Shown here piece by piece: positions 1 to 64,000 of a DNA stretch of 64,000 nt. The first letter of the stretch is position 1. Each line of letters opens with the position of its first letter. The notes under the pieces were generated by a model. That model worked only from the letters and a program-made list of their open reading frames with translations, searched no databases and was not told where the DNA came from. Source of the DNA: Chytridium lagenaria (Eukaryota > Chytridiomycota > Chytridiomycetes > Chytridiales > Chytridiaceae); assembly GCA_025449115.1 (NCBI GenBank), contig JAHLKC010000046.1:186001-250000 (forward strand), given 5' to 3'. The position numbers were made by a program, and so were the translations under genes.

Positions 1-1779
1 GCACCTTCTGCTCAAGCTCAAGTGTTACCCCGCTCTCCTTCTCAAGTTCCCTCCCCATCAACAAATCTCCGCCTTTCATTTTCTATTGCCCTCACTCGGG
101 CTTCCGCTGCTGCTCGCACCACAGCAGCTTCTCGGTTTGAAGCCAACCTTTTCCTTTTCTCTTCTTCATCAATCTTGACCAACCTTTCATCCCTCTCTCT
201 CTTTAATCGCTCCTGTTCCTTCTCCCACGCAACCCACTCCGCGATCCTGGCCGTCTCTTCCCTTCAAATCGTAATTTCCTTTCTTGACTCTCGCGAGTTT
301 CGGCCAGTCTAGTGACCTCTAAGTGTGGAGTATTTGTAAAGCCTTTTGCTCGCCTTTCAGTTCCATCATCTCGCTTCATCAACTCTGAGTCTTCCTTGTT
401 TCTCTCAATATCTCCTCAAAACCGCCAAACTTCCCATTAACTTCGGTCCTTCCTCGCTCAAGCAACGCCAGAAACTCTGCATCCTTCCTTCTTCTTTCTT
501 CTTTAATTGCATCCATCTTCAAGCGATACTCTTCCTCGCCCTTTCTTCGCCTCTCCTTTAACCTGTCATCCGACGTCGCATGTGTTTCGACTTCAAGAGT
601 TCTCAAAGCGTTTGAAAACCTTTTGACATCATTTCGATTGTGTAAAATACCTTCCTCATGGCACTCCTTCTCATTTTGAAAAGAAACACAAGAAATCTCA
701 CCGCCAATTTGCCTCGTTCCATCCATTTCGAAACCCCTGTTCGCGTCTATCATACCGCATTCGTTCCCGTCATTTACTAAGGCTTCCATAAAGATATCTC
801 CCATCTCATTCCGTGCAGAAGACAAGTCTACATCACCTTTCAAATGCATTCGTACGTTCAATCCATTACCGCCACGTTCCATCTCAGAAGTCATATCAAG
901 CTCCCGAGAAACTTCTGGCATTCAAAATGTTGTCAAAGTCCCCAAAAACAACGTCCTTGCCGTCCATATCATAACCAGAGTGTAAAGTAGGACAGGTACT
1001 CTTAACGTCACGAGAATCGGGTTGGCGGATGGCCAGGGAACTCATATCAGCCTCTCGACTGTGGCCTGGGTCAGCCTGGTTCTGTCTAGTCGTTGCCATG
1101 AAATAGTCCGAACTCCTTGACTCAGTGTTATTCCACATAGCCATGTAAGTGTCGTCATCGGTGTTCCGTTGTTGATGCTGAAGGCTGCCATAAGGTTGAT
1201 CTGAGTGATGGGAGAAGTTTCCCGGGGTTCATCAACACCGTTGCTCTCGTTCTCTGTAAAACACACAGATATCAGTGATGTTTCGGACATGAAGAAAGAC
1301 CAAAGAACAACTGAATCCTGAAGACCTCACCTTGGCGGCGAAGTGCAAACCGCTCAGATACAAGTAAACCAGTGGTCGCATTGATTGTGTAAGCAGAATC
1401 TCCTTGGTCAGTAAAGAGTCCTGAAAACTTTGCGCCACGACGTTCAAGCCTTCCTGAAACTACACCATTGCAACGGAGAGATGTGAGCTAGACGGAGAAG
1501 ACGAGGAGGGCCATTGCCGAGTACTTACCCTGGAAGTGGACTGGATGCTGGTGGAGTCATCATTTGGAATAGTTCGAAGTTGCAACACAAGATGGTTGGG
1601 ATCGCTCATATCCATCTCACCCCTGTACTCCTCCGAATGGCCGTACCGATCTCATGTGAAAGGGAATGCTGGATGTAGTCGTCGTCTGCGCTTGTTCTGT
1701 GTCTGATCATTTGGTGTAGCCCCAGAGTGCTTTGGTCTGGTGGTCTCCTCGGAGACCGTTCTTCGTCTCTCGGCTTCAT
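1..1779 (-). CDS. coiled-coil protein, C-terminus off the left edge
   Basis: I do not recognise this gene. Reading leftwards from an ATG at 1779, the N-terminal part is polar and Ser/Thr/Asp-rich with no evident fold (about 1779-900). The part from about 620 to the window edge is strongly charged Glu/Arg/Lys/Ala sequence that should form a long single alpha-helix or coiled coil. An intron lies near 1460-1530 (GTAAGT donor) and another near 1260-1330. The frame must be shifted by one base near 1640, 1210, 925, 385, 250 and 50 to keep the sequence coding, as in other genes here. An in-frame ATG at 1830 would add a hydrophobic leader, but that stretch also looks like the pyrimidine-rich end of an intron closed by CAG just before the 1779 ATG. 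Charged helices of this type are common in axonemal and centrosomal proteins, but nothing fixes a role. Confidence 0.55.
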
Positions 1780-1963
1780 GCTGAGTGAAAATGAGCAAAG
1801 AAGAATGGAGAAAAGAAAAAGGTAATTCATTCACTCTAATTGAGGGGCATGGCTGTCAGACGACTCTGTCTTGAGCGGTGGTTCAAAACATCTCGACAAA
1901 AACATTTTGAATTTGGCAAAATGCCTCTTACTGCCCCACCACCAAGCATCTGGGACCAGACTT

Positions 1964-2260
1964 TAGGGATGTCGGCAGTGAGATATTCTTCAAGAGAAAG
2001 AACACCTTTTCGGTGGGAAAAATGGTTAAATGCAGTTGAAGTGCTCCTTATCGCAAGATCCAGTGCAATGTGTATAATTCGGCTGCATAAATACTTGACA
2101 AAATTTGAACATAGATCAATTGTATCATGCGTCTTTTCGATTCATTACAAAACAATAACGTACGTTGTCTTTGACGCGTTCAAAATTCTTGTGCCATCTT
2201 ATTACAATTCATTAACATCTCTTTCTAAGCCTGGCTTAAACCTTGTGTGTTTTTTTAGAA
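1964..2260. repeat. diverged direct duplication, copy A
   Basis: This stretch is a diverged direct copy of 2393-2739. Shared blocks occur in the same order, including TAGGGATGTCG, CTTTTCGGTG, CCTTATCGC, AATGTGTATAATTC, GCTGCATAAATAC, GTATCATGCGTCT and TTAACATCTCTTTC. A 150-aa open frame crosses copy A but is broken in copy B, so it is probably not a gene. Copy A lies between the 5' end of the coiled-coil gene and copy B. Confidence 0.85.
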
Positions 2261-2392
2261 CCCAGAGTTGTTTGTATACAAAGCACAGTTAAAATGCCGC
2301 TGGCGCCTGAATGGCTGCCGAATCGGACGCGCCCTTGCTTCCACGCGACGTCACCTTTCCACCTGGCTGCAGACTCTGTAAGTTGACAATAA

Positions 2393-2739
2393 TAGGGATG
2401 TCGACATTGATACTCTTTTCAAAACATCTTTTCGGTGAAAAATGGTTATAGTGAAGTGCCCCTTATCGCGAGATCTAGAGTTTTTTTCCAATGTGTATAA
2501 TTCAGCTGCATAAATACATGTCTCGTTTTCCAAAATTTGAGTAATGGATATTGATCAAACGTATCATGCGTCTGTTCTTTTCATTACAAAACAATAATGT
2601 GCGTTTCTGTTCTTTTCATTACAAAACAATAACGTACGTTTTCTTTGAAGCGTTAAAAATTCTAGTTCCGTCCTATCACAGCTTATTAACATCTCTTTCC
2701 AAGCTTTGGCTTTAAACCTTGTGAGTTTTTTATTTAGAA
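2393..2739. repeat. diverged direct duplication, copy B, running into the KICS2 stop codon
   Basis: This is the second copy of the unit at 1964-2260. It lies downstream of KICS2, which is on the minus strand, and its right end covers the KICS2 stop codon (2734-2736). The duplicated unit is therefore essentially the KICS2 3' flank or 3' UTR. Copy B is longer than copy A because it carries an internal 35-bp tandem repeat. Confidence 0.85.
2571..2640. repeat. 35-bp tandem repeat, two units, inside copy B
   Basis: Units 2571-2605 and 2606-2640 are nearly identical. Each begins TCTGTTCTTTTCATTAC and they differ at a few bases near the end (ATGTGCGTT against ACGTACGTT). Copy A has a single equivalent unit. 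Confidence 0.9.
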
Positions 2740-5540
2740 GCAAGCTGTTGCCGATGTGGCCACCCCCAAGCACGCCCCTAACCTCATCAAAAACTCCACG
2801 GTTCCACCATCTACTCCAACGAAGCCAGAAGGCCCTCCTCCTGGTAGAGGCGATGTGGTCATTCCATTTAACGATGCACCACCTGTAGTTCCACCACCGC
2901 TCGTTACTGACGACGGGTTTATCCCACTTGCTGCATTTACAGCTAGCGACGTCGATGAAGACGATAATGACGATATATTTGCAGCTGTCGCCGTCCCTCC
3001 CGCAGACACCCCACCTTTCTTCCCCTTGTTACAATCGTAACAACTGTTACAGGGTCGACCCTTGAAAGAGTATAAGTTGTATCCACTTTGCTGTCATAAA
3101 ATTGCACCGTCCTCGACGTGACCCATGCAGGCGTAAAGCATGCTGGTTCGACTCTTCCTTCTTTTCTCACTTTCGTCGACGTGATAATAGATGTCTTCCT
3201 CGTCATATCCTGATTCTTCTCCCTCCTTCCAAACAAAAACAGCTTTCCCAGCATTCCCGTCATAGTCATCCCGCTTCCAGTCGTCATAGTCGAACCTATC
3301 GAGGACGTTACAGATGGAGACGGGGATGGAGCCCTCGCTGCTGCAACCACGCTATCATCTTCAACCTCAATGCCTTCTCTATCGGACATAGATGAACCCG
3401 GTCTAGCCGTTCTTGACGCTCTGGATGTTGATGATAACACTGACGCGCGTCGTGACACAGTTACAGAGGGCGGATTGGTATTCCTGGACTCTTCGACCCC
3501 ATCATAACGATTCGAAAATGACGGTGCGAGGAGATTTGATGATTGGAGAATAGATATAACGTTCGGCCAATGTTCCATGGGTGCTGGCTGTTATTTTAAC
3601 GATTTTTTTTTATCAGTAAGATTGTAAAAAGCACAATAACGCTAAATCGGCTTACATTAGGGAAGCTGTAAATGGCCGGAAACGAATGAATTCCGTGAGG
3701 TGCTTCGTATGCCGATCTTCCCGCACATTGGAACCCATTCGGGAAAAAATAGAACGGGTCCCCCGAAGGTGAGGATTCAGGGATAAGATACACGAGAGAC
3801 ACTGTCGAAGTTTTGTTTTGATGAGCATAGGTAGAAATTCTTTTGCCAACCGAATGGGAATAAAGGTCACGTAATATTAGTATGGTTGAAATTCGCGTGA
3901 TAGAAGTTAACGGGTATGCACTTACAACGACAAAGCATCAACCCCACTTAAACCTCCATCACCTCCACTTCCAATAGCAAGACTTTTAGAGAAGAACATC
4001 CCCACCTTTCCAGAAACCGCACCCAAAAACCCCGTCAGCCATGCCCTCAGCAAACCCCCAATGGCGACCGTGACTTGCGCAGAAGAAATGACAGGAGTTC
4101 CTGCTGGTGATGCGGTAGCAGAAGTTGACGAATGAAGGGGCGTTGATGGAGCAATTCCTGTTGTTGAATTGTGAGATAATACAGAGGTTGGGGTGTCAGG
4201 CCGTTTTTGGAGAAGCGCTGAGGGTGTGGATGATGCGTGGTGCTGGGTTGGTGTTGGTGTTGGCGTCATGTTGCGATGGTGGGAGGGAGGAGTTGTGGTG
4301 ATGGATGGATATGTGCTGGTAGAAAGTGGAGAGAAAACTGATTCGGGCGGAAGGGATGGCGCTGGACTCTGGATTTCAGTCAAAACACCGTTTAAAGATA
4401 ACTCAAAAAGAAAGATAGGAGTTAACATATAAAATCTTTTAATACCTTTGAAAAGCCATTAAACATGATTTTGCTTTATACAGACTTAGGCAGGCCTCCG
4501 TGAGATTATATCGATTGGCTGCGGCATCCGCCTCAAAGATGCTTTGCAAGATAGTCACCTCTGAGCTAATGTGATAAGAAAGTCCTGAGTAAATACAGCT
4601 TCCCTAAAACACCCTGCAACTGTATGTTCCCACCTGAGTACATCCACCAGCGCTCCTAATGGAGCTAAGTTCTCGAGATCTTGATAGATTTCTTTAAGCG
4701 TTGACAGTAATGTCTCGCTGTCAAGTATACAAGGCTGTGAAAGCAAATAGTATCTAAAATAACGATGATAAGAAAGACGCACGATGAAGTAAACATCAGC
4801 ATGACTGCAAGCCATCGATGAAACCCAACAAATTGACCAGCATAAAGGAAGAGATAGAAGGAAATATAACCTACAACTCTATAAGCTTCACCCTCACCCT
4901 ACACAGTTCTATCAAAGCTCCTAACATCTCAACCATCGCCCTTCTACTCTCATCCTCCATTCTCTCCTCTTCACCTCCTACAATCCCTGAAAGTATCTTT
5001 CCCGCCCACTCCCCAACGCTGCATACCCATCCCCTAAAAACCCCTGTCGATCCAATCTTGGCGGTCCCTTCCTCCCTGTTCCTGTCGGCGACATGGAAGA
5101 TATGGACGATACCCTGAATAAAAAGTCCCCATCACGGGATGGCGTACTGCGTTGCTTGAAGTTGAATTGGAGGGACGCGTGACGGTGTTCAAGTAGGGAG
5201 AGGAGACGGAGGCTTTGAAGGACCTCGGATTGGGAGCTGGTGAGAGGGGTCAAGGACACGCAAACTTTGGAAGGAGTGAGGGAGGGTGATGGCTGTTTTA
5301 AAAGGTTGTGTGTAAGTTTAATATTAACGCAATATGATGCTGAAACAGAACCTTTGTAGATGCAAATATATTAGTTGTTGCCGTGGACGATCCAGCACCT
5401 CCAACGGACGAAGTTCCAAACAATTTAAGCCCATCATTTGTTGCTTGGGGATCGCGTGCTCGGAGCGCAAGCTCGGCCAAACCATCACGAAGAAGTGAAA
5501 TGAATCCAGGTTTATCCTCTTCTTCGATGGCCACCACCAT
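2734..5540 (-). CDS. KICS2: KICSTOR subunit KICS2 (C12orf66 family)
   Basis: KICS2 is a scaffold subunit of KICSTOR, which in animals holds GATOR1 at the lysosome and restrains TORC1 when amino acids are scarce. An N-terminal helical region comes first. The helix with EVTILQSIFEADAAANRYNL (about 4480-4570) matches the family helix with EVDVLCHLLKAQAQVSEW. The C-terminal domain follows, with YEAPHGIHSFPAIYSFPN, then MEHWPNVISIL (about 3550-3580), then TVQFYDSKVDTTYTLSR (about 3070-3120). These parallel YREAPKGVDQYPAVVS, MHWPNVIMIM and VVHFYDDKVQSTYFLTR of the animal protein. Fungus-specific Ser/Thr/Pro-rich insertions sit at about 4130-4370 and 3280-3500, and a Gly/Ser-rich tail ends at 2734. 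Introns lie at about 5290-5360, 4800-4870, 4390-4440, 3880-3920 and 3590-3650. One-base frameshifts are needed near 5130, 4565 and 3030. The start at 5540 follows in-frame stops; a missed upstream exon is possible. Confidence 0.88.
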
Positions 5541-5741
5541 ACTTCACTACTTTTGAAGGCAAAAATTCAAGATCTCTGGACTTCAGCGTCACTCGACTCA
5601 AAAGTATGGAAAACAAAAAGTCGTCATATACTATATTTGCCATCAAGATGCTCAGATGAAATAATACTTTTGTAGAAGTAGATGAAGAGGAAAAGTAGCG
5701 AAAAAGCTTAACACAACTCCCAAGCGTCCGAATTACAAAGC

Positions 5742-7636
5742 TTAGAGAGTGAAAGGGACATTAAGGTCGGTCCTGCCCCGATGGAGAGCTAAGTATTGTA
5801 CATTGTCAGTGTTTTTACTTGCGTCCAAACGGAAAACAATACGGAGGAAAGGAAAAGGGAAGAAAAAAAATGAGTCCAGACCTGAGGAACTTGCGCGTAA
5901 CGGCCCTCCACAAGAAGCTCGCGAACCCTCCTGAGAACGTCCACGTATGTAGGGCTTTGCGACTCGTTCATAGCCTTAAAATAATGAAAAATTAAAAGGG
6001 GCTCTCAGATGCCAAAGAGGAGATCATGCAAACGGCCCAAATTACCTTCATGAAAGCCCAGGACATGGCACCAGATGCCTTTCCTTCCTATAAATTCGAA
6101 GACAAGAGAAAAGGAACTATGGTTAGCAATGGTCATCGAAAACACTAGAAAGGCGGCGACAAATCATGGTGAGATGACAAGAGAAACTTACAATGTGGGC
6201 GTCAGCGCTGGTCTAATGTTCGTCATAATGCAGAAGTCAACAGGTATACATATTAATATTAGATAACGCTCATCAAAAATTCAATATGTAAGAATAAACT
6301 TTGCATGCGTACCTGCTCATCTCTGCATCCAGACCACTGAATAACAATACCCTTTGTTACCTTGGCATTCTCCTTGCCATGAAGACCAGCTTGCCCTCCA
6401 GAAGATTGTTGGGGGGGCGCGTTTCCTCCGCTACCGCGGTTGCTAAACTCCTTAAAAACGAATCCAACACCTTCCATGGCAGCAGTCATAGCGGCAGTCT
6501 TGTCGCCCTTCATCCAGGACATACCTCCCTTGAGGAACGCTTTGGCGGCGGCGACACGGTTGTCAATCTCAACAACATTGTTGGAACCGTCAAGAAGGTA
6601 AGTGAAAGGGAGGTCAAGAACACCTATTTTTTCGGGATTAGAATATTTTCTGTCTATCAAGCAAAATAAAGATGATGAACACTCACTTCCAGAGTGGCAG
6701 GAATCGAAGATTGCGGTAAGATGGGCGCCCTCCGGAAGGGGGGTGCAGATAAGACGGTGGATTTCATCGTCGTGAATCTCACCGCTCTGAGAGTGATCGA
6801 GAGGGTAGATAGTCTCATCTTTTCCATCTGCATTCAACAAGAAGCCATAGAAAGAATCGTTAAAAATCGCCTTTCCAGCAATTTAGCCAAGCTTTCTTAC
6901 CCTCCTCATCACCATCAATGTCCTTAGTACTTCCGCCGTGGCCAGAGTAGTGAAGGAAGAATCTGTCACCGGGAGCCGCATCAGAAACAAGCCACTGAAG
7001 CGCGTTCACAATATTGGCCTTGGTGGGAAGTTTGTCGGAAGAGGCACCCTGCTCATCCATCAACACACGTTGCTCTGCGCCTGGCATGCGCTGATCGACG
7101 AAAGACTTCATGTTGCGAACATCCTGATGACCTGTTCGCAGTGATTTAGTTAAGCTTCAGACAACAAAGTAAAGTCTTTATGTCGAAAAACGCCAAGAGC
7201 TATGAACCCAACAAGAATCAAAGATCGCGTTGGTAACACACGAGTGAAAGCACTGCAGGACTGAACATCACTCACATCCTTTCAGCTCGCCATTCTGTCC
7301 AATGTAGTTGATGCCGATGAAGACGGCACGGCGCTTGCCCGATCCGCCGTAATTCTCAATCTTGTGAGTGTAGTTTTGGACAGCTTCGCCTCCACCTTGG
7401 TGTTGCTGCTGCTGGTTCTGATTGCTGTGGCCACCGGCAGCTTGCTGAAAAGACCATCATGAAAAGAAAAGAAAATGGATGAGAACATCAATCGCGAACC
7501 CATGCTTTGCAGATAAAATCTAACCCTACGACGCCATGCATGCTTTCATCAAAGCTCATTTTAAACGTACCTGCACATACTCTCCGATTTTCTCGGTAGC
7601 GAGGTTTTGAAGACTGGAGGTCAACTTTCCGAACAT
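5742..7636 (-). CDS. MCA1: type I metacaspase
   Basis: Metacaspases are cysteine peptidases that cut after Arg or Lys and act in fungal stress, proteostasis and cell death. The protein starts with a short prodomain and a Gln-rich linker (about 7430). The p20 core follows with RRAVFIGINYIGQNGEL, the catalytic His in HYSGHGG (about 6925-6945), the loop DGDEEDGKDETIYPLD and the catalytic Cys in DSCHSGS (about 6690-6710). The p10 part holds IQWSGCRDEQTSADAHIEG and GAMSWAFMKAMNES. Exons join cleanly at about 7570/7446, 7265/7137, 6905/6840, 6690/6630, 6315/6232, 6190/6085, 6046/5973 and 5880/5793. The family C-terminus RTDLNVPFTL and its stop at 5742 are recovered only if one base is added near 5771; otherwise the frame runs on to about 5708. 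At roughly 370 aa it has the usual length. It is divergent from the uL29m gene. Confidence 0.93.
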
Positions 7637-8382
7637 GATGTGATGAGGAGATGGTAGAAAGAGGGTTTTCAATAAGTTTCGGTGGCGGCCAGAAAAATAG
7701 TTCAAAATTGGTAAGATCCAGCAAGGGCTGGTGGAACCAACGGAACCCAAGCAATATGAGCGATAAATATATATTAATACACACCACACACTCTGTCGCT
7801 TTTAGATACGCGACTTGGTGCCAAAAACGCCTATTACATTGCCCGTTGATCTAAATTATGTATTCTACTGTTTTAGTTACGGGGAGCGTCGTCCCTTTAC
7901 TCGTGCGTCTGATAAAACATACTGCTGGATTGAGCAATATATATCGTGAATCGCGAGCATGGAAATTTAAGCCTCGCTCAGTTTGCGTTCCACCCGCCTC
8001 TACATGTTTTAATAGAGACTACATAAGTTTAGAGGAGCTGGTAACATTTACAATTGATCTGCTAGAGATATCATTTTTAATAGCAATGGAAGCCTTTAAA
8101 CTCAACATCGACATGCATGCTAAACCCTTCACCGCAATAGCAATATAGAATAAAGCCGGCGACTTTTATGTTGATTTGGATAACCCGAAACGAGGTAGAC
8201 ATAAGATTTGCAGGCGCCTTAAGAGAGCTTTAAACCCAATCGTCCTCTGTCCTAAGTGAACATGCAGGGACGTCATGTCAGATAATCTTTGTCTTAGCGG
8301 AGAGTCTTGTTGCGATTATCATCACCAGACAGACAAACATTTTTCCATTTTTGTTCGAAGTTTGCCTTTTTTTCAAGTCGTC
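7637..8382. promoter_or_regulatory. divergent intergenic region, metacaspase / uL29m
   Basis: These 746 bp separate two divergently transcribed genes and must hold both promoters. An AT-rich TATA-like stretch (TAAATATATATTAATA, about 7764-7780) lies roughly 130 bp upstream of the metacaspase ATG. A pyrimidine-rich run precedes the uL29m ATG. No other coding signal was seen. Confidence 0.45.
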
Positions 8383-9556
8383 ATGGCTTCCAACCTCTGT
8401 CGCCTGCGGACCTTCCACACACCCTCACTCTCATGGACTCTCGCAACACATTCCCTGACCGCTAGACCCATCACATCATCATCGCAAGATCTCTCATCAC
8501 CCTCCTCCAAACCCGTCGCAACCTTCTGTCCATCCCGAACAAGACCGTTTCTCCCATCACCACATCCATTCGCAGCCGAAACTCCACTACCGCCACTGCT
8601 GCTGCTGTCGAATCATCTGCAAAGCCCGTACCTGAGATCCCGTCGTCGGCCTCTGTGTCTGTGGGAAGTGGAAGAGGGTTGTTGGATTTCTTTGATAGCG
8701 AGAAGGGATGGTCGTGGAGGGAGAACGAGAAGCCGACGGGTAAGCATTATGACCGTGGTTGTGTATGAATTTGGGACTCCCGCTCTACATGAAAAGATGT
8801 ACGGATTTTGGAAACTTATCTGTGGGATGTTTATTTGATGCACGAACGCTAATGGATCGAATAAATGCTGATACCTTTTTTTTTGTGCATTAGGACGGGC
8901 TTGGACCGCCGCCGAGCTTCGAGGAAAGTCATTTGAAGACCTTCATCGGCTTTGGTGGGTTTGCTTGAAGGAAATCAACCTACTTGAATCCCAGAGGCTC
9001 GAGGCATTCAGATTCAGAAGAAAGTTTCCCCATGATGACCGTGTCAAACAGGTATTTATCTTTTTGTTTAGCACGATATACTTTGTTCTTTTTCCAATAA
9101 CATGATTATTTAACATGTATGATCTTCGCTTTTGTAAAGGTGAGGCTTACAATGCGTCGCGTCAAAGTTGTTCTCTGGGAGCGCCGTATCGCCTACCTCC
9201 AATCCCAAGCCATTGTAAAGCTCGAAGTTACCCGTCGTGAACTTTTTGACAAAGAAATTGAAGCCGTCCGTTTGTCTCGGCCCAAGGTCGCGCCTATCGA
9301 ACCCGCCGCGAGTCCTGAAGCTCCTGCATCTGAAGAAGCTGCTGTGAAGGAGAACACCCCCGACTGGGTAGAGATCACGCCTGCGATGAGACAGAGGGTG
9401 GAAGCGAAATTGAAGGAGATGTTCCCGCAACCCATTCATGAGATTGGGAGGAAGGGAGCGACGACGGCTGTTAGTGAAGATGATGGAAAAGGGTTGAAGT
9501 TTGTGAGTGGGAGGGGGAAGAGGGCAAAGTTTGGAAGGAGGTGGTATATTTTGTAG
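8383..9556 (+). CDS. MRPL47: mitochondrial large-subunit ribosomal protein uL29m (MRPL47/Mrpl4 family)
   Basis: This nuclear-encoded protein is part of the mitochondrial large ribosomal subunit near the peptide exit. The N-terminus is rich in Ser, Thr and Arg with few acids, as expected for a mitochondrial targeting peptide. The family core begins with [20 protein letters not shown], then across an intron (8731-8893) comes [20 protein letters not shown], a Trp-rich helix, and a helix with [20 protein letters not shown] second intron (9052-9139) precedes [20 protein letters not shown]. The C-terminal extension of about 110 residues is Ala/Pro/Glu-rich and then basic. The presequence needs a one-base correction between about 8440 and 8520 to stay in frame with the core. 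The stop is at 9554-9556. Confidence 0.92.
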
Positions 9557-10993
9557 AAGAATTCGTATTAGGACTAGTAAGGTCTATCCACGGTTCGAGT
9601 TACGGCTCGATACATTTCTTTCGTGAGAATTGTGATGTAGGGGCGTTTTAATTTTGCTGGAGCTGCTGTGAAATGCTTTTGTCTTTTTCGTGGTGGTTTA
9701 TAGTGGGGCTCCTTGTTTAGATATGATCAATTGTATTTCTTCTGGTTTCTCATTTCAGGGTTTTATCCCTATGGGTCGAACAAGAGGGTTATTACTTGAC
9801 AGACTTTAAGGCCAACCGAATATATTGACATATAATTGCATATCCCCCTCGGGTATCTGACCTTTTCTTAAAATCACTTGCGCTTGCGGTTACTAGCAAA
9901 GGAAGGACGGAAAACAGGATTTTATTTATCTGTTCTTCATACTATGGTTCCAGTGACAGCAGCAGCATGTGGACCAATTTTGCACTGGCCTTTTTAAGGG
10001 TTACACAGGTCTCCATTGGTCTCCAAACAACATCATTTCCCTTTCTCTCTTTTTGGTTTTACAGTAGCGTAGAAGCGAGATTTTTGGTTCTTGCTGCAAA
10101 GAGCGTCTTTCATTCAAAACCTCCAGTCATCAATCATCATCATCATCATCGTCAGTTACTCTGAGGTGTGTGTGTTAGAGCGTCAACTATCAGATACTTA
10201 GATGGACTGTGCTACTACTGGTGGAGTGAGTCATGAGAAAGGATCTGGAGGTAGTAGCCTTGAGAGAATGCACTGGACAAACCCTAGGGTGCATGGAAGG
10301 AAGTGAAGCAGTGGTTGGGAATGGGGTGTAAGGGGTGCATGCATGTATGGGATGAGAATGTTGAGGGATCATAGGACTAGCAAGGCAATGCCGGCACCCT
10401 ATGTAGCTGGGGATGGGATCTTCACATGCTTTGGATGGATCATATTGCTTGGAAAACGTGGGAGCACAACCATGATCTTGCTGGTTTGGTGGACTTGATT
10501 ATAGAGGGAAAGGGCAGTTTATATGAATGCCTAAGGATACGATGGCAAATAAGAACGTATAGTAAAACTCTTCGTCGTCTTAATATGGATCCCACCCCAC
10601 CTCTCTTTCTATGTGTAGTTTCCGCTCTACTTTCTTAAACACTATATTTTGGTACCCGTTTTCCCCGGTAATCTCTGTGCTCTTGATGCCTTGCATGCTC
10701 GGAAGAAACGCTACGTTGAGCCCAACCTTGTTTTGATTCGGCGGGGGCTCCTCCCACCCCTTAAATTCAATCGGACTTGTCACCGCATGCTTGTTGACCC
10801 ACCTACCCCTCCCCGTTTTTCCTTTACCTTATCGCGTCTCATATCATCCCCACACCAATGTAGATTCAGACTGAAGTCTGCGCACATGCCATCTTCAATT
10901 ATTCTGATTCTCTCTATATCCTATAAGTAGTGAACCCAACCTCTACCAGATAAGCGCATCGCCCACATCAAGCAACTGTCTCCTCTCCACACG
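9557..10993. other. 1.4-kb intergenic region, nothing recognised
   Basis: This holds the 3' flank of the uL29m gene and the promoter of the coiled-coil gene. It has a short CAT run near 10136-10150 and only short random open frames. I see no RNA gene, repeat family or conserved coding signal. Confidence 0.4.
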
Positions 10994-13900
10994 ATGACTC
11001 CCTCGCCTTCCACCGATGCGGTCGTCGCTCCATCCACTCCGACCAGAAAGCCCATCAGCTCGGTGAAGACCGTCACCACACCCTCGGCTTCCCCTGCTAG
11101 AACTGCTGCTAAATCCACTACGGCTGCCTCTCCCGCCACCAGGACTTCAACCGTTGCCGCCAAAAAGCCTGCAGCCCCCTCATCTACAGCCTCCGCCAAA
11201 CCTCCCACCGGCTCCGCAACAAAAACCGTTACCTCAACTGTTGTTAAGAAGACTGCCGCGCCGGGGAGGCTCCTTCAACTGCTGCTGCTAAAACGGTCGT
11301 CAGGAAACCCGCTACCACCACCTCTACTACCTCGTCGTCGTCAACTGCTACAAAGACCCCAGTCACCAAGACTGCTGTTAAACCGTCCCAGACTACCACC
11401 CCCCCGTCTTCTGTCGCGTCTTCTCCGGCCAGGGCTGCTAGGAGTGTCCCGTCATCCGCTGCTAATGGAGTTGTCAAGACTGTGTCATCCACTACGGCAA
11501 AGACCCCGCTTTCCCCTCGGCTGACCAAAGTCGCGTCTTCTACTCCTTCAGCCGACGCCGAGGCCGTTAAGGCTCTTCAGGCTCGCATTGTTGAGCTTGA
11601 ATGCCTTTTAAAAGAGAAGAAGGATCCTGAGGTTGTCGCTGAAGCTGGAGAAAAGGCTGGGGAGAAGTCTGAAGAGGTGAGTTGATATTTAAGGAAAAAA
11701 TGAAATAGAAGTTTCTAATATGATGTTTTGTAATTAAAGGCTTCTGCTTTGGAGACAACCATTGCGGCGCGTGTTGAAGAAATCAAGGTCCTCCAGGGAC
11801 AGATGGATACTCTTGTTCGGGCGCAGAACTTGTATGAGGAGGAGAAGAAGCGCCTTGAGGATAGCAAGTCTGAGATTGAAGGACGTTTGAGCGCTGTGAT
11901 TCAGGATAAGGAGCAAACGATAGAGTCTTTGAGGCAGCAAATTGAGACCCAGGTGAGCCCTTTTTCCTTCCCTTTTTTGAACCTGGCTCGTGGCTTGTTT
12001 TCCGCCACCAGCAAACCATGGAACGAGGGCGTGGTTTTCCTTTTGTCCTACACCAATAATTTCTTCCCTATTTTTCAAAATTTACTGGTGGTTGGAATAT
12101 TGATCCCTTTTTTCTCTACTTAGGTCTTGGGTCTTCACTCTGAGGTGCAAAAATCAAAGGACCTTCTCAAACAAACGGTCGAAGAAGCTGCCGCAGAAAA
12201 GGAAGCACTTCAAGCAAAGCTCGACGCTCAGATCGCCGAAATCGCTGACCGCGTTTCCTCCATCACAACCCTTAAGACGGAGATTGAACAACTCCGCTCC
12301 CATCAGTACCTCGAATCCGACCTCACCTCCACGCGTCAACTCCTCATCGTCCGCGAATCTGATCTCGCGACCGCCGTTGCAAACCATGGATCCGCTCTTG
12401 CTGCTCGTGACGAGGAGCTTCATTTTGCCCAGGACGCTTTATCGTCTGCCCGACAAAAGATTTTGGCGCTTGAGGAGGAGATTCATGTGAAGAGTGAAGC
12501 GCTTCTAGGGGTCAAAGAGGAACTTGATGTGGCGATTAATACGCCTGCTCAGGCCGTTGTTGACCCTGCAATTGCGGAGAGGGAGGGGGCTCTTCATAAT
12601 GAGGTTACGCAACTCAAGCAAGACTTGGATGAGCTTAAGGCTCTTCGTGAGGCAGAGAAGACAAAATCAGTGGGGAGATTGATGCGCTAAAGTCTCAGGT
12701 AATTTTAATTTTTACAAAATTATGTTCTGACCTAATTTCAGGTGACCGCAGCCATCGATGTTCGCGACTCTGTGGTTGCCGAGATGCAGAAACTCAGCGC
12801 TTCCGCCACCACCTCCAACAGCGCCACCGACGAAGCCAACGAAGCGCGCGATCGTGCCCTCGACGAAGTCCAAAGTCTCGAAAAAGACCTCGCCGCATTT
12901 AAAGACATCGCTACAGCCGAACGCGAAGCCGCGGTGGCAGAAGTCATTGCTCAACTTGACGCTTTAAAGGCCGAGCTTGCAACCACCCAGGAAAAGGCCA
13001 CATGCCTTGAGCAAGATGTTGAGCGTTTGACGGCTGAGCTTGCTCTTGAACGGGATCGTGCTGCAACAGTCCCAGAACTTGAGGCCAAGATTGTGGAACT
13101 TAAGAGTGAGCTGGAGGATGTTAAGGGGAGGTTAGAGGCTTCGGAGGCTGCTGCTGCTGAGGCGAAGGCGGTTGCTGAATCGAAGGATGAAGTTGTGGCG
13201 GCTATCAGATCATCGCTTTCAGCGTCTGAGACCTCGTATGAAGAGAAGGTGGCTGAAGTGGAGGAACTTGAGAAACAGTTGAGTGAACTCAAGTCGGAGA
13301 TCGCGAACGCTCGTGAGGGTTCGTCGTCTGATGAGGCTGCTTCTCTTAGAGCTGCTCTTGAGGAAGCCGATGAACGTGTCGCTGTCGCTGTGTCATCCAT
13401 CAAGGAAGCCTCTGCACTTGAAATTGCGGCTGCTAAGGAATCCGTTGAGGCCGTCAAGGCTGAGTATGAGGCTTTGGTAGCAGGCCTTAAGGAGGAGATT
13501 GCAGCTGCTGAAGCTAATGTTCAGGTTGCGGTTGATGCTGCTGTGAATGTGGTCAAGGAGACCGAGGTTGCTGCTTTGAAGGCTGAGGCTGAGACGGCGA
13601 GCGCTGAAGTTTTTGCGCTCAAGGAAACTATCGAGTCTGTTGAGGCTTCGGTGCAGGAGAAGGTGGAGGCGGCTGTAGCGGCTGTCAAGGAGGCGCATGA
13701 GGCGGAGGTTTGCAGACTCAAGGAAGAGCTTGAGGTGGCCACTGCTACCGTGGCAACTTCTAGCGAGGTTGTGGATAATGAGGAGGTGGAGCAACTCAAG
13801 GCTGAGGTTGCTGCTCTCAAGGCTACTCTTGTCGCCGTCGAGTCCTCTACCGAACAAAAGATTGCTGAAGCAGTTGCATCTGCCACGACTTCGTCTGACG

Positions 13901-15038
13901 CGGCCGACGAGAACGCCGTTCTAAAAGAAACCATTTCTAATCTTGAGACACAGCTTCAAGCTTCCGAGCTTGCCACGTCATCTCTCAAGGCGCAACTTGA
14001 GGCGGCTCTTGCATCCTCTGTGCCAAGATCACTTAGCACTGTGCCTGAACTTCCCGAAGAGGAGGAGTCGGAAGACGCCGAGGAGATTGATACAGTTGAG
14101 ACGTTAAGGGTTAGGCTAGATGCGACTAAGGAGGCGCTTCGGAGGGCGGATAGGAGGGCGGAAGCAAAGGCTGCTGCTATGATGGAGGAGACCCTTGAAC
14201 AGTACAGAGCTAGGGAGGAGATGTCTGGGCATTTGATGGAGGAGGCTCGAGCTAGAATTGTGAGTCTTGAGAATCGCATCAACAGAGTTGAACGCTGTCG
14301 AGGCCGAGGAGGCAGTTGTTGTTACGGCTGAAGCTACCGCGACGCGTGTTGCGGAGCTTGAGGAAGAGCTTGAGCGTCTCCGTGGCGATTTAGGGGAAGC
14401 TGTATCTAAGCTTGATGTGACCTCTGATGAGAATGCGGAGGCCCAGACGCACATTGAGGCATTGAGGGAGTCGCTTGCTTGTATGACTGAGGAGGTTGAG
14501 GAATTGAGGGCGACTTTGATGGCTTATGAGGAGGGTGTTGAGGAGAGTGAGGTTGAGAGGTTGAGGAGGGAGTTGGAAGAGGCGAGGGCGGAGAGTGAGG
14601 CGCTGGCAACGGAAAATGAGGAGATGGGCAAGTACTTGGAAGCGTTGAAGATCGTGGAGGCGGAGGAGAGTGCGGCGTTGAATGAGAGTGAGTGTTGATT
14701 TTTTTATTGATTTTTTGTTTTGAGTAGTATTTCTTACCTAGCTTTTTTCCGTAATGGTTTACTTATATTTCTTGAATTGTTTTTTTAGAAACCCCTGCCC
14801 AAAGGGCCTTTGTTCTTCGCATGAAGATGCAAAAGTTTATGAGCGAGCCCGATGAGGTCCCCACCGGTGACGTTGGAGAAGAAGCCGTTGAGGATGTTCC
14901 CGCCGACGAAGTTTGCGACGACGAAGCTGAAGTTAGCGAAGAGCTTGTAGACCCTGAGAACCAGGTTCGTCTTCCCTTACTCCTACCCCGCCTGCTTCTA
15001 ACCCTTGCTTCCAATAGGTTGCTGTTGCCGCCGAGTAG
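10994..15038 (+). CDS. long Ala/Glu-rich coiled-coil protein with basic Pro/Ser/Thr head
   Basis: I do not recognise a named family. The spliced product is about 1,200 aa. The first ~190 residues are Ser/Thr/Pro/Ala/Lys-rich and basic, a composition typical of disordered microtubule- or nucleic-acid-binding regions. From about 11555 onwards the protein is almost continuous heptad-like helix, with blocks such as VEEIKVLQGQMDTLVRAQ and ETQLQASELATSSLKAQLEA. The short tail is acidic and ends DPENQVAVAAE. Exons are about 10994-11675, 11739-11951, 12124-12699, 12742-14691, 14789-14964 and 15019-15038, all at GT-AG sites. One-base frameshifts near 11262, 12668 and 14283 must be corrected. Long stretches are also open on the opposite strand because of the biased codon content; these are shadows. 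Golgin, spindle-pole or cytoskeletal roles are all possible. Confidence 0.75.
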
Positions 15039-15693
15039 AACGCCTCTACAATTTCTTTTTCTTTGCGCGCACCTTTTCCTCGTTAGGCTGAATGGGCCGT
15101 AAACATTCAGACCCCTCCTGTTGGGTTCTTTTATATTGGCCCCCGTTTTTATCGTTTATGCAAACCTCTTATTTTTGACTCTATTTTGGAACGAACAATT
15201 ACCTGCTGACGGTTCTTGTTTTTTATTGCCGTGTTCCAGTTTCATGCCTCTTCGGTTTCTTGCTTTTTCTTTTGCGGTTCGAGCTATTTTTATCTGTATC
15301 AATTTGTTGTTGAATGATAGACGTCTGTCCCAATGAAGGGTATGACTTTTTGCTTGATTATCTGTGGGGTCGCATCCGTTTTAGTGTTGTTTTTAGATGG
15401 TCCTTGCGTTTTAGTTTAAAGGATATATGGTAAGGACTTAAAGAACAATCTACGTTGGGCAAAACGCGGGGATTTGGCGACATACAATATTAAGCGGTAA
15501 ATTGTTAACGCAGCCGTCATCAATTTGGCGAAGCCATATACTTTCATCATATTCTTTCTTTCTTACCTATAAAAATGCATTGGAAGAACGTTTGGGAAAT
15601 CAAAACTATCTTGACGTTTTCTGTTACATGCTTTTTTAGATTTGTCTGAGAACTCGGACTCTTTTGTGATTCAAGTCAAACCTCAACAAAGGA
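15039..15693. other. intergenic region before RFC3
   Basis: This 655-bp stretch is the 3' flank of the coiled-coil gene and the RFC3 promoter. It is T-rich with no conserved coding or RNA signal. Confidence 0.4.
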
Positions 15694-17274
15694 ATGGCTG
15701 CTGCTGCGAATGCCCCTGCGCATATGCTCTGGGTCGACAAGTATCGACCCACTTCTCTCGAAAAGCTAGACTACCACAAAGATCTCTCATCTCAACTTAA
15801 GAACATGGTCCTCATCAATCTTCTTTCATATCCGTCTACTCAGCTCCCTTTTATACTTATCATCAAGAACACTGACATTAAAACTGATAGGCTGCCTCTG
15901 CCGATATCCCGCATCTCCTATTCTACGGTCCCTCTGGAGCAGGAAAGAAGACTCGCATCATGACCATTCTTAGGGAAATTTACGGGCCTGGAGTGGAAAA
16001 GGTGCAGTTTTTGATCTTCATATATGGTCTGCGACCATCAATTACTGATATGTGCCTCTACTTCAGCTTAAAATCGACTTGAGGACTTTTGTGACCCCTT
16101 CCAACCGCAAGCTTGACATTCATGTTATCATGAGCAACTACCACATCGAACTGACACCGAGGTATTGTTTTCCTTGGCTTACATATCGCTTACCTTGCTT
16201 TATTCAGTGACCTTGGCTCATACGACCGTATCGTTATTCAAGATCTAATCAAAGAAATCGCGCAAACTCAACAAGTCGATACCTCTGCTCGAAGACCTTT
16301 TAAGGGGAGCTGTCTTGTTTATTATCCCATGTATTAACAGACATTCTACCTTAGTGGTTGTCATTAACGAGGCAGAACATCTTAGTAGAGACGCGCAGGC
16401 AGCTCTCAGGAGAACAATGGAAAAATACATGTCCAATTTACGCATCATCCTCTGCGCCACTTCAACGTCACGCATTATTCCCCCTATTCGGAGTCGTTGC
16501 TTGCTAGTCAGAGTGGCCGCCCCCACAATCGATGAGGCAAGTTTATTATGTTTTACTTTCCATGATATGTCGCTCCTTTTCAGAGTTTTCGACTAATCTT
16601 GTTTTCAATTTACTGGGGCTCTTTTATTTATAGATCACGTCTGTCCTTCAAAAAATCGCAAAAAAGGAATCTCTTGACCTTCCTCCCGTCTTTGCCAATC
16701 GCATTGCCGAAGCTTCCGAGGGTAATCTTAGAAAGGCTACATTGATGTTTGAAGCAGCACGCGTCCGAAAGTAATTTTTTTTCGTTCATGTGTGCGATTG
16801 TGATACGGAGCCTAACATGTTTATTAAAATTAGATACCCCTTTTCGGATAAAGATGAAGTCACAAGATCCGATTGGGAAGCATTCATTGCAGAAATGGCG
16901 AAATACATCGTACAGGAACAGACTCCAAAGAGATTACTGGAAGTTCGTGGAAAACTTTATGAGCTGTTAACACACTGTATTACGGCTGACACTATTCTCA
17001 AGGTATGTTTTGTCTCTTTTTAATCCAATCTAATAAATCACGTAGACACTTGCCGCGAGCTCGTCAAGAACGTGGATGAAGGTATCATGAAAGAGGTGAT
17101 GCTTCTTGCGGCCCAATATGTAAGCTTTTCTAAAAAGTATGGTACGTGTTCACTAATTGCTGCTTAGGAACATTCCATGAGGTTGGAACAAAGGCGATTT
17201 TCCATCTTGAAGCGTTTGTCGCAAAGTTTATGTCGGTTTATAAGCGACATTTGTTTTTATTGGCAGGGATGTAA
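15694..17274 (+). CDS. RFC3: replication factor C subunit 3 (human RFC3 / yeast Rfc5 type)
   Basis: This is a small subunit of the clamp loader that opens PCNA and places it at primer-template junctions. The N-terminus has [20 protein letters not shown]. The Walker A motif is GPSGAGKKT (about 15925). The Walker B position reads [10 protein letters not shown] instead of DEAD, which is normal for this ATPase-poor subunit. [14 protein letters not shown] carries the SRC arginine-finger motif. The helical collar has [20 protein letters not shown], and the end is [17 protein letters not shown]. Introns lie near 15808-15891, 16003-16067, 16163-16207, 16306-16352, 16536-16634, 16772-16833, 17003-17045 and 17120-17167. 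The fourth lacks a clear GT donor (AAGGGGAGC), probably a sequence error. The stop is at 17272-17274. Confidence 0.95.
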
Positions 17275-17629
17275 ATGTGGAATAAATGGATTTTGTTTTG
17301 ATGATTTAAAGGTTGTGTGTGTTCAAACAAAATCGAAGGAATGGATTTTTTTATTTCGTCCCTTAATTCACTGATACATATAGTCACTAGATATCTTTTC
17401 GAGCGCGAATAAAAATTAGACTTGAGTACGTGCTAAATGTGGGCAGTGTGATTAAGTTCGCTCTTAGGCAAGACATCACGAGTCAAGTTCTTCCAGCATT
17501 TCTTATTAAGGGTTATGAGCTCGTTCACCTAGGACTTTCGAAGGCCAGAGGTTCAATTGGTTGCTCACCTTTACGTACATGTCAGGACTCTTAAAAATAT
17601 TCTTTATTTGAGTGTCTAAATCATTTAAC
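17275..17629. other. convergent intergenic region, RFC3 / IFT172
   Basis: These 355 bp separate the 3' ends of two converging genes. Nothing beyond AT-rich 3' flank was seen. A weak tRNA-like look near 17511-17575 was rejected. Confidence 0.4.
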
Positions 17630-20600
17630 TTAAAGGAATACAGGTTGTTGAGGTGACCCACACCACGGACAAACACGCTCCATCATCGTAAACTTGTTCC
17701 AATCGTCCTTGTTGCGAATCTCGCACAAGAGTTGCATCTCACGCGATTACGAAGAAGAGGGTACCCTAAATTAAAAAAGTCATATTAGTCCAATGTACGC
17801 AATTGATGGGGACTCGGAGACAGAGCGTGTAGAACGAGAAAGTTCATTACCTGTGATAATACATGGCTCATGAACAGTGTTACAGCTGTAGCAAGAAAGA
17901 GAAGCATCGTAGATCTTGGTACTGCATTCCTCGCAATCCCTTCTATCCACTTCTTGTTTCACTTTTTGGTCCAAAGAGACTTGAAGCACCCAGTCACGGA
18001 CTTCATCGCGTTTTGCCTCCTGCGGGGAAAAAAAGTTAGCGGGAGGAAAGCTCGTGCAATAGGTTTTTACCTTCATGTTCTCCGCTGGGAGGTCAATATC
18101 GTAAGGCACATCCGTGTTCTCAAAGTCGGAATTCTCAAGCATCGACGCGTCTCCTTCTTCGATAGCGTCACTGATGTCGAGGTAACGGTTCCAGCAAACA
18201 AACGCCATGTTGCTCATTCCAGCAAGCTTGAGTGTGCAAAACAGAGAGCTAGTCAACACATCTTTAATAAAAACGATTTCAAACCTTGCATACTGTCCAG
18301 CCTCGTAAAACGCTCGATCGGGTCCAATATCTTTACAATACCTCAACAGCGAAACACTGATTTTTGCAGCAAAATAGACGAGCTCCTTCTTTTTCCCGCA
18401 AAAGTTCCTTAACGTCAAAAGATGGCTGATGAACAGCTTTCGCGAGAATTCGGCGGAAGTGAGGATGAAGCTGGACCGCTTTGATGAACCTAAGAAGTGA
18501 ATAGAGTTTAGATAGTCCATTGTGAAGGTTCACATTTTTAAAATAATGTGAATATACCATTTTGAACAGCATTTCCCTGAGCGCCGTTAAGCTTGTAGCA
18601 CTGCCGTATTGAAGGACATTCCTTGCAAGCTGGATGTACATCTCATTGCTTGATGACGATATGACGACCCCGTATTTCGCAATTTGTTGAACGGCTTGAT
18701 CGAATTTCCCATCCTTCATCATGCTCCTCGTGAACGCGGACATGTACTTGCTCAAACATCGTTCCCTTTTACAGAAAGACTTAGATATAGAATCATGGCT
18801 TAAATAATAAAGCCAACGATATTAAAAACACTTACATGATTCGCCGCAGTATCCAAACACTTTTCCCATTCACCCCTCTGCGCAAACATATCCAACCCCG
18901 CCACAATATCCACATTGACCAAAACATCCGCATGTCCCTTATTTTTCAAATGCGCAACATAACTGTTCTCAACGTAATCCCCATATTTCGGTGCAATCCT
19001 CGAAATCTCCCTCGCTTTTCCCACAATCCTCCTTGCACGTACGCGTCAATCGCCTCCTTAAACATCTCAGCGGACGCGAAAAACTCGGCAGCTTGCTCGT
19101 ATCGCTTGATACTGGTCAACCGCGCACATACGGTCGTGACGACTTCGTGGCCACGTCAGGTACGAATTTAATAGCAAGGGCAACGGCTTTTTCCCAGACT
19201 TCTTCAAGGAATGAAAGGTCCGTGATTTGAGGGGTGTTGAATTTCAGGTACATGTCGATAGCGCGGTTGAAATCTTTTTGTTGCTCCAACAACCTTGCTG
19301 TGGACAGTAATTCATCACGACGGTTACTGTTACTCTGTCCGCGAGGAAACGATCATAATCTTCATGAACTTCGGAAAGCTTGTTTGGAAGGTATTCTTTG
19401 GCAAACCGAATAGCATCCTTCCACAACCCCGCGTCTTTATACAACTTGATCGCAAGATCCGGTCTTTGCGCTCTCAACAACAACGTCTCTGACGTGGAAT
19501 AATCCTTCCTATCAAAGCTTACTTTAGCTTGTCCAATCAACACCTCCCCAACACTATTCGGATCATAAGTCTCGGCAACCGAAAACGCAGACTCCCAGTT
19601 CTCATTATGAATATACATCAAGATGGCTTCTTTCGGTTTCCCTGCAAGGATAAAAGCGTTCTCGGCTTCCTTGAATTTACCATTATCTTCCAAAACATGG
19701 CGTGTTTGTAATGAACGTCCGAGAGCTTGAATTTGTCGGCAAAGCGGCTGAGCTCAAAGGCGAAATCAAAGGCACCGTTTTCCGTCGCAAAGTCAATGGC
19801 GGCTTCGAGGAGACCGAATTTGGTGAGGAGTTTAACAGCGGATTCACCACCGAGAGAACGGGCCCAGAGGTAGGCGACTTGCTTGGCAGAGTTTGGACCG
19901 CCATAGCTTTTAGCAATCTAATTGATTACAGTGATTTTAGTAAAGCAGTTGCTTCCCCTGAAAAAAAAGAAGTAATAACAACAACAATAGCAACAACAAA
20001 GGCAAAATCAACAACAATAACCGACCCTATACGCATCCTCGTACGCACTATTAGCGCAATACATGTTGATAGCAGCTTTCCAATCTTTTCCTTCAAGGTA
20101 ATGATGTTCGGCCAACTTAAAGTTCCCTTCCGTCTCCAGCGTCTTGCAAGATACAGGTGAGTCTCAATCAACAAATCCTTATGATAAGCCGTCACAAGTC
20201 GAATCATATGATCATAATGTTTATGATTCTTGTACATATTGATCGCAAGATCAGGTTCCCCAACCGTCAAATAAAGCTTCTCCGCTTCCTTGAGTTTCCC
20301 TACACCCCCACATGTCAGTTGTTACAAAAGGTGGAAGAAAATTACCTTGTGCCTCCATATCCCTCGCCTGAGATATATACAAGAACGCCACCTCTTCCGG
20401 TGACATATACGTGGTCGCAAGTGCATGCGCCTTCTCCACTTTTACTCCTCGTATACATATCAACAGCTTCCTGTGGTTTCCCAGCCTGCACAAAATACTT
20501 TTCGGCTAACGCGAAATCAGAGACACCCGCGAAATGTTTGGCGAGTTCAAGGAAATAGGGTTTGCCGCTTTCAGGGGGTTGAAGACAATCGAGGATACCG

Positions 20601-23600
20601 ACGGCTTTTTTCCACTATTCAGAAAACCAGGTTTAATTGTTGTAAAAAAAACACAAAAAGTAACTATGGCTTTTTTTGGTTACCTGTTTGGCCCCCATCG
20701 CCGCTTCAATGGCTTTGAACGATTTCCCAGCCTCAATATAATGATTGATGGCCGCATCCATCTGTTTCTGCGCAACAAGGTGATCTCCCCATTGCTAAAG
20801 ATACCCCCACGTTAATTTTTAAACGTCTTTTCATTTCACTCTCTCACCTCCTCCAACGCAATAATCTCCTGCGGGAAAAACACTCTTGAAAGCTCCACCG
20901 CCGCACGGAACGCTTTCCCACGCCGGTATGCGTCCAGCGCGCGTTCATTGCTACCAAGCTTTTCGAAAAGCTCACCAGCCTAGTGTTGTTAATGTGTTAG
21001 TCGTTGCCTTTTTTTCATTGGGAGAAAGAGCGTGATAGAGACCTTTTCGTAGAGACTGGATTTGAAGAGCGCTGCGGCGACGCGTTCGGTGAGTTCAATG
21101 TTGTTGAGGTTGTGATGGTTGAGAAGGAATGCAGCACGTGCGGGCATGCCTAGAAACGTCAACCCGATTAAAACACTACCCTTTTACCTCCTTTCAAGAA
21201 TAAATTGATGGCGGATACAATATCTCCTTCCTCCTCTTTCAGCTCGCCTATTCATAAGGTGAATACCGTGAAAAGACCTTTTGAAAAGCTCACCAGCCTT
21301 ATCCTCCTGTCCAGAATCAATCAACCATTGGAAATAATTTTTGCGGAGATGTTCGAGTTCTGGATGGTTTCGCGCTTCTGCTACTTTGATGGAGAGGTTC
21401 CATTTATGCATCTCTTGATACATTTCCATGGCTTCTTCGACTTTTCCCTTTAAAAATAGTGTGAGAGTTGAGAATGGGTAGAGGAGGAGGGGGGTTACCT
21501 GTTCAAGGTAGATGGATTCCGCGAATTTAAATTGTTTGTCAAGGACAGAGAGTTTGGCGCGGATCAAGTAGTGGTTGATGCCGTCCTAAAAAAAAAAACA
21601 TCAGATGACATTAGCCACCTAAAAATAAACAAATAGATTCCATACCTTCTCATCCAGTCCTAATTTTTCCATACTATCAATCAAGTTTTGTAAAAATCTT
21701 GATCTCGAGATATCCCCCAACGCCGCAAAACATCTACCCCAATTTTTTTCAGTCCTTTTCAAAAAAAAAAACGTCTACTCACCTTTGCGCAATCGCAATC
21801 TTCCGATCCTTCAAGGCCGTCGTGCTAAGCGTTTTCCACATTGCCTCCGTCTCAGGTGTCATCTCCAGTGTCTCTAAAAGACTCACCGCCCTGATGTTTC
21901 GTTAAGAAAAAAACGAAAAGGAAGGAAGGGGCGGTCACCTTTCATAATCTTTATCGTCAAGCGCTGTCCCGAATTCGATGAGTCCTTCGTCAAGAGTGTA
22001 TGAGACGGTGTTGACCCTTCATCGACAATCACTTCGGTTTTGCCTTTATCGCGTTCAATATCCTCAATGTCACCCTTTTGATCACAATGTTAATAAAAGC
22101 AGGATGGAAGTAAGGGAGTGCAGCACCTTGATTGGGAACGTTGTGACGCGTTCCGGGGAATCGATAGAGTACCATATACAGAGGTTTTGACGACTTTGAG
22201 CGACAACCACGTCACTATTTGGAACCCACTGGAAAACATGGAGTTTATTGTTAACCATGTGGAAATAGAGGGAATGGGGGGTTTACCTGGACGTAACTAC
22301 AGAAATGTAGAAGCGTGACTCGAGTCTGCGTTCCAAGATCATACAAATGTAACTGCTGTTTTCGATCCCTAAACAAAAGCTTATTCGCCTTTCCCGAAAG
22401 CTACAAAAAAACAGACGATTTAGAATGTACTGTAAGAACAAAGAATGGTGTGTGTGTGAGAGAGTGTACCTCTAGCCAATCAATCTTGGAATCATGACTG
22501 ATCGCAGCTAAATTGAGTCCACTGACAAGATCTAATACGTGAACGGTTTGCAAGTCAATGAGGTAGGCGATTCGTTTGATGTCTTCCTCGCATTTCCGTT
22601 CGTTCAGACGAACACTGGGGAGGGTGAGGAAATTTTTGTGAGGAAGGCGGGGGAAGTACCTGATGAGATGGGGATTCATGTGCTCGGTTCGACATGAACC
22701 TAGGATCTCGTTGACACCGTATTCGACGAGAGAAAGTTCACCCGCGTTGAATACCATGCAGACTTGTGGGTTATCAAAGTAAAATTTCTCGTCCCCACTC
22801 CCCGTCCACGGAATCTAATTATATAATCAGTACACAGAATCTTCCATTGTAATAAATGTTACCTCGCTAAGTTTACAGCTTGACAAATCTCCAATGAGAA
22901 GGGTATCAGGGGTGTTGGCGATAAGAAATTGGTCTTGGAAAATATTGACCTTTTCAATCTCGTACCCATAATGCGATTTGAGAACGATACGGGACCCTGT
23001 GGAGAGCCGTTTGACTATGACTTGGCTGGGGGAGACGTAGGTGAATTCAAATTTCCCTTTGTAGGGGAGCGACGGAGACAGCAGTCAAACATTTCTACGG
23101 CCCCGCACATATTGGCCTGAGTGGAGCAAGGGCATAAACAAAAGAAAAAGTAAGGGACGTGGCATCAGTGATGAGAAAAAGTAGTAATGACAATTAAATT
23201 GGGAAGAAATGTAACCAACAGACTTACCGCAATAAGCCGTGAACCGTCAGGTTTCCAAGCCAAAGCAGTCACATCATAAAAGTTTTCAATCACTTTTAAC
23301 GGCGCCTCCTCCCAAACTTGCCGCGCCGACGAAAAGTTGTAAACATGAAATCTACACAAAAACTCCCCACTCAGTTTTCTCTCTTTAAAAAAAACAAAAG
23401 GCACCCCCCCCCGCAACTCATACCTTTCAAACCCTCCCACAGTCACACTCTGTCCACTTTGGGCTGAACTCTGCAACCGTGAGCTCCTGCTCCTCATCAT
23501 CCTTGCTGTAATCAAACTCATTCATGACGCGTCCCTCGTTATCGTAAAACACAACCATGCGGTCACATCCAGCCAGCCACGATGCTTTCTCCCCAGGATA

Positions 23601-24341
23601 ATGCTGTTGGAGCGCAGGTGTGGACGGCAAATTTACCCTGTTTTTTATGTGTGAGGGAATGGAGGAGCCAAGGATTGATGGGGTTGTACCTGCGAAGCTC
23701 CAGAGATTCCATCGTCAAAGAAGAAGCGATTGATGGAACCGTCGAGATGACCGGTGATGATGGCGTTACCGTCGAGACTGCTTGCGGCAGAGACGACGCA
23801 GCTTTCCGTTTGGTATAGCGTGGCTGCTTTGTTTGTCTTTAAATTCCCAACGCGGACCTAGAGAAAGAAAAAAAAGAAAAAGAGCCATGAATAAAAAGTT
23901 GGGTAGGAATGCAAAAGAAAGGGGTTAATTTTTTACCTTTCCATCAGCCATCCCAAATACCAAAGCATTATGTTGCTCCTTTGGCCAAGTCATGCAAGTA
24001 ATCTCTGCAGTTTGAATCAACTTGTTACAAATAGACTTTTTCTCCCCCCACTCCAACCCAAGCTTGTACACAAACACGACACAATCTGTTTGAGCGACGG
24101 CGAGTTTTGTAGAGTCTGGTGAGAATGCAAGAGCGCAGACGTAGTAAGGTTTAGTGGATTTTGGGTCACCGGGTTTTGTTGAGAAACGGTCTTTTCTTTC
24201 ACCAGTTTCATCGTAGAGGGAGATGACCCTGTCTACACCGACTATAGCGAGCTTTTGGTTGTTGGAAGACCAAGCGAGGGCTGTGATGCGGTTGAGGGCG
24301 TCTGCAGGCGGGCATATGGTTTTGAGATGACGGATCTGCAT
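17630..24341 (-). CDS. IFT172: intraflagellar transport protein IFT172
   Basis: IFT172 is a large subunit of the IFT-B complex that carries cargo along the ciliary axoneme and acts at the tip turnaround. The start at 24341 gives [20 protein letters not shown]. The WD-repeat half follows: [36 protein letters not shown], then about 23500-22400 with [20 protein letters not shown] and EHMNPHLI. The TPR-like half spans about 21570-17800, with [35 protein letters not shown] and [19 protein letters not shown] blocks. The C-terminal end has [39 protein letters not shown]-like sequence and [11 protein letters not shown], stopping at 17630. All blocks are in the order of the animal protein, giving about 1,700 aa from twenty or so exons. 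Several one-base frameshifts must be corrected, for instance near 17690, 19030 and 23440. Confidence 0.97.
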
Positions 24342-24893
24342 CTTGTGACGTGTGTGTATGTGTGTGTTGATGGTTGATGGTTGTGAATATGACAGATGTG
24401 ATGTGAAATGAATAAAGGTGAATGAGAATGGTGTGATGGATATGGTGATGGATGGTGATGGTGATGGTGATGTTATAAGATGATATGATGACAGACAGAC
24501 TTGATTCAAATCAAATCAAATCAAATCAAATCAAGCAACCAACATTAAAAGCTAATAAATAAAGAAAGAAAGAATGAAAGAATATTAAACAACAAACAAC
24601 AACAACAACAGCAGTAATATATTACTATTAGCAATAAGAGGTTGTTGTTGTCAATACAAATTGTCAGATTAGATATAAATAAAATAAAATAAATAAAATA
24701 AATAAATAAATACCATCCCTTTTGTACTACATATCTACTTCTTCATCATTTTATTTATTTATTTATTATTATTTATATATATATTTATTAATATTACATA
24801 CTATCATAATTAATATAAATATATGTAGCCAAACATCCATTTTTCATCCATCCACTTCATTAAATAAATATAAAAGTAATAAATAAATTAGTA
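24342..24893. promoter_or_regulatory. divergent, low-complexity promoter region, IFT172 / golgin
   Basis: These 552 bp lie between divergent genes and are dominated by simple sequence. There is a GATGGT-type run just upstream of IFT172 (about 24440-24475), a TCAAA repeat (about 24505-24534), AAATA and TTTATT runs (about 24676-24790) and a long AT-rich block. No coding signal was seen. Confidence 0.5.
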
Positions 24894-27012
24894 ATGGCCT
24901 CTCAAGAGTCCCTTCAAGAGCTTGGGCGAAAGAGGGTAAGGTGTTTAGGGTGTGTTTTGGTTGTTAGTGTGTTAGTGTGTTAGGGTGTTAGTGTGTTAGT
25001 GTTAGTGCTTACTACTACTACTTCTTACTACTACTACTTACTACTACTTACTACTACTACTTACTACTATACATTACTACCACTTACTACTACTACTTTC
25101 TTACTTACCATGCATTCCATTTCTCATCTTATCCCATTATACTAACTTGCTTGCATCTTGAAAGCTCCGTCAATTCCAACAAAAGGCTAAAAAGGCTGCA
25201 TCAGGCACCACCACCTCCTCCTCAAATGCATCTTCATCATCTTCATCAAGTCTCCTCATCCAAGATGACCGGCCTCTCATCGTCATCCCTTCCGTCATTC
25301 CCTCCGTCACCTCACTCGAACCTTCCCGTCCGATCCCCTCTAGGTTACCCCCACCCCGCCCCATCACCCCGAATACCCCGCGCCAGATCATTCCCTCTCA
25401 CTCCTCCCTCGCAACTCGTCCCCTTCCCCATCCCTCATCTCCCGCACCTCCTCCCATGACACCTCCTCCTTCATCTCCGTCTCCCTCCCAAAAGAACCCC
25501 CCAACCTCGTCCAGAAACCGACCGTCACTACATCTCTATCCTTCTCGAAGAAAAAGCTGACCTTCTCCAAAAAACCATCCACCAAGACTCCAAAATCACT
25601 GCCCTCACAGCAGACCTCTCCTCCCTCCAAACCTCTCACCAAAACCTTCTCTCATCCAACGTTGCCCTCGCTACAACCCTCCAAGACCTCGAATCCCGCT
25701 TTGACCAGCTCCTTAACGATAAAAACGATGCCGTTGAGGCCCTATCCGCATTGGAAGCGCGTTACGACGCTCTCGCCGCTCAACCCCAAAAAAGCTCTGA
25801 CGGACCTTACGACACTGCAACCGTCGCGCAAGAACTCCAAATTCAAAGCCTCTCTAATAAAATCGACGACCTGTCGCGTGAACTCTCTCACCGCGATCAA
25901 CTCCTCGTACAAGCCGAAACCGAAAAGCAAGAAAACCTCACCCGCATCAATGATCTTGTCACCGAAATCACAAACCTCACCACTCAACTCACCTCCCAAA
26001 CCCTCCTCCACGATCGCGCTATAGAAGAATCCAAACTCTCCCACCAATCCCTCACCGAATCCCACACGGAAGCCATCACATCCCTCACCACCACCATTAC
26101 CTCTCTCGAACTCCAAATCACCTCCCTCAACACCCACATTGCAACGCTCGACGCTTCTCGCAATGATCTCTTGGAAACCCGTGACGCCGCCCTTTTAAAG
26201 GGTGATGTTCTTTATAAACGTGTTGCAGCGCTTCAAGGGGAGAACACGCAACTGGTTGAGCAGTTGGGTGAATTGAGGACACGCGTGGTGCATCTGTCCA
26301 ATCAACTCGCAGAGGCGCAGGATACCATTTATGAGGAACGGAAAAAAGTCAAAGCGTCTGAAGGGAAATTGGAGGGGTATCAAAAGGCTATGGAGGTGGT
26401 CAATGTACGTTATTTTCATCTCTCCCCCGCCCCCTCTTTGTCCTTTATTAACGCTATTTCTTTTAGCAAATTCAAACCCAATCCCCTATCACCCCAACTC
26501 CTCTCACCCCCGTTGATCTCGTCTCCACCCTTCGTACAATGGAACTCCACCTTCAAACCCTCACCCAAGAAAACACTGCGTTGAAAGCATCCCTTGCCGA
26601 AGAGAAAAAACTCACCACCCTTCTTGCAGCTGAAGTCCAATGTTTGCCGGATTACATTCAGCTTTATCATAACGAGCGACAGAGATTAAAGTGATATACT
26701 CTCCTCCCGAATTTTCCCCGTTCTTTGTAGCGTATAACTGATTTGCTTTTTTTTTGATTTAGGGGAAGAGTGGTGGAGATACGGGGGAGATGAAGGTGCC
26801 TGTGAGACTTGTGTCGAATGATTCGGTTGTGAGTTCGGTGATTGGGTTGCAACCCGTGGAATGTATGTGTTTTCTTTTTTTGTTTTCTTTCTTTAATACT
26901 TTGTTCGATCTGACGCGTTTTTTTGTTTTTTTTTTTTTGCATTTTTTTTTTATTGTTATTGTCTCTAGATCCTCCATGTGGTCATTGTCATTCCAAGATT
27001 ATCGAACTTTAA
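24894..27012 (+). CDS. GOLGA2: golgin of the GM130 (GOLGA2) type
   Basis: GM130 is a cis-Golgi tether that binds the GRASP PDZ domains through its C-terminus and p115 and RABs through its coiled coil. A tiny first exon (24894-24935) encodes MASQESLQELGRKR. After an intron the protein continues LRQFQQKAKKAASG, like the conserved golgin head, then a Ser/Pro-rich region. The coiled coil covers about 25530-26650, with LLEEKADLLQKTIHQDSK. The GM130 signature near its end is CLPDYIQLYHNERQRLK (about 26643-26693), close to the animal EYIALYQSQRAVLK. The last exon (26970-27012) gives PPCGHCHSKIIEL, a Cys/His tail ending in a hydrophobic PDZ-ligand-like tetrapeptide. A frameshift in a C6 run near 25498 and one near 26693-26762 need correction. 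It converges on the CDK gene. Confidence 0.75.
24936..25164 (+). repeat. microsatellite-filled first intron of the golgin gene
   Basis: The intron opens with GTAAGG and closes with CTTGAAAG. Most of its length is two simple repeats: GTGTTAGT units (about 24961-25008) followed by TACTACT units (about 25009-25100). These are likely to vary in length between strains. Confidence 0.8.
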
Positions 27013-27262
27013 ATCACTTTGACGTCCGTTGTGGCGTGTTTGTTTTCTTGTTTGTTGTTTTTTTTTTTTTTCTAAAATAATATATCCTTAGACTTTATGA
27101 ATCAAGTCATTTATAAAACAAATGATCCTTTTTGTTGCAGTATGTTTTTCACAATCAATCCCACCTTTTCAGTCTGGAAGGTTCTTCATATACAAACAAT
27201 GAAATTGAATATATTCTTTATGCATTAACACCGCAATCGTTTCACGCAAATGCACGCATTCC

Positions 27263-29207
<1,945 letters not shown>

Positions 29208-30983
29208 TGTAGTTTAATGAAGATGCCTGATCTCTTGTCAAAAACAGGGTGGCCTTTAAGTTGATAGATGAATGGACGGATAGCGGTTACAGCTAGCCCC
29301 TTATGCCAAATAGGATGGGATGATGGGATACTAAAGTCTTTCTTTTGCCGAATGATTGAAAAAGTATGAATGCTGAAATGTTTTTTCGATAATGGTTGTT
29401 TGGAACGGTTGGATGCTTGAGTGGGATGCGATGTGATGTGATGCGATGCTTTTTTGATGCCAAAGTATGGATATGTACTGGGGTCTCTCTTTCAAAAGAA
29501 AACTCAACGAAAGTTACACTGAGATTTCAGTATGCTGCATGCGCACACACAAAGCGAATGATGGAAGGCCTCTTATCAACCGCCTGATTATGAGCATGCC
29601 CCAATGTAATATAGTCGTTGAACATGACGAATATCACATACATGACACAATAATCAACAGCCATTCGTTGTCAATGTGGATACTATCCGCATCACCAACC
29701 TGCTCTTTTTGAAAAGATCCCAGGAAACCATCTCACCAGAATCCCTGCACAAGGCGATATAATGATTTAAACCACCCCCACCCTCGCATTGCCTTAGAAT
29801 CCTTCAAAAATCCCTTTGGAAGAAAAAAACTCTTATTACCTCACTCCTTATTCCATAAACTCATCTCATCCAGCTGAAGACTTGGACGTTGTGAAAGCCA
29901 AACTATTTTAGATTGATAGAATTCGATCAGTCTACATCCGACAGGCCATTACATATTCTATTTTACAGATCAAAATGCGCGACTAGAGTAGAGTAGTCGC
30001 CACATGTAATTGAACTGTGCATATGCAGATCAAGTGGATCTATAAGCTACTTTGGTTTTGATTTCCAAATAATCATGATTCTGCAGAGATGAAGGTATTT
30101 TGGAATGCGGTTTGATATCCATTCTTCTTCTTTGCTTATTTGGACGATACCATTTCATTTTGGTTGTATTTAGAGATTGTATGATCACCCCGTAATTCAT
30201 AGGAAAAGTGGGGTTTTTTTGGAGGAATGTGCGGCACCCCAATGTTTTCATGCTGACCGTGCGGGTCCCCATTGTCTATGAAGGCATGCATGGCTTCATT
30301 AACGAGATAGCAGATTCTTTTTCCATTACGCAGAACAAACAATCCACTTTTGGGCTACAGCTATCTCACGAAGAGCTGTTCAGTAGTATTTGTTAATTCA
30401 AGGAAAAGGAAAGGAAGAAAGAAAAGTACCTTGGAGTCACGACCGAATACACCTGAATGCTTTGAAGAAAAAAAATACCGTAAGTACCTACATATATACC
30501 TATGTATAGCTTTCTACGTATGTTTGTTTGCCTTTTTTATTATTGTACCCGATGATCCCAAATGCCTGGTAAATAAATACCTCCATCCGTTGTCGACGTC
30601 ATCATGATCATATGCATCACCATTCCAAAGTTCCAAGCGCATGGTACCAAATGATAAGAGAATCCGTAAGACTGGTAATATGCTCATTTATTTTTATCCT
30701 CCAATGGGAATATGGGTTACACGCGTTGTGCATAAACCTAAAACCTATATTTATTTATTTATTATTATATAGTGTGTGGGTAAATGAATAAACAAGTTTT
30801 GAATAAATATATATGCGGATAAATAAAGTTACTCCAAACAACTTGGCTCAGATCGGTTCATTTTGTTTGGTGAATCAGGACGGTCGGGTTTGTCCACCTT
30901 TTATATCCCTTTTAGTTGTGCTTCGTCGTCATCACCTCGTACCAAACTACTCCCCTTCCTCTCCCATCCCACAAAAACATACA
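29208..30983. other. 1.8-kb intergenic region, nothing recognised
   Basis: This is the largest gap in the window, between the divergent CDK and TLC-domain genes. It contains only short open frames without recognisable protein sequence, A/T homopolymers and no tRNA-like fold that I could see. It presumably holds two promoters. Confidence 0.4.
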
Positions 30984-32126
30984 ATGATCACAAAAGATCC
31001 TCAAGCGCCATGGCCTTATAGACCCATGCTCCAGATCCTCACCTCTCCCGACTTCTACGTCCCCTTCTTCCTCTCCATCCCCATCTGTCTCGGCTACTAC
31101 TCCCTCGTCGTCGGTCTCTTTTCAAAATACCTCGTAACAGAACGCAACAAGGCCTGGGTCCTCACCCTCCTCTCTGCCCTCGTTATGTCCATAGGATGCT
31201 CCCCTCTCGCCTTTGAATTCGTCACCCTTCCGCAAGGCTCCACCATTGCAGACCATCCTTCCCTCGATTCCCCAAGAGCTTGGACTGTCGCCTCCTTTTT
31301 CTTGGGTTATCTCATGGTCGACCTTGTTCTCGGCACTATTGTTTATCCCTCGCAGATTGGATTCCTCTCGGGATGGTGTCATCATCTGGGATACGCTTAC
31401 TGCGTCTTCGGCCTCGTGCAGAGAGGCCAGATTGGTGCATTCTTGTCCTTTGCTGCTATTTTGGAGATTCCTTCCATTCCTTTGGCTCTGGGCCATATGA
31501 ACAAGGCTTGGAGAAGGGACTATACTTTTGGCATTCTGTAGTATTAAGACCCTGGAGTCCCGGATCGTTGGCTTTTTGGTCAAACCCTTATTCCTTTATT
31601 TCTTCGTCCGCGAAGCGGGCAATCATTGATTTGGACATTATCGAACAGGATTGGCCTTAACATTGGTTATATATCTTATCTGTCTATATCTACTTATATA
31701 TTCAACCATTCATCTTACAAATAATATAGCTTCTTCATCACCCGCGTGATCCTCCACGGCTACGTTGTCGTCCACGCCTACACAACCTACTCCCCAAGTC
31801 TCTTCTGGATCGTCCCCTTCATCCCTTCCCCTCCACATCTACTGGGGACAAATTGGCTCGTCAACAACTCAAAAGGGTGTCATGGTAACGCTAAAAAGCG
31901 TGAACCTTTACAAGAACGTGGTGACCCTACCGCTACCGTTGAGAATGCTGCCGCTGTCGCTGTCGATGCCGCCGTGGATGCTTCAAAGGATCTTATCAAC
32001 ACTATCACTAATGTCGCAGAGAGCTCGTTGAGAGTGAGAAATGTCACAACAGGGGGAGTGAGGATAGTGTCGAGTCGAGAAGACCTATGCTTTTTAAAAA
32101 CCGAATGTCTTGCTTCTAATTTCTAA
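30984..32126 (+). CDS. TLC-domain membrane protein (TLCD/TMEM56-like)
   Basis: TLC domains are multi-spanning ER or plasma-membrane folds shared by ceramide synthases, TRAM and the TLCD lipid-composition proteins. The chosen start is ATG 30984. Hydrophobic segments appear in order: FLSIPICLGYYSLVVGLFS, VLTLLSALVMSIGCSPLAF, WTVASFFLGYLMVDLVL, YAYCVFGLV, FLSFAAILEIPSIPLAL and, after an intron (31539-31731), LFFITRVILHGYVVVHAY and LFWIVPFIP. A His pair (WCHHLG) sits at the usual place between the central helices. The Lag1 ceramide-synthase consensus is not evident, so a TLCD4-like role is more likely. The C-terminus is an Ala-rich cytosolic tail. Two one-base shifts near 31830-31850 compensate for each other. 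An upstream in-frame ATG at 30813 would add 57 residues without family similarity. Confidence 0.75.
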
Positions 32127-32546
32127 TTTTACTTTTACTAAAATGGAAACTCTTCTCTCTCTCCTTTTTTGATTAACACATCCCACCCGTAAACCACCAA
32201 CACTACTTCACCAAAGAAAGCCCAACTAGTTATTCCTTCTTCCTCATGTTCCGTCTTTTAATTCCCGTCACGTGTCTCCTGACCTGTGCACGTCAACTCC
32301 TAAGAAAAACAACATAACTCACTTTCCAATTTGTAATAAAAAAGTATTTTTGGATACACTGCTAAACACCTTAATCGTTCCTGTTTCTTTCCCCAATTTC
32401 TAATCTTCTTTACCAAATGGAGCGGCGCCTTGCCCTTTTCGCTAACACATATCAAACAAAAACTTCACACTTGTTCTTTTACTTGAGATATAATGCGTCA
32501 TGTACATAAAATATAGGTAGGGTTGGAGTTACAAAACAAAACAAAA
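32127..32546. other. convergent intergenic region, TLC gene / NUF2
   Basis: These 420 bp of AT-rich 3' flank lie between two converging genes. Nothing else was seen. Confidence 0.4.
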
Positions 32547-34537
32547 TCATGGCACTGATTTCATAGCCTAAACGATAATCATTAGCCATAAACCCCTTAG
32601 CAGCAAAAAAAAAAATAAACAATAATAATAATAAAACATACCTGTGTCAAAGCCTTTGTATAAGCCTCCAACTTTTGCTTCAACAAGAGATGATCACTCC
32701 GACGCGCCACAATATCCGCTTCCGTCAATTTCCGAATTTCCAAAGTCTGCCACACTCCTTTAACACCAAACTCTCACATAATCCAAACAAAAAAAAACAA
32801 GCCAACAAACAAACAAACCTTCTGTTCAAACTCTGCCACCTTCTTCTGAAACCCTTCCATCTTTGCCAAATTCACATCCGCTCCTTCATCAACGCAGCAT
32901 GTTCCTCCTCCAACGTCCGCTTCCTCACCTCATTCATCTCCTTCTTACTCATCTGCTGACGATCCAATCTCGTCATCTTCTCTTCAATATTGTTCAGCTG
33001 CCGTTTTGTTTGCTTCATGCCACATATATCAGTATTTCAAGTTGACACAAAACTCTTCTTTACCTGCTCCCTTTGCGCCGCATCTCTCAACTCAAGCCGG
33101 CGTTTCTCTATAGCCTCCTTCTCGCTTCTCACAGAAAGATCAGCCGCGTTCGATCGTTTCATTTCAAGTTCACATTCCTCCATCAATTTAACGCAACTCA
33201 ATAAATCCTACAAAAGAAAAACAAAACAAAAAAAATTATTAGATTTTCATCAAACATTTTCTTCCAAGCTCCATTCATTATTTTCTTTTGTTTACCTGAT
33301 CTAAAACTGAGAAATGATCCATTTTGGCGTGAAGGTCTCGAATGCGTTTCTCGAGAGACGAAATGTTGATTTTCTCGCCTTGCACAGATTGGTTCATATC
33401 AGAGATGGCCTTAACATACATTCTTGGTTAAGATTTATAAAAAATATATGGGGTTTCACCTGCTGCAACTTCTCTGGACTCTGCACAATCCTCGATCGAA
33501 GTCTAACGCAATCCTGTTTGCCGTTCACAAGCAAAAACTGAGTATTGTTCTACACATATACAAGTATTAGCGAAGGTCTATTTCATCGTTGCCCGGGACA
33601 AATTACCAGCTTATCGGTGATGTCGGCTTTGGATTTTTTGAGGGAATCAATTTCCTCGGTCATGGCCATTTGAACGCGTTTCAGGTCTCGGAGTTCGGCG
33701 GTGAGGTGTTGGTTGCGTTCGCGACAGCGTTGGTAGGCGGGTTCTTCTTCGGCTCGTTGAAGTCTGGAAGAGATGTGAATTTTGTGAACAAGGTTTAAAC
33801 AAAGCAATAATAAACTTAAAGTCGTGTATGAAGCGGGTTTTCAGGGGAAAAAAAGAGTCAAGCGACTGTAAACCTACTTTAAACTGTTGACTTTGTCAGC
33901 AAGGTCTTGGTTTTTCTCGAGGAGGAGTTGACGTTGATCCACATACTCAGCCTACACCGCGAAATGCCCGCCCAGCAAAATATTGAGGAAAAAATATACA
34001 TTAAAACAACGCTCTTATACACATGCGACATTCTTGTCGATGTATCAGCAAAACAAAGAATTTCTCACCGATCGACGAGTACACTCCTCAAACACAGATA
34101 GCCTCTCCTCCCTAAACTTTGCAAAGTTGATAATCGCACTCAAAATCTTTCTTATCCTCGCTGGTTCCGGTTTAATGATATCCCTCACACTGAAATCTGT
34201 CACCCCAACCTCAATAATCAATCGAGCCCTTCATAAACATTAACCATTCTGAACCATACATTAAGACAAACTCTCACAATTGCCTGTAAAATGCCATCAA
34301 TATAATACTCTCTTGATGTAAATCAGGATACTCCAATATCTCCATCGCCGCAAAATTCGGCTGCGAGAATTGATCCCTCGACACTCCCATCAATATATCA
34401 GTGAAGAGTTCAAAGACAGAGAGAACTCGTTGGGTGCTGGGTTTTTCGAGGTCTTCCATGGACATTGGGATTTGGAGATCTGACATGCATGTCAGGATCT
34501 CGGAGGGTTTGAGGTTGGGGAAGGAGAAGGAGGCCAT
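32547..34537 (-). CDS. NUF2: kinetochore protein NUF2 (NDC80 complex)
   Basis: NUF2 pairs with NDC80 and, through its calponin-homology head and coiled coil, links kinetochores to spindle microtubules. The N-terminus MASFSFPNLKPSEILTCMSD matches the family start, followed by RVLSVFELFTDILMGVSRDQ and FAAMEILEYPDLHQESI. The second exon carries DFSVRDIIKPEPARIRKIL and INFAKFREERLSVFEECT, equivalent to the end of the CH domain. From about 33950 to 32650 the protein is coiled coil (for example ERNQHLTAELRDLKRVQMAM and IVARRSDHLLLKQKLEAYTK). A short last exon gives AMKSVP and the stop at 32547; this end is less certain. Length is about 430 aa. The 5' end lies 102 bp from BBS2. Confidence 0.92.
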
Positions 34538-34639
34538 GGTGGTTCGATGGTGGACGAACGATGGAGGGCGGACAATGGATTTTGAGTGACAAGTTTTTTG
34601 TCCGAAGTTGTTTTTTAGGTTTCACCAAACAATCAACAA
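34538..34639. promoter_or_regulatory. compact bidirectional promoter, NUF2 / BBS2
   Basis: Only 102 bp separate the two divergent start codons, so both genes probably share one promoter. It has T-runs and no clear TATA box. Confidence 0.6.
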
Positions 34640-37573
34640 ATGTTGTTGACGACGCTTGATGTCGAGGTTGGGAAGAATGTGTTGAGGGATGCCGTGACCC
34701 TTGGAGTGTGTAAGTTTGTTGTACATTTCGATTCGATGACTTTGAGGAAGTAGTGATCCTATGATGTTGACATTTGTTTTTACGTTGATGCGTCAGACGA
34801 TGGAACTCTCCCCACCCTCACCTTCTGTTCATCAAGCGACGTCCTTAGTTTCCACACCTTCACCTCCACCCCCTCCGACACCTCAGGAACAATGCGAGTA
34901 GGCGCGCCCGTCACAGGCTTATGCTCAGGACGGATTGATCCATCTTTACAAAGGGACCTCTTGGCAATCGGAACTTCAGGATCGTTATGGCTGTAAGTTG
35001 TACTATCGATTAATATGTTGATGACAAGGTTTTTTGTAGGTATGATGTCTTTGAGAATTGTGATTATTTTTTAAGGACGTGCCGGAGGGGTTGGCGTGCT
35101 TGTTGTAGCGTACTTGAAGCAGCATGCGATGCCGTTGATTGTGGCGGCGGGGGGATGTACGGTGCAGGTGTGAAAACCGTTTCTTCTTTTCTCCTTTGAT
35201 TTGAGTTTGAGGTAGTTTTTTGAACCATTTCGTCTGTGAAGGCTTTTGATCACGCTGGGAACGAAATCTTTTGGACGCTTACAGGTGGAAATGTCACAGC
35301 CATAACAACTTGTCAAGCAGATGTAAAGAACCTTGCCTCAATACGTCCAACTAAAATCATTTCAGAACAACTCTACTTTCCTAGTCGTAGGATCTGAGGT
35401 ATATTTCCTCAACCCTTTTTTAAAAGTTAAAAAGATTGAAATAGGACAGCGAAATCCGGTTCTTTATTGACGATACGCTGCAGTTTGAGGTGGTCGAATC
35501 CGATATCCCAAGTATTCTCGTGAATCTGTCAGACGATCATTTCGGGTAAACAACCCACAATTTGCCACTAAATAGTCGCTAATTATGCTTTTTTCTGTAA
35601 AAGCTTTGTGTTGGAAAAATGGTGATTTCGGGGTCTACCGTCGTCGCCACCGTGTTTGGAAAACACGTGCTGCCGCAAAAATTAACCAACTATGCCGGTA
35701 CGCTACCCCCCCTCTTAACTATACTCTTACAAGCAAAAGCTTTGATCAACACAACGCACAAGAAGCTTGTCTCGTCATCGGCTACGACGACGGCACCTTT
35801 GAAGGCCGTGCTTTATCTACAGGAGCCCTATTATGGGTCGACAAACTCCAACACAGCATCGCCTCTGTTCTCCCAGGTCGTGGTCATGCATTATCGAAAC
35901 AGGTGGTCGCCGTTACTACAACTGGAAACGGTACGGTGACGTTTTTCTGTAGGGATTTTTTCTGATTGAAAAAAAATAGCAAGAGTGTTTCAGGCCGAGG
36001 GCGCGATACTTGATAAAAGTGGACGGATCCGCTGCTGGATGCACTTCGACTGAGACAGGAGGTAGGAGAGCGTTGTAATGGAGTCGTCTAATGAGGTAGA
36101 AACTCCGGGGAAGTGGGGTGGAGAATCAGACGGATCAACTTCCACCACCCCCAAAATCACCTCAACCCATAAAAGCATCATCACCTACAAAACCGCCACC
36201 ACCGAAGCCCAAGAAATCATCTAAACCAGCGAAAGCAACCGTAGATATAGCATCGTTTGATATCGATACGGAAGAACCCGTCAAAGAGGATGGATTTAAC
36301 GATGGAATTAAGGAGGAGACTGTGCAGATCAAAACGTTTTTTGAATGTACAGGTGGGAAAGATGCGGGTTGTTTTTGAATGTGAAATTGCCGGCGGAGTT
36401 TAGGATTAAGCTGGTTTTGTGCTTGGCGGACGATCTTTTTGAGAATGGGGCGTTGGCAATGTAGGATCATGGTCCTACAGGATTTGTTTTGACGGGTTTT
36501 CTTTATCTAGAACACCGAAACAAAGTTGCACGGTCAAGGCTAGGATAGTCACGAAGAAGGATTATGGATCTTTTGTTACCGTCACAACAGTGTTCTGCAA
36601 GTTGTTGTAGTTTTTTAACCGGTATCTGATGAAATATAGATCAAGCAATCCGTCAAATCTTTTAACACATAAGCAAGAACTATGGATTCCACGATACGCA
36701 GTGTACGTCGAGATATCTACTCCTTCCTCCATGCACGTCCCGCAATCCAAAGTTATTGTAGAGCACCCAGTGAGTCTAGAACAGGTAATCAACGATTTTT
36801 TTCTCTTTCGTAATGGCGATGCTGATGACGATTAGATATCGGGATGGGTTCATGGCGAGTTTATTGTGGCGCCAACATTTGCCACGAAGATGTCTGTACG
36901 GTCGTTTCAGTTCTGGTTTCAGTCGTTAAGGACTGGGGCCGTGTGTTTATTAGATTTTATGGAGAAAAAGGTAATATCGCACGCGGCTGATGGGGTGGCT
37001 GACGAAGCCTTTTCAAGGGATTTTCGCTGCACTGCGATGATGTGAAGCTATTGGGAGAGTTGATTCAGAACCTTTATAGTCACCTCGGGATTCAAGAGTC
37101 CGAGCCTCGAATATACACGCTATTTTGGTGAACAAATTGCAGGAGGAGTTGGACGTCATCAAGGAACGGCATGATGCAAGAGTTAGGGATGACGGAAGTA
37201 CCGCTGAACACGTGAACGCAGCCAAATCCCATTTTATCTACGCTGACGATCAACTGGACTTGGGCAACATGTGAGATCCGATATATTATCCTTCAATTGT
37301 TAAAACTAATTTCGGGCAAATGCTTTTTTTTTCAAGGGTGGAGGCGAAAAAACACTTCATGTTGTTGCAAGAGATGAACCGATCGTTGTTCTTTGAAATG
37401 AAGAAGAAGGCGATGGACAGCAGGAATTGATGAGACGGTTAAAGTGGCTTAACGAGACAATCACGCTTTGCTCCAACCTCCGCATCGGAGGATCCCGGGC
37501 ATCGTTTATATCCAAATGCCGTGACGCACTAAGAAATAATGAAACTGAATCCCTTCTTCAGCTCTTTCGATGA
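34640..37573 (+). CDS. BBS2: Bardet-Biedl syndrome protein 2, BBSome subunit
   Basis: BBS2 is a core subunit of the BBSome, the coat that moves membrane proteins into and out of cilia. The beta-propeller starts MLLTTLDVEVGKNVLRDAV and YDGTLPTLTF, with LAIGTSGSLWLYDVFENCDY, then NEIFWTLTGGNVTAITTC, FLVVGSEDSEIRFFIDDTL, NGDFGVYRR and ACLVIGYDDGTFEGRALSTG. A Pro/Lys-rich insert (about 36118-36240) lies between propeller and middle region. IPRYAVYVEIST and ISGWVHGEFIVAPTFATKMS follow. The C-terminal helical part has LDLGNMVEAKKHFMLLQEM and the hallmark end LRIGGSRASFISKCRDALR, matching the animal [20 protein letters not shown]. Numerous short introns and some one-base errors are present (for example about 35080, 36060, 36380 and 37420). 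It ends 91 bp before the mitofusin ATG. Confidence 0.93.
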
Positions 37574-37664
37574 GCCGAGGGTTATTTGCTGGCTGATTCC
37601 TGTTCGCTGGGAGTTTGTCCAGTGGTCAATTTTTTGCAGGTTTTTTGTATTTATTTCATTTTGC

Positions 37665-40027
37665 ATGGTTGGTCATTATGGCTCAACAAACTTCAATGCC
37701 GTCAGTCACAAAAGAGATTCTGGAGGATCATCAGGAGGGGCCGTTAATGGGCATCTCTCTTCCGAGTCCGTTCAAAGTCCTGCGAATTCACCAGCAAGAG
37801 TCAGGACAGTGTCCGATAATGACCATCAAAAGTTCTTCACCGATAAGAAGAATAAGCTGCAAATCTTGATCCAGAAAGCTCAGGTCATCTTGGAGGACCT
37901 GAGAGGGCAGCCTAATGATACCACCCTATTACATTACCCTATATCCGACCATCACCTTAAAATCTTGAATCTCAACCTAAGTGCTTACACCATCACCACT
38001 ACTCTGGTGGAGAGCACTGAAGATTCGTTTATCACTCAACTCCTCAATGGAAAGATCCAAGAATCGCAACATCATCTTGAAAAGCTTTACGCAAGGATCT
38101 CGGACATTCGATCAAGAGTTCTGGTGACGGGAGATTTGAATGCCGGAAATCAACGTTCGTCAACGCTCTTCTCAGGAGGGAGGTTGTGCCGGACGATCAA
38201 CAGCCTTGCACCGCTTTATTCTGTGAAGTGGTGGATGCAGATCAGAATGATGGGGTTGAGGAAGTGCATGGTATCAAGGATCCGTTGCTTTACAATCGGA
38301 ATGACCCGTCTACTTTTGAACGACTGGATATCAGCACGTTGAGGGAAGTTGTGGAGGACAACTTGCCGGGATATAATCTTTTGAAGGTCTACTGCAGAGA
38401 TAAACGCCCAAAGCCAGAATCGCTTCTCCACAACGGAGTTGTCGATATATCTCTCATTGATTCCCCTGGGTTGAACATTGACTCGATGAAGACCACCTCA
38501 CTTTTCGCACAACAAGAAGAAATTGACGTCATTGTTTTGTCGTGAATGCCGAAAATCATTTCACGCTTTCGGTGTGTTTCGGGCATTGTTATTGCTTTAG
38601 TTGACTGTTTTTGTATTGTAGGGTCGGCAATTTCTTCGAACCGCTGGAAAGGAGAAGGCATACATTTTCATTGTCGTCAACCGGTTTGATCAGATTCGCA
38701 GAAAGGATCGATGCAAGCGGGATATTTTGGACCAAATCAAGGAGATTTCACCGCTTACTTATGAGAATGTAGAACATCTGGTTCATTTCGTGACGGCAAA
38801 GAAAACACTCCTCAACCAAGCTGAGGCCGATGATGCGGCTACGTTTCAAAACCTTGAGGAGAATCTGCGCTCGTTCATTTTAGAAAAGAGGGCGAGGTCG
38901 AAACTTGCACCCGCCAAGATTTACCTTTCCAACCTTCTTTCGGACGTCGAGTACCTCTGTCACGTGAGCTACGAACGTGCCAACATGAGGCTGAAGAGAT
39001 CTCCCGTGGCCTTTCCGACAACACTCCCGCCTACGAAGGCATGCTGAGGATTAAAGAAGAATTCCTTGATGACGTTGACAAAATCATTGACGAAACTGGT
39101 TCCAAAGCGGAAACCTTTTCCCGTGATCAACTCACCGTTTACATGGACAACCTTGAGGCATACGTAGAAGACTTTGAGTGGATGGGCATTTTGGGTGATG
39201 GCAGTACACTCGATCCCTCCGTAACACCATTTACAAGCTCGCCGCCATCCGTCTTCGTAAGAGCGAGGAACATGCAAAAGCATCCGCGGCTGAATGCATT
39301 CAAAGAATTCAAGACCTTAGTGCGAAATGCATGGAATCGCCGCCTTCGATTAATTTGAGTGTTGTGAACACGGCATTTGAGGATGGTAGTAAGGAGTCGG
39401 GGAGGGCGGCGGCGGCTTCTGTCTTTATCAGTCTTGAGTTGAGTGACTTCTTTGCGTTTACGGATAAGTTGGAGGTGGCAAAGGCTTATTTGCCGTCGTT
39501 GGGAATGATGACGACGGGCCTTGTAGTGTACAACAGGTTTCAAGATGTTTTTAGGAGCAATGCTGGTGGGATGATCAAGGCGGCCTCTGTTGCATTATCT
39601 TTAGCTGGTTCGTACATTTTATGTTCTAGTTGGAGTAGAAAATGTATTAATTAACAAGTTTCTTCTTTCCTCTTGCCCTCTCTTTATCAGGTCTTGGTCT
39701 CTTCTGCTTTGTTCTCTCCGACATGAAAGCGGTCGTCGACCGTAAAGTCATTATGAAGATGCGCAAACATTTCAAGGATGCTGGATTCCTTGAAAGCAAC
39801 CCTGAGAGGATCGGTCGTGGCACTCGCCGCGTCCTTAAACTTGCCATTTGGGAATTTCAGAACCAGTTCCAAAGGCTTTTGTCTGAGCAACAGAAGAAGA
39901 GGGATATGCAGGCTCTTCTTAAACAACAGGCTGAAATCAGTAAGGATGCTTTCCGGGGACTTAGCGCGAGGCGGCAACGCTGAAGAGAATGGTGGCGGAG
40001 ATTGATCTTGAGGAGAAGGGGAGATGA
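37665..40027 (+). CDS. FZO1: mitofusin (Fzo1), outer-membrane fusion GTPase
   Basis: Mitofusins are dynamin-related GTPases that fuse mitochondrial outer membranes. The N-terminal region is Ser-rich, followed by a helical bundle (FFTDKKNKLQILIQKAQVIL). The P-loop is VLVTGDLNAGKS followed by TFVNALLRREVVP once one A is restored near 38148. DISLIDSPGLNIDS carries G3 and VVNRFDQI the NxxD-type G4. A helical region (38900-39330) leads to the paired membrane segment SLGMMTTGLVVY, MIKAASVALSLAG and LGLFCFVLSD (about 39500-39725). A C-terminal coiled coil follows, recovering LSAEAATLKRMVAEIDLEE and the stop at 40025-40027 when the frame is corrected near 39968. Other one-base shifts are near 38540, 39000 and 39200. 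Introns are at 38571-38620 and about 39607-39690. Length is about 750 aa. Confidence 0.94.
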
Positions 40028-41130
40028 GCTTGGGGTTGGAGTTGTGTAGTTTGGGAGTCTTTTCGGTCCTCATTGTCATTTTACGTGTTGTTGCTTTATA
40101 TCACCTTGTCCCTGTTTCTTTGGCGGAATTATAATAGATTCATTGTTTGCTCAACGATAATAATGTGTAGGTGTAGGGTCATTGGTTTCATTGCTTGTGC
40201 ATGATATTTTATGAATTTATTTTCTGAGATGAAAAGGCTGCATGGGACATGTATTAGGACACAAAGAATGTCTTGGCTATCGCTGTATGCCACAGCGCCT
40301 CCCTCGTCCTCATCGTTCTCTTTGGAACAATCTTTTAAGAAGCAGAGAGCGACTCATAGTCCTAACATATGCTTTTTTGTTGTGTTACAATCGGTGAGGA
40401 GAAGAGTAAGCTTGTCTTTTTTTAGCGCAAGGTTATCCTGATCCTCGACCGGCCTCACCACCGTCATCTCGAACGGTTCAACCCTTTTCGAAAATCATAC
40501 TCTTTGGATCTCCGCAACATCAGCCATGTCATATGAGCAATCGTCATCGCTAAAGGTATGTCATATTGCTGGCAATTATTGCAAAGCTAACGGAGAAAAA
40601 GACTCAGCTATGGGGTCCAGGCCGGCTACAAACGGGAAAGGTATAGGACCTGGGTTGCAGGAGCGCCTTTTAATTAGGAATTGCGAACGCGCTCCAATTA
40701 CCTCATCGGCACGTTCGGTCCGTCTTGTAATATTGCGCGTTTTCCGTCTTATAGTCTAACACACCCGTGCCTATCCTTCGTTTTCCATCTTTACGATCGC
40801 CTTTAGATATGAAACGTATAATACGCATTCATAAGAACGAGCAGGTTGGTTATCCTTTTTTTGGTGGCCGATATCGATAGGCTACTGTTTAAAAGACTTC
40901 GAATCTGTGTTGAGTTTTCTGGTTTGTTTTTATCATATACGTGACTTTGGAAGGGACAGAAAAATTGAAGGAATGCATGTGTTAAAAATAAGAGGCGTAC
41001 ATAGGTTGAAAGTGTGTGGTTTTTCAATGCCTTTTGATAGCAGGAATAGCTTGACGTCAACCCGGTCCGGCTTCTAACGACAAATTGAATCTGTCTGCGG
41101 AAAGAATTCAACTTCGACAAATTCGTCAGA
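40028..41130. other. intergenic region, mitofusin / THOC3, containing a small candidate gene
   Basis: These 1.1 kb hold the mitofusin 3' flank and the THOC3 promoter. The only structured signal seen is the possible three-exon small gene at 40526-40806, described separately. Confidence 0.4.
40526..40806 (+). CDS. possible small three-exon gene, unrecognised
   Basis: Two introns with good borders allow a product of about 65 aa. Exon 1 (40526-40555) encodes MSYEQSSSLK and is followed by GTATGT. Exon 2 (about 40604-40642) encodes TQLWGPGRLQTGK and is followed by GTATAG. Exon 3 (about 40679-40806) begins ELRTRSNYLIGTFGPSCNIA and ends at a TAG. All junctions are in phase 0. I do not know a family for it. 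It could instead be part of a THOC3 5' leader or chance. Confidence 0.28.
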
Positions 41131-42879
41131 ATGTCAAAGACAAAGGTGTCCACCATCCCCGCTGTCCAGAAGCTTCAGTCCGTACTTGCAAGAGGTTCAG
41201 TGCGCGAGCTTAAGGGCCATAAAGATAAGGTAACTGACCTGTGGCATGCATCATTAGCTTTGTCCACTCCATCCATACGTACTTTTTAGTTATGCCAGTC
41301 AATCGCCACTTCAAGTTGCTTACGCCTTCTTCCATGAATCATTTATAGGTGCATAGTGTGGGATGGAGTTGTGACGGTAATCGGTTGGCATCAGGGTCGG
41401 TTGATAAGACTGCAAGAGTGTACAATCTGGACAGACTGGTAAGGCGAGCCATTCGTTTCTTTCTTACTTCCTCTCTATCCTTGTCATTGCTTGCATCCTT
41501 ATCCTTCCTCAATATAACTTTTTGCCGTAAAAAAAAAAGGGAACCAAGGAAGTTATCGAATTAAAGGGCCACCAAGGCGATGTGGATCAACTGGAATGGG
41601 ATCCCACAGATGCTGAACGGTTAGCAACTGCAAGTGTCGACAAAAACTGTTAGATTATGGATGTGAGGTCGCCGCTGAAAGCTCGTCACGTTATTCAAAC
41701 GCCTGGGGAAAACATCAATATCTCTTGGAGTCCAGATGGCAGATGCATTGCTGGGAATAAGGTGACTTTTCTTACTCCGTATAACTTTATTTGTGTATGC
41801 TGATATTGTTGCTGAGAAAAGGAGGATGTTATTACCTTTATCGATCCTCGAGGCGGTACCGAGAGCAGAAGTACTGGTAAAAAAGGCTACATATGGCATA
41901 CTATGAAGAATGACGTAGAGGTGCCTATTATAATACAATTCCCGCCTTTCCTTCTATCATAACACTGATTTTATTTGCTAAATCTCTGTGCAAGGTTAAC
42001 GAAATTCGCTGGAACTTCGCTGGAGACCTTTTTTCTTACAACTGGCCAAGGTCTGATAGAATTTATTTATCATAAAATCTTTGTGAGATATTTTTGTTTG
42101 GTTTGCTCACAAAGATTTCAAGGCACTATCCAAATCTACGAATACCCTGCGTTGAACCTTGTCCACACCATTCAAGCGCATACCGCGAATTGCTACTGTA
42201 TAGAGTTTGACTCGAAAGGAAGGTAATTAATAATTGCTCCCAGTGCCCTATTGTTTTCGGTTAGATGCTTTCTAAATTTGGACTACTTTCTACTTTATGT
42301 AGATATTTTGCCACGGGAAGTTCAGACTCGATTGTAAGTTTATGGGATCTGGAGGAGCTTGTATGTGTACGAACATTGGAAGATTGGAGTAAGTAAAAAT
42401 TACTCTTTATCTGGTCGCGTCTCCTTTTTTGTTTTGTTTTTTCTTCATCCATCATATTCATTTGCAAAGTCTGAACCTTCACGTTTATTGCCTCTCGTTC
42501 ATAGTTGGCCAGTTAGAACGATTAGCTTGAGCTTCGACGGGAGCTTATTGCGTCTGGATCTGAAGATCATCTCATTGATATTGTAAGTGTGTCTTTTTCT
42601 GTTCTCTGGGATCTTTCGTTTGAACGATAGGACAATATCTTATAATTCTTCAGTCTCATGTCGACAGCGGTGAGCATGTTCACACGATCAAATGCTCTGC
42701 TGCCACAAAACAGTCGCGTGGCATCCTACACGGTTTTTGCTCGCATACGCTGGAGATGAACAGTCCGCGCGTGGAGCTGAGGGTAATCTCAGTAGACGTG
42801 TAGCATAAATAGTAGAGTTGTTTTTCTTTGGCAGGAGCAGTTTATATCAACTCTTTTTTATAGGATTTTTGGGTTATGA
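41131..42879 (+). CDS. THOC3: THO complex subunit 3 (THOC3 / TEX1), WD40 protein
   Basis: THOC3 is the WD-repeat subunit of THO/TREX, which couples transcription and splicing to mRNA export. The start MSKTKVSTIPAVQKL leads to VRELKGHKDKVHSVGWSCDG, then LASGSVDKTARVYNLDRL, IELKGHQGDVDQLEWDP, HVIQTPGENINISWSPDG, AHTANCYCIEFDSKGRYF, ATGSSDSIVSLWDLEELVCV, WPVRTISLSFDGSL and GSEDHLIDI. These match the seven-blade propeller in order. The tail ends near RIFGL, like the LFGL end of the animal protein, with the stop at 42877-42879. Introns interrupt most blades. One-base errors break the frame near 41646 and 41660 (an extra A and a missing G in the DKTVRLWDVR motif) and near 42550 and 42700. Length is about 320 aa. 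Confidence 0.93.
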
Positions 42880-43513
42880 CATGAGGTTAGCCTTTCAACC
42901 ATTTGTCATATCTTTTTCAATGATTTATGTGTTTTTCGAAGTCGAATAAAAATACCTACAAGAGTCACAGCTAATGTACCTATATTTGTACACTATATTT
43001 ATGGAATTGTCAATTTTGAATTATTGACTGTCACACAGGATGGAGAGAGTTCAAATTGAGTGAAAGTAACATTTGTAACGGCCTTTTCCAAACACCATCG
43101 GCCTCTAGTATGACCTTGCCAGCGACCCATGACGGACACATTATCAGCTAGTGTCGCTCTCAATGTCATCAGGAGACTGGAATAACTGCAAATGGACGTA
43201 TATGGGACGACGGATGTATGCGTGGGTCTGGGATGGGGAGTTGATGCAACGATGGGATGCGATGAATCAGATGGGATGACTGTGAGGAGAACTTGCACAA
43301 GAGATTGCACCCCGTCAGGAATGCAAAATATGGAGGAAGGGTTTTAGGAACGACCCATACAGCAAAGACGACAACGTCGAGTACCTTACCCACGAACGAA
43401 TCGCTCTCCACTTTCTTCTGCAGCTTCAATGTCGTCTCTAGCCTTAAGTTAACGCACTTGTCTTTTTCATTCATATCAGCTGTGCTTCACAGTTCCGCCG
43501 AGCTCTTCTGAAA
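42880..43513. other. intergenic region upstream of uS2
   Basis: These 634 bp hold the THOC3 3' flank and the promoter and leader of the uS2 gene. The last 100 bp before the ATG are C/T-rich, as is usual upstream of ribosomal protein genes. Short open frames here are not supported. Confidence 0.4.
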
Positions 43514-44515
43514 ATGTCAAAGTGTCCTGCCGTTTTGGCCCCTACTGAGAACGACATCCAGTTGCTCTTGGCTGCTCAGGTGAGATTGCGTTGTATTCTT
43601 TTGCGGGTCTTCATCCTTTTGGCAGGAGCTAAAACTGACTATCACTCTTTTCCAATTACGCATTCGTGATGTTAGGTTCACCTGGGCACCAAGAACTTGG
43701 ATGTCGGCATGGCCCCCTACGTCTGGAAGCGTCGCAACGACGGTATCCACGTCATCAACATGGCAAGACCTGGGAGAAGATTGTCTTCGCGGCCCGTATC
43801 ATCGCTGCCATCGAGAACCCCGCCGATGTTTGTGTGATCTCTGCCCGTCCCTACGGTCAGCGTGCCGCCCTCAAGTTCGCCCAGTACACTGGAGCTCAGG
43901 CCATTGCCGGACGTTTCACCCCCGGTACTTTCACCAACTACATCACCCGCTCCTTTCCGTGAGCCCAGGTTGATCATCGTTACCGACCCCCGCACGGACC
44001 ACCAGCCCGTCAAGGAGGCCTCGTACGTCAACATTCCGGTCATCGCCTTCGCCGACACCGACTCGCCCCTCAAGTACATCGATGTTGCCATCCCCGGTAA
44101 CAACAAGGGCAAGCACGCCATCGGTCTTGGCTACTGGCTCTTGGCCCGTGAGGTCCTCCGTCTCCGTGGTACCATTCCCCGTACCACCCCCTGGAGCGTT
44201 ATGACTGACATGTTCTTCTACCGTGACCCCGATGAGGCGGAGAAGGAGGCCGAGACCGCTGCTGCGGAGAAGGCTGCTGAGTGGTGGTGCCACCGGAGAC
44301 CACCGCTGCTCTTGAGGTGAGCTTCTTTCTCATGCTTTTTTTTTTCTGTTTTCCCAGATAACCTGTTTCACAATACTTAATTACATTTCTTTTCAGTGGG
44401 ACGCTGCTGCTGCCACTACTGGTGCCGCCGAGACTGGCGAGTGGGGTGCTGCCGAGACTGGAGAGTGGGGAGCTGAGCCCACTGAGCTGCTACTACCAGC
44501 GGCTGGGACGCTTAA
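43514..44515 (+). CDS. RPSA: 40S ribosomal protein uS2 (RPSA / Rps0)
   Basis: uS2 sits on the back of the small ribosomal subunit and is needed for late 40S maturation. Exon 1 encodes [20 protein letters not shown]. After an intron (43580-43675) comes [20 protein letters not shown] and then [60 protein letters not shown] and [21 protein letters not shown] second intron (44316-44397) precedes a tail with two ETGEWGA repeats and the usual end AATTSGWDA, stop 44513-44515. Length is about 290 aa. Four single-base errors interrupt the frame near 43760, 43954, 44281 and 44494. Since the protein is essential and otherwise perfectly conserved, these are almost certainly sequence errors. Codon use is strongly C-ending, as for a highly expressed gene. 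Confidence 0.97.
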
Positions 44516-45594
44516 AGGAGCGTTTTAGGAGGATGCTTGAATTTCCTCTTTTTTTTCGTTTCCTCCGGGAGGTGGTTGGGATGTTTGGGGTTGTTTTTGC
44601 AGTTAGAACGCTCCCTCTATTCTCTGGCACACCCTTTTTTCTTTAAGAAAATATAAAAAGAGAATTGATAAAAAGATGCTGCGGTGCATTTTTTTCTAGG
44701 GATACTTATCTATAGATTTCTGCATGTCCATTTCTGCATGTCCAGTTGATGTCGGAACTGAAAAGCGAAAGTCTCGAGGGAATAGAAGCCAGGTATACAT
44801 TTAAATTGAGATTGTGACTTTGCATAATGGGCCTGAATAAGCCATATCGTAGTTTTGCATTTAGCATTAAATGACACAAAAGAACTGATTGCAAGGAAAT
44901 AGAAAATGATGTTAAGTTAAAAAAAGTCATTTTCATATTACGAATATACCTACATTACTTTATCTTTATATTATGCAAGTAAGGCTTACTTAGTTAGATG
45001 TAAAGTAGATAATCATGACTAGGTCCGTACAAAAATAAAAAAAATGTTCCTCCAGTAACACGTTTGTAATATCGCTAAGCTCAATATATCATAGACGTGT
45101 GATGGACTGACCGTACAATATACCACCTATTCACAGTATTACCAGACATTAAACCCTCACACACATACACGCGCAGAAAAATGAGCCATGACAGCATTAA
45201 CGCACTGTCATTTTATTGTTCTCGTCAAGTTTTTTATTTGTAATTCACTCTACAAATCTACCTTTATCGTTGTCATCAAGGAATAACAAAGGGAGAGAGA
45301 CAGAGAGTCAGAGAGAGAGACTTCATTATAACAAATTTCTATTTTTCATGAAAATAACAGGGGAAGGAAAAAGTGTGGTAGGCAGAAAAAAGGCCTCACC
45401 GTCAGGTATCTGCAACATTTAATTTTGTCAACCAAAAAAACAAAAGGAAAAAATAAAGAAGAAAGAAGAAGAAACGAAGCAAAAAAAGTATGATCAAGAA
45501 GGCAAGGGTACGGGGGAAGTTTTTAGAGACGGTCAAAAAATCTGAATACAAGAGAAGAAACAAAGAGGTGAGCCAAAAAAATAATACGCTCGCT
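44516..45594. other. convergent intergenic region, uS2 / USP10
   Basis: This is 1.1 kb of AT-rich 3' flank between converging genes, with a GA-rich run (about 45292-45322). No gene or RNA was recognised. Confidence 0.4.
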
Positions 45595-47783
45595 TCAGAT
45601 TCGGGCATAGAACAACATGTAGGCCTGGCGCTCTGGTTCATCCGCCACAACATTTTGAATGGATATCGGCGTAATTGACGCGTCGTCCATGTATAGCCAG
45701 GTGTCGTCGTTTTGGGCGACATCACAGGTGTAATGTCCTGCCTCGAGGTGCTTGCCGTGGTGATTGACGACTACGAATTGTTGAGATATAATCAGCCAAC
45801 ATATTTAGAATGATACTATATCGAATTTTTTTTTAAAAAAAACTAACTTACCAGCAAAAAGTCGGTATTCAAGGTTGCGTGAACGGAGTTGTGAACTGGC
45901 CGACGATAATTCTAGTGCGAGATATGAGTTAAAATTTCAAAGTTCGGAAGCTGATATTCAATACAAACCTGGCCGAATTTTCAAGATAGGGGAGAAGGCG
46001 ACGTGTTTCCGGATCTTTTGAGATCCGCCGGCAACGTCAAACACGAAACGTTTCATATGCATAATTAAGATAGGAGGAAGGTGATCGAACAGATTTTGCT
46101 TGGTGACTTCTGCATTTAAGTGCTTGGTTGGGTCATATTGACAAGGGCATCCTCAATGGTATGAATATTGTCCGGCTGAAATAATATCGGTCAATACATA
46201 TTCAGCTTCCAAGGTACTCACAGCAATATCTAACTGAAGGGAAACAAAAGGTTCTAGCATGGCAGAGTCTTTACTGCCATGCCGTTTTATGTTCGACCTC
46301 ACGCGGCCACCAAAAATTTGGGTGATGGGAGACTCAAGGATCTCGGTCTGCAATAATGACAGTCAGGATAGTAGATAAAAGCGGGAAAACACAGTCTGAT
46401 TTCTTTTATAAAGAGTGGATTTCTGCTCTACTCTGCTCTACACTCACCTTCCTTGTGACTGCCGTTCTGTTTTTTGGTCCAACTTCTAACCAGGTACCAC
46501 CACCGTTCATCACCCCAACGTTTTTACCCATTTGGTAAGATTCGCCATGTTGAACTGTAAAAACTATCAGAATATCCCAGCCTTTCCCCTTCTTACTTGC
46601 TAACAATTCCTCGTGGAGCCCGTCCAATAAAAATCCCAAAAACTCCTCAGCGTCCTCTTGTCTTCCCTACAAAGTCTAAGCAAAAATTATTGCAGGTGAT
46701 TTTGGATTCACCTTGACCGAGTCAACTCCCTTAAGCGATCTGAGAGCTTCGTAAACATTTTCGGGCTCAAACGCACTATCTGCAGAGACTAAGAATAGGA
46801 TTAATTATAAAAACATTAAATAGCAAAGCTTTAAGAAACTTGTGTAAAACGACACATACATGTAGTATCCGACATTTTTCCGTCAGCGGATAACTCGGTG
46901 AACTGAAGAAGAAAATCGATCCTGAAAAAAGGTGATTATAAATTAGCATCATAAGAATACCAATATATCAAAGTTACTCACATTGCGTCAACTAAAGGCG
47001 TTTTGATCTTCAAGTTATGAGCAACTTCCTCCCTAAGTTTCCTGAACAGGTTTACGAAAGGGGCGCAATGAACCAATGGCTGTAACAAAGCGTTCATAAA
47101 GCACATGTTTCCATTATTTACAAGCCCTCTAGGTTGAACAGGCCGTCCGCGGAAGTTTACAGAGAAGTCCTTGAAAAACTCTGCGGATCCATCAGTTAAA
47201 ATAAAATCTCAACTCCAGCATTTTAATTACTTTGAGTCCCAGACTGTGGAGGCTTCTTAGCGAGGACGGACGGGGCAGCTGCGGTGGCGGGGGTGGATGA
47301 GGGTGGATTATTCTTTTTGACGAGGTCAGCCCAAGATTTGGGGGGTTCTGGTTTAAGTGGTGGTGGCGGTTTTGGAGTAGAGTCCAGCTCCTGTTTCTTT
47401 TCCACTGCAGGACTTAGCTCACTCAGAGCAGCTGAATGTCCATTCACATTTGGCAGTATATGAGCTAAGGTATGTCCGTTCGATGTAGCGGGGGATATGC
47501 CATTTGTTTTGGGAGGTATGAACTTCGATGAGGAAATGGCGGGTTCCGTAGGGATAAGTGGGGCCACCTTGACAGTGAATTCTGAAGACCACTTTGCGTT
47601 CTGTTTCCATCCGATTCCATCGTAAGTTTGAAGAGACGTTAATCCAGAAAACTAAACAAAGATTGGGTCGAGACCAAGACGAACCTTCGGGAACAGTCTT
47701 GTGACCTTGCTTAAATCCACAACAGCCTCCACATCCGACCTCTTGAAGTCCCCAAAGACCACACCCATAAGCGGGTCCATCAT
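45595..47783 (-). CDS. USP10: ubiquitin-specific protease USP10 / UBP3
   Basis: This is a cysteine deubiquitinase; family members act with G3BP/Bre5 in stress granules, ribophagy and vesicle traffic. The N-terminal region is Pro/Ser-rich and holds PKSWADLVKKNNPPSS (about 47310-47345), equivalent to the PKSWASLF element of USP10. The catalytic Cys box follows the family form: VQPRGLVNNGNMCFMNALLQ (about 47060-47140). GRQEDAEEFLGFLLDGLHEE gives the QQD-like box, and GTWLEVGPKNRTAVTRKV and ITQIFGGRVRSNIKRHGSKD are typical of the clade. The catalytic His region is HLEAGHYTCDVAQNDDTWLY (about 45700-45750), and the end is ERQAYMLFYARI, stop 45595. The N-terminal exons joined by a 33-bp intron at about 47652-47684 are less certain. 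The start at 47783 is the first Met of MMDPLMGVV, and earlier in-frame sequence exists. Confidence 0.93.
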
Positions 47784-48515
47784 GAAGCTATATTCGAGCA
47801 GGAACGAAGATGTTCCAACAGTATCGCCTCGTTGACAGAGAGGGCGAGATGGAAAAAAAAAAAGAATTTGAGGACGATTGGGATGGGATTGACTTGGCCT
47901 CAAGGCAATCAAATCCAACGAAAATGGAATCCTATACGCTTCTCAATAGAAGATGAAAACGCTTTGGAGAGCGCCGGAAGCTCCAGTCTCACAGTTCCTG
48001 CTGATCGGACAGGACGGGATTCTGAGATAAAGGAAAGTGTAAGGATTTACCAAAGAAAGTGGACGGCTGCAACATTTGCGGTGGGAGGACTCGGATTGGG
48101 GAACAATGGACTGGGTGCTGGTCCCTATCCTACCTTTTCTGGATCGTGCATGCCTGCCTTATGCATGCATCAGTAATAAAGATTAATAAAGATTGTTCGC
48201 ATCCTCCCCGTTTGCCTGCAACTACTCTACTGAGCCTTCTATGACCACCATGCAGACGAAGAGCCCCGTTATAATTGGTTTGTACTTGCGAGAGGCGTGA
48301 TGCTTAGAAAAACTGTTGCGAAAGCTTGTTGTTTACTGGAATATACGTCGGATAATGTAGAGAGACCGGATTGACCGTCGAGTGTTGAGACATCACCATG
48401 TTCTACCTTGGAGAGTCCACGTCGAATGATCTCGGAATCCGCACTCCGCCTCGCTAATAATGTGAAGCCCGCATCTAGAGGAGGCCCGTAACAAGATGAT
48501 CGGCGAGGTTTGAAC
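47784..48515. promoter_or_regulatory. divergent intergenic region, USP10 / CFAP210
   Basis: These 730 bp should contain both promoters and perhaps a missing 5' exon of CFAP210. Short open frames on both strands show no recognisable sequence. Confidence 0.35.
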
Positions 48516-50346
48516 ATGCTAGTCAATGCTACTTTAACGCATCCCAATAGAAACAAAAGCTTCACGCCCAAATCTATGGAGAGTGTTAAGGCTTGGACTA
48601 ACACGATTATGGGCCAACGAAAAAAACGACTTGCGGCTCGTGAGAACAGCTGCGGTTGATGGAGGTAAAAAACAGCGGGGCGACGAAGAAGTTAATTGCT
48701 CTACAGGAAGAACGCCAGAGAATTGATACGGAGTGGACTCAGATTCGCAATGCTGAACGCGAAGACGCCGTTACCCGTGCACGAATGATGCAGTACGTGG
48801 AAACGTCTCGTGTTCGGCAACTACATGCTCGTCTTCTCATGTCCAATGTTCTATTTGTAAGCTTCAAATACCTTATAACAATAACGCAATATTTAGGAAC
48901 GAGAATGCCAAAAAAAGTACAAGGATGAAGTCAAAGCCGCTGAAAAGGCTGCTGAGGAACAGGAGCGTGCGAGAATCGCTAAAATTGCGAATGGCGGATG
49001 ACGAAGAGCTCGTATTGTGGGAAAAGCATCGACGCGGTAAGGCACTTGTGGCTGCAGATTTGAGGAGGGTGATGGAGGAGAAAATACAGCTACAGAAAAC
49101 TGGATAGGGAGGCATGTTGACTTAAAAGACTCGGTATTGACCTGAGCTTAGGCGGAAAAGCGTCAGCAGAGTATTGTGGACAGACAGGTTGCTATCGAGA
49201 TTAAGGAGGAGGTTTCAGAGGAAGAAGGAGGAGAAGGCACGAAAGATTGTGGAGATGCGTCAAGGATTAGAGGATGTTTTGAAATCAAAGAAGGTAACAT
49301 ACTCACCATGGATATGTATAAATTTATTGGTTTTAAGGAGGACTATGTACTTAGCAAGGACCAACAACGTGCGCTCGACAAGAGCAATGAGAAATTTAAT
49401 GGTATGAAGGCGTACATTGCAAAACGAAAAAAGGAGATTGAAGGAAGCAGAGCAGAGTACGAAAGTTTTTTAAGGTCTTAAAGTAACGTCTTTTTTACAG
49501 CCAAGTGGGTCAAATCTGTCAGCAAGTTGCGGCAGTAAACGAAGAATTAACTCGGGAACGAGACGAAAAGCTGCAGAAATTCATTGAGGCAATGGGTCAA
49601 GCGCCGTTTGGAGATTCTGAAAAGAGAAAAGCTTGATAAAATTAGACGAAAGGCTGCAGCCGATGATATTGAAGCGTTTAGGCGTCAAAAGGTGATGCAA
49701 TTTCTTTAGTTGCAATTCCACTTTGCGAAGCTGACTTGTTTTAAAAATCAATAGCTTCGAGAAAACGACAACGACATGTTAAGGAAGAAGAGAGATGGTG
49801 AGGCGGAACGACGGGAGGGAGAAGAACTGTTGGCGAAGTCTATTGAAGAAGAAAAAACGGCGACGTGACAAAGCTCAAGCTGAACGTCAAGCACTAAAGG
49901 CCTTCCACATGATTCAAATGGTTTGGCTCATTTAAAACAGATTAAATATTGACACCGTGCATAAGAATGAGGTTCGTAACAAAGTGCACGAAAGATTTGA
50001 AGAGAATAAACTTCTCAACCGTGCTGTTTTAGATAATGTAAGATCAATAATTCTAACATATTCTCTTCACGCAAACGACTTAACACAATTTCTGCACAAT
50101 GATCCTTTTTGTTAACAGCTTAACGCCGACAACGAACGTTTTCATAGTTATGCCATGGAAGCCGTTTGCGAGTTTCAACAGCAAGGCAAGAACGTCACCC
50201 CCATCCTACGCGGTCTCCGTCAAAATCGTCCTTTCCCCAAAGTCTTATACGAAGAAAAAGACACATTCAACCGTCTCGGATTTACCGTTCGTCACGTACC
50301 AGCTGAAGCTCCTGAAGTTTCTCGTCTTCTCAAACGCGGGATTTGA
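48516..50346 (+). CDS. CFAP210: CFAP210 (CCDC173), ciliary doublet-microtubule inner protein
   Basis: CFAP210 is a long helical protein lying inside the doublet microtubules of motile cilia. Family blocks are present in order: MESVKAWTNTIMGQRKKRLA (about 48573-48632), then the signature RMMQYVETSRVRQLHARLLM and VLFERECQKKYKDEVKAAEK, close to the animal QYYQTERVKNFHSALLLTEV and VLKERDAQ. Charged TPH-type helix continues with DEELVLWEKHRRGKALVAAD, IRRKAAADDIEAFRRQK and RQALKAFHMIQM. The last exon carries LNADNERFHSYAMEAVCEFQ and QGKNVTPILRG and stops at 50346. Introns include 48857-48897, 49294-49360, about 49690-49755, 49918-49970 and 50038-50120. One-base errors are frequent (48640, 48990, 49110, 49230, 49610, 49855). 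The first ATG used here (48516) is uncertain. Length is about 450 aa. The ENY2 ATG is 52 bp downstream. Confidence 0.82.
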
Positions 50347-50398
50347 TCTTCTATTCCATTCCCCTCTGTAGAATTCGTAGTACAAAATAAATTCCATA

Positions 50399-50887
50399 AT
50401 GAGCCCAGCAAGAAACAGCAGAGGGATTTGATAGACCAGAAACTGGTGGCGGAGCGGGAGAAGGACAAGTAAAATAATATTACGAAGACCCTACGCTGAC
50501 GCTTGCTTGATTTTGGATCACAGGCAGAAGGAATTTCTACGGACAAAACTTACAAGAGAGCGGATGGGGATGACATGAAGAAGGCATGCAAGGGTGAGGA
50601 GATTGAACATGTTCCGAAGTATCTCCTAAATGGTAATTCTCTATTACAGAGATAGTCAAGGCAAAAGGGATGGAGCAGATCACTGTTGAGGAATTGATAG
50701 CTGAAATTGGACCCAAAGCAAGAAGTGTGTCATGAATAATCCGTCACCCCTTTTATTAAGTTATTCTTCGTAAACAAACAACTTCGGGTATCGACCTCTA
50801 ACTGTACCCCTCTGCACAGACGCGGTTCCTGAAGATATTAAAGCCGAGCTCCTCCAACGCATCCGGAAAGCCATCTCCGACCCATGA
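50399..50887 (+). CDS. ENY2: ENY2 / SUS1, subunit of SAGA deubiquitinase module and TREX-2
   Basis: ENY2 is a roughly 100-aa helical hairpin protein that works in both the SAGA histone-H2B deubiquitinase module and the TREX-2 mRNA-export complex. Exon 1 (50399-50468) encodes KKQQRDLIDQKLVAEREKD. A 55-bp intron leads to KEFLRTKLTESGW and DDMKKACK (50524-50596). After an intron (about 50597-50650) comes EIVKAKGMEQITVEELIAEI and GPKAR. The last exon is AVPEDIKAELLQRIRKAISD, stop 50885-50887. Every segment aligns with the animal protein. One-base errors lie near 50412 (just after the ATG) and 50553. It follows CFAP210 by only 52 bp. Confidence 0.95.
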
Positions 50888-50950
50888 CCTCAATTCAACG
50901 GTTCAATCTGTACAATATACATCCTGGTTTTTTTTGATGGATTGTCCCAC

Positions 50951-51945
50951 ATGTCAAAGCGAGTGAATGGATGGACTTGGCCTCCCCATTATCGCCAGCT
51001 CATCATCATCATATACGTTCTGTGCTCTCTGGTGTACTTTATCCTAATCCCATGGAGGATCGGCGTGCAATCATCTACCATAGCCCATGCTCTTTTCGGC
51101 ATTTGGAAGATATCATCATTTTGGGGGATAACCATCACAGGCCTTACTCTGATGTCATCTAACCCTGCGGATCCAGCTGTCGTCAGCTCCCAACATAATA
51201 TTCATCCAGAAACATCCAAAGCAGATATGGATGCTGAATCCAGGTTCTGCACTGTCTGCCTCACATACGTGTAAGTTTCTTCCAGTTTTGTCTTCAACGC
51301 TAAACAGCCTCAACAAAAGCCATCACACGTCCCTCCACTGCCGTTATTGCAACAAGTGTGTTTTGAATATCGATCATCACTGTTTCTTCGTAAACAACTG
51401 TATAGGAAAGAGAAATTACAGGTTCGTGGCGTTCGTCTTCGTAGTTTTATTGACTGCATGAACCTTAAGGTTGTTTGTTGCCACTCTGTTGTTCATGGCA
51501 AATTACGCGCTAGGAAATCTTATGTTTACGATTTGGGCGCTGGCATGGCCGTACGTGGATAGCTTACGGATGGACTCAATCGGTCAGTTGCGTGTACTTA
51601 TTTAGAGTATTGATTTTCGCTCAGTTAAAAATTATGGCCTCGCTCCGTGGCGACTGCAAACGCTCACTGGTTTCTTCGCGCTTTTGCACCTCCTATTTGT
51701 CTGCTTTACGTTCGACCTGCTTCGCCTACATGTCCTTCTTTGTAAGCAAAAAACGCGAGAATATCGCGGCTAACGACTTGTCAGGGTACAAAGGCATGAC
51801 GACTCTTCAGTACGCAAAATTCCTCAGAAAACAAGAAGAAAACGGCGGAAGCACCTGCTCCGCAACGTGCTTTATTCGACTCAAATCAATACAAGGAAGG
51901 CAGTCGGAGCAGAGAGTCAGTCCAAACAACTTTGAACGAAAATGA
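50951..51945 (+). CDS. DHHC-type protein S-acyltransferase
   Basis: These membrane enzymes attach palmitate to cysteines of target proteins. Two N-terminal helices ([20 protein letters not shown] and [14 protein letters not shown]) are followed by NPADPAVV, a motif placed as in the ZDHHC1/11 group. The Cys-rich domain is split by an intron (51271-51310): [10 protein letters not shown], then [16 protein letters not shown], with the catalytic DHHC motif, and [13 protein letters not shown]. Further helices are [16 protein letters not shown] and, after another intron, [23 protein letters not shown] just after the last helix corresponds to the TTxE motif. One-base errors lie near 51462 and 51745. 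The C-terminal end (stop 51945) is the least certain part. It converges on YPT1 with only 71 bp between. Confidence 0.88.
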
Positions 51946-52016
51946 TTTATTGAAACAAATGGGCAGAGATGGGTTGATAGTAAGGGAACGACTTCTGGAA
52001 AATGAGGTTTTTTTCT

Positions 52017-52952
<936 letters not shown>

Positions 52953-53251
52953 GGTGATGGTGGTTGGAGTCTGTTGAGCTGAAAGTTCGCCACTGAATTT
53001 TTTCTCTTTCGAAAATCTTGATTCTCTTTGGAGGCAGGTTGAATGGGAACAAATTTTCATTTGTTGGGTGGTATGTTTCTTCTGCTTTGCTGACGTAGCG
53101 GCTTCAACGTCCGTGTTGAGGAAAGTTGCTAACAATCGGAAGGGATTGAATGCTCAAAATGCGCATGGTTGAAAAAAATGATAGTCAGGAACTGGTCGGT
53201 GATGCGGCTGATGATGAGTATGCTGTTGTTTATTATTTATAAAAAAAACGA

Positions 53252-54019
53252 TCACGTAGGCACAAGAGAGGGGTCTGCTTCCACCATCTGCAGAAAACTG
53301 GTTTTTTCTGTTTTAAAAGTGCGTAAGTACTTAAAACCACAAGAACAAAATAAATGTTTGTGGACTCACTTGGCTTTGGTTTTAATGCACTTGTTGCTTC
53401 CGCGACACCCTTTTGTTCCGCCGCAATCGCATTAAATAACTTCACCACTAAGAGCATGTCAACAATCAATGCAAATACAAAAACCGAATCAGTATAAACA
53501 AAATCCTGACCTCCTCGTGTAGATATCTTCCTTAATCTCTTTTCTAAGTCATTTGTCAGGACTTCCGGCTTGACTCTACAGGAATTCTTCTTTTGCTGTG
53601 TCTCAAGCTTCATCAACTGCTTCGCTTTGATTTCGAGCTTCGAATCATCCAATTTCATTTCGATACCCCTGCTCTGGGCCAGGATGGGCTGTTAAGGTAA
53701 TATTTCAGTTAGTTGAATGCATCGAATGCGAAATCTGGTAATAAAGGAAAACAACTAGATACGTATAGCACAAGATGATGATCATCATTCTATTAGAAAG
53801 TAAAGTCTCATAGAATGAAAGAAGGCCTAATAGGCTGTGGAATACGTCAACATCAACCATTTTTATCATTACCTTTGACTTCTTTCCCTTTAATTCTCTT
53901 GTAAGCAGCCTTGACATCACTGATGCCATTTTTCCTCCTTCCACAACCACAGCTGAGTCCGCCTGCTGTTGCTGCCCCTGTTCCTGCATCTCCACATCTT
54001 CATGTCCGTCGTCGCTCAT
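53252..54019 (-). CDS. RRP15: ribosome biogenesis protein RRP15
   Basis: RRP15 is a nucleolar factor of pre-60S particles. The acidic, Gln-rich start MSDDGHEDVEMQEQGQQQQ leads to VMSRLLTRELKGKKSK. After an intron comes PILAQSRGIEMKLDDSKLEI and then SCRVKPEVLTNDLEKRLRKI and STRG. After another intron VVKLFNAIAAEQKGVAEATS appears, matching the family TRGVVQLFNAV block. The last exon gives KKTSFLQMVEADPSLVPT, equivalent to KKDFISVLRG, with the stop at 53252. At about 160 aa it is shorter than the animal form but close to the conserved domain. An in-frame ATG at 54079 would add 20 residues. Confidence 0.92.
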
Positions 54020-54190
54020 ATTCGATTGATTGTAGAAAGCAAAAAAAGAAGTGTCAGAATTGTCGAAATCATATTGCATGCATTGTCAGGAAAAGAGGAT
54101 GGAAAGCAGCATAGAACTCAAGAATTTACAGTCCAAGTTCATTTAAATTTGACATGATATAAAAATATAAAGTGACGAGCGAGCAAAATA

Positions 54191-56396
54191 TCAACGGTCC
54201 ATCGCAGAGTTTTCCAGTGGAGGAATCCCCCTATTCCTATTAATCGCATCCGAGAGAAGAATCTCCAGCCTCACTGCGCTGGCCACATTCACCTCCTCCA
54301 TCACAGGGATGCATCGTCGCAAGATATATTCATAAAGCTTGAATGCCTGCGCCTGATAATCATTTGTAAACTGATATCCAGCAATCTATTGAAGACGCAC
54401 CCAAAGATGTTAATTTAACTGGAATCACATATTGTATAAGCTAGTAAACAAGTACAGAATCCAAAACTCACTTCAAAAAAGCTATGCAGGACCATGGCCG
54501 TGACCGGTGTCGGCTTTTGCGAAATAATACGTGCAACCCATTGCCATCCAAAATCCATTCCGATCACGTTTTTCGCTATTTTTTACCAATGCCAGAAGAA
54601 CAATTCAGCAAGATATATAGAGCCCAGCCAAGTTACTCACCTTGCTGCATCTGCACAATAGCAGCAAAAATTGCGACCAATCCACACATTCTTTCGTTAT
54701 ATTTGTCCTCATTCTCACGAATCCCTTCCCCATCTTTTTTCATCCCCAGTCTCTTCAAATACTCATCAAGGGATTCCGACTAAAAGGAAACAAGAAAGAT
54801 GAAGTCAGTAAAAGAAAGCCATTAAAAAAATTAAAGATAAATATTTCTCACCGGACGCATCTTAGGATGGCGGGGAATCAAGTATGGGCATTTCTTCATA
54901 AGTCTTCCAAATAAAATCATCATAAACTTTGGGTGACTTTCGTAAATCAAAATAGACACGAGCGCAAGCGGAAACGCTTTGGTTCTTTGTACAGCAGCCT
55001 CGGTTTCGGCTTGTTTCTAAACAACCTGATAAATAAGGGCAAGACATTCGTTTTAACAATACTAACACAAATCGATTTCCCTAACGCGTCCATCAACATC
55101 AACCACATAACTTCGGATACTTGCTTCCCTGCTTTTAAAGCTTCATCAATCGACTTTGCCTAAATGTATTAGCTAGGGTGCGTAAAGATCCCGTACAGTT
55201 GCCATAATCTTAGATCTACTATTGGTAAGCTGCCCAACACTTTTTGTCAATCGCATGCGATGCTTCATAAAAAAATTGCCCATCGCTGGGTCTCCAGAGA
55301 ACCTTGGTCGAATTTCTTCCTTAATCATCTAGGGGCTATTAAACTACAAGCAGTAAAGATATATATTACATGAATACTGTCGAGACAAGATTCGGCAAAT
55401 CCTTTAGCGGCGCTTTTACCACTTGCAGCAGAGTTTTGAGCTGCAGGCTAAAACACAAAATAAATAAATAAGTAAATAAGTAAGCGTTAATTTAAAGAAA
55501 AATTCAACGTAGTCAAAATGCGCAAGAGTAAAAAGTAGCATTTATAAATGAAGGAAAGAAGTTGAAAATGGGCAGGAATCTATCAAAGTCATACCATTGG
55601 CGCTACGCTACTTGAAGAAGCAGGAATCGCGGAAGATCTCGTAGCGTTACTTAAAGAAGCAGCAACCGCGGAAGATCTCGTAGCGCTGCTGGCTTGTCCA
55701 TTTATTCTTACAGGTACTGACGCGGCGACTGAAGGTGGTAGTTTTGATGGAGGTAGTATATTCTGTGGTGCCACTGGAGCCACACTTCCTGATGTTTTAA
55801 CTTTCCAATGCAATCAGAAAAAGCTTTTGAAACAAGATATTACCTGCTGGAGGCGGTGGCAATGGCTCTGGTTCCGGTACAATGGCAGCTATTCGCATAG
55901 CTTCAATCAAACTCTCCATAGCCTACAAAAAAATAAAGCGTTAGCTAGTAAAGCGAATGTTCTAAAAACATGCCTGCATCATTTGCGAATTCCTTCCCTC
56001 GAATTCTTTGCGCATCGACGATAGTGCATTCTTTCTTTAACGGGGGTCCAATTAGCCCAGCAAATGCCAGAATGCCTCACCTTTGTTCCGTCGTCCGAAG
56101 CACCTGTTGTATTCCCGTTGCCCCCTCTTCAGCCTGCACAATTTCAACGCTGGGTATCTTATACATTGTTATCGGTTCGGACATGAGCTGGGACGTTAGC
56201 AAGGTGTTTGTCATGGAACTACCATCTTATTATGCGGGGAGGCGAATTTGGCGGGTGATGTTCTACGATGGGTCGTCGCTCTGACGGCTGCAACGAATGC
56301 TTCTCGGCCTATGATGGATGTGTCGGTCTTTTTTGTAGGGGTAGGCCGTGGTTTGGGTTGCGGTGGGGGTTCCTCATCGTTTATATCAAACTTCAT
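54191..56396 (-). CDS. GLE1: nucleoporin-associated mRNA export factor GLE1
   Basis: GLE1 binds inositol hexakisphosphate and activates the DEAD-box helicase Dbp5 at the cytoplasmic face of the nuclear pore. The N-terminal part (56396-55900) is Pro-rich and polar, with a short helix LSSMRKEFEGRNSQMMQ. An Ala/Ser-rich linker follows (about 55800-55600). The HEAT-like C-terminal domain has LTKSVGQLTNSRSKIMATVA, ALGKSICVSIVK, TKAFPLARVYFDLRKSPKVY, MCGLVAIFAAIVQM and, in the last exon, YEYILRRCIPVMEEVNVASA, all in GLE1 order. It stops at 54191. The central coiled coil of animal GLE1 is short or missing. One-base errors lie near 56060, 55830, 55700 and 55020. The ATG lies 88 bp below the NDUFB9 stop, on the same strand. 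Confidence 0.88.
55611..55688 (-). repeat. 39-bp tandem repeat in the GLE1 linker
   Basis: Units 55611-55649 and 55650-55688 are nearly identical. Each adds 13 in-frame residues of the form SSATRSSA to the Ala/Ser-rich linker. Confidence 0.85.
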
Positions 56397-56484
56397 GGCC
56401 AAATTCCAATATTATTGGAAATTGGAAGTGAAACAAGTTAAAATGCGCAATGACGATGATAATGATTTATTGGGGAATATTGAT

Positions 56485-57065
56485 TTAAGAAGAGTTGTCG
56501 AAGGGGGTGAGACCTCCGTAGACGATCTGGAATATGATGGTAATTGAAATGAGTAAGAAAAAAGTCGAGGTTAACTGGTAATTTAAGGCTGGAAGAAATG
56601 ATAATTCCCAAAAGGTTTTGAATAAAAAATATCAAAAAATATGTATATAACACACACCTCCTCCGGGACCGGAATGTTCCTCTCCCATTTCGAACCACCA
56701 GGAGCAGTGGGAGCTACAAATTGCAAAAAAAGGGTTAAATCCCCACCATACTTTCATAGACTTACAGATATAGGGTTGCGGGTGATAGTACTTTGCCAAC
56801 AAGTGTTCAGTCTTCAAAATCAAGTTATCAATCTCCTGCGGGTTCGTCACATTCTTCCGCGCCTCAAACATCTCTCGAATCATGACGGCCTTCTCTCTGT
56901 ACTCTTCTCTTTGCCAAAACCAATCCTGAGTTAGCTTAAGGGATTGCCGATAGAGACGGCGGATCCTTTGACTGTGAGAAAGGGGCTCTATCTGCGGGAA
57001 CGAGTCAGTGGGAATGGGTGGTAGATAGATGATGGGTTTACCGGCAAACGAGGCACGAAGGACAT
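56485..57065 (-). CDS. NDUFB9: complex I subunit NDUFB9 (B22, LYR family)
   Basis: This is an accessory subunit of the mitochondrial NADH dehydrogenase membrane arm; it is a LYR-motif protein that binds the acyl-carrier protein. The short first exon encodes MSFVPRLP. Then comes LSHSQRIRRLYRQSLKLTQD with the LYR motif, WFWQREEYREKAVMIREMFE and LAKYYHPQPYI, the family hallmark. A third exon gives PTAPGGSKWERNIPVPEE and a last short exon IVYGGLTPFDNSS, stop 56485. At about 110 aa it is short, as in other fungi. It shows that the organism keeps respiratory complex I. Confidence 0.92.
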
Positions 57066-57556
57066 GGTGATGGTTTTTTCACCTCAAATTTTTTTGGCTT
57101 TTTTTGATGGGTGTTGAGGTATTGAGTGATCGAGAAGGTTGCAAGGGGAATGCGATGGGTTCGAATATAGTTATTTGAGCAATGCAAATGAACCCTGACT
57201 ATATCCCGGGTGTCTTTGGAAGGCGATTTTTTTGACGGTGTCGGAGGAATGATATGAATAAAAGGAAAATGAAGATATTACTGTATTCATCTTTTACATT
57301 AATGTATTTACATTGGCTGACGGCGGTAATGTGTAAACATTGAGGTATTGAGAGAGCGACTTTTACATGCGCATATGCTTTCCAATCTCCTGTTCTCAAG
57401 CTTCAAAATTCGAGACTGATGGGTGGATAATGTAAGAATTATTTGCAAGTCTTATATGACCAAACTTTATTTGTACATCACATTCCATGAGGCTCTTTTC
57501 CTTCAATTCGACTTACAAGTGTGCGAAGAGCTACCCTTTAACATAACAGGCGGACG
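57066..57556. promoter_or_regulatory. divergent intergenic region, NDUFB9 / HAUS4-like
   Basis: These 491 bp lie between divergent starts. T-rich tracts are present and no further gene was seen. Confidence 0.4.
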
Positions 57557-58700
57557 ATGCATCACAACATTGAAAAGTCCGAAAAGTTGAACTTGACAAC
57601 TATGGAGTCCAGCCTTCTCTACGTTGAAATGATGGCCGTCATCTACGAATCTGACCCCCTCATCGTCGCCAAAGAATATCTCGAAAAGAATCCTTCAGCA
57701 TCAACCAATTTGGATTCCATTTCCAATGTTCGTACGTTGTCGCTGAAATTAGTTAACTCTAAAAGGGATGGGACCCACTCGCTAAAGCCCTATCGTCTGT
57801 AGAGATGATGGAAGCTTTCAGCAAACTGAATCAACAAGGAAAGGATGTCTCCATATACGGATTCAATTTTGACGAATGGAAGGAAAACGTTCACGATGTT
57901 TGCAACGCACAGGTTTGAATGACTTGGTCTTTACATATCTGACAAAACGAGACAGGTTGATAAAGATTTGAACGTTTTGTTTCTATTTGAGCTTGAACGT
58001 CGACTTTCCGATAAATGCGTAATACTTTCCCAAAGCCATTCGACATCCTCCAAAACAGCACACGGTAGTTCCTTTTGTATTATTATGAAGGCTAACATCC
58101 AGAAGATCACATTAAGTTTAAAGGCCTTACACATGTCTGGACAAAAGAGATGCAAAGAAACCGTGAACTAAAAAAAGGACTACTGGAAGCTGAATTAGCG
58201 GTCTGTTTTGAGCTCCACGCGTATTTACAGGTGAGGATTTTGACCTTGAAGGGAACTCGCTTTTATTATTCGTTCACAGGAATCTGTTGATATGCTTGTT
58301 GAACTCTTTGCGGGCATGTCTGAATATCAACTGGTACAAGCATCGTCAAAGCAATCCGCGTTTACGGCATATTTTTCAAATATCCTTAGCTCATTAAGGA
58401 GAAAAACGGAGTTACTTCTTCAACAACTCAGATATGATGTGTATTCAGGACCAGCGGGTCAAGGGCTGGAGTTATTAAGGTAATGAAAAAAGTCTGAAGT
58501 TATTGCGGTTGTACTAATTGTTTTGTAGTCAAAGCATGGCAGAAAAGCACGAATCTCTTAGAATGGAAATATCGCGACAGCAGGACTTTGTGGCTCAATA
58601 TGAGCTAGCAGGGCCCGAGTTTTTCGCGCTTATGGAACAATATTCTAGCGTTATGCAGCAACTTGCCATGGTCACTACAGATATCGAACGAATGAGATAA
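57557..58700 (+). CDS. HAUS4: probable augmin subunit HAUS4-like
   Basis: The gene encodes a helical protein of about 320 aa. The C-terminal third (ESLRMEISRQQDFVAQYELA, GPEFFALMEQYSSVMQQLAM) resembles the end of HAUS4, where a helix of the form RQVLNSYEVLGEEFDRLVKEY occurs. The central block ELERRLSDKCVIL resembles its RLQQEVEEQLKKKCFTLL. HAUS4 belongs to augmin, the eight-subunit complex that recruits gamma-tubulin to spindle microtubules for branching nucleation. Exons are about 57557-57730, 57766-57912, 57958-58231 (one frameshift near 58110), 58281-58479 and 58528-58700. The similarity is read by eye and is weaker than for the other genes. Another coiled-coil kinetochore or spindle protein is possible. 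Confidence 0.5.
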
Positions 58701-59016
58701 ATATCCGTGTATTTCGTTTGCGTGCCATCCACGTCGCGAAAGCGAGTAATCATCGTTACAGTAATACAAAGCTAAAGTATCACACAACGAGTGCAAGATC
58801 CATATCCAGCAATACTCATCTGCTCAAATGCCGCCCAATGTCCCAATCCAGCTTTGTTGTTCACACCTTGACTTCGCACAGTTGAGCGGAGAAACAATAT
58901 TTGGCAGGCTTTAGCTATCAAAGTAGCAATTCACAGAGACAAAGGAGGAAATGTAAGGCATGGAATAATGAACGAATAGCCCACTTTATTCACATCGCCA
59001 ATAAAAAAACGATCCT
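58701..59016. other. convergent intergenic region, HAUS4-like / eL27
   Basis: These 316 bp between converging genes show no recognisable feature. Confidence 0.4.
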
Positions 59017-59584
59017 TTAGAAGCCTGTGTAAATTGAAAAATGGGAAGGGTAAGTAATGTTTCTCCCATGTATTTGGTATCAAAAAAAAAACCGAAACTA
59101 AGACTTACGGAGCTTCTGGAAGAACCACTTGTTCTTCCCGCTGTTGTAACGCTCCTCGAAGACCTTCTTAATAGCCTTCTTGGAGGTAGACCGTTGCGCG
59201 GGCTCCTTGAAAGAGTCTGCGGAGACCACCTGCTTAAGGTCGAGGTCCAAGTTGTAACTAAATAGAAGAGGGAGTCCGGTTAGCTTTCCAAAATATCCTA
59301 GTATGTAGTCCTCAAGAGCAAAAATAGTACCCACCGGGTAGGCATGATGTGGTTGTAGTTGACGACCTTGATGAAGGGCTTCACCTTGGACCTCTTGGCC
59401 ACACGCTTCTGACCCATACCCCTGGTGATCTTTAAGGGGTACTCTCAACACCGGCAACAACGGCGTGGGGGTAGGGCCTGGTGGAAGTGCCCTCGTCGTA
59501 GTTCTTGACGATGACGGCCTTCTTGCCGGCGAAACGGCCGGAAAGGACAAGGACAACTTTTCCGTTCTTAAGGAACTTGACCAT
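59017..59584 (-). CDS. RPL27: 60S ribosomal protein eL27
   Basis: eL27 is a large-subunit ribosomal protein with an N-terminal KOW fold. The sequence reads [47 protein letters not shown], then [44 protein letters not shown] and [19 protein letters not shown], covering the full length of about 136 aa. Introns are at about 59257-59335 and 59030-59106; the last exon holds only the final residues and the stop. A single missing base near 59442 breaks the frame inside the conserved [13 protein letters not shown] block. Confidence 0.96.
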
Positions 59585-60648
59585 GATTCCTTTTTTTAAA
59601 GAAAGAAGAGAGGTTCAGCTTCTGGTTACGTTTCCATATGCTTTCCAGATGGAGAGTTGAGGCGAGTGATGCTGTCTAAGCGTCCACCGTTATGCTGAGG
59701 TTCCTCAAAAGCAATCTCGTTCAACATGCCAACAAGTGAGCTCTTATCTGGAGGCATGATATGCCATGCCATCCAATCCATCCCATCTCATCTGATCCTG
59801 TCCTATCCCCGTTCCGTCCATACATCGACCGACACATCCATCCATCAGAGTTCCATCCTTGTCCATAGCTCCCATGTTGCCTTCTTCTCATGATACTGAC
59901 GTCGGATGCCGTTGCTGCTTGGGGGTTTGATGGTCCTATGTTCAATCTCTCAACAAACCTAATGAGTGTGAGAAAAAAGAGTGTACGACCATGCAAAATT
60001 TACCAATTTGTGTGGTGCGAAGAGTTTGGTCAATATTTTTTCTAAGTCCCAATAATTAATATTTATTTACATTTGTCACAAATATTTTAAAATAAAATAC
60101 ATATAAAAATGCTTTTGTTGCCATTATTCAATAATCAAAGAAATCGAAATATGTAAATATTATAATATATCCATATTCTGTGTATGTAAATATTCAATTT
60201 GATTCTGTTATCAACATTCTTTAATTGAAGTAATTTTCATATATTTGTTATCATTATTAACGTTTGTGCAAATGTTGAATACTCTTGAAAGGTGAACAAA
60301 TTAAAGAAGTTGGTAAATACTTGCAACGCGCATTGGAAATGAAAAGTTCAAAGAGTGTAGACAAAATGTAATCATTTGATTATCTATGCTTTGACATGGT
60401 TGGGAGCTAATAAATATAGTAGCAGTCTAACCAGTGTCAAGTTGACATCTGGTCTTTCAGTCGATGGCAGATGTCCGTCCCGAGAAATATTTAATCAAAA
60501 ACAAGTACGATGACGGATACGAGGAGACCCCGGCAGGTTGATGGATAGTTATTGGAAATTGTATTCTTTTATTATCGCTCTTTGGCTTCACCGCGCAATA
60601 TAGGAGGTTTTGAATGGCGTTTTTTTGGTTTTCGTGTAGAACAGAAAA
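59585..60648. other. divergent intergenic region, eL27 / TRM13, partly very AT-rich
   Basis: The part next to eL27 has simple CATCC-type sequence (about 59760-59850). From about 60035 to 60260 it is extremely AT-rich with recurring GTAAATATT words. No open frame with recognisable sequence and no RNA gene was seen. Confidence 0.45.
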
Positions 60649-62080
60649 CATGTCAGAACAACCACCATCATCATTGTCATTGTCATCATCATCATCTACC
60701 AAACGAGAAGCTCAACCGCAACCAGCACATCCTCCTCGTCCACAGTGTCAATTCTGGCTTCCGAAGAAGAGGAGATATTGCCCTCTTCTATTTAAAGTAG
60801 ACGATGGAGGCCCTCCTCTATGTCCTGATCACAGGGCTGCCGATAGAGTCCCTTGTCCATACGATCCAGGGCATGGGATTGCAAAACACCAGTTAAAGAA
60901 GCATCTACTTGTCTGCAAGAGCCGACCTAAAGAGAATCCTGTCTACTTTTCAAGTGACATAAACGTCCCGTCAAATATTATCGATGTTGCTTTGGATGGG
61001 AAGACTCTCTTTGTTGCCTTGCCGGCAGACACGCAAAAGTCCTTGACCGATAGGCTTTGTGATTTAGCGAACCGATTGCTCGAAGAATCCCCATTGAAAG
61101 TATGATACTCTCGCATCCAAGTCTATCTTCAAAGTGAGTGATTATGCCGACTGTTCATTGTCTGACATTACTCAGACTGGATACAACCTCGTTTGGGAAG
61201 CACGCTCATCAGCATTCGACGCTTCTTGGCCACATAGAAAAAATGGGATGTCTTGATAAAACCAATGTTTTTCTGGAGTTAGGCGCTGGCAAAGCAGAAT
61301 TCTCTCATCACGTCCACATGGCGGTGGGAAACCCGTCAAAGTTTATTCTCTTGGATAGAAAAGCTACAAGGCTAAAGGTGAATCGTTCAAAAGAAGATAT
61401 CTCGCCCGCGGGGACTTGGGAGCGAGTGCTTATGGACCTTAAGGACTTTAATCTCGGCGCGTACCCTGTCGAGCATTTCAAGGATGCCTTCACCGGAATA
61501 TTTGCATTTTCAAAGCATTTGTGCGGTGCGGCGACGGATATGGGACTTAGATGTCTCACAAATTACGCCACTCAAATCCACCCTCTGCCTTTAAAAGGGA
61601 TTTTGATTGCCCTGTGTTGTCATCATCAATGCAATTTTCGCTGCTACGTCAACCATGAATTTATTAGACAATTGAAGCTTACAGACGAGGATTTTGCTAT
61701 GCTGAAAAGTCTATCATCCTGGGCCATCAGTGGTTTAAAGAGTGCGAGTGCAAGGGTGAAGATTCGTTTGAAAGGTAGATTTATTACTTCTCTTTGTAAC
61801 TTTGCCAATTCCCAGCCACCGTGCAAGCAAAACCTCTCTTTACTTGATCTGAAACCTGCATATTCTTCACGCACAAATACAGCCTTCCCGCTACAAACTT
61901 CACTTACAACGACCGCGTTAGAAAGGCAAGGCATGCAAACATATCCTCAATATAGGCAGACTCAAGTATCTTGAACAACTAGGATTCAACGCCAAGCTTG
62001 TCGAGTACGTTGATCCTAAATACACTCTTGAGAATGTAGCGCTTGTTGTACTGCCCAAAACGATAAAACCCCATTGTTAG
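60649..62080 (+). CDS. TRM13: tRNA 2'-O-methyltransferase TRM13 (TRMT13)
   Basis: TRM13 methylates the 2'-OH of nucleotide 4 in several tRNAs. After a Ser-rich start, the CCCH-type finger reads CQFWLPKKRRYCPLLF with CPDH, then a CHHC finger reads CPYDPGHGIAKHQLKKHLLV followed by CKSRPKENPVYF. The Rossmann-like methyltransferase domain has FLELGAGKAEFSHHVHMAVG, FAFSKHLCGAATDMGLRCLT and the family motif LIALCCHHQCNFRCYV. The last exon gives NIGRLKYLEQLGFNAKLVEY and ENVALVVLPKTIKPHC, stop 62078-62080. The methyltransferase part begins after an intron around 61102-61135. ATG 60614 would add 11 residues; ATG 60649 was preferred because a possible intron end precedes it. Length is about 430 aa. Confidence 0.93.
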
Positions 62081-62204
62081 GTAGTCGTATTCAGTTCAAA
62101 TATTTAAATACATGGTGATTTTTTTAAAAAAACGAACGGCTTGAGGACTTTCTTTTGAACATTTGGATGGTAGCACAATATACATACAAAATTTGCTACA
62201 CAAG

Positions 62205-63791
62205 ATGGTTCTCTTGCACCGGTGAGCCCTTGATGCTCCAACCATCTGTTCCTAGTTCATTCATCTGCATGCAGACTGACCTTTGTTTCTATCACAACAG
62301 TGCGAGTATAAAGTAACGATTTGATTATGAGCATGGAATTGGAGCTGATGTTCATTTTTCCAATTTATAATTAGACTGGAAGAACTTTGGGACAGGGAAG
62401 CTATGCCACTGTGAAGGAAGCGATTCAGGTGATCTTTCATGGTATAGAGTACTTGGCGAACTGACGGCTTTCCTTTTACTTTGTGGTTTGTTGTTAGATA
62501 AGGTCCGGCGAGCGGTTTGCTGTCAAGGTTATCAGCAAGAAATTGATGCAGGGCCGAGAGCACATGATCCTTAACGAGATCGAAATCTTGAAGAAAGTCT
62601 CAAAAGGGCACAAAAACATCGTTACGCTTCATGATTGTTGAGTGTCTTTGTTTGTCCGTTCTCTTACTAATTGACTAAATATTCCGTACGGACAAAACAG
62701 ACTTTGAGACACCCAACAACTGTGAGTTGCTTTGAAAATCTGGAAATGCTAATATTTTTAGTATATTTAGTGATGGATTGTAAGATATTTTACTTGAGCT
62801 CATCTTTCTTCGTCTTGCATTTTAATATCTGCGCAAGTGTGCACTGGAGGTGAGCTTTTCGACCGTATTTGCGAAAAGGGCTCTTTCTACGAAGAAGACG
62901 CTGCCGAGATAGTCCGCACTGTTGTCGATGCCGTTGGCTATCTCCATGAGCAGAACATTGTCACCGTGACATCAAGGTACGGAATGTGCAATTGTGTTTG
63001 GCCTCATTCACCTTGCTAGCCCGAAAACCTTCTGTTCCGTTCAAAGGAAACACTCAGCGAGCTAGTTATCGCCGACTTTGGTCTTTCCAAGATCATGGAC
63101 CCTGAAACTTACGAAGGATTAATGACTACCTGCGGAACACCTGGATACATGGCCCCTGGTAATGGACGCTGAAGTTTTCAAACGCACTCATTTTTTGCAA
63201 AGAGGTTATTAGGAAGACTGGTCACGGACGTGCCGTCGATTTATGGTCTATCGGTGTTTTGTCCTACTTCTTGCTCTGTGGCTACACTCCCTTCGACTCA
63301 ACAAGCTCTGCAGATGAACTTCAGAGGATTCTCACCGGATCTTATAGCTTCGAGCCCACCGAGTACTGGCAGGAAGTTTCTGACACTGGTGAGTTCCGCT
63401 GTATATGATTTTTGTTGACCCAAAACCAGCAAAGGACTTTATTCGTAGCCTGTTGATCGTGGAGGCTGGTGGTCGTTTAACCGCTAAACAGGCATTGAGA
63501 CATCCATGGCTGGCTCAGCTTGACCCTGTGCCCACTGCTGACGGAGCGCAGCCTACCCGTGTCCGCACAGTCGATCTTTTGCCCAACGTCAAAGCCCGTT
63601 TTGATGCCAAACGCATGTTCAAGAAGGCTATTGGCGTCGTCAAGGCTATTAACAAACTCGCCCAATCCCCAAATGTGTCGCAGGAGAATTTGGCGTCTGC
63701 AGCTATGAGTGTTGATGATGCTGCCCTTTACCGTCCGAGAGAGGATGAAGTAGCAGCTGATGGACACCTCATGGTTATTTCTCGTCCTTAA
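62205..63791 (+). CDS. CMK1: calcium/calmodulin-dependent protein kinase, CaMK1 type
   Basis: This is a Ser/Thr kinase activated by Ca2+/calmodulin. The Gly-rich loop is TGRTLGQGSYATVKEAIQ, the ATP Lys lies in RFAVKVISKK, and GGELFDRICEKGSFYEEDAA follows. The catalytic loop HRDIKPENLLF is restored when one base near 62961 is removed; it is split by the intron at 62977-63018. IADFGLSKIMDPETYEGLMT carries the DFG motif and the activation-loop Thr. Then come CGTPGYMAPEVIRKTGHGRA, DLWSIGVLSYFLLCGYTPF and RLTAKQALRHPWLAQLDPVP. The C-terminal extension FDAKRMFKKAIGVVKAINKL is the autoinhibitory and calmodulin-binding helix. The stop is at 63789-63791. The N-terminus is unsettled: ATG 62205 is a candidate, but its exon does not join in phase. 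Length is about 390 aa. Confidence 0.92.
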
Positions 63792-63957
63792 GTAACAATA
63801 AATTTCTCTCTTATCGTTTGAATTGCAAGCCAGGCTACGACAATTTCTCAAAGTATCATAATGCGATATTGATAGAGCGTGGACCAGGAAGAGCAACAGT
63901 GGACAGGATGGTGGTTCCTGACAAAAAAACGATACAGCAGACCTATGGAGACTCAAA

Positions 63958-64000
63958 ATGAGTGAAACGTAAGTATTATCTCTGCAAGAGGGTTCTGATA
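63958..64000 (+). CDS. possible first exon of a gene cut by the right edge
   Basis: An ATG at 63958 (MSET) is followed after 11 bases by a perfect donor, GTAAGT. Tiny first exons of this kind occur in YPT1 and the golgin in this window. Nothing else can be said. Confidence 0.3.

Follow-up and report, generated by a model that had tools for sequence, protein, structure and literature searches.

Evidence for a KICS2 orthologue alongside SZT2 and GATOR1 genes in a flagellated fungus

Results and discussion

KICS2 (C12orf66) is part of a protein scaffold that stops animal cell growth under nutrient shortage. Profile and structure-database searches support the view that a minus-strand gene, running from 5540 to 2734 in the DNA analysed here, is the KICS2 orthologue of a flagellated fungus, and the same genome also encodes SZT2 and all three subunits of GATOR1. 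The DNA concerned (referred to as the window) is a stretch of 64,000 nucleotides covering positions 186001-250000 of contig C46, in an assembly of 41.9 Mb divided over 356 contigs. The finding adds an example, at the level of a genome, of KICS2, SZT2 and GATOR1 co-occurring in a fungus that carries flagellar genes. Given this co-occurrence, yeast is a poor guide to the ancestral control of TORC1.

Structure of the gene

The first-pass annotation, made from the letters of the window, had placed a KICS2 gene at 2734..5540 without naming a strand, and this agrees with a start codon at 5540 and a stop codon that ends at 2734. We divide the gene into at least six exons. In window coordinates the features are:

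2734..5540, minus strand: KICS2 (C12orf66) gene; start codon at 5540, stop codon at 2736-2734; matched by PF09404 and by the best PDB chains
5352..5540, minus strand: exon 1; open from its ATG, the following GT-AG intron (5351-5293) keeping the frame
4875..5292, minus strand: exon 2 (or two exons); frame change near 5119, with five donor-like intron candidates
4446..4753, minus strand: exon 3; frame change near 4581, with zero donor-like intron candidates
3926..4366, minus strand: exon 4; Ser/Thr/Pro-rich insert, followed by a segment (24 residues) that aligns with human KICS2
3656..3839, minus strand: exon 5; conserved block ending in EAPHGIHSFPAIYSFPN
2734..3587, minus strand: exon 6 (or two exons); MEHWPNVISIL, then an insert of 146 residues, then FYDSKVDTTYTLSR

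Five GT-AG introns preserve the reading frame (5351-5293, 4874-4754, 4445-4367, 3925-3840 and 3655-3588). They measure 59-121 nt, and the donor of the first one (GTTCTG) is weak. Across four exon pieces, 440 codons are open. The conserved blocks appear in the order typical of KICS2, as had been claimed: the piece with EAPHGIHSFPAIYSFPN (3838-3656) precedes a single open piece on the same strand (3587-3030) that holds both MEHWPNVISIL and FYDSKVDTTYTLSR. Past the frame change near 3031, exon 6 continues with a Gly/Ser-rich segment and the C-terminus.

Some other elements of the window can be mentioned here. Two stretches, at 2200-2262 and 2680-2740, look similar by eye (aacatctcttt...taaaccttgtg...ttaga); the second overlaps the stop codon of KICS2, and the interval between the two contains a short tandem repeat. 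A TRM13 tRNA methyltransferase is encoded at 61138-61971 on the plus strand (E 5.4e-51). On the same strand, the open reading frame at 12736-14331 encodes 531 residues that are rich in Ala and Glu and appear coiled-coil-like; its Pfam matches are all below cut-off.

Homology to KICS2

The exon pieces were joined into one piecewise protein query, in which an X marks each joint and all bases are left as they stand. Some 11 of its residues, where the exon-4 piece begins, are intronic in the later splice model. With this query the Pfam family PF09404 (C12orf66_like/KICS2) yields 55.2 bits (E 6.5e-15) against a cut-off of 22, and the sole other Pfam match, Med13_C (E 0.012), stays under its own cut-off. 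Single exon pieces do not reach the PF09404 cut-off of 22: piece 3587-3030 scores 20.5 bits, a second piece 12.7 bits, and piece 4871-5131 taken alone gives no match.

The structure database points to the same family. The three best PDB chains (2gnx, 25gf_D and 9o5a_F, E 3.8e-7 to 1.2e-6) are all human KICS2, the entry 2gnx having been deposited as a hypothetical protein and identified as human KICS2. The matches that come next are unrelated, namely an antibody chain (E 0.16) and ALAS2 (E 0.79). The identity proposed in the first-pass annotation is thereby borne out by both types of search. A direct comparison of human KICS2 with the piecewise protein (phmmer) gives E 1.2e-9, whereas the best of 500 shuffled sequences reaches E 3. 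The alignment is collinear along the protein with peaks at EAPHGIHSFPAIYSFPN, MEHWPNVISIL and FYDSKVDTTYTLSR; its N-terminal half is weak.

Searching genomic DNA is far less sensitive. When PF09404 is run against the whole 41.9 Mb assembly and matches up to E 10 are allowed, a single place is returned, which is the gene itself at E 0.09; at the default threshold the same search gives no match, although the gene is present. In a large protein database, with residues 60-770 as the query, no relative was found among 7,999 scored candidates.

The long Ser/Thr/Pro insertions reported from the first inspection are real features of the translation. Together Ser, Thr and Pro account for 54% of residues 1-110 of the exon-4 piece (some 11 of which are intronic in the final model) and 36% of the 146 residues ahead of VQFYDS. 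The 75 residues past the last frame change consist for 36% of Ser, Thr and Pro and for 23% of Gly. In a pairwise alignment the insertions are located mostly opposite gaps in human KICS2.

Frame changes and assembly quality

Apart from the five introns, the gene contains three frame changes, near 5119, 4581 and 3031. Judged by eye, no intron seemed to explain them, but a systematic scan for GT-AG pairs of 50-130 nt, in which donor-like starts were counted separately, did not confirm this judgement: in-frame pairs are found at all three positions (35, 16 and 43, respectively), and 5, 0 and 4 of them have a donor-like start. Extra introns are therefore possible at the first and third changes on the basis of these splice signals. 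Most likely the three frame changes are either assembly indel errors or unrecognised introns.

It might be argued instead that the gene is a decaying pseudogene, the remnant of an ancestral KICSTOR, as three frame changes fall outside the five introns and the one at 4581 has no donor-like intron candidate. We regard this as highly improbable. All five introns are preserved, as are the conserved blocks, an open stretch of 440 codons spans four exon pieces, introns might account for two of the three changes, and SZT2 is retained in the genome. Moreover, similar defects are seen elsewhere in the assembly. Within the window, a Ras-family gene with a Pfam match (52952-52020, minus strand), which we take to be Rab1/Ypt1, changes frame twice between adjoining conserved pieces, and at neither change is there space for an intron. 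The assembly thus carries indels in conserved genes. Also, two near-identical stretches on contigs C112 and C184, which are either separate alleles or uncorrected copies, differ much by indels: over 3,193 aligned positions they share 96.6% identity, with 28 mismatches against 35 gap openings. The frame changes in KICS2 therefore do not require a pseudogene, and we continue to treat the gene as a KICS2 orthologue, most likely interrupted by assembly errors or additional introns.

Origin of the contig

A flagellated fungus had been suggested as the host, and genes in the window and in the remainder of the assembly agree with this. The open reading frame at 24515-23928 (minus strand) corresponds to the N-terminus of IFT172 (PDB match E 1.3e-42), a match that fits a flagellated organism. 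The Chitin_synth_1 family, which marks fungi, has eight matches on four contigs. Directly adjoining KICS2 there is a metacaspase gene (7156-6863, minus strand) that is closest to Metacaspase-1 structures; animals are not known to have metacaspases. By eye the open reading frame at 6882-6262 (minus strand) continues this metacaspase, and it gives no Pfam match.

Because of IFT172, the chitin synthases and the neighbouring metacaspase, it is very unlikely that the contig comes from an animal contaminant of a fungal assembly. The KICS2 gene itself argues in the same direction, as its introns are short and its sequence is distant from that of human. The idea could draw on the literature: Wolfson et al. 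(2017) reportedly described KICSTOR as restricted to vertebrates and absent from fungi, as cited in passages of a later survey (PMC11836306).

Partner proteins in the same genome

Of the partners that the first-pass annotation proposed to look for, four are encoded in the assembly: SZT2, NPRL2, NPRL3 and Iml1/DEPDC5. For the other two, KPTN and ITFG2, there is no match, in searches that are weak. The SZT2 locus is:

contig C14, about 46508-57763: SZT2; match with human SZT2 and with PDB SZT2 chains

Residues 232-325 of human SZT2 match C14:47513-47806 with 28% identity (E 4.7e-5), and an open reading frame of 458 residues at this locus finds SZT2 chains only in the PDB, with a best E of 1.5e-8. 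A piecewise query composed of 8 of the 12 open reading frames (the last one shortened) again finds SZT2 chains only, and the E value for the whole decreases to 1.2e-13. HMMER places five collinear stretches on this query; two of them are significant alone (18.0 and 24.6 bits), while the remaining three score 3.4, -0.5 and -3.7 bits. The GATOR1 subunits are found more readily, all above cut-off: NPRL2 at E 6.3e-45, Iml1/DEPDC5 at E 5.2e-37 and NPRL3 at E 8.2e-26. The suggestion that KICS2 could act with none of its partners is consequently unsupported, since SZT2 and the three GATOR1 subunits co-occur with it in one genome.

Upstream of SZT2 on the same contig, at 42012-45274 (plus strand), open reading frames resemble, by eye, a periplasmic-binding-like domain and, after it, a class C-type seven-helix receptor.

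KPTN was searched for with the human protein and one motif pattern, and ITFG2 with PF15907 and the human protein; neither gives a match in the assembly, at a sensitivity so low that the absence of the two genes is not proven, because the KICS2 profile itself only reaches E 0.09 on its own gene. FG-GAP-like sequences at six loci, spread over three contigs, were considered as KPTN or ITFG2 but are not convincing; their best alignment with the human proteins has E 0.10 over 20 residues.

Proposed mechanism

Taking the human system as a guide, we think it probable that the KICS2 orthologue pairs with the SZT2 encoded on C14 and helps to hold GATOR1 on the vacuole, keeping TORC1 off when amino acids are scarce. 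The SZT2-KICS2 pair would help to tether GATOR1 (Iml1/DEPDC5, NPRL2 and NPRL3) at the vacuolar membrane, and the tethered complex would then switch off RagA/Gtr1 and TORC1 under amino-acid scarcity. What the genome shows of this mechanism, at the level of sequence comparison, is the orthology of KICS2, the presence of SZT2 and the full set of GATOR1 subunits.

A tentative variant is that SZT2 and KICS2 tether GATOR1 as a reduced scaffold of these two proteins alone, without KPTN and ITFG2. Both proteins are encoded in the genome, and KPTN and ITFG2 are matched neither by the human proteins nor by the ITFG2 profile or the KPTN motif pattern, nor are the six FG-GAP loci on three contigs convincing for either of them. 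Published precedents exist as well. Passages of a recent survey describe Chytridiomycota, among other phyla, as lacking KICSTOR components, and Mortierellomycota as having a three-protein KICSTOR (three of the four components) (PMC11836306). Caenorhabditis elegans is given elsewhere as having SZT2 alone (PMC8534245). Nonetheless, a KPTN or ITFG2 gene that is split by introns and ridden with indels could escape searches that were confined to this assembly and hardly recover the KICS2 gene. We find it doubtful that KICSTOR is here reduced to SZT2 and KICS2 through loss of the KPTN-ITFG2 pair, with the Ser/Thr/Pro inserts of KICS2 carrying regulation. If true, SZT2-KICS2 would be the working core of the complex, and the KPTN-ITFG2 module would be dispensable. 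A fungus in which SZT2 and KICS2 are present, but possibly not KPTN-ITFG2, would in that respect be a natural experiment on what is essential in KICSTOR. The pairing of KICS2 with SZT2 in support of GATOR1 is the reading that we prefer.

Comparison with known systems

The presence of KICS2 in this genome fits an origin before animals and a loss in the yeast models. The first-pass annotation had proposed that this layer of TORC1 control is older than animals and was lost in most fungi; its main inference is right, with the yeast models as the losses that our observation fits, but it is not new, because KICSTOR homologues in fungi outside the Dikarya, including early-diverging lineages, were already published in 2025 (PMC11836306). 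In the accessible passages of that study, Barua, Plecha and Muszewska survey 183 proteomes and report KICSTOR homologues across Mucoromycota, Entomophthoromycota and Neocallimastigomycota, with a scattered occurrence in other early-diverging fungi; SZT2 is named in two chytrids and the KICS2-SZT2 pair is tabulated (PMC11836306). Literature searches over titles and abstract openings gave no account of KICS2 in fungi beyond this paper. Mammalian KICSTOR anchors GATOR1 at the lysosome, the contact being made by SZT2, and KICSTOR was earlier viewed as mammalian-specific, according to excerpts of a separate article (PMC8534245). The excerpted text of a 2026 preprint repeats that Drosophila does not have KICSTOR (PMC13370336).

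Compared with the fungal KICSTOR of that survey, our genome is similar in having KICS2 and SZT2 homologues, and incomplete complexes are described there for some phyla; a difference is that its text passages give SZT2, and not KICS2, for the named chytrids (PMC11836306). The closest structural reference is human KICS2 (2gnx, 25gf and 9o5a), with which the fungal protein shares the Pfam family, the order of the conserved blocks and the HWPNVI and FYD-KV--TY-L-R motifs. The two differ in size: human KICS2 has 445 residues against about 800 in the pieces from the window, and the fungal protein contains large insertions, both Ser/Thr/Pro-rich and Gly/Ser-rich.
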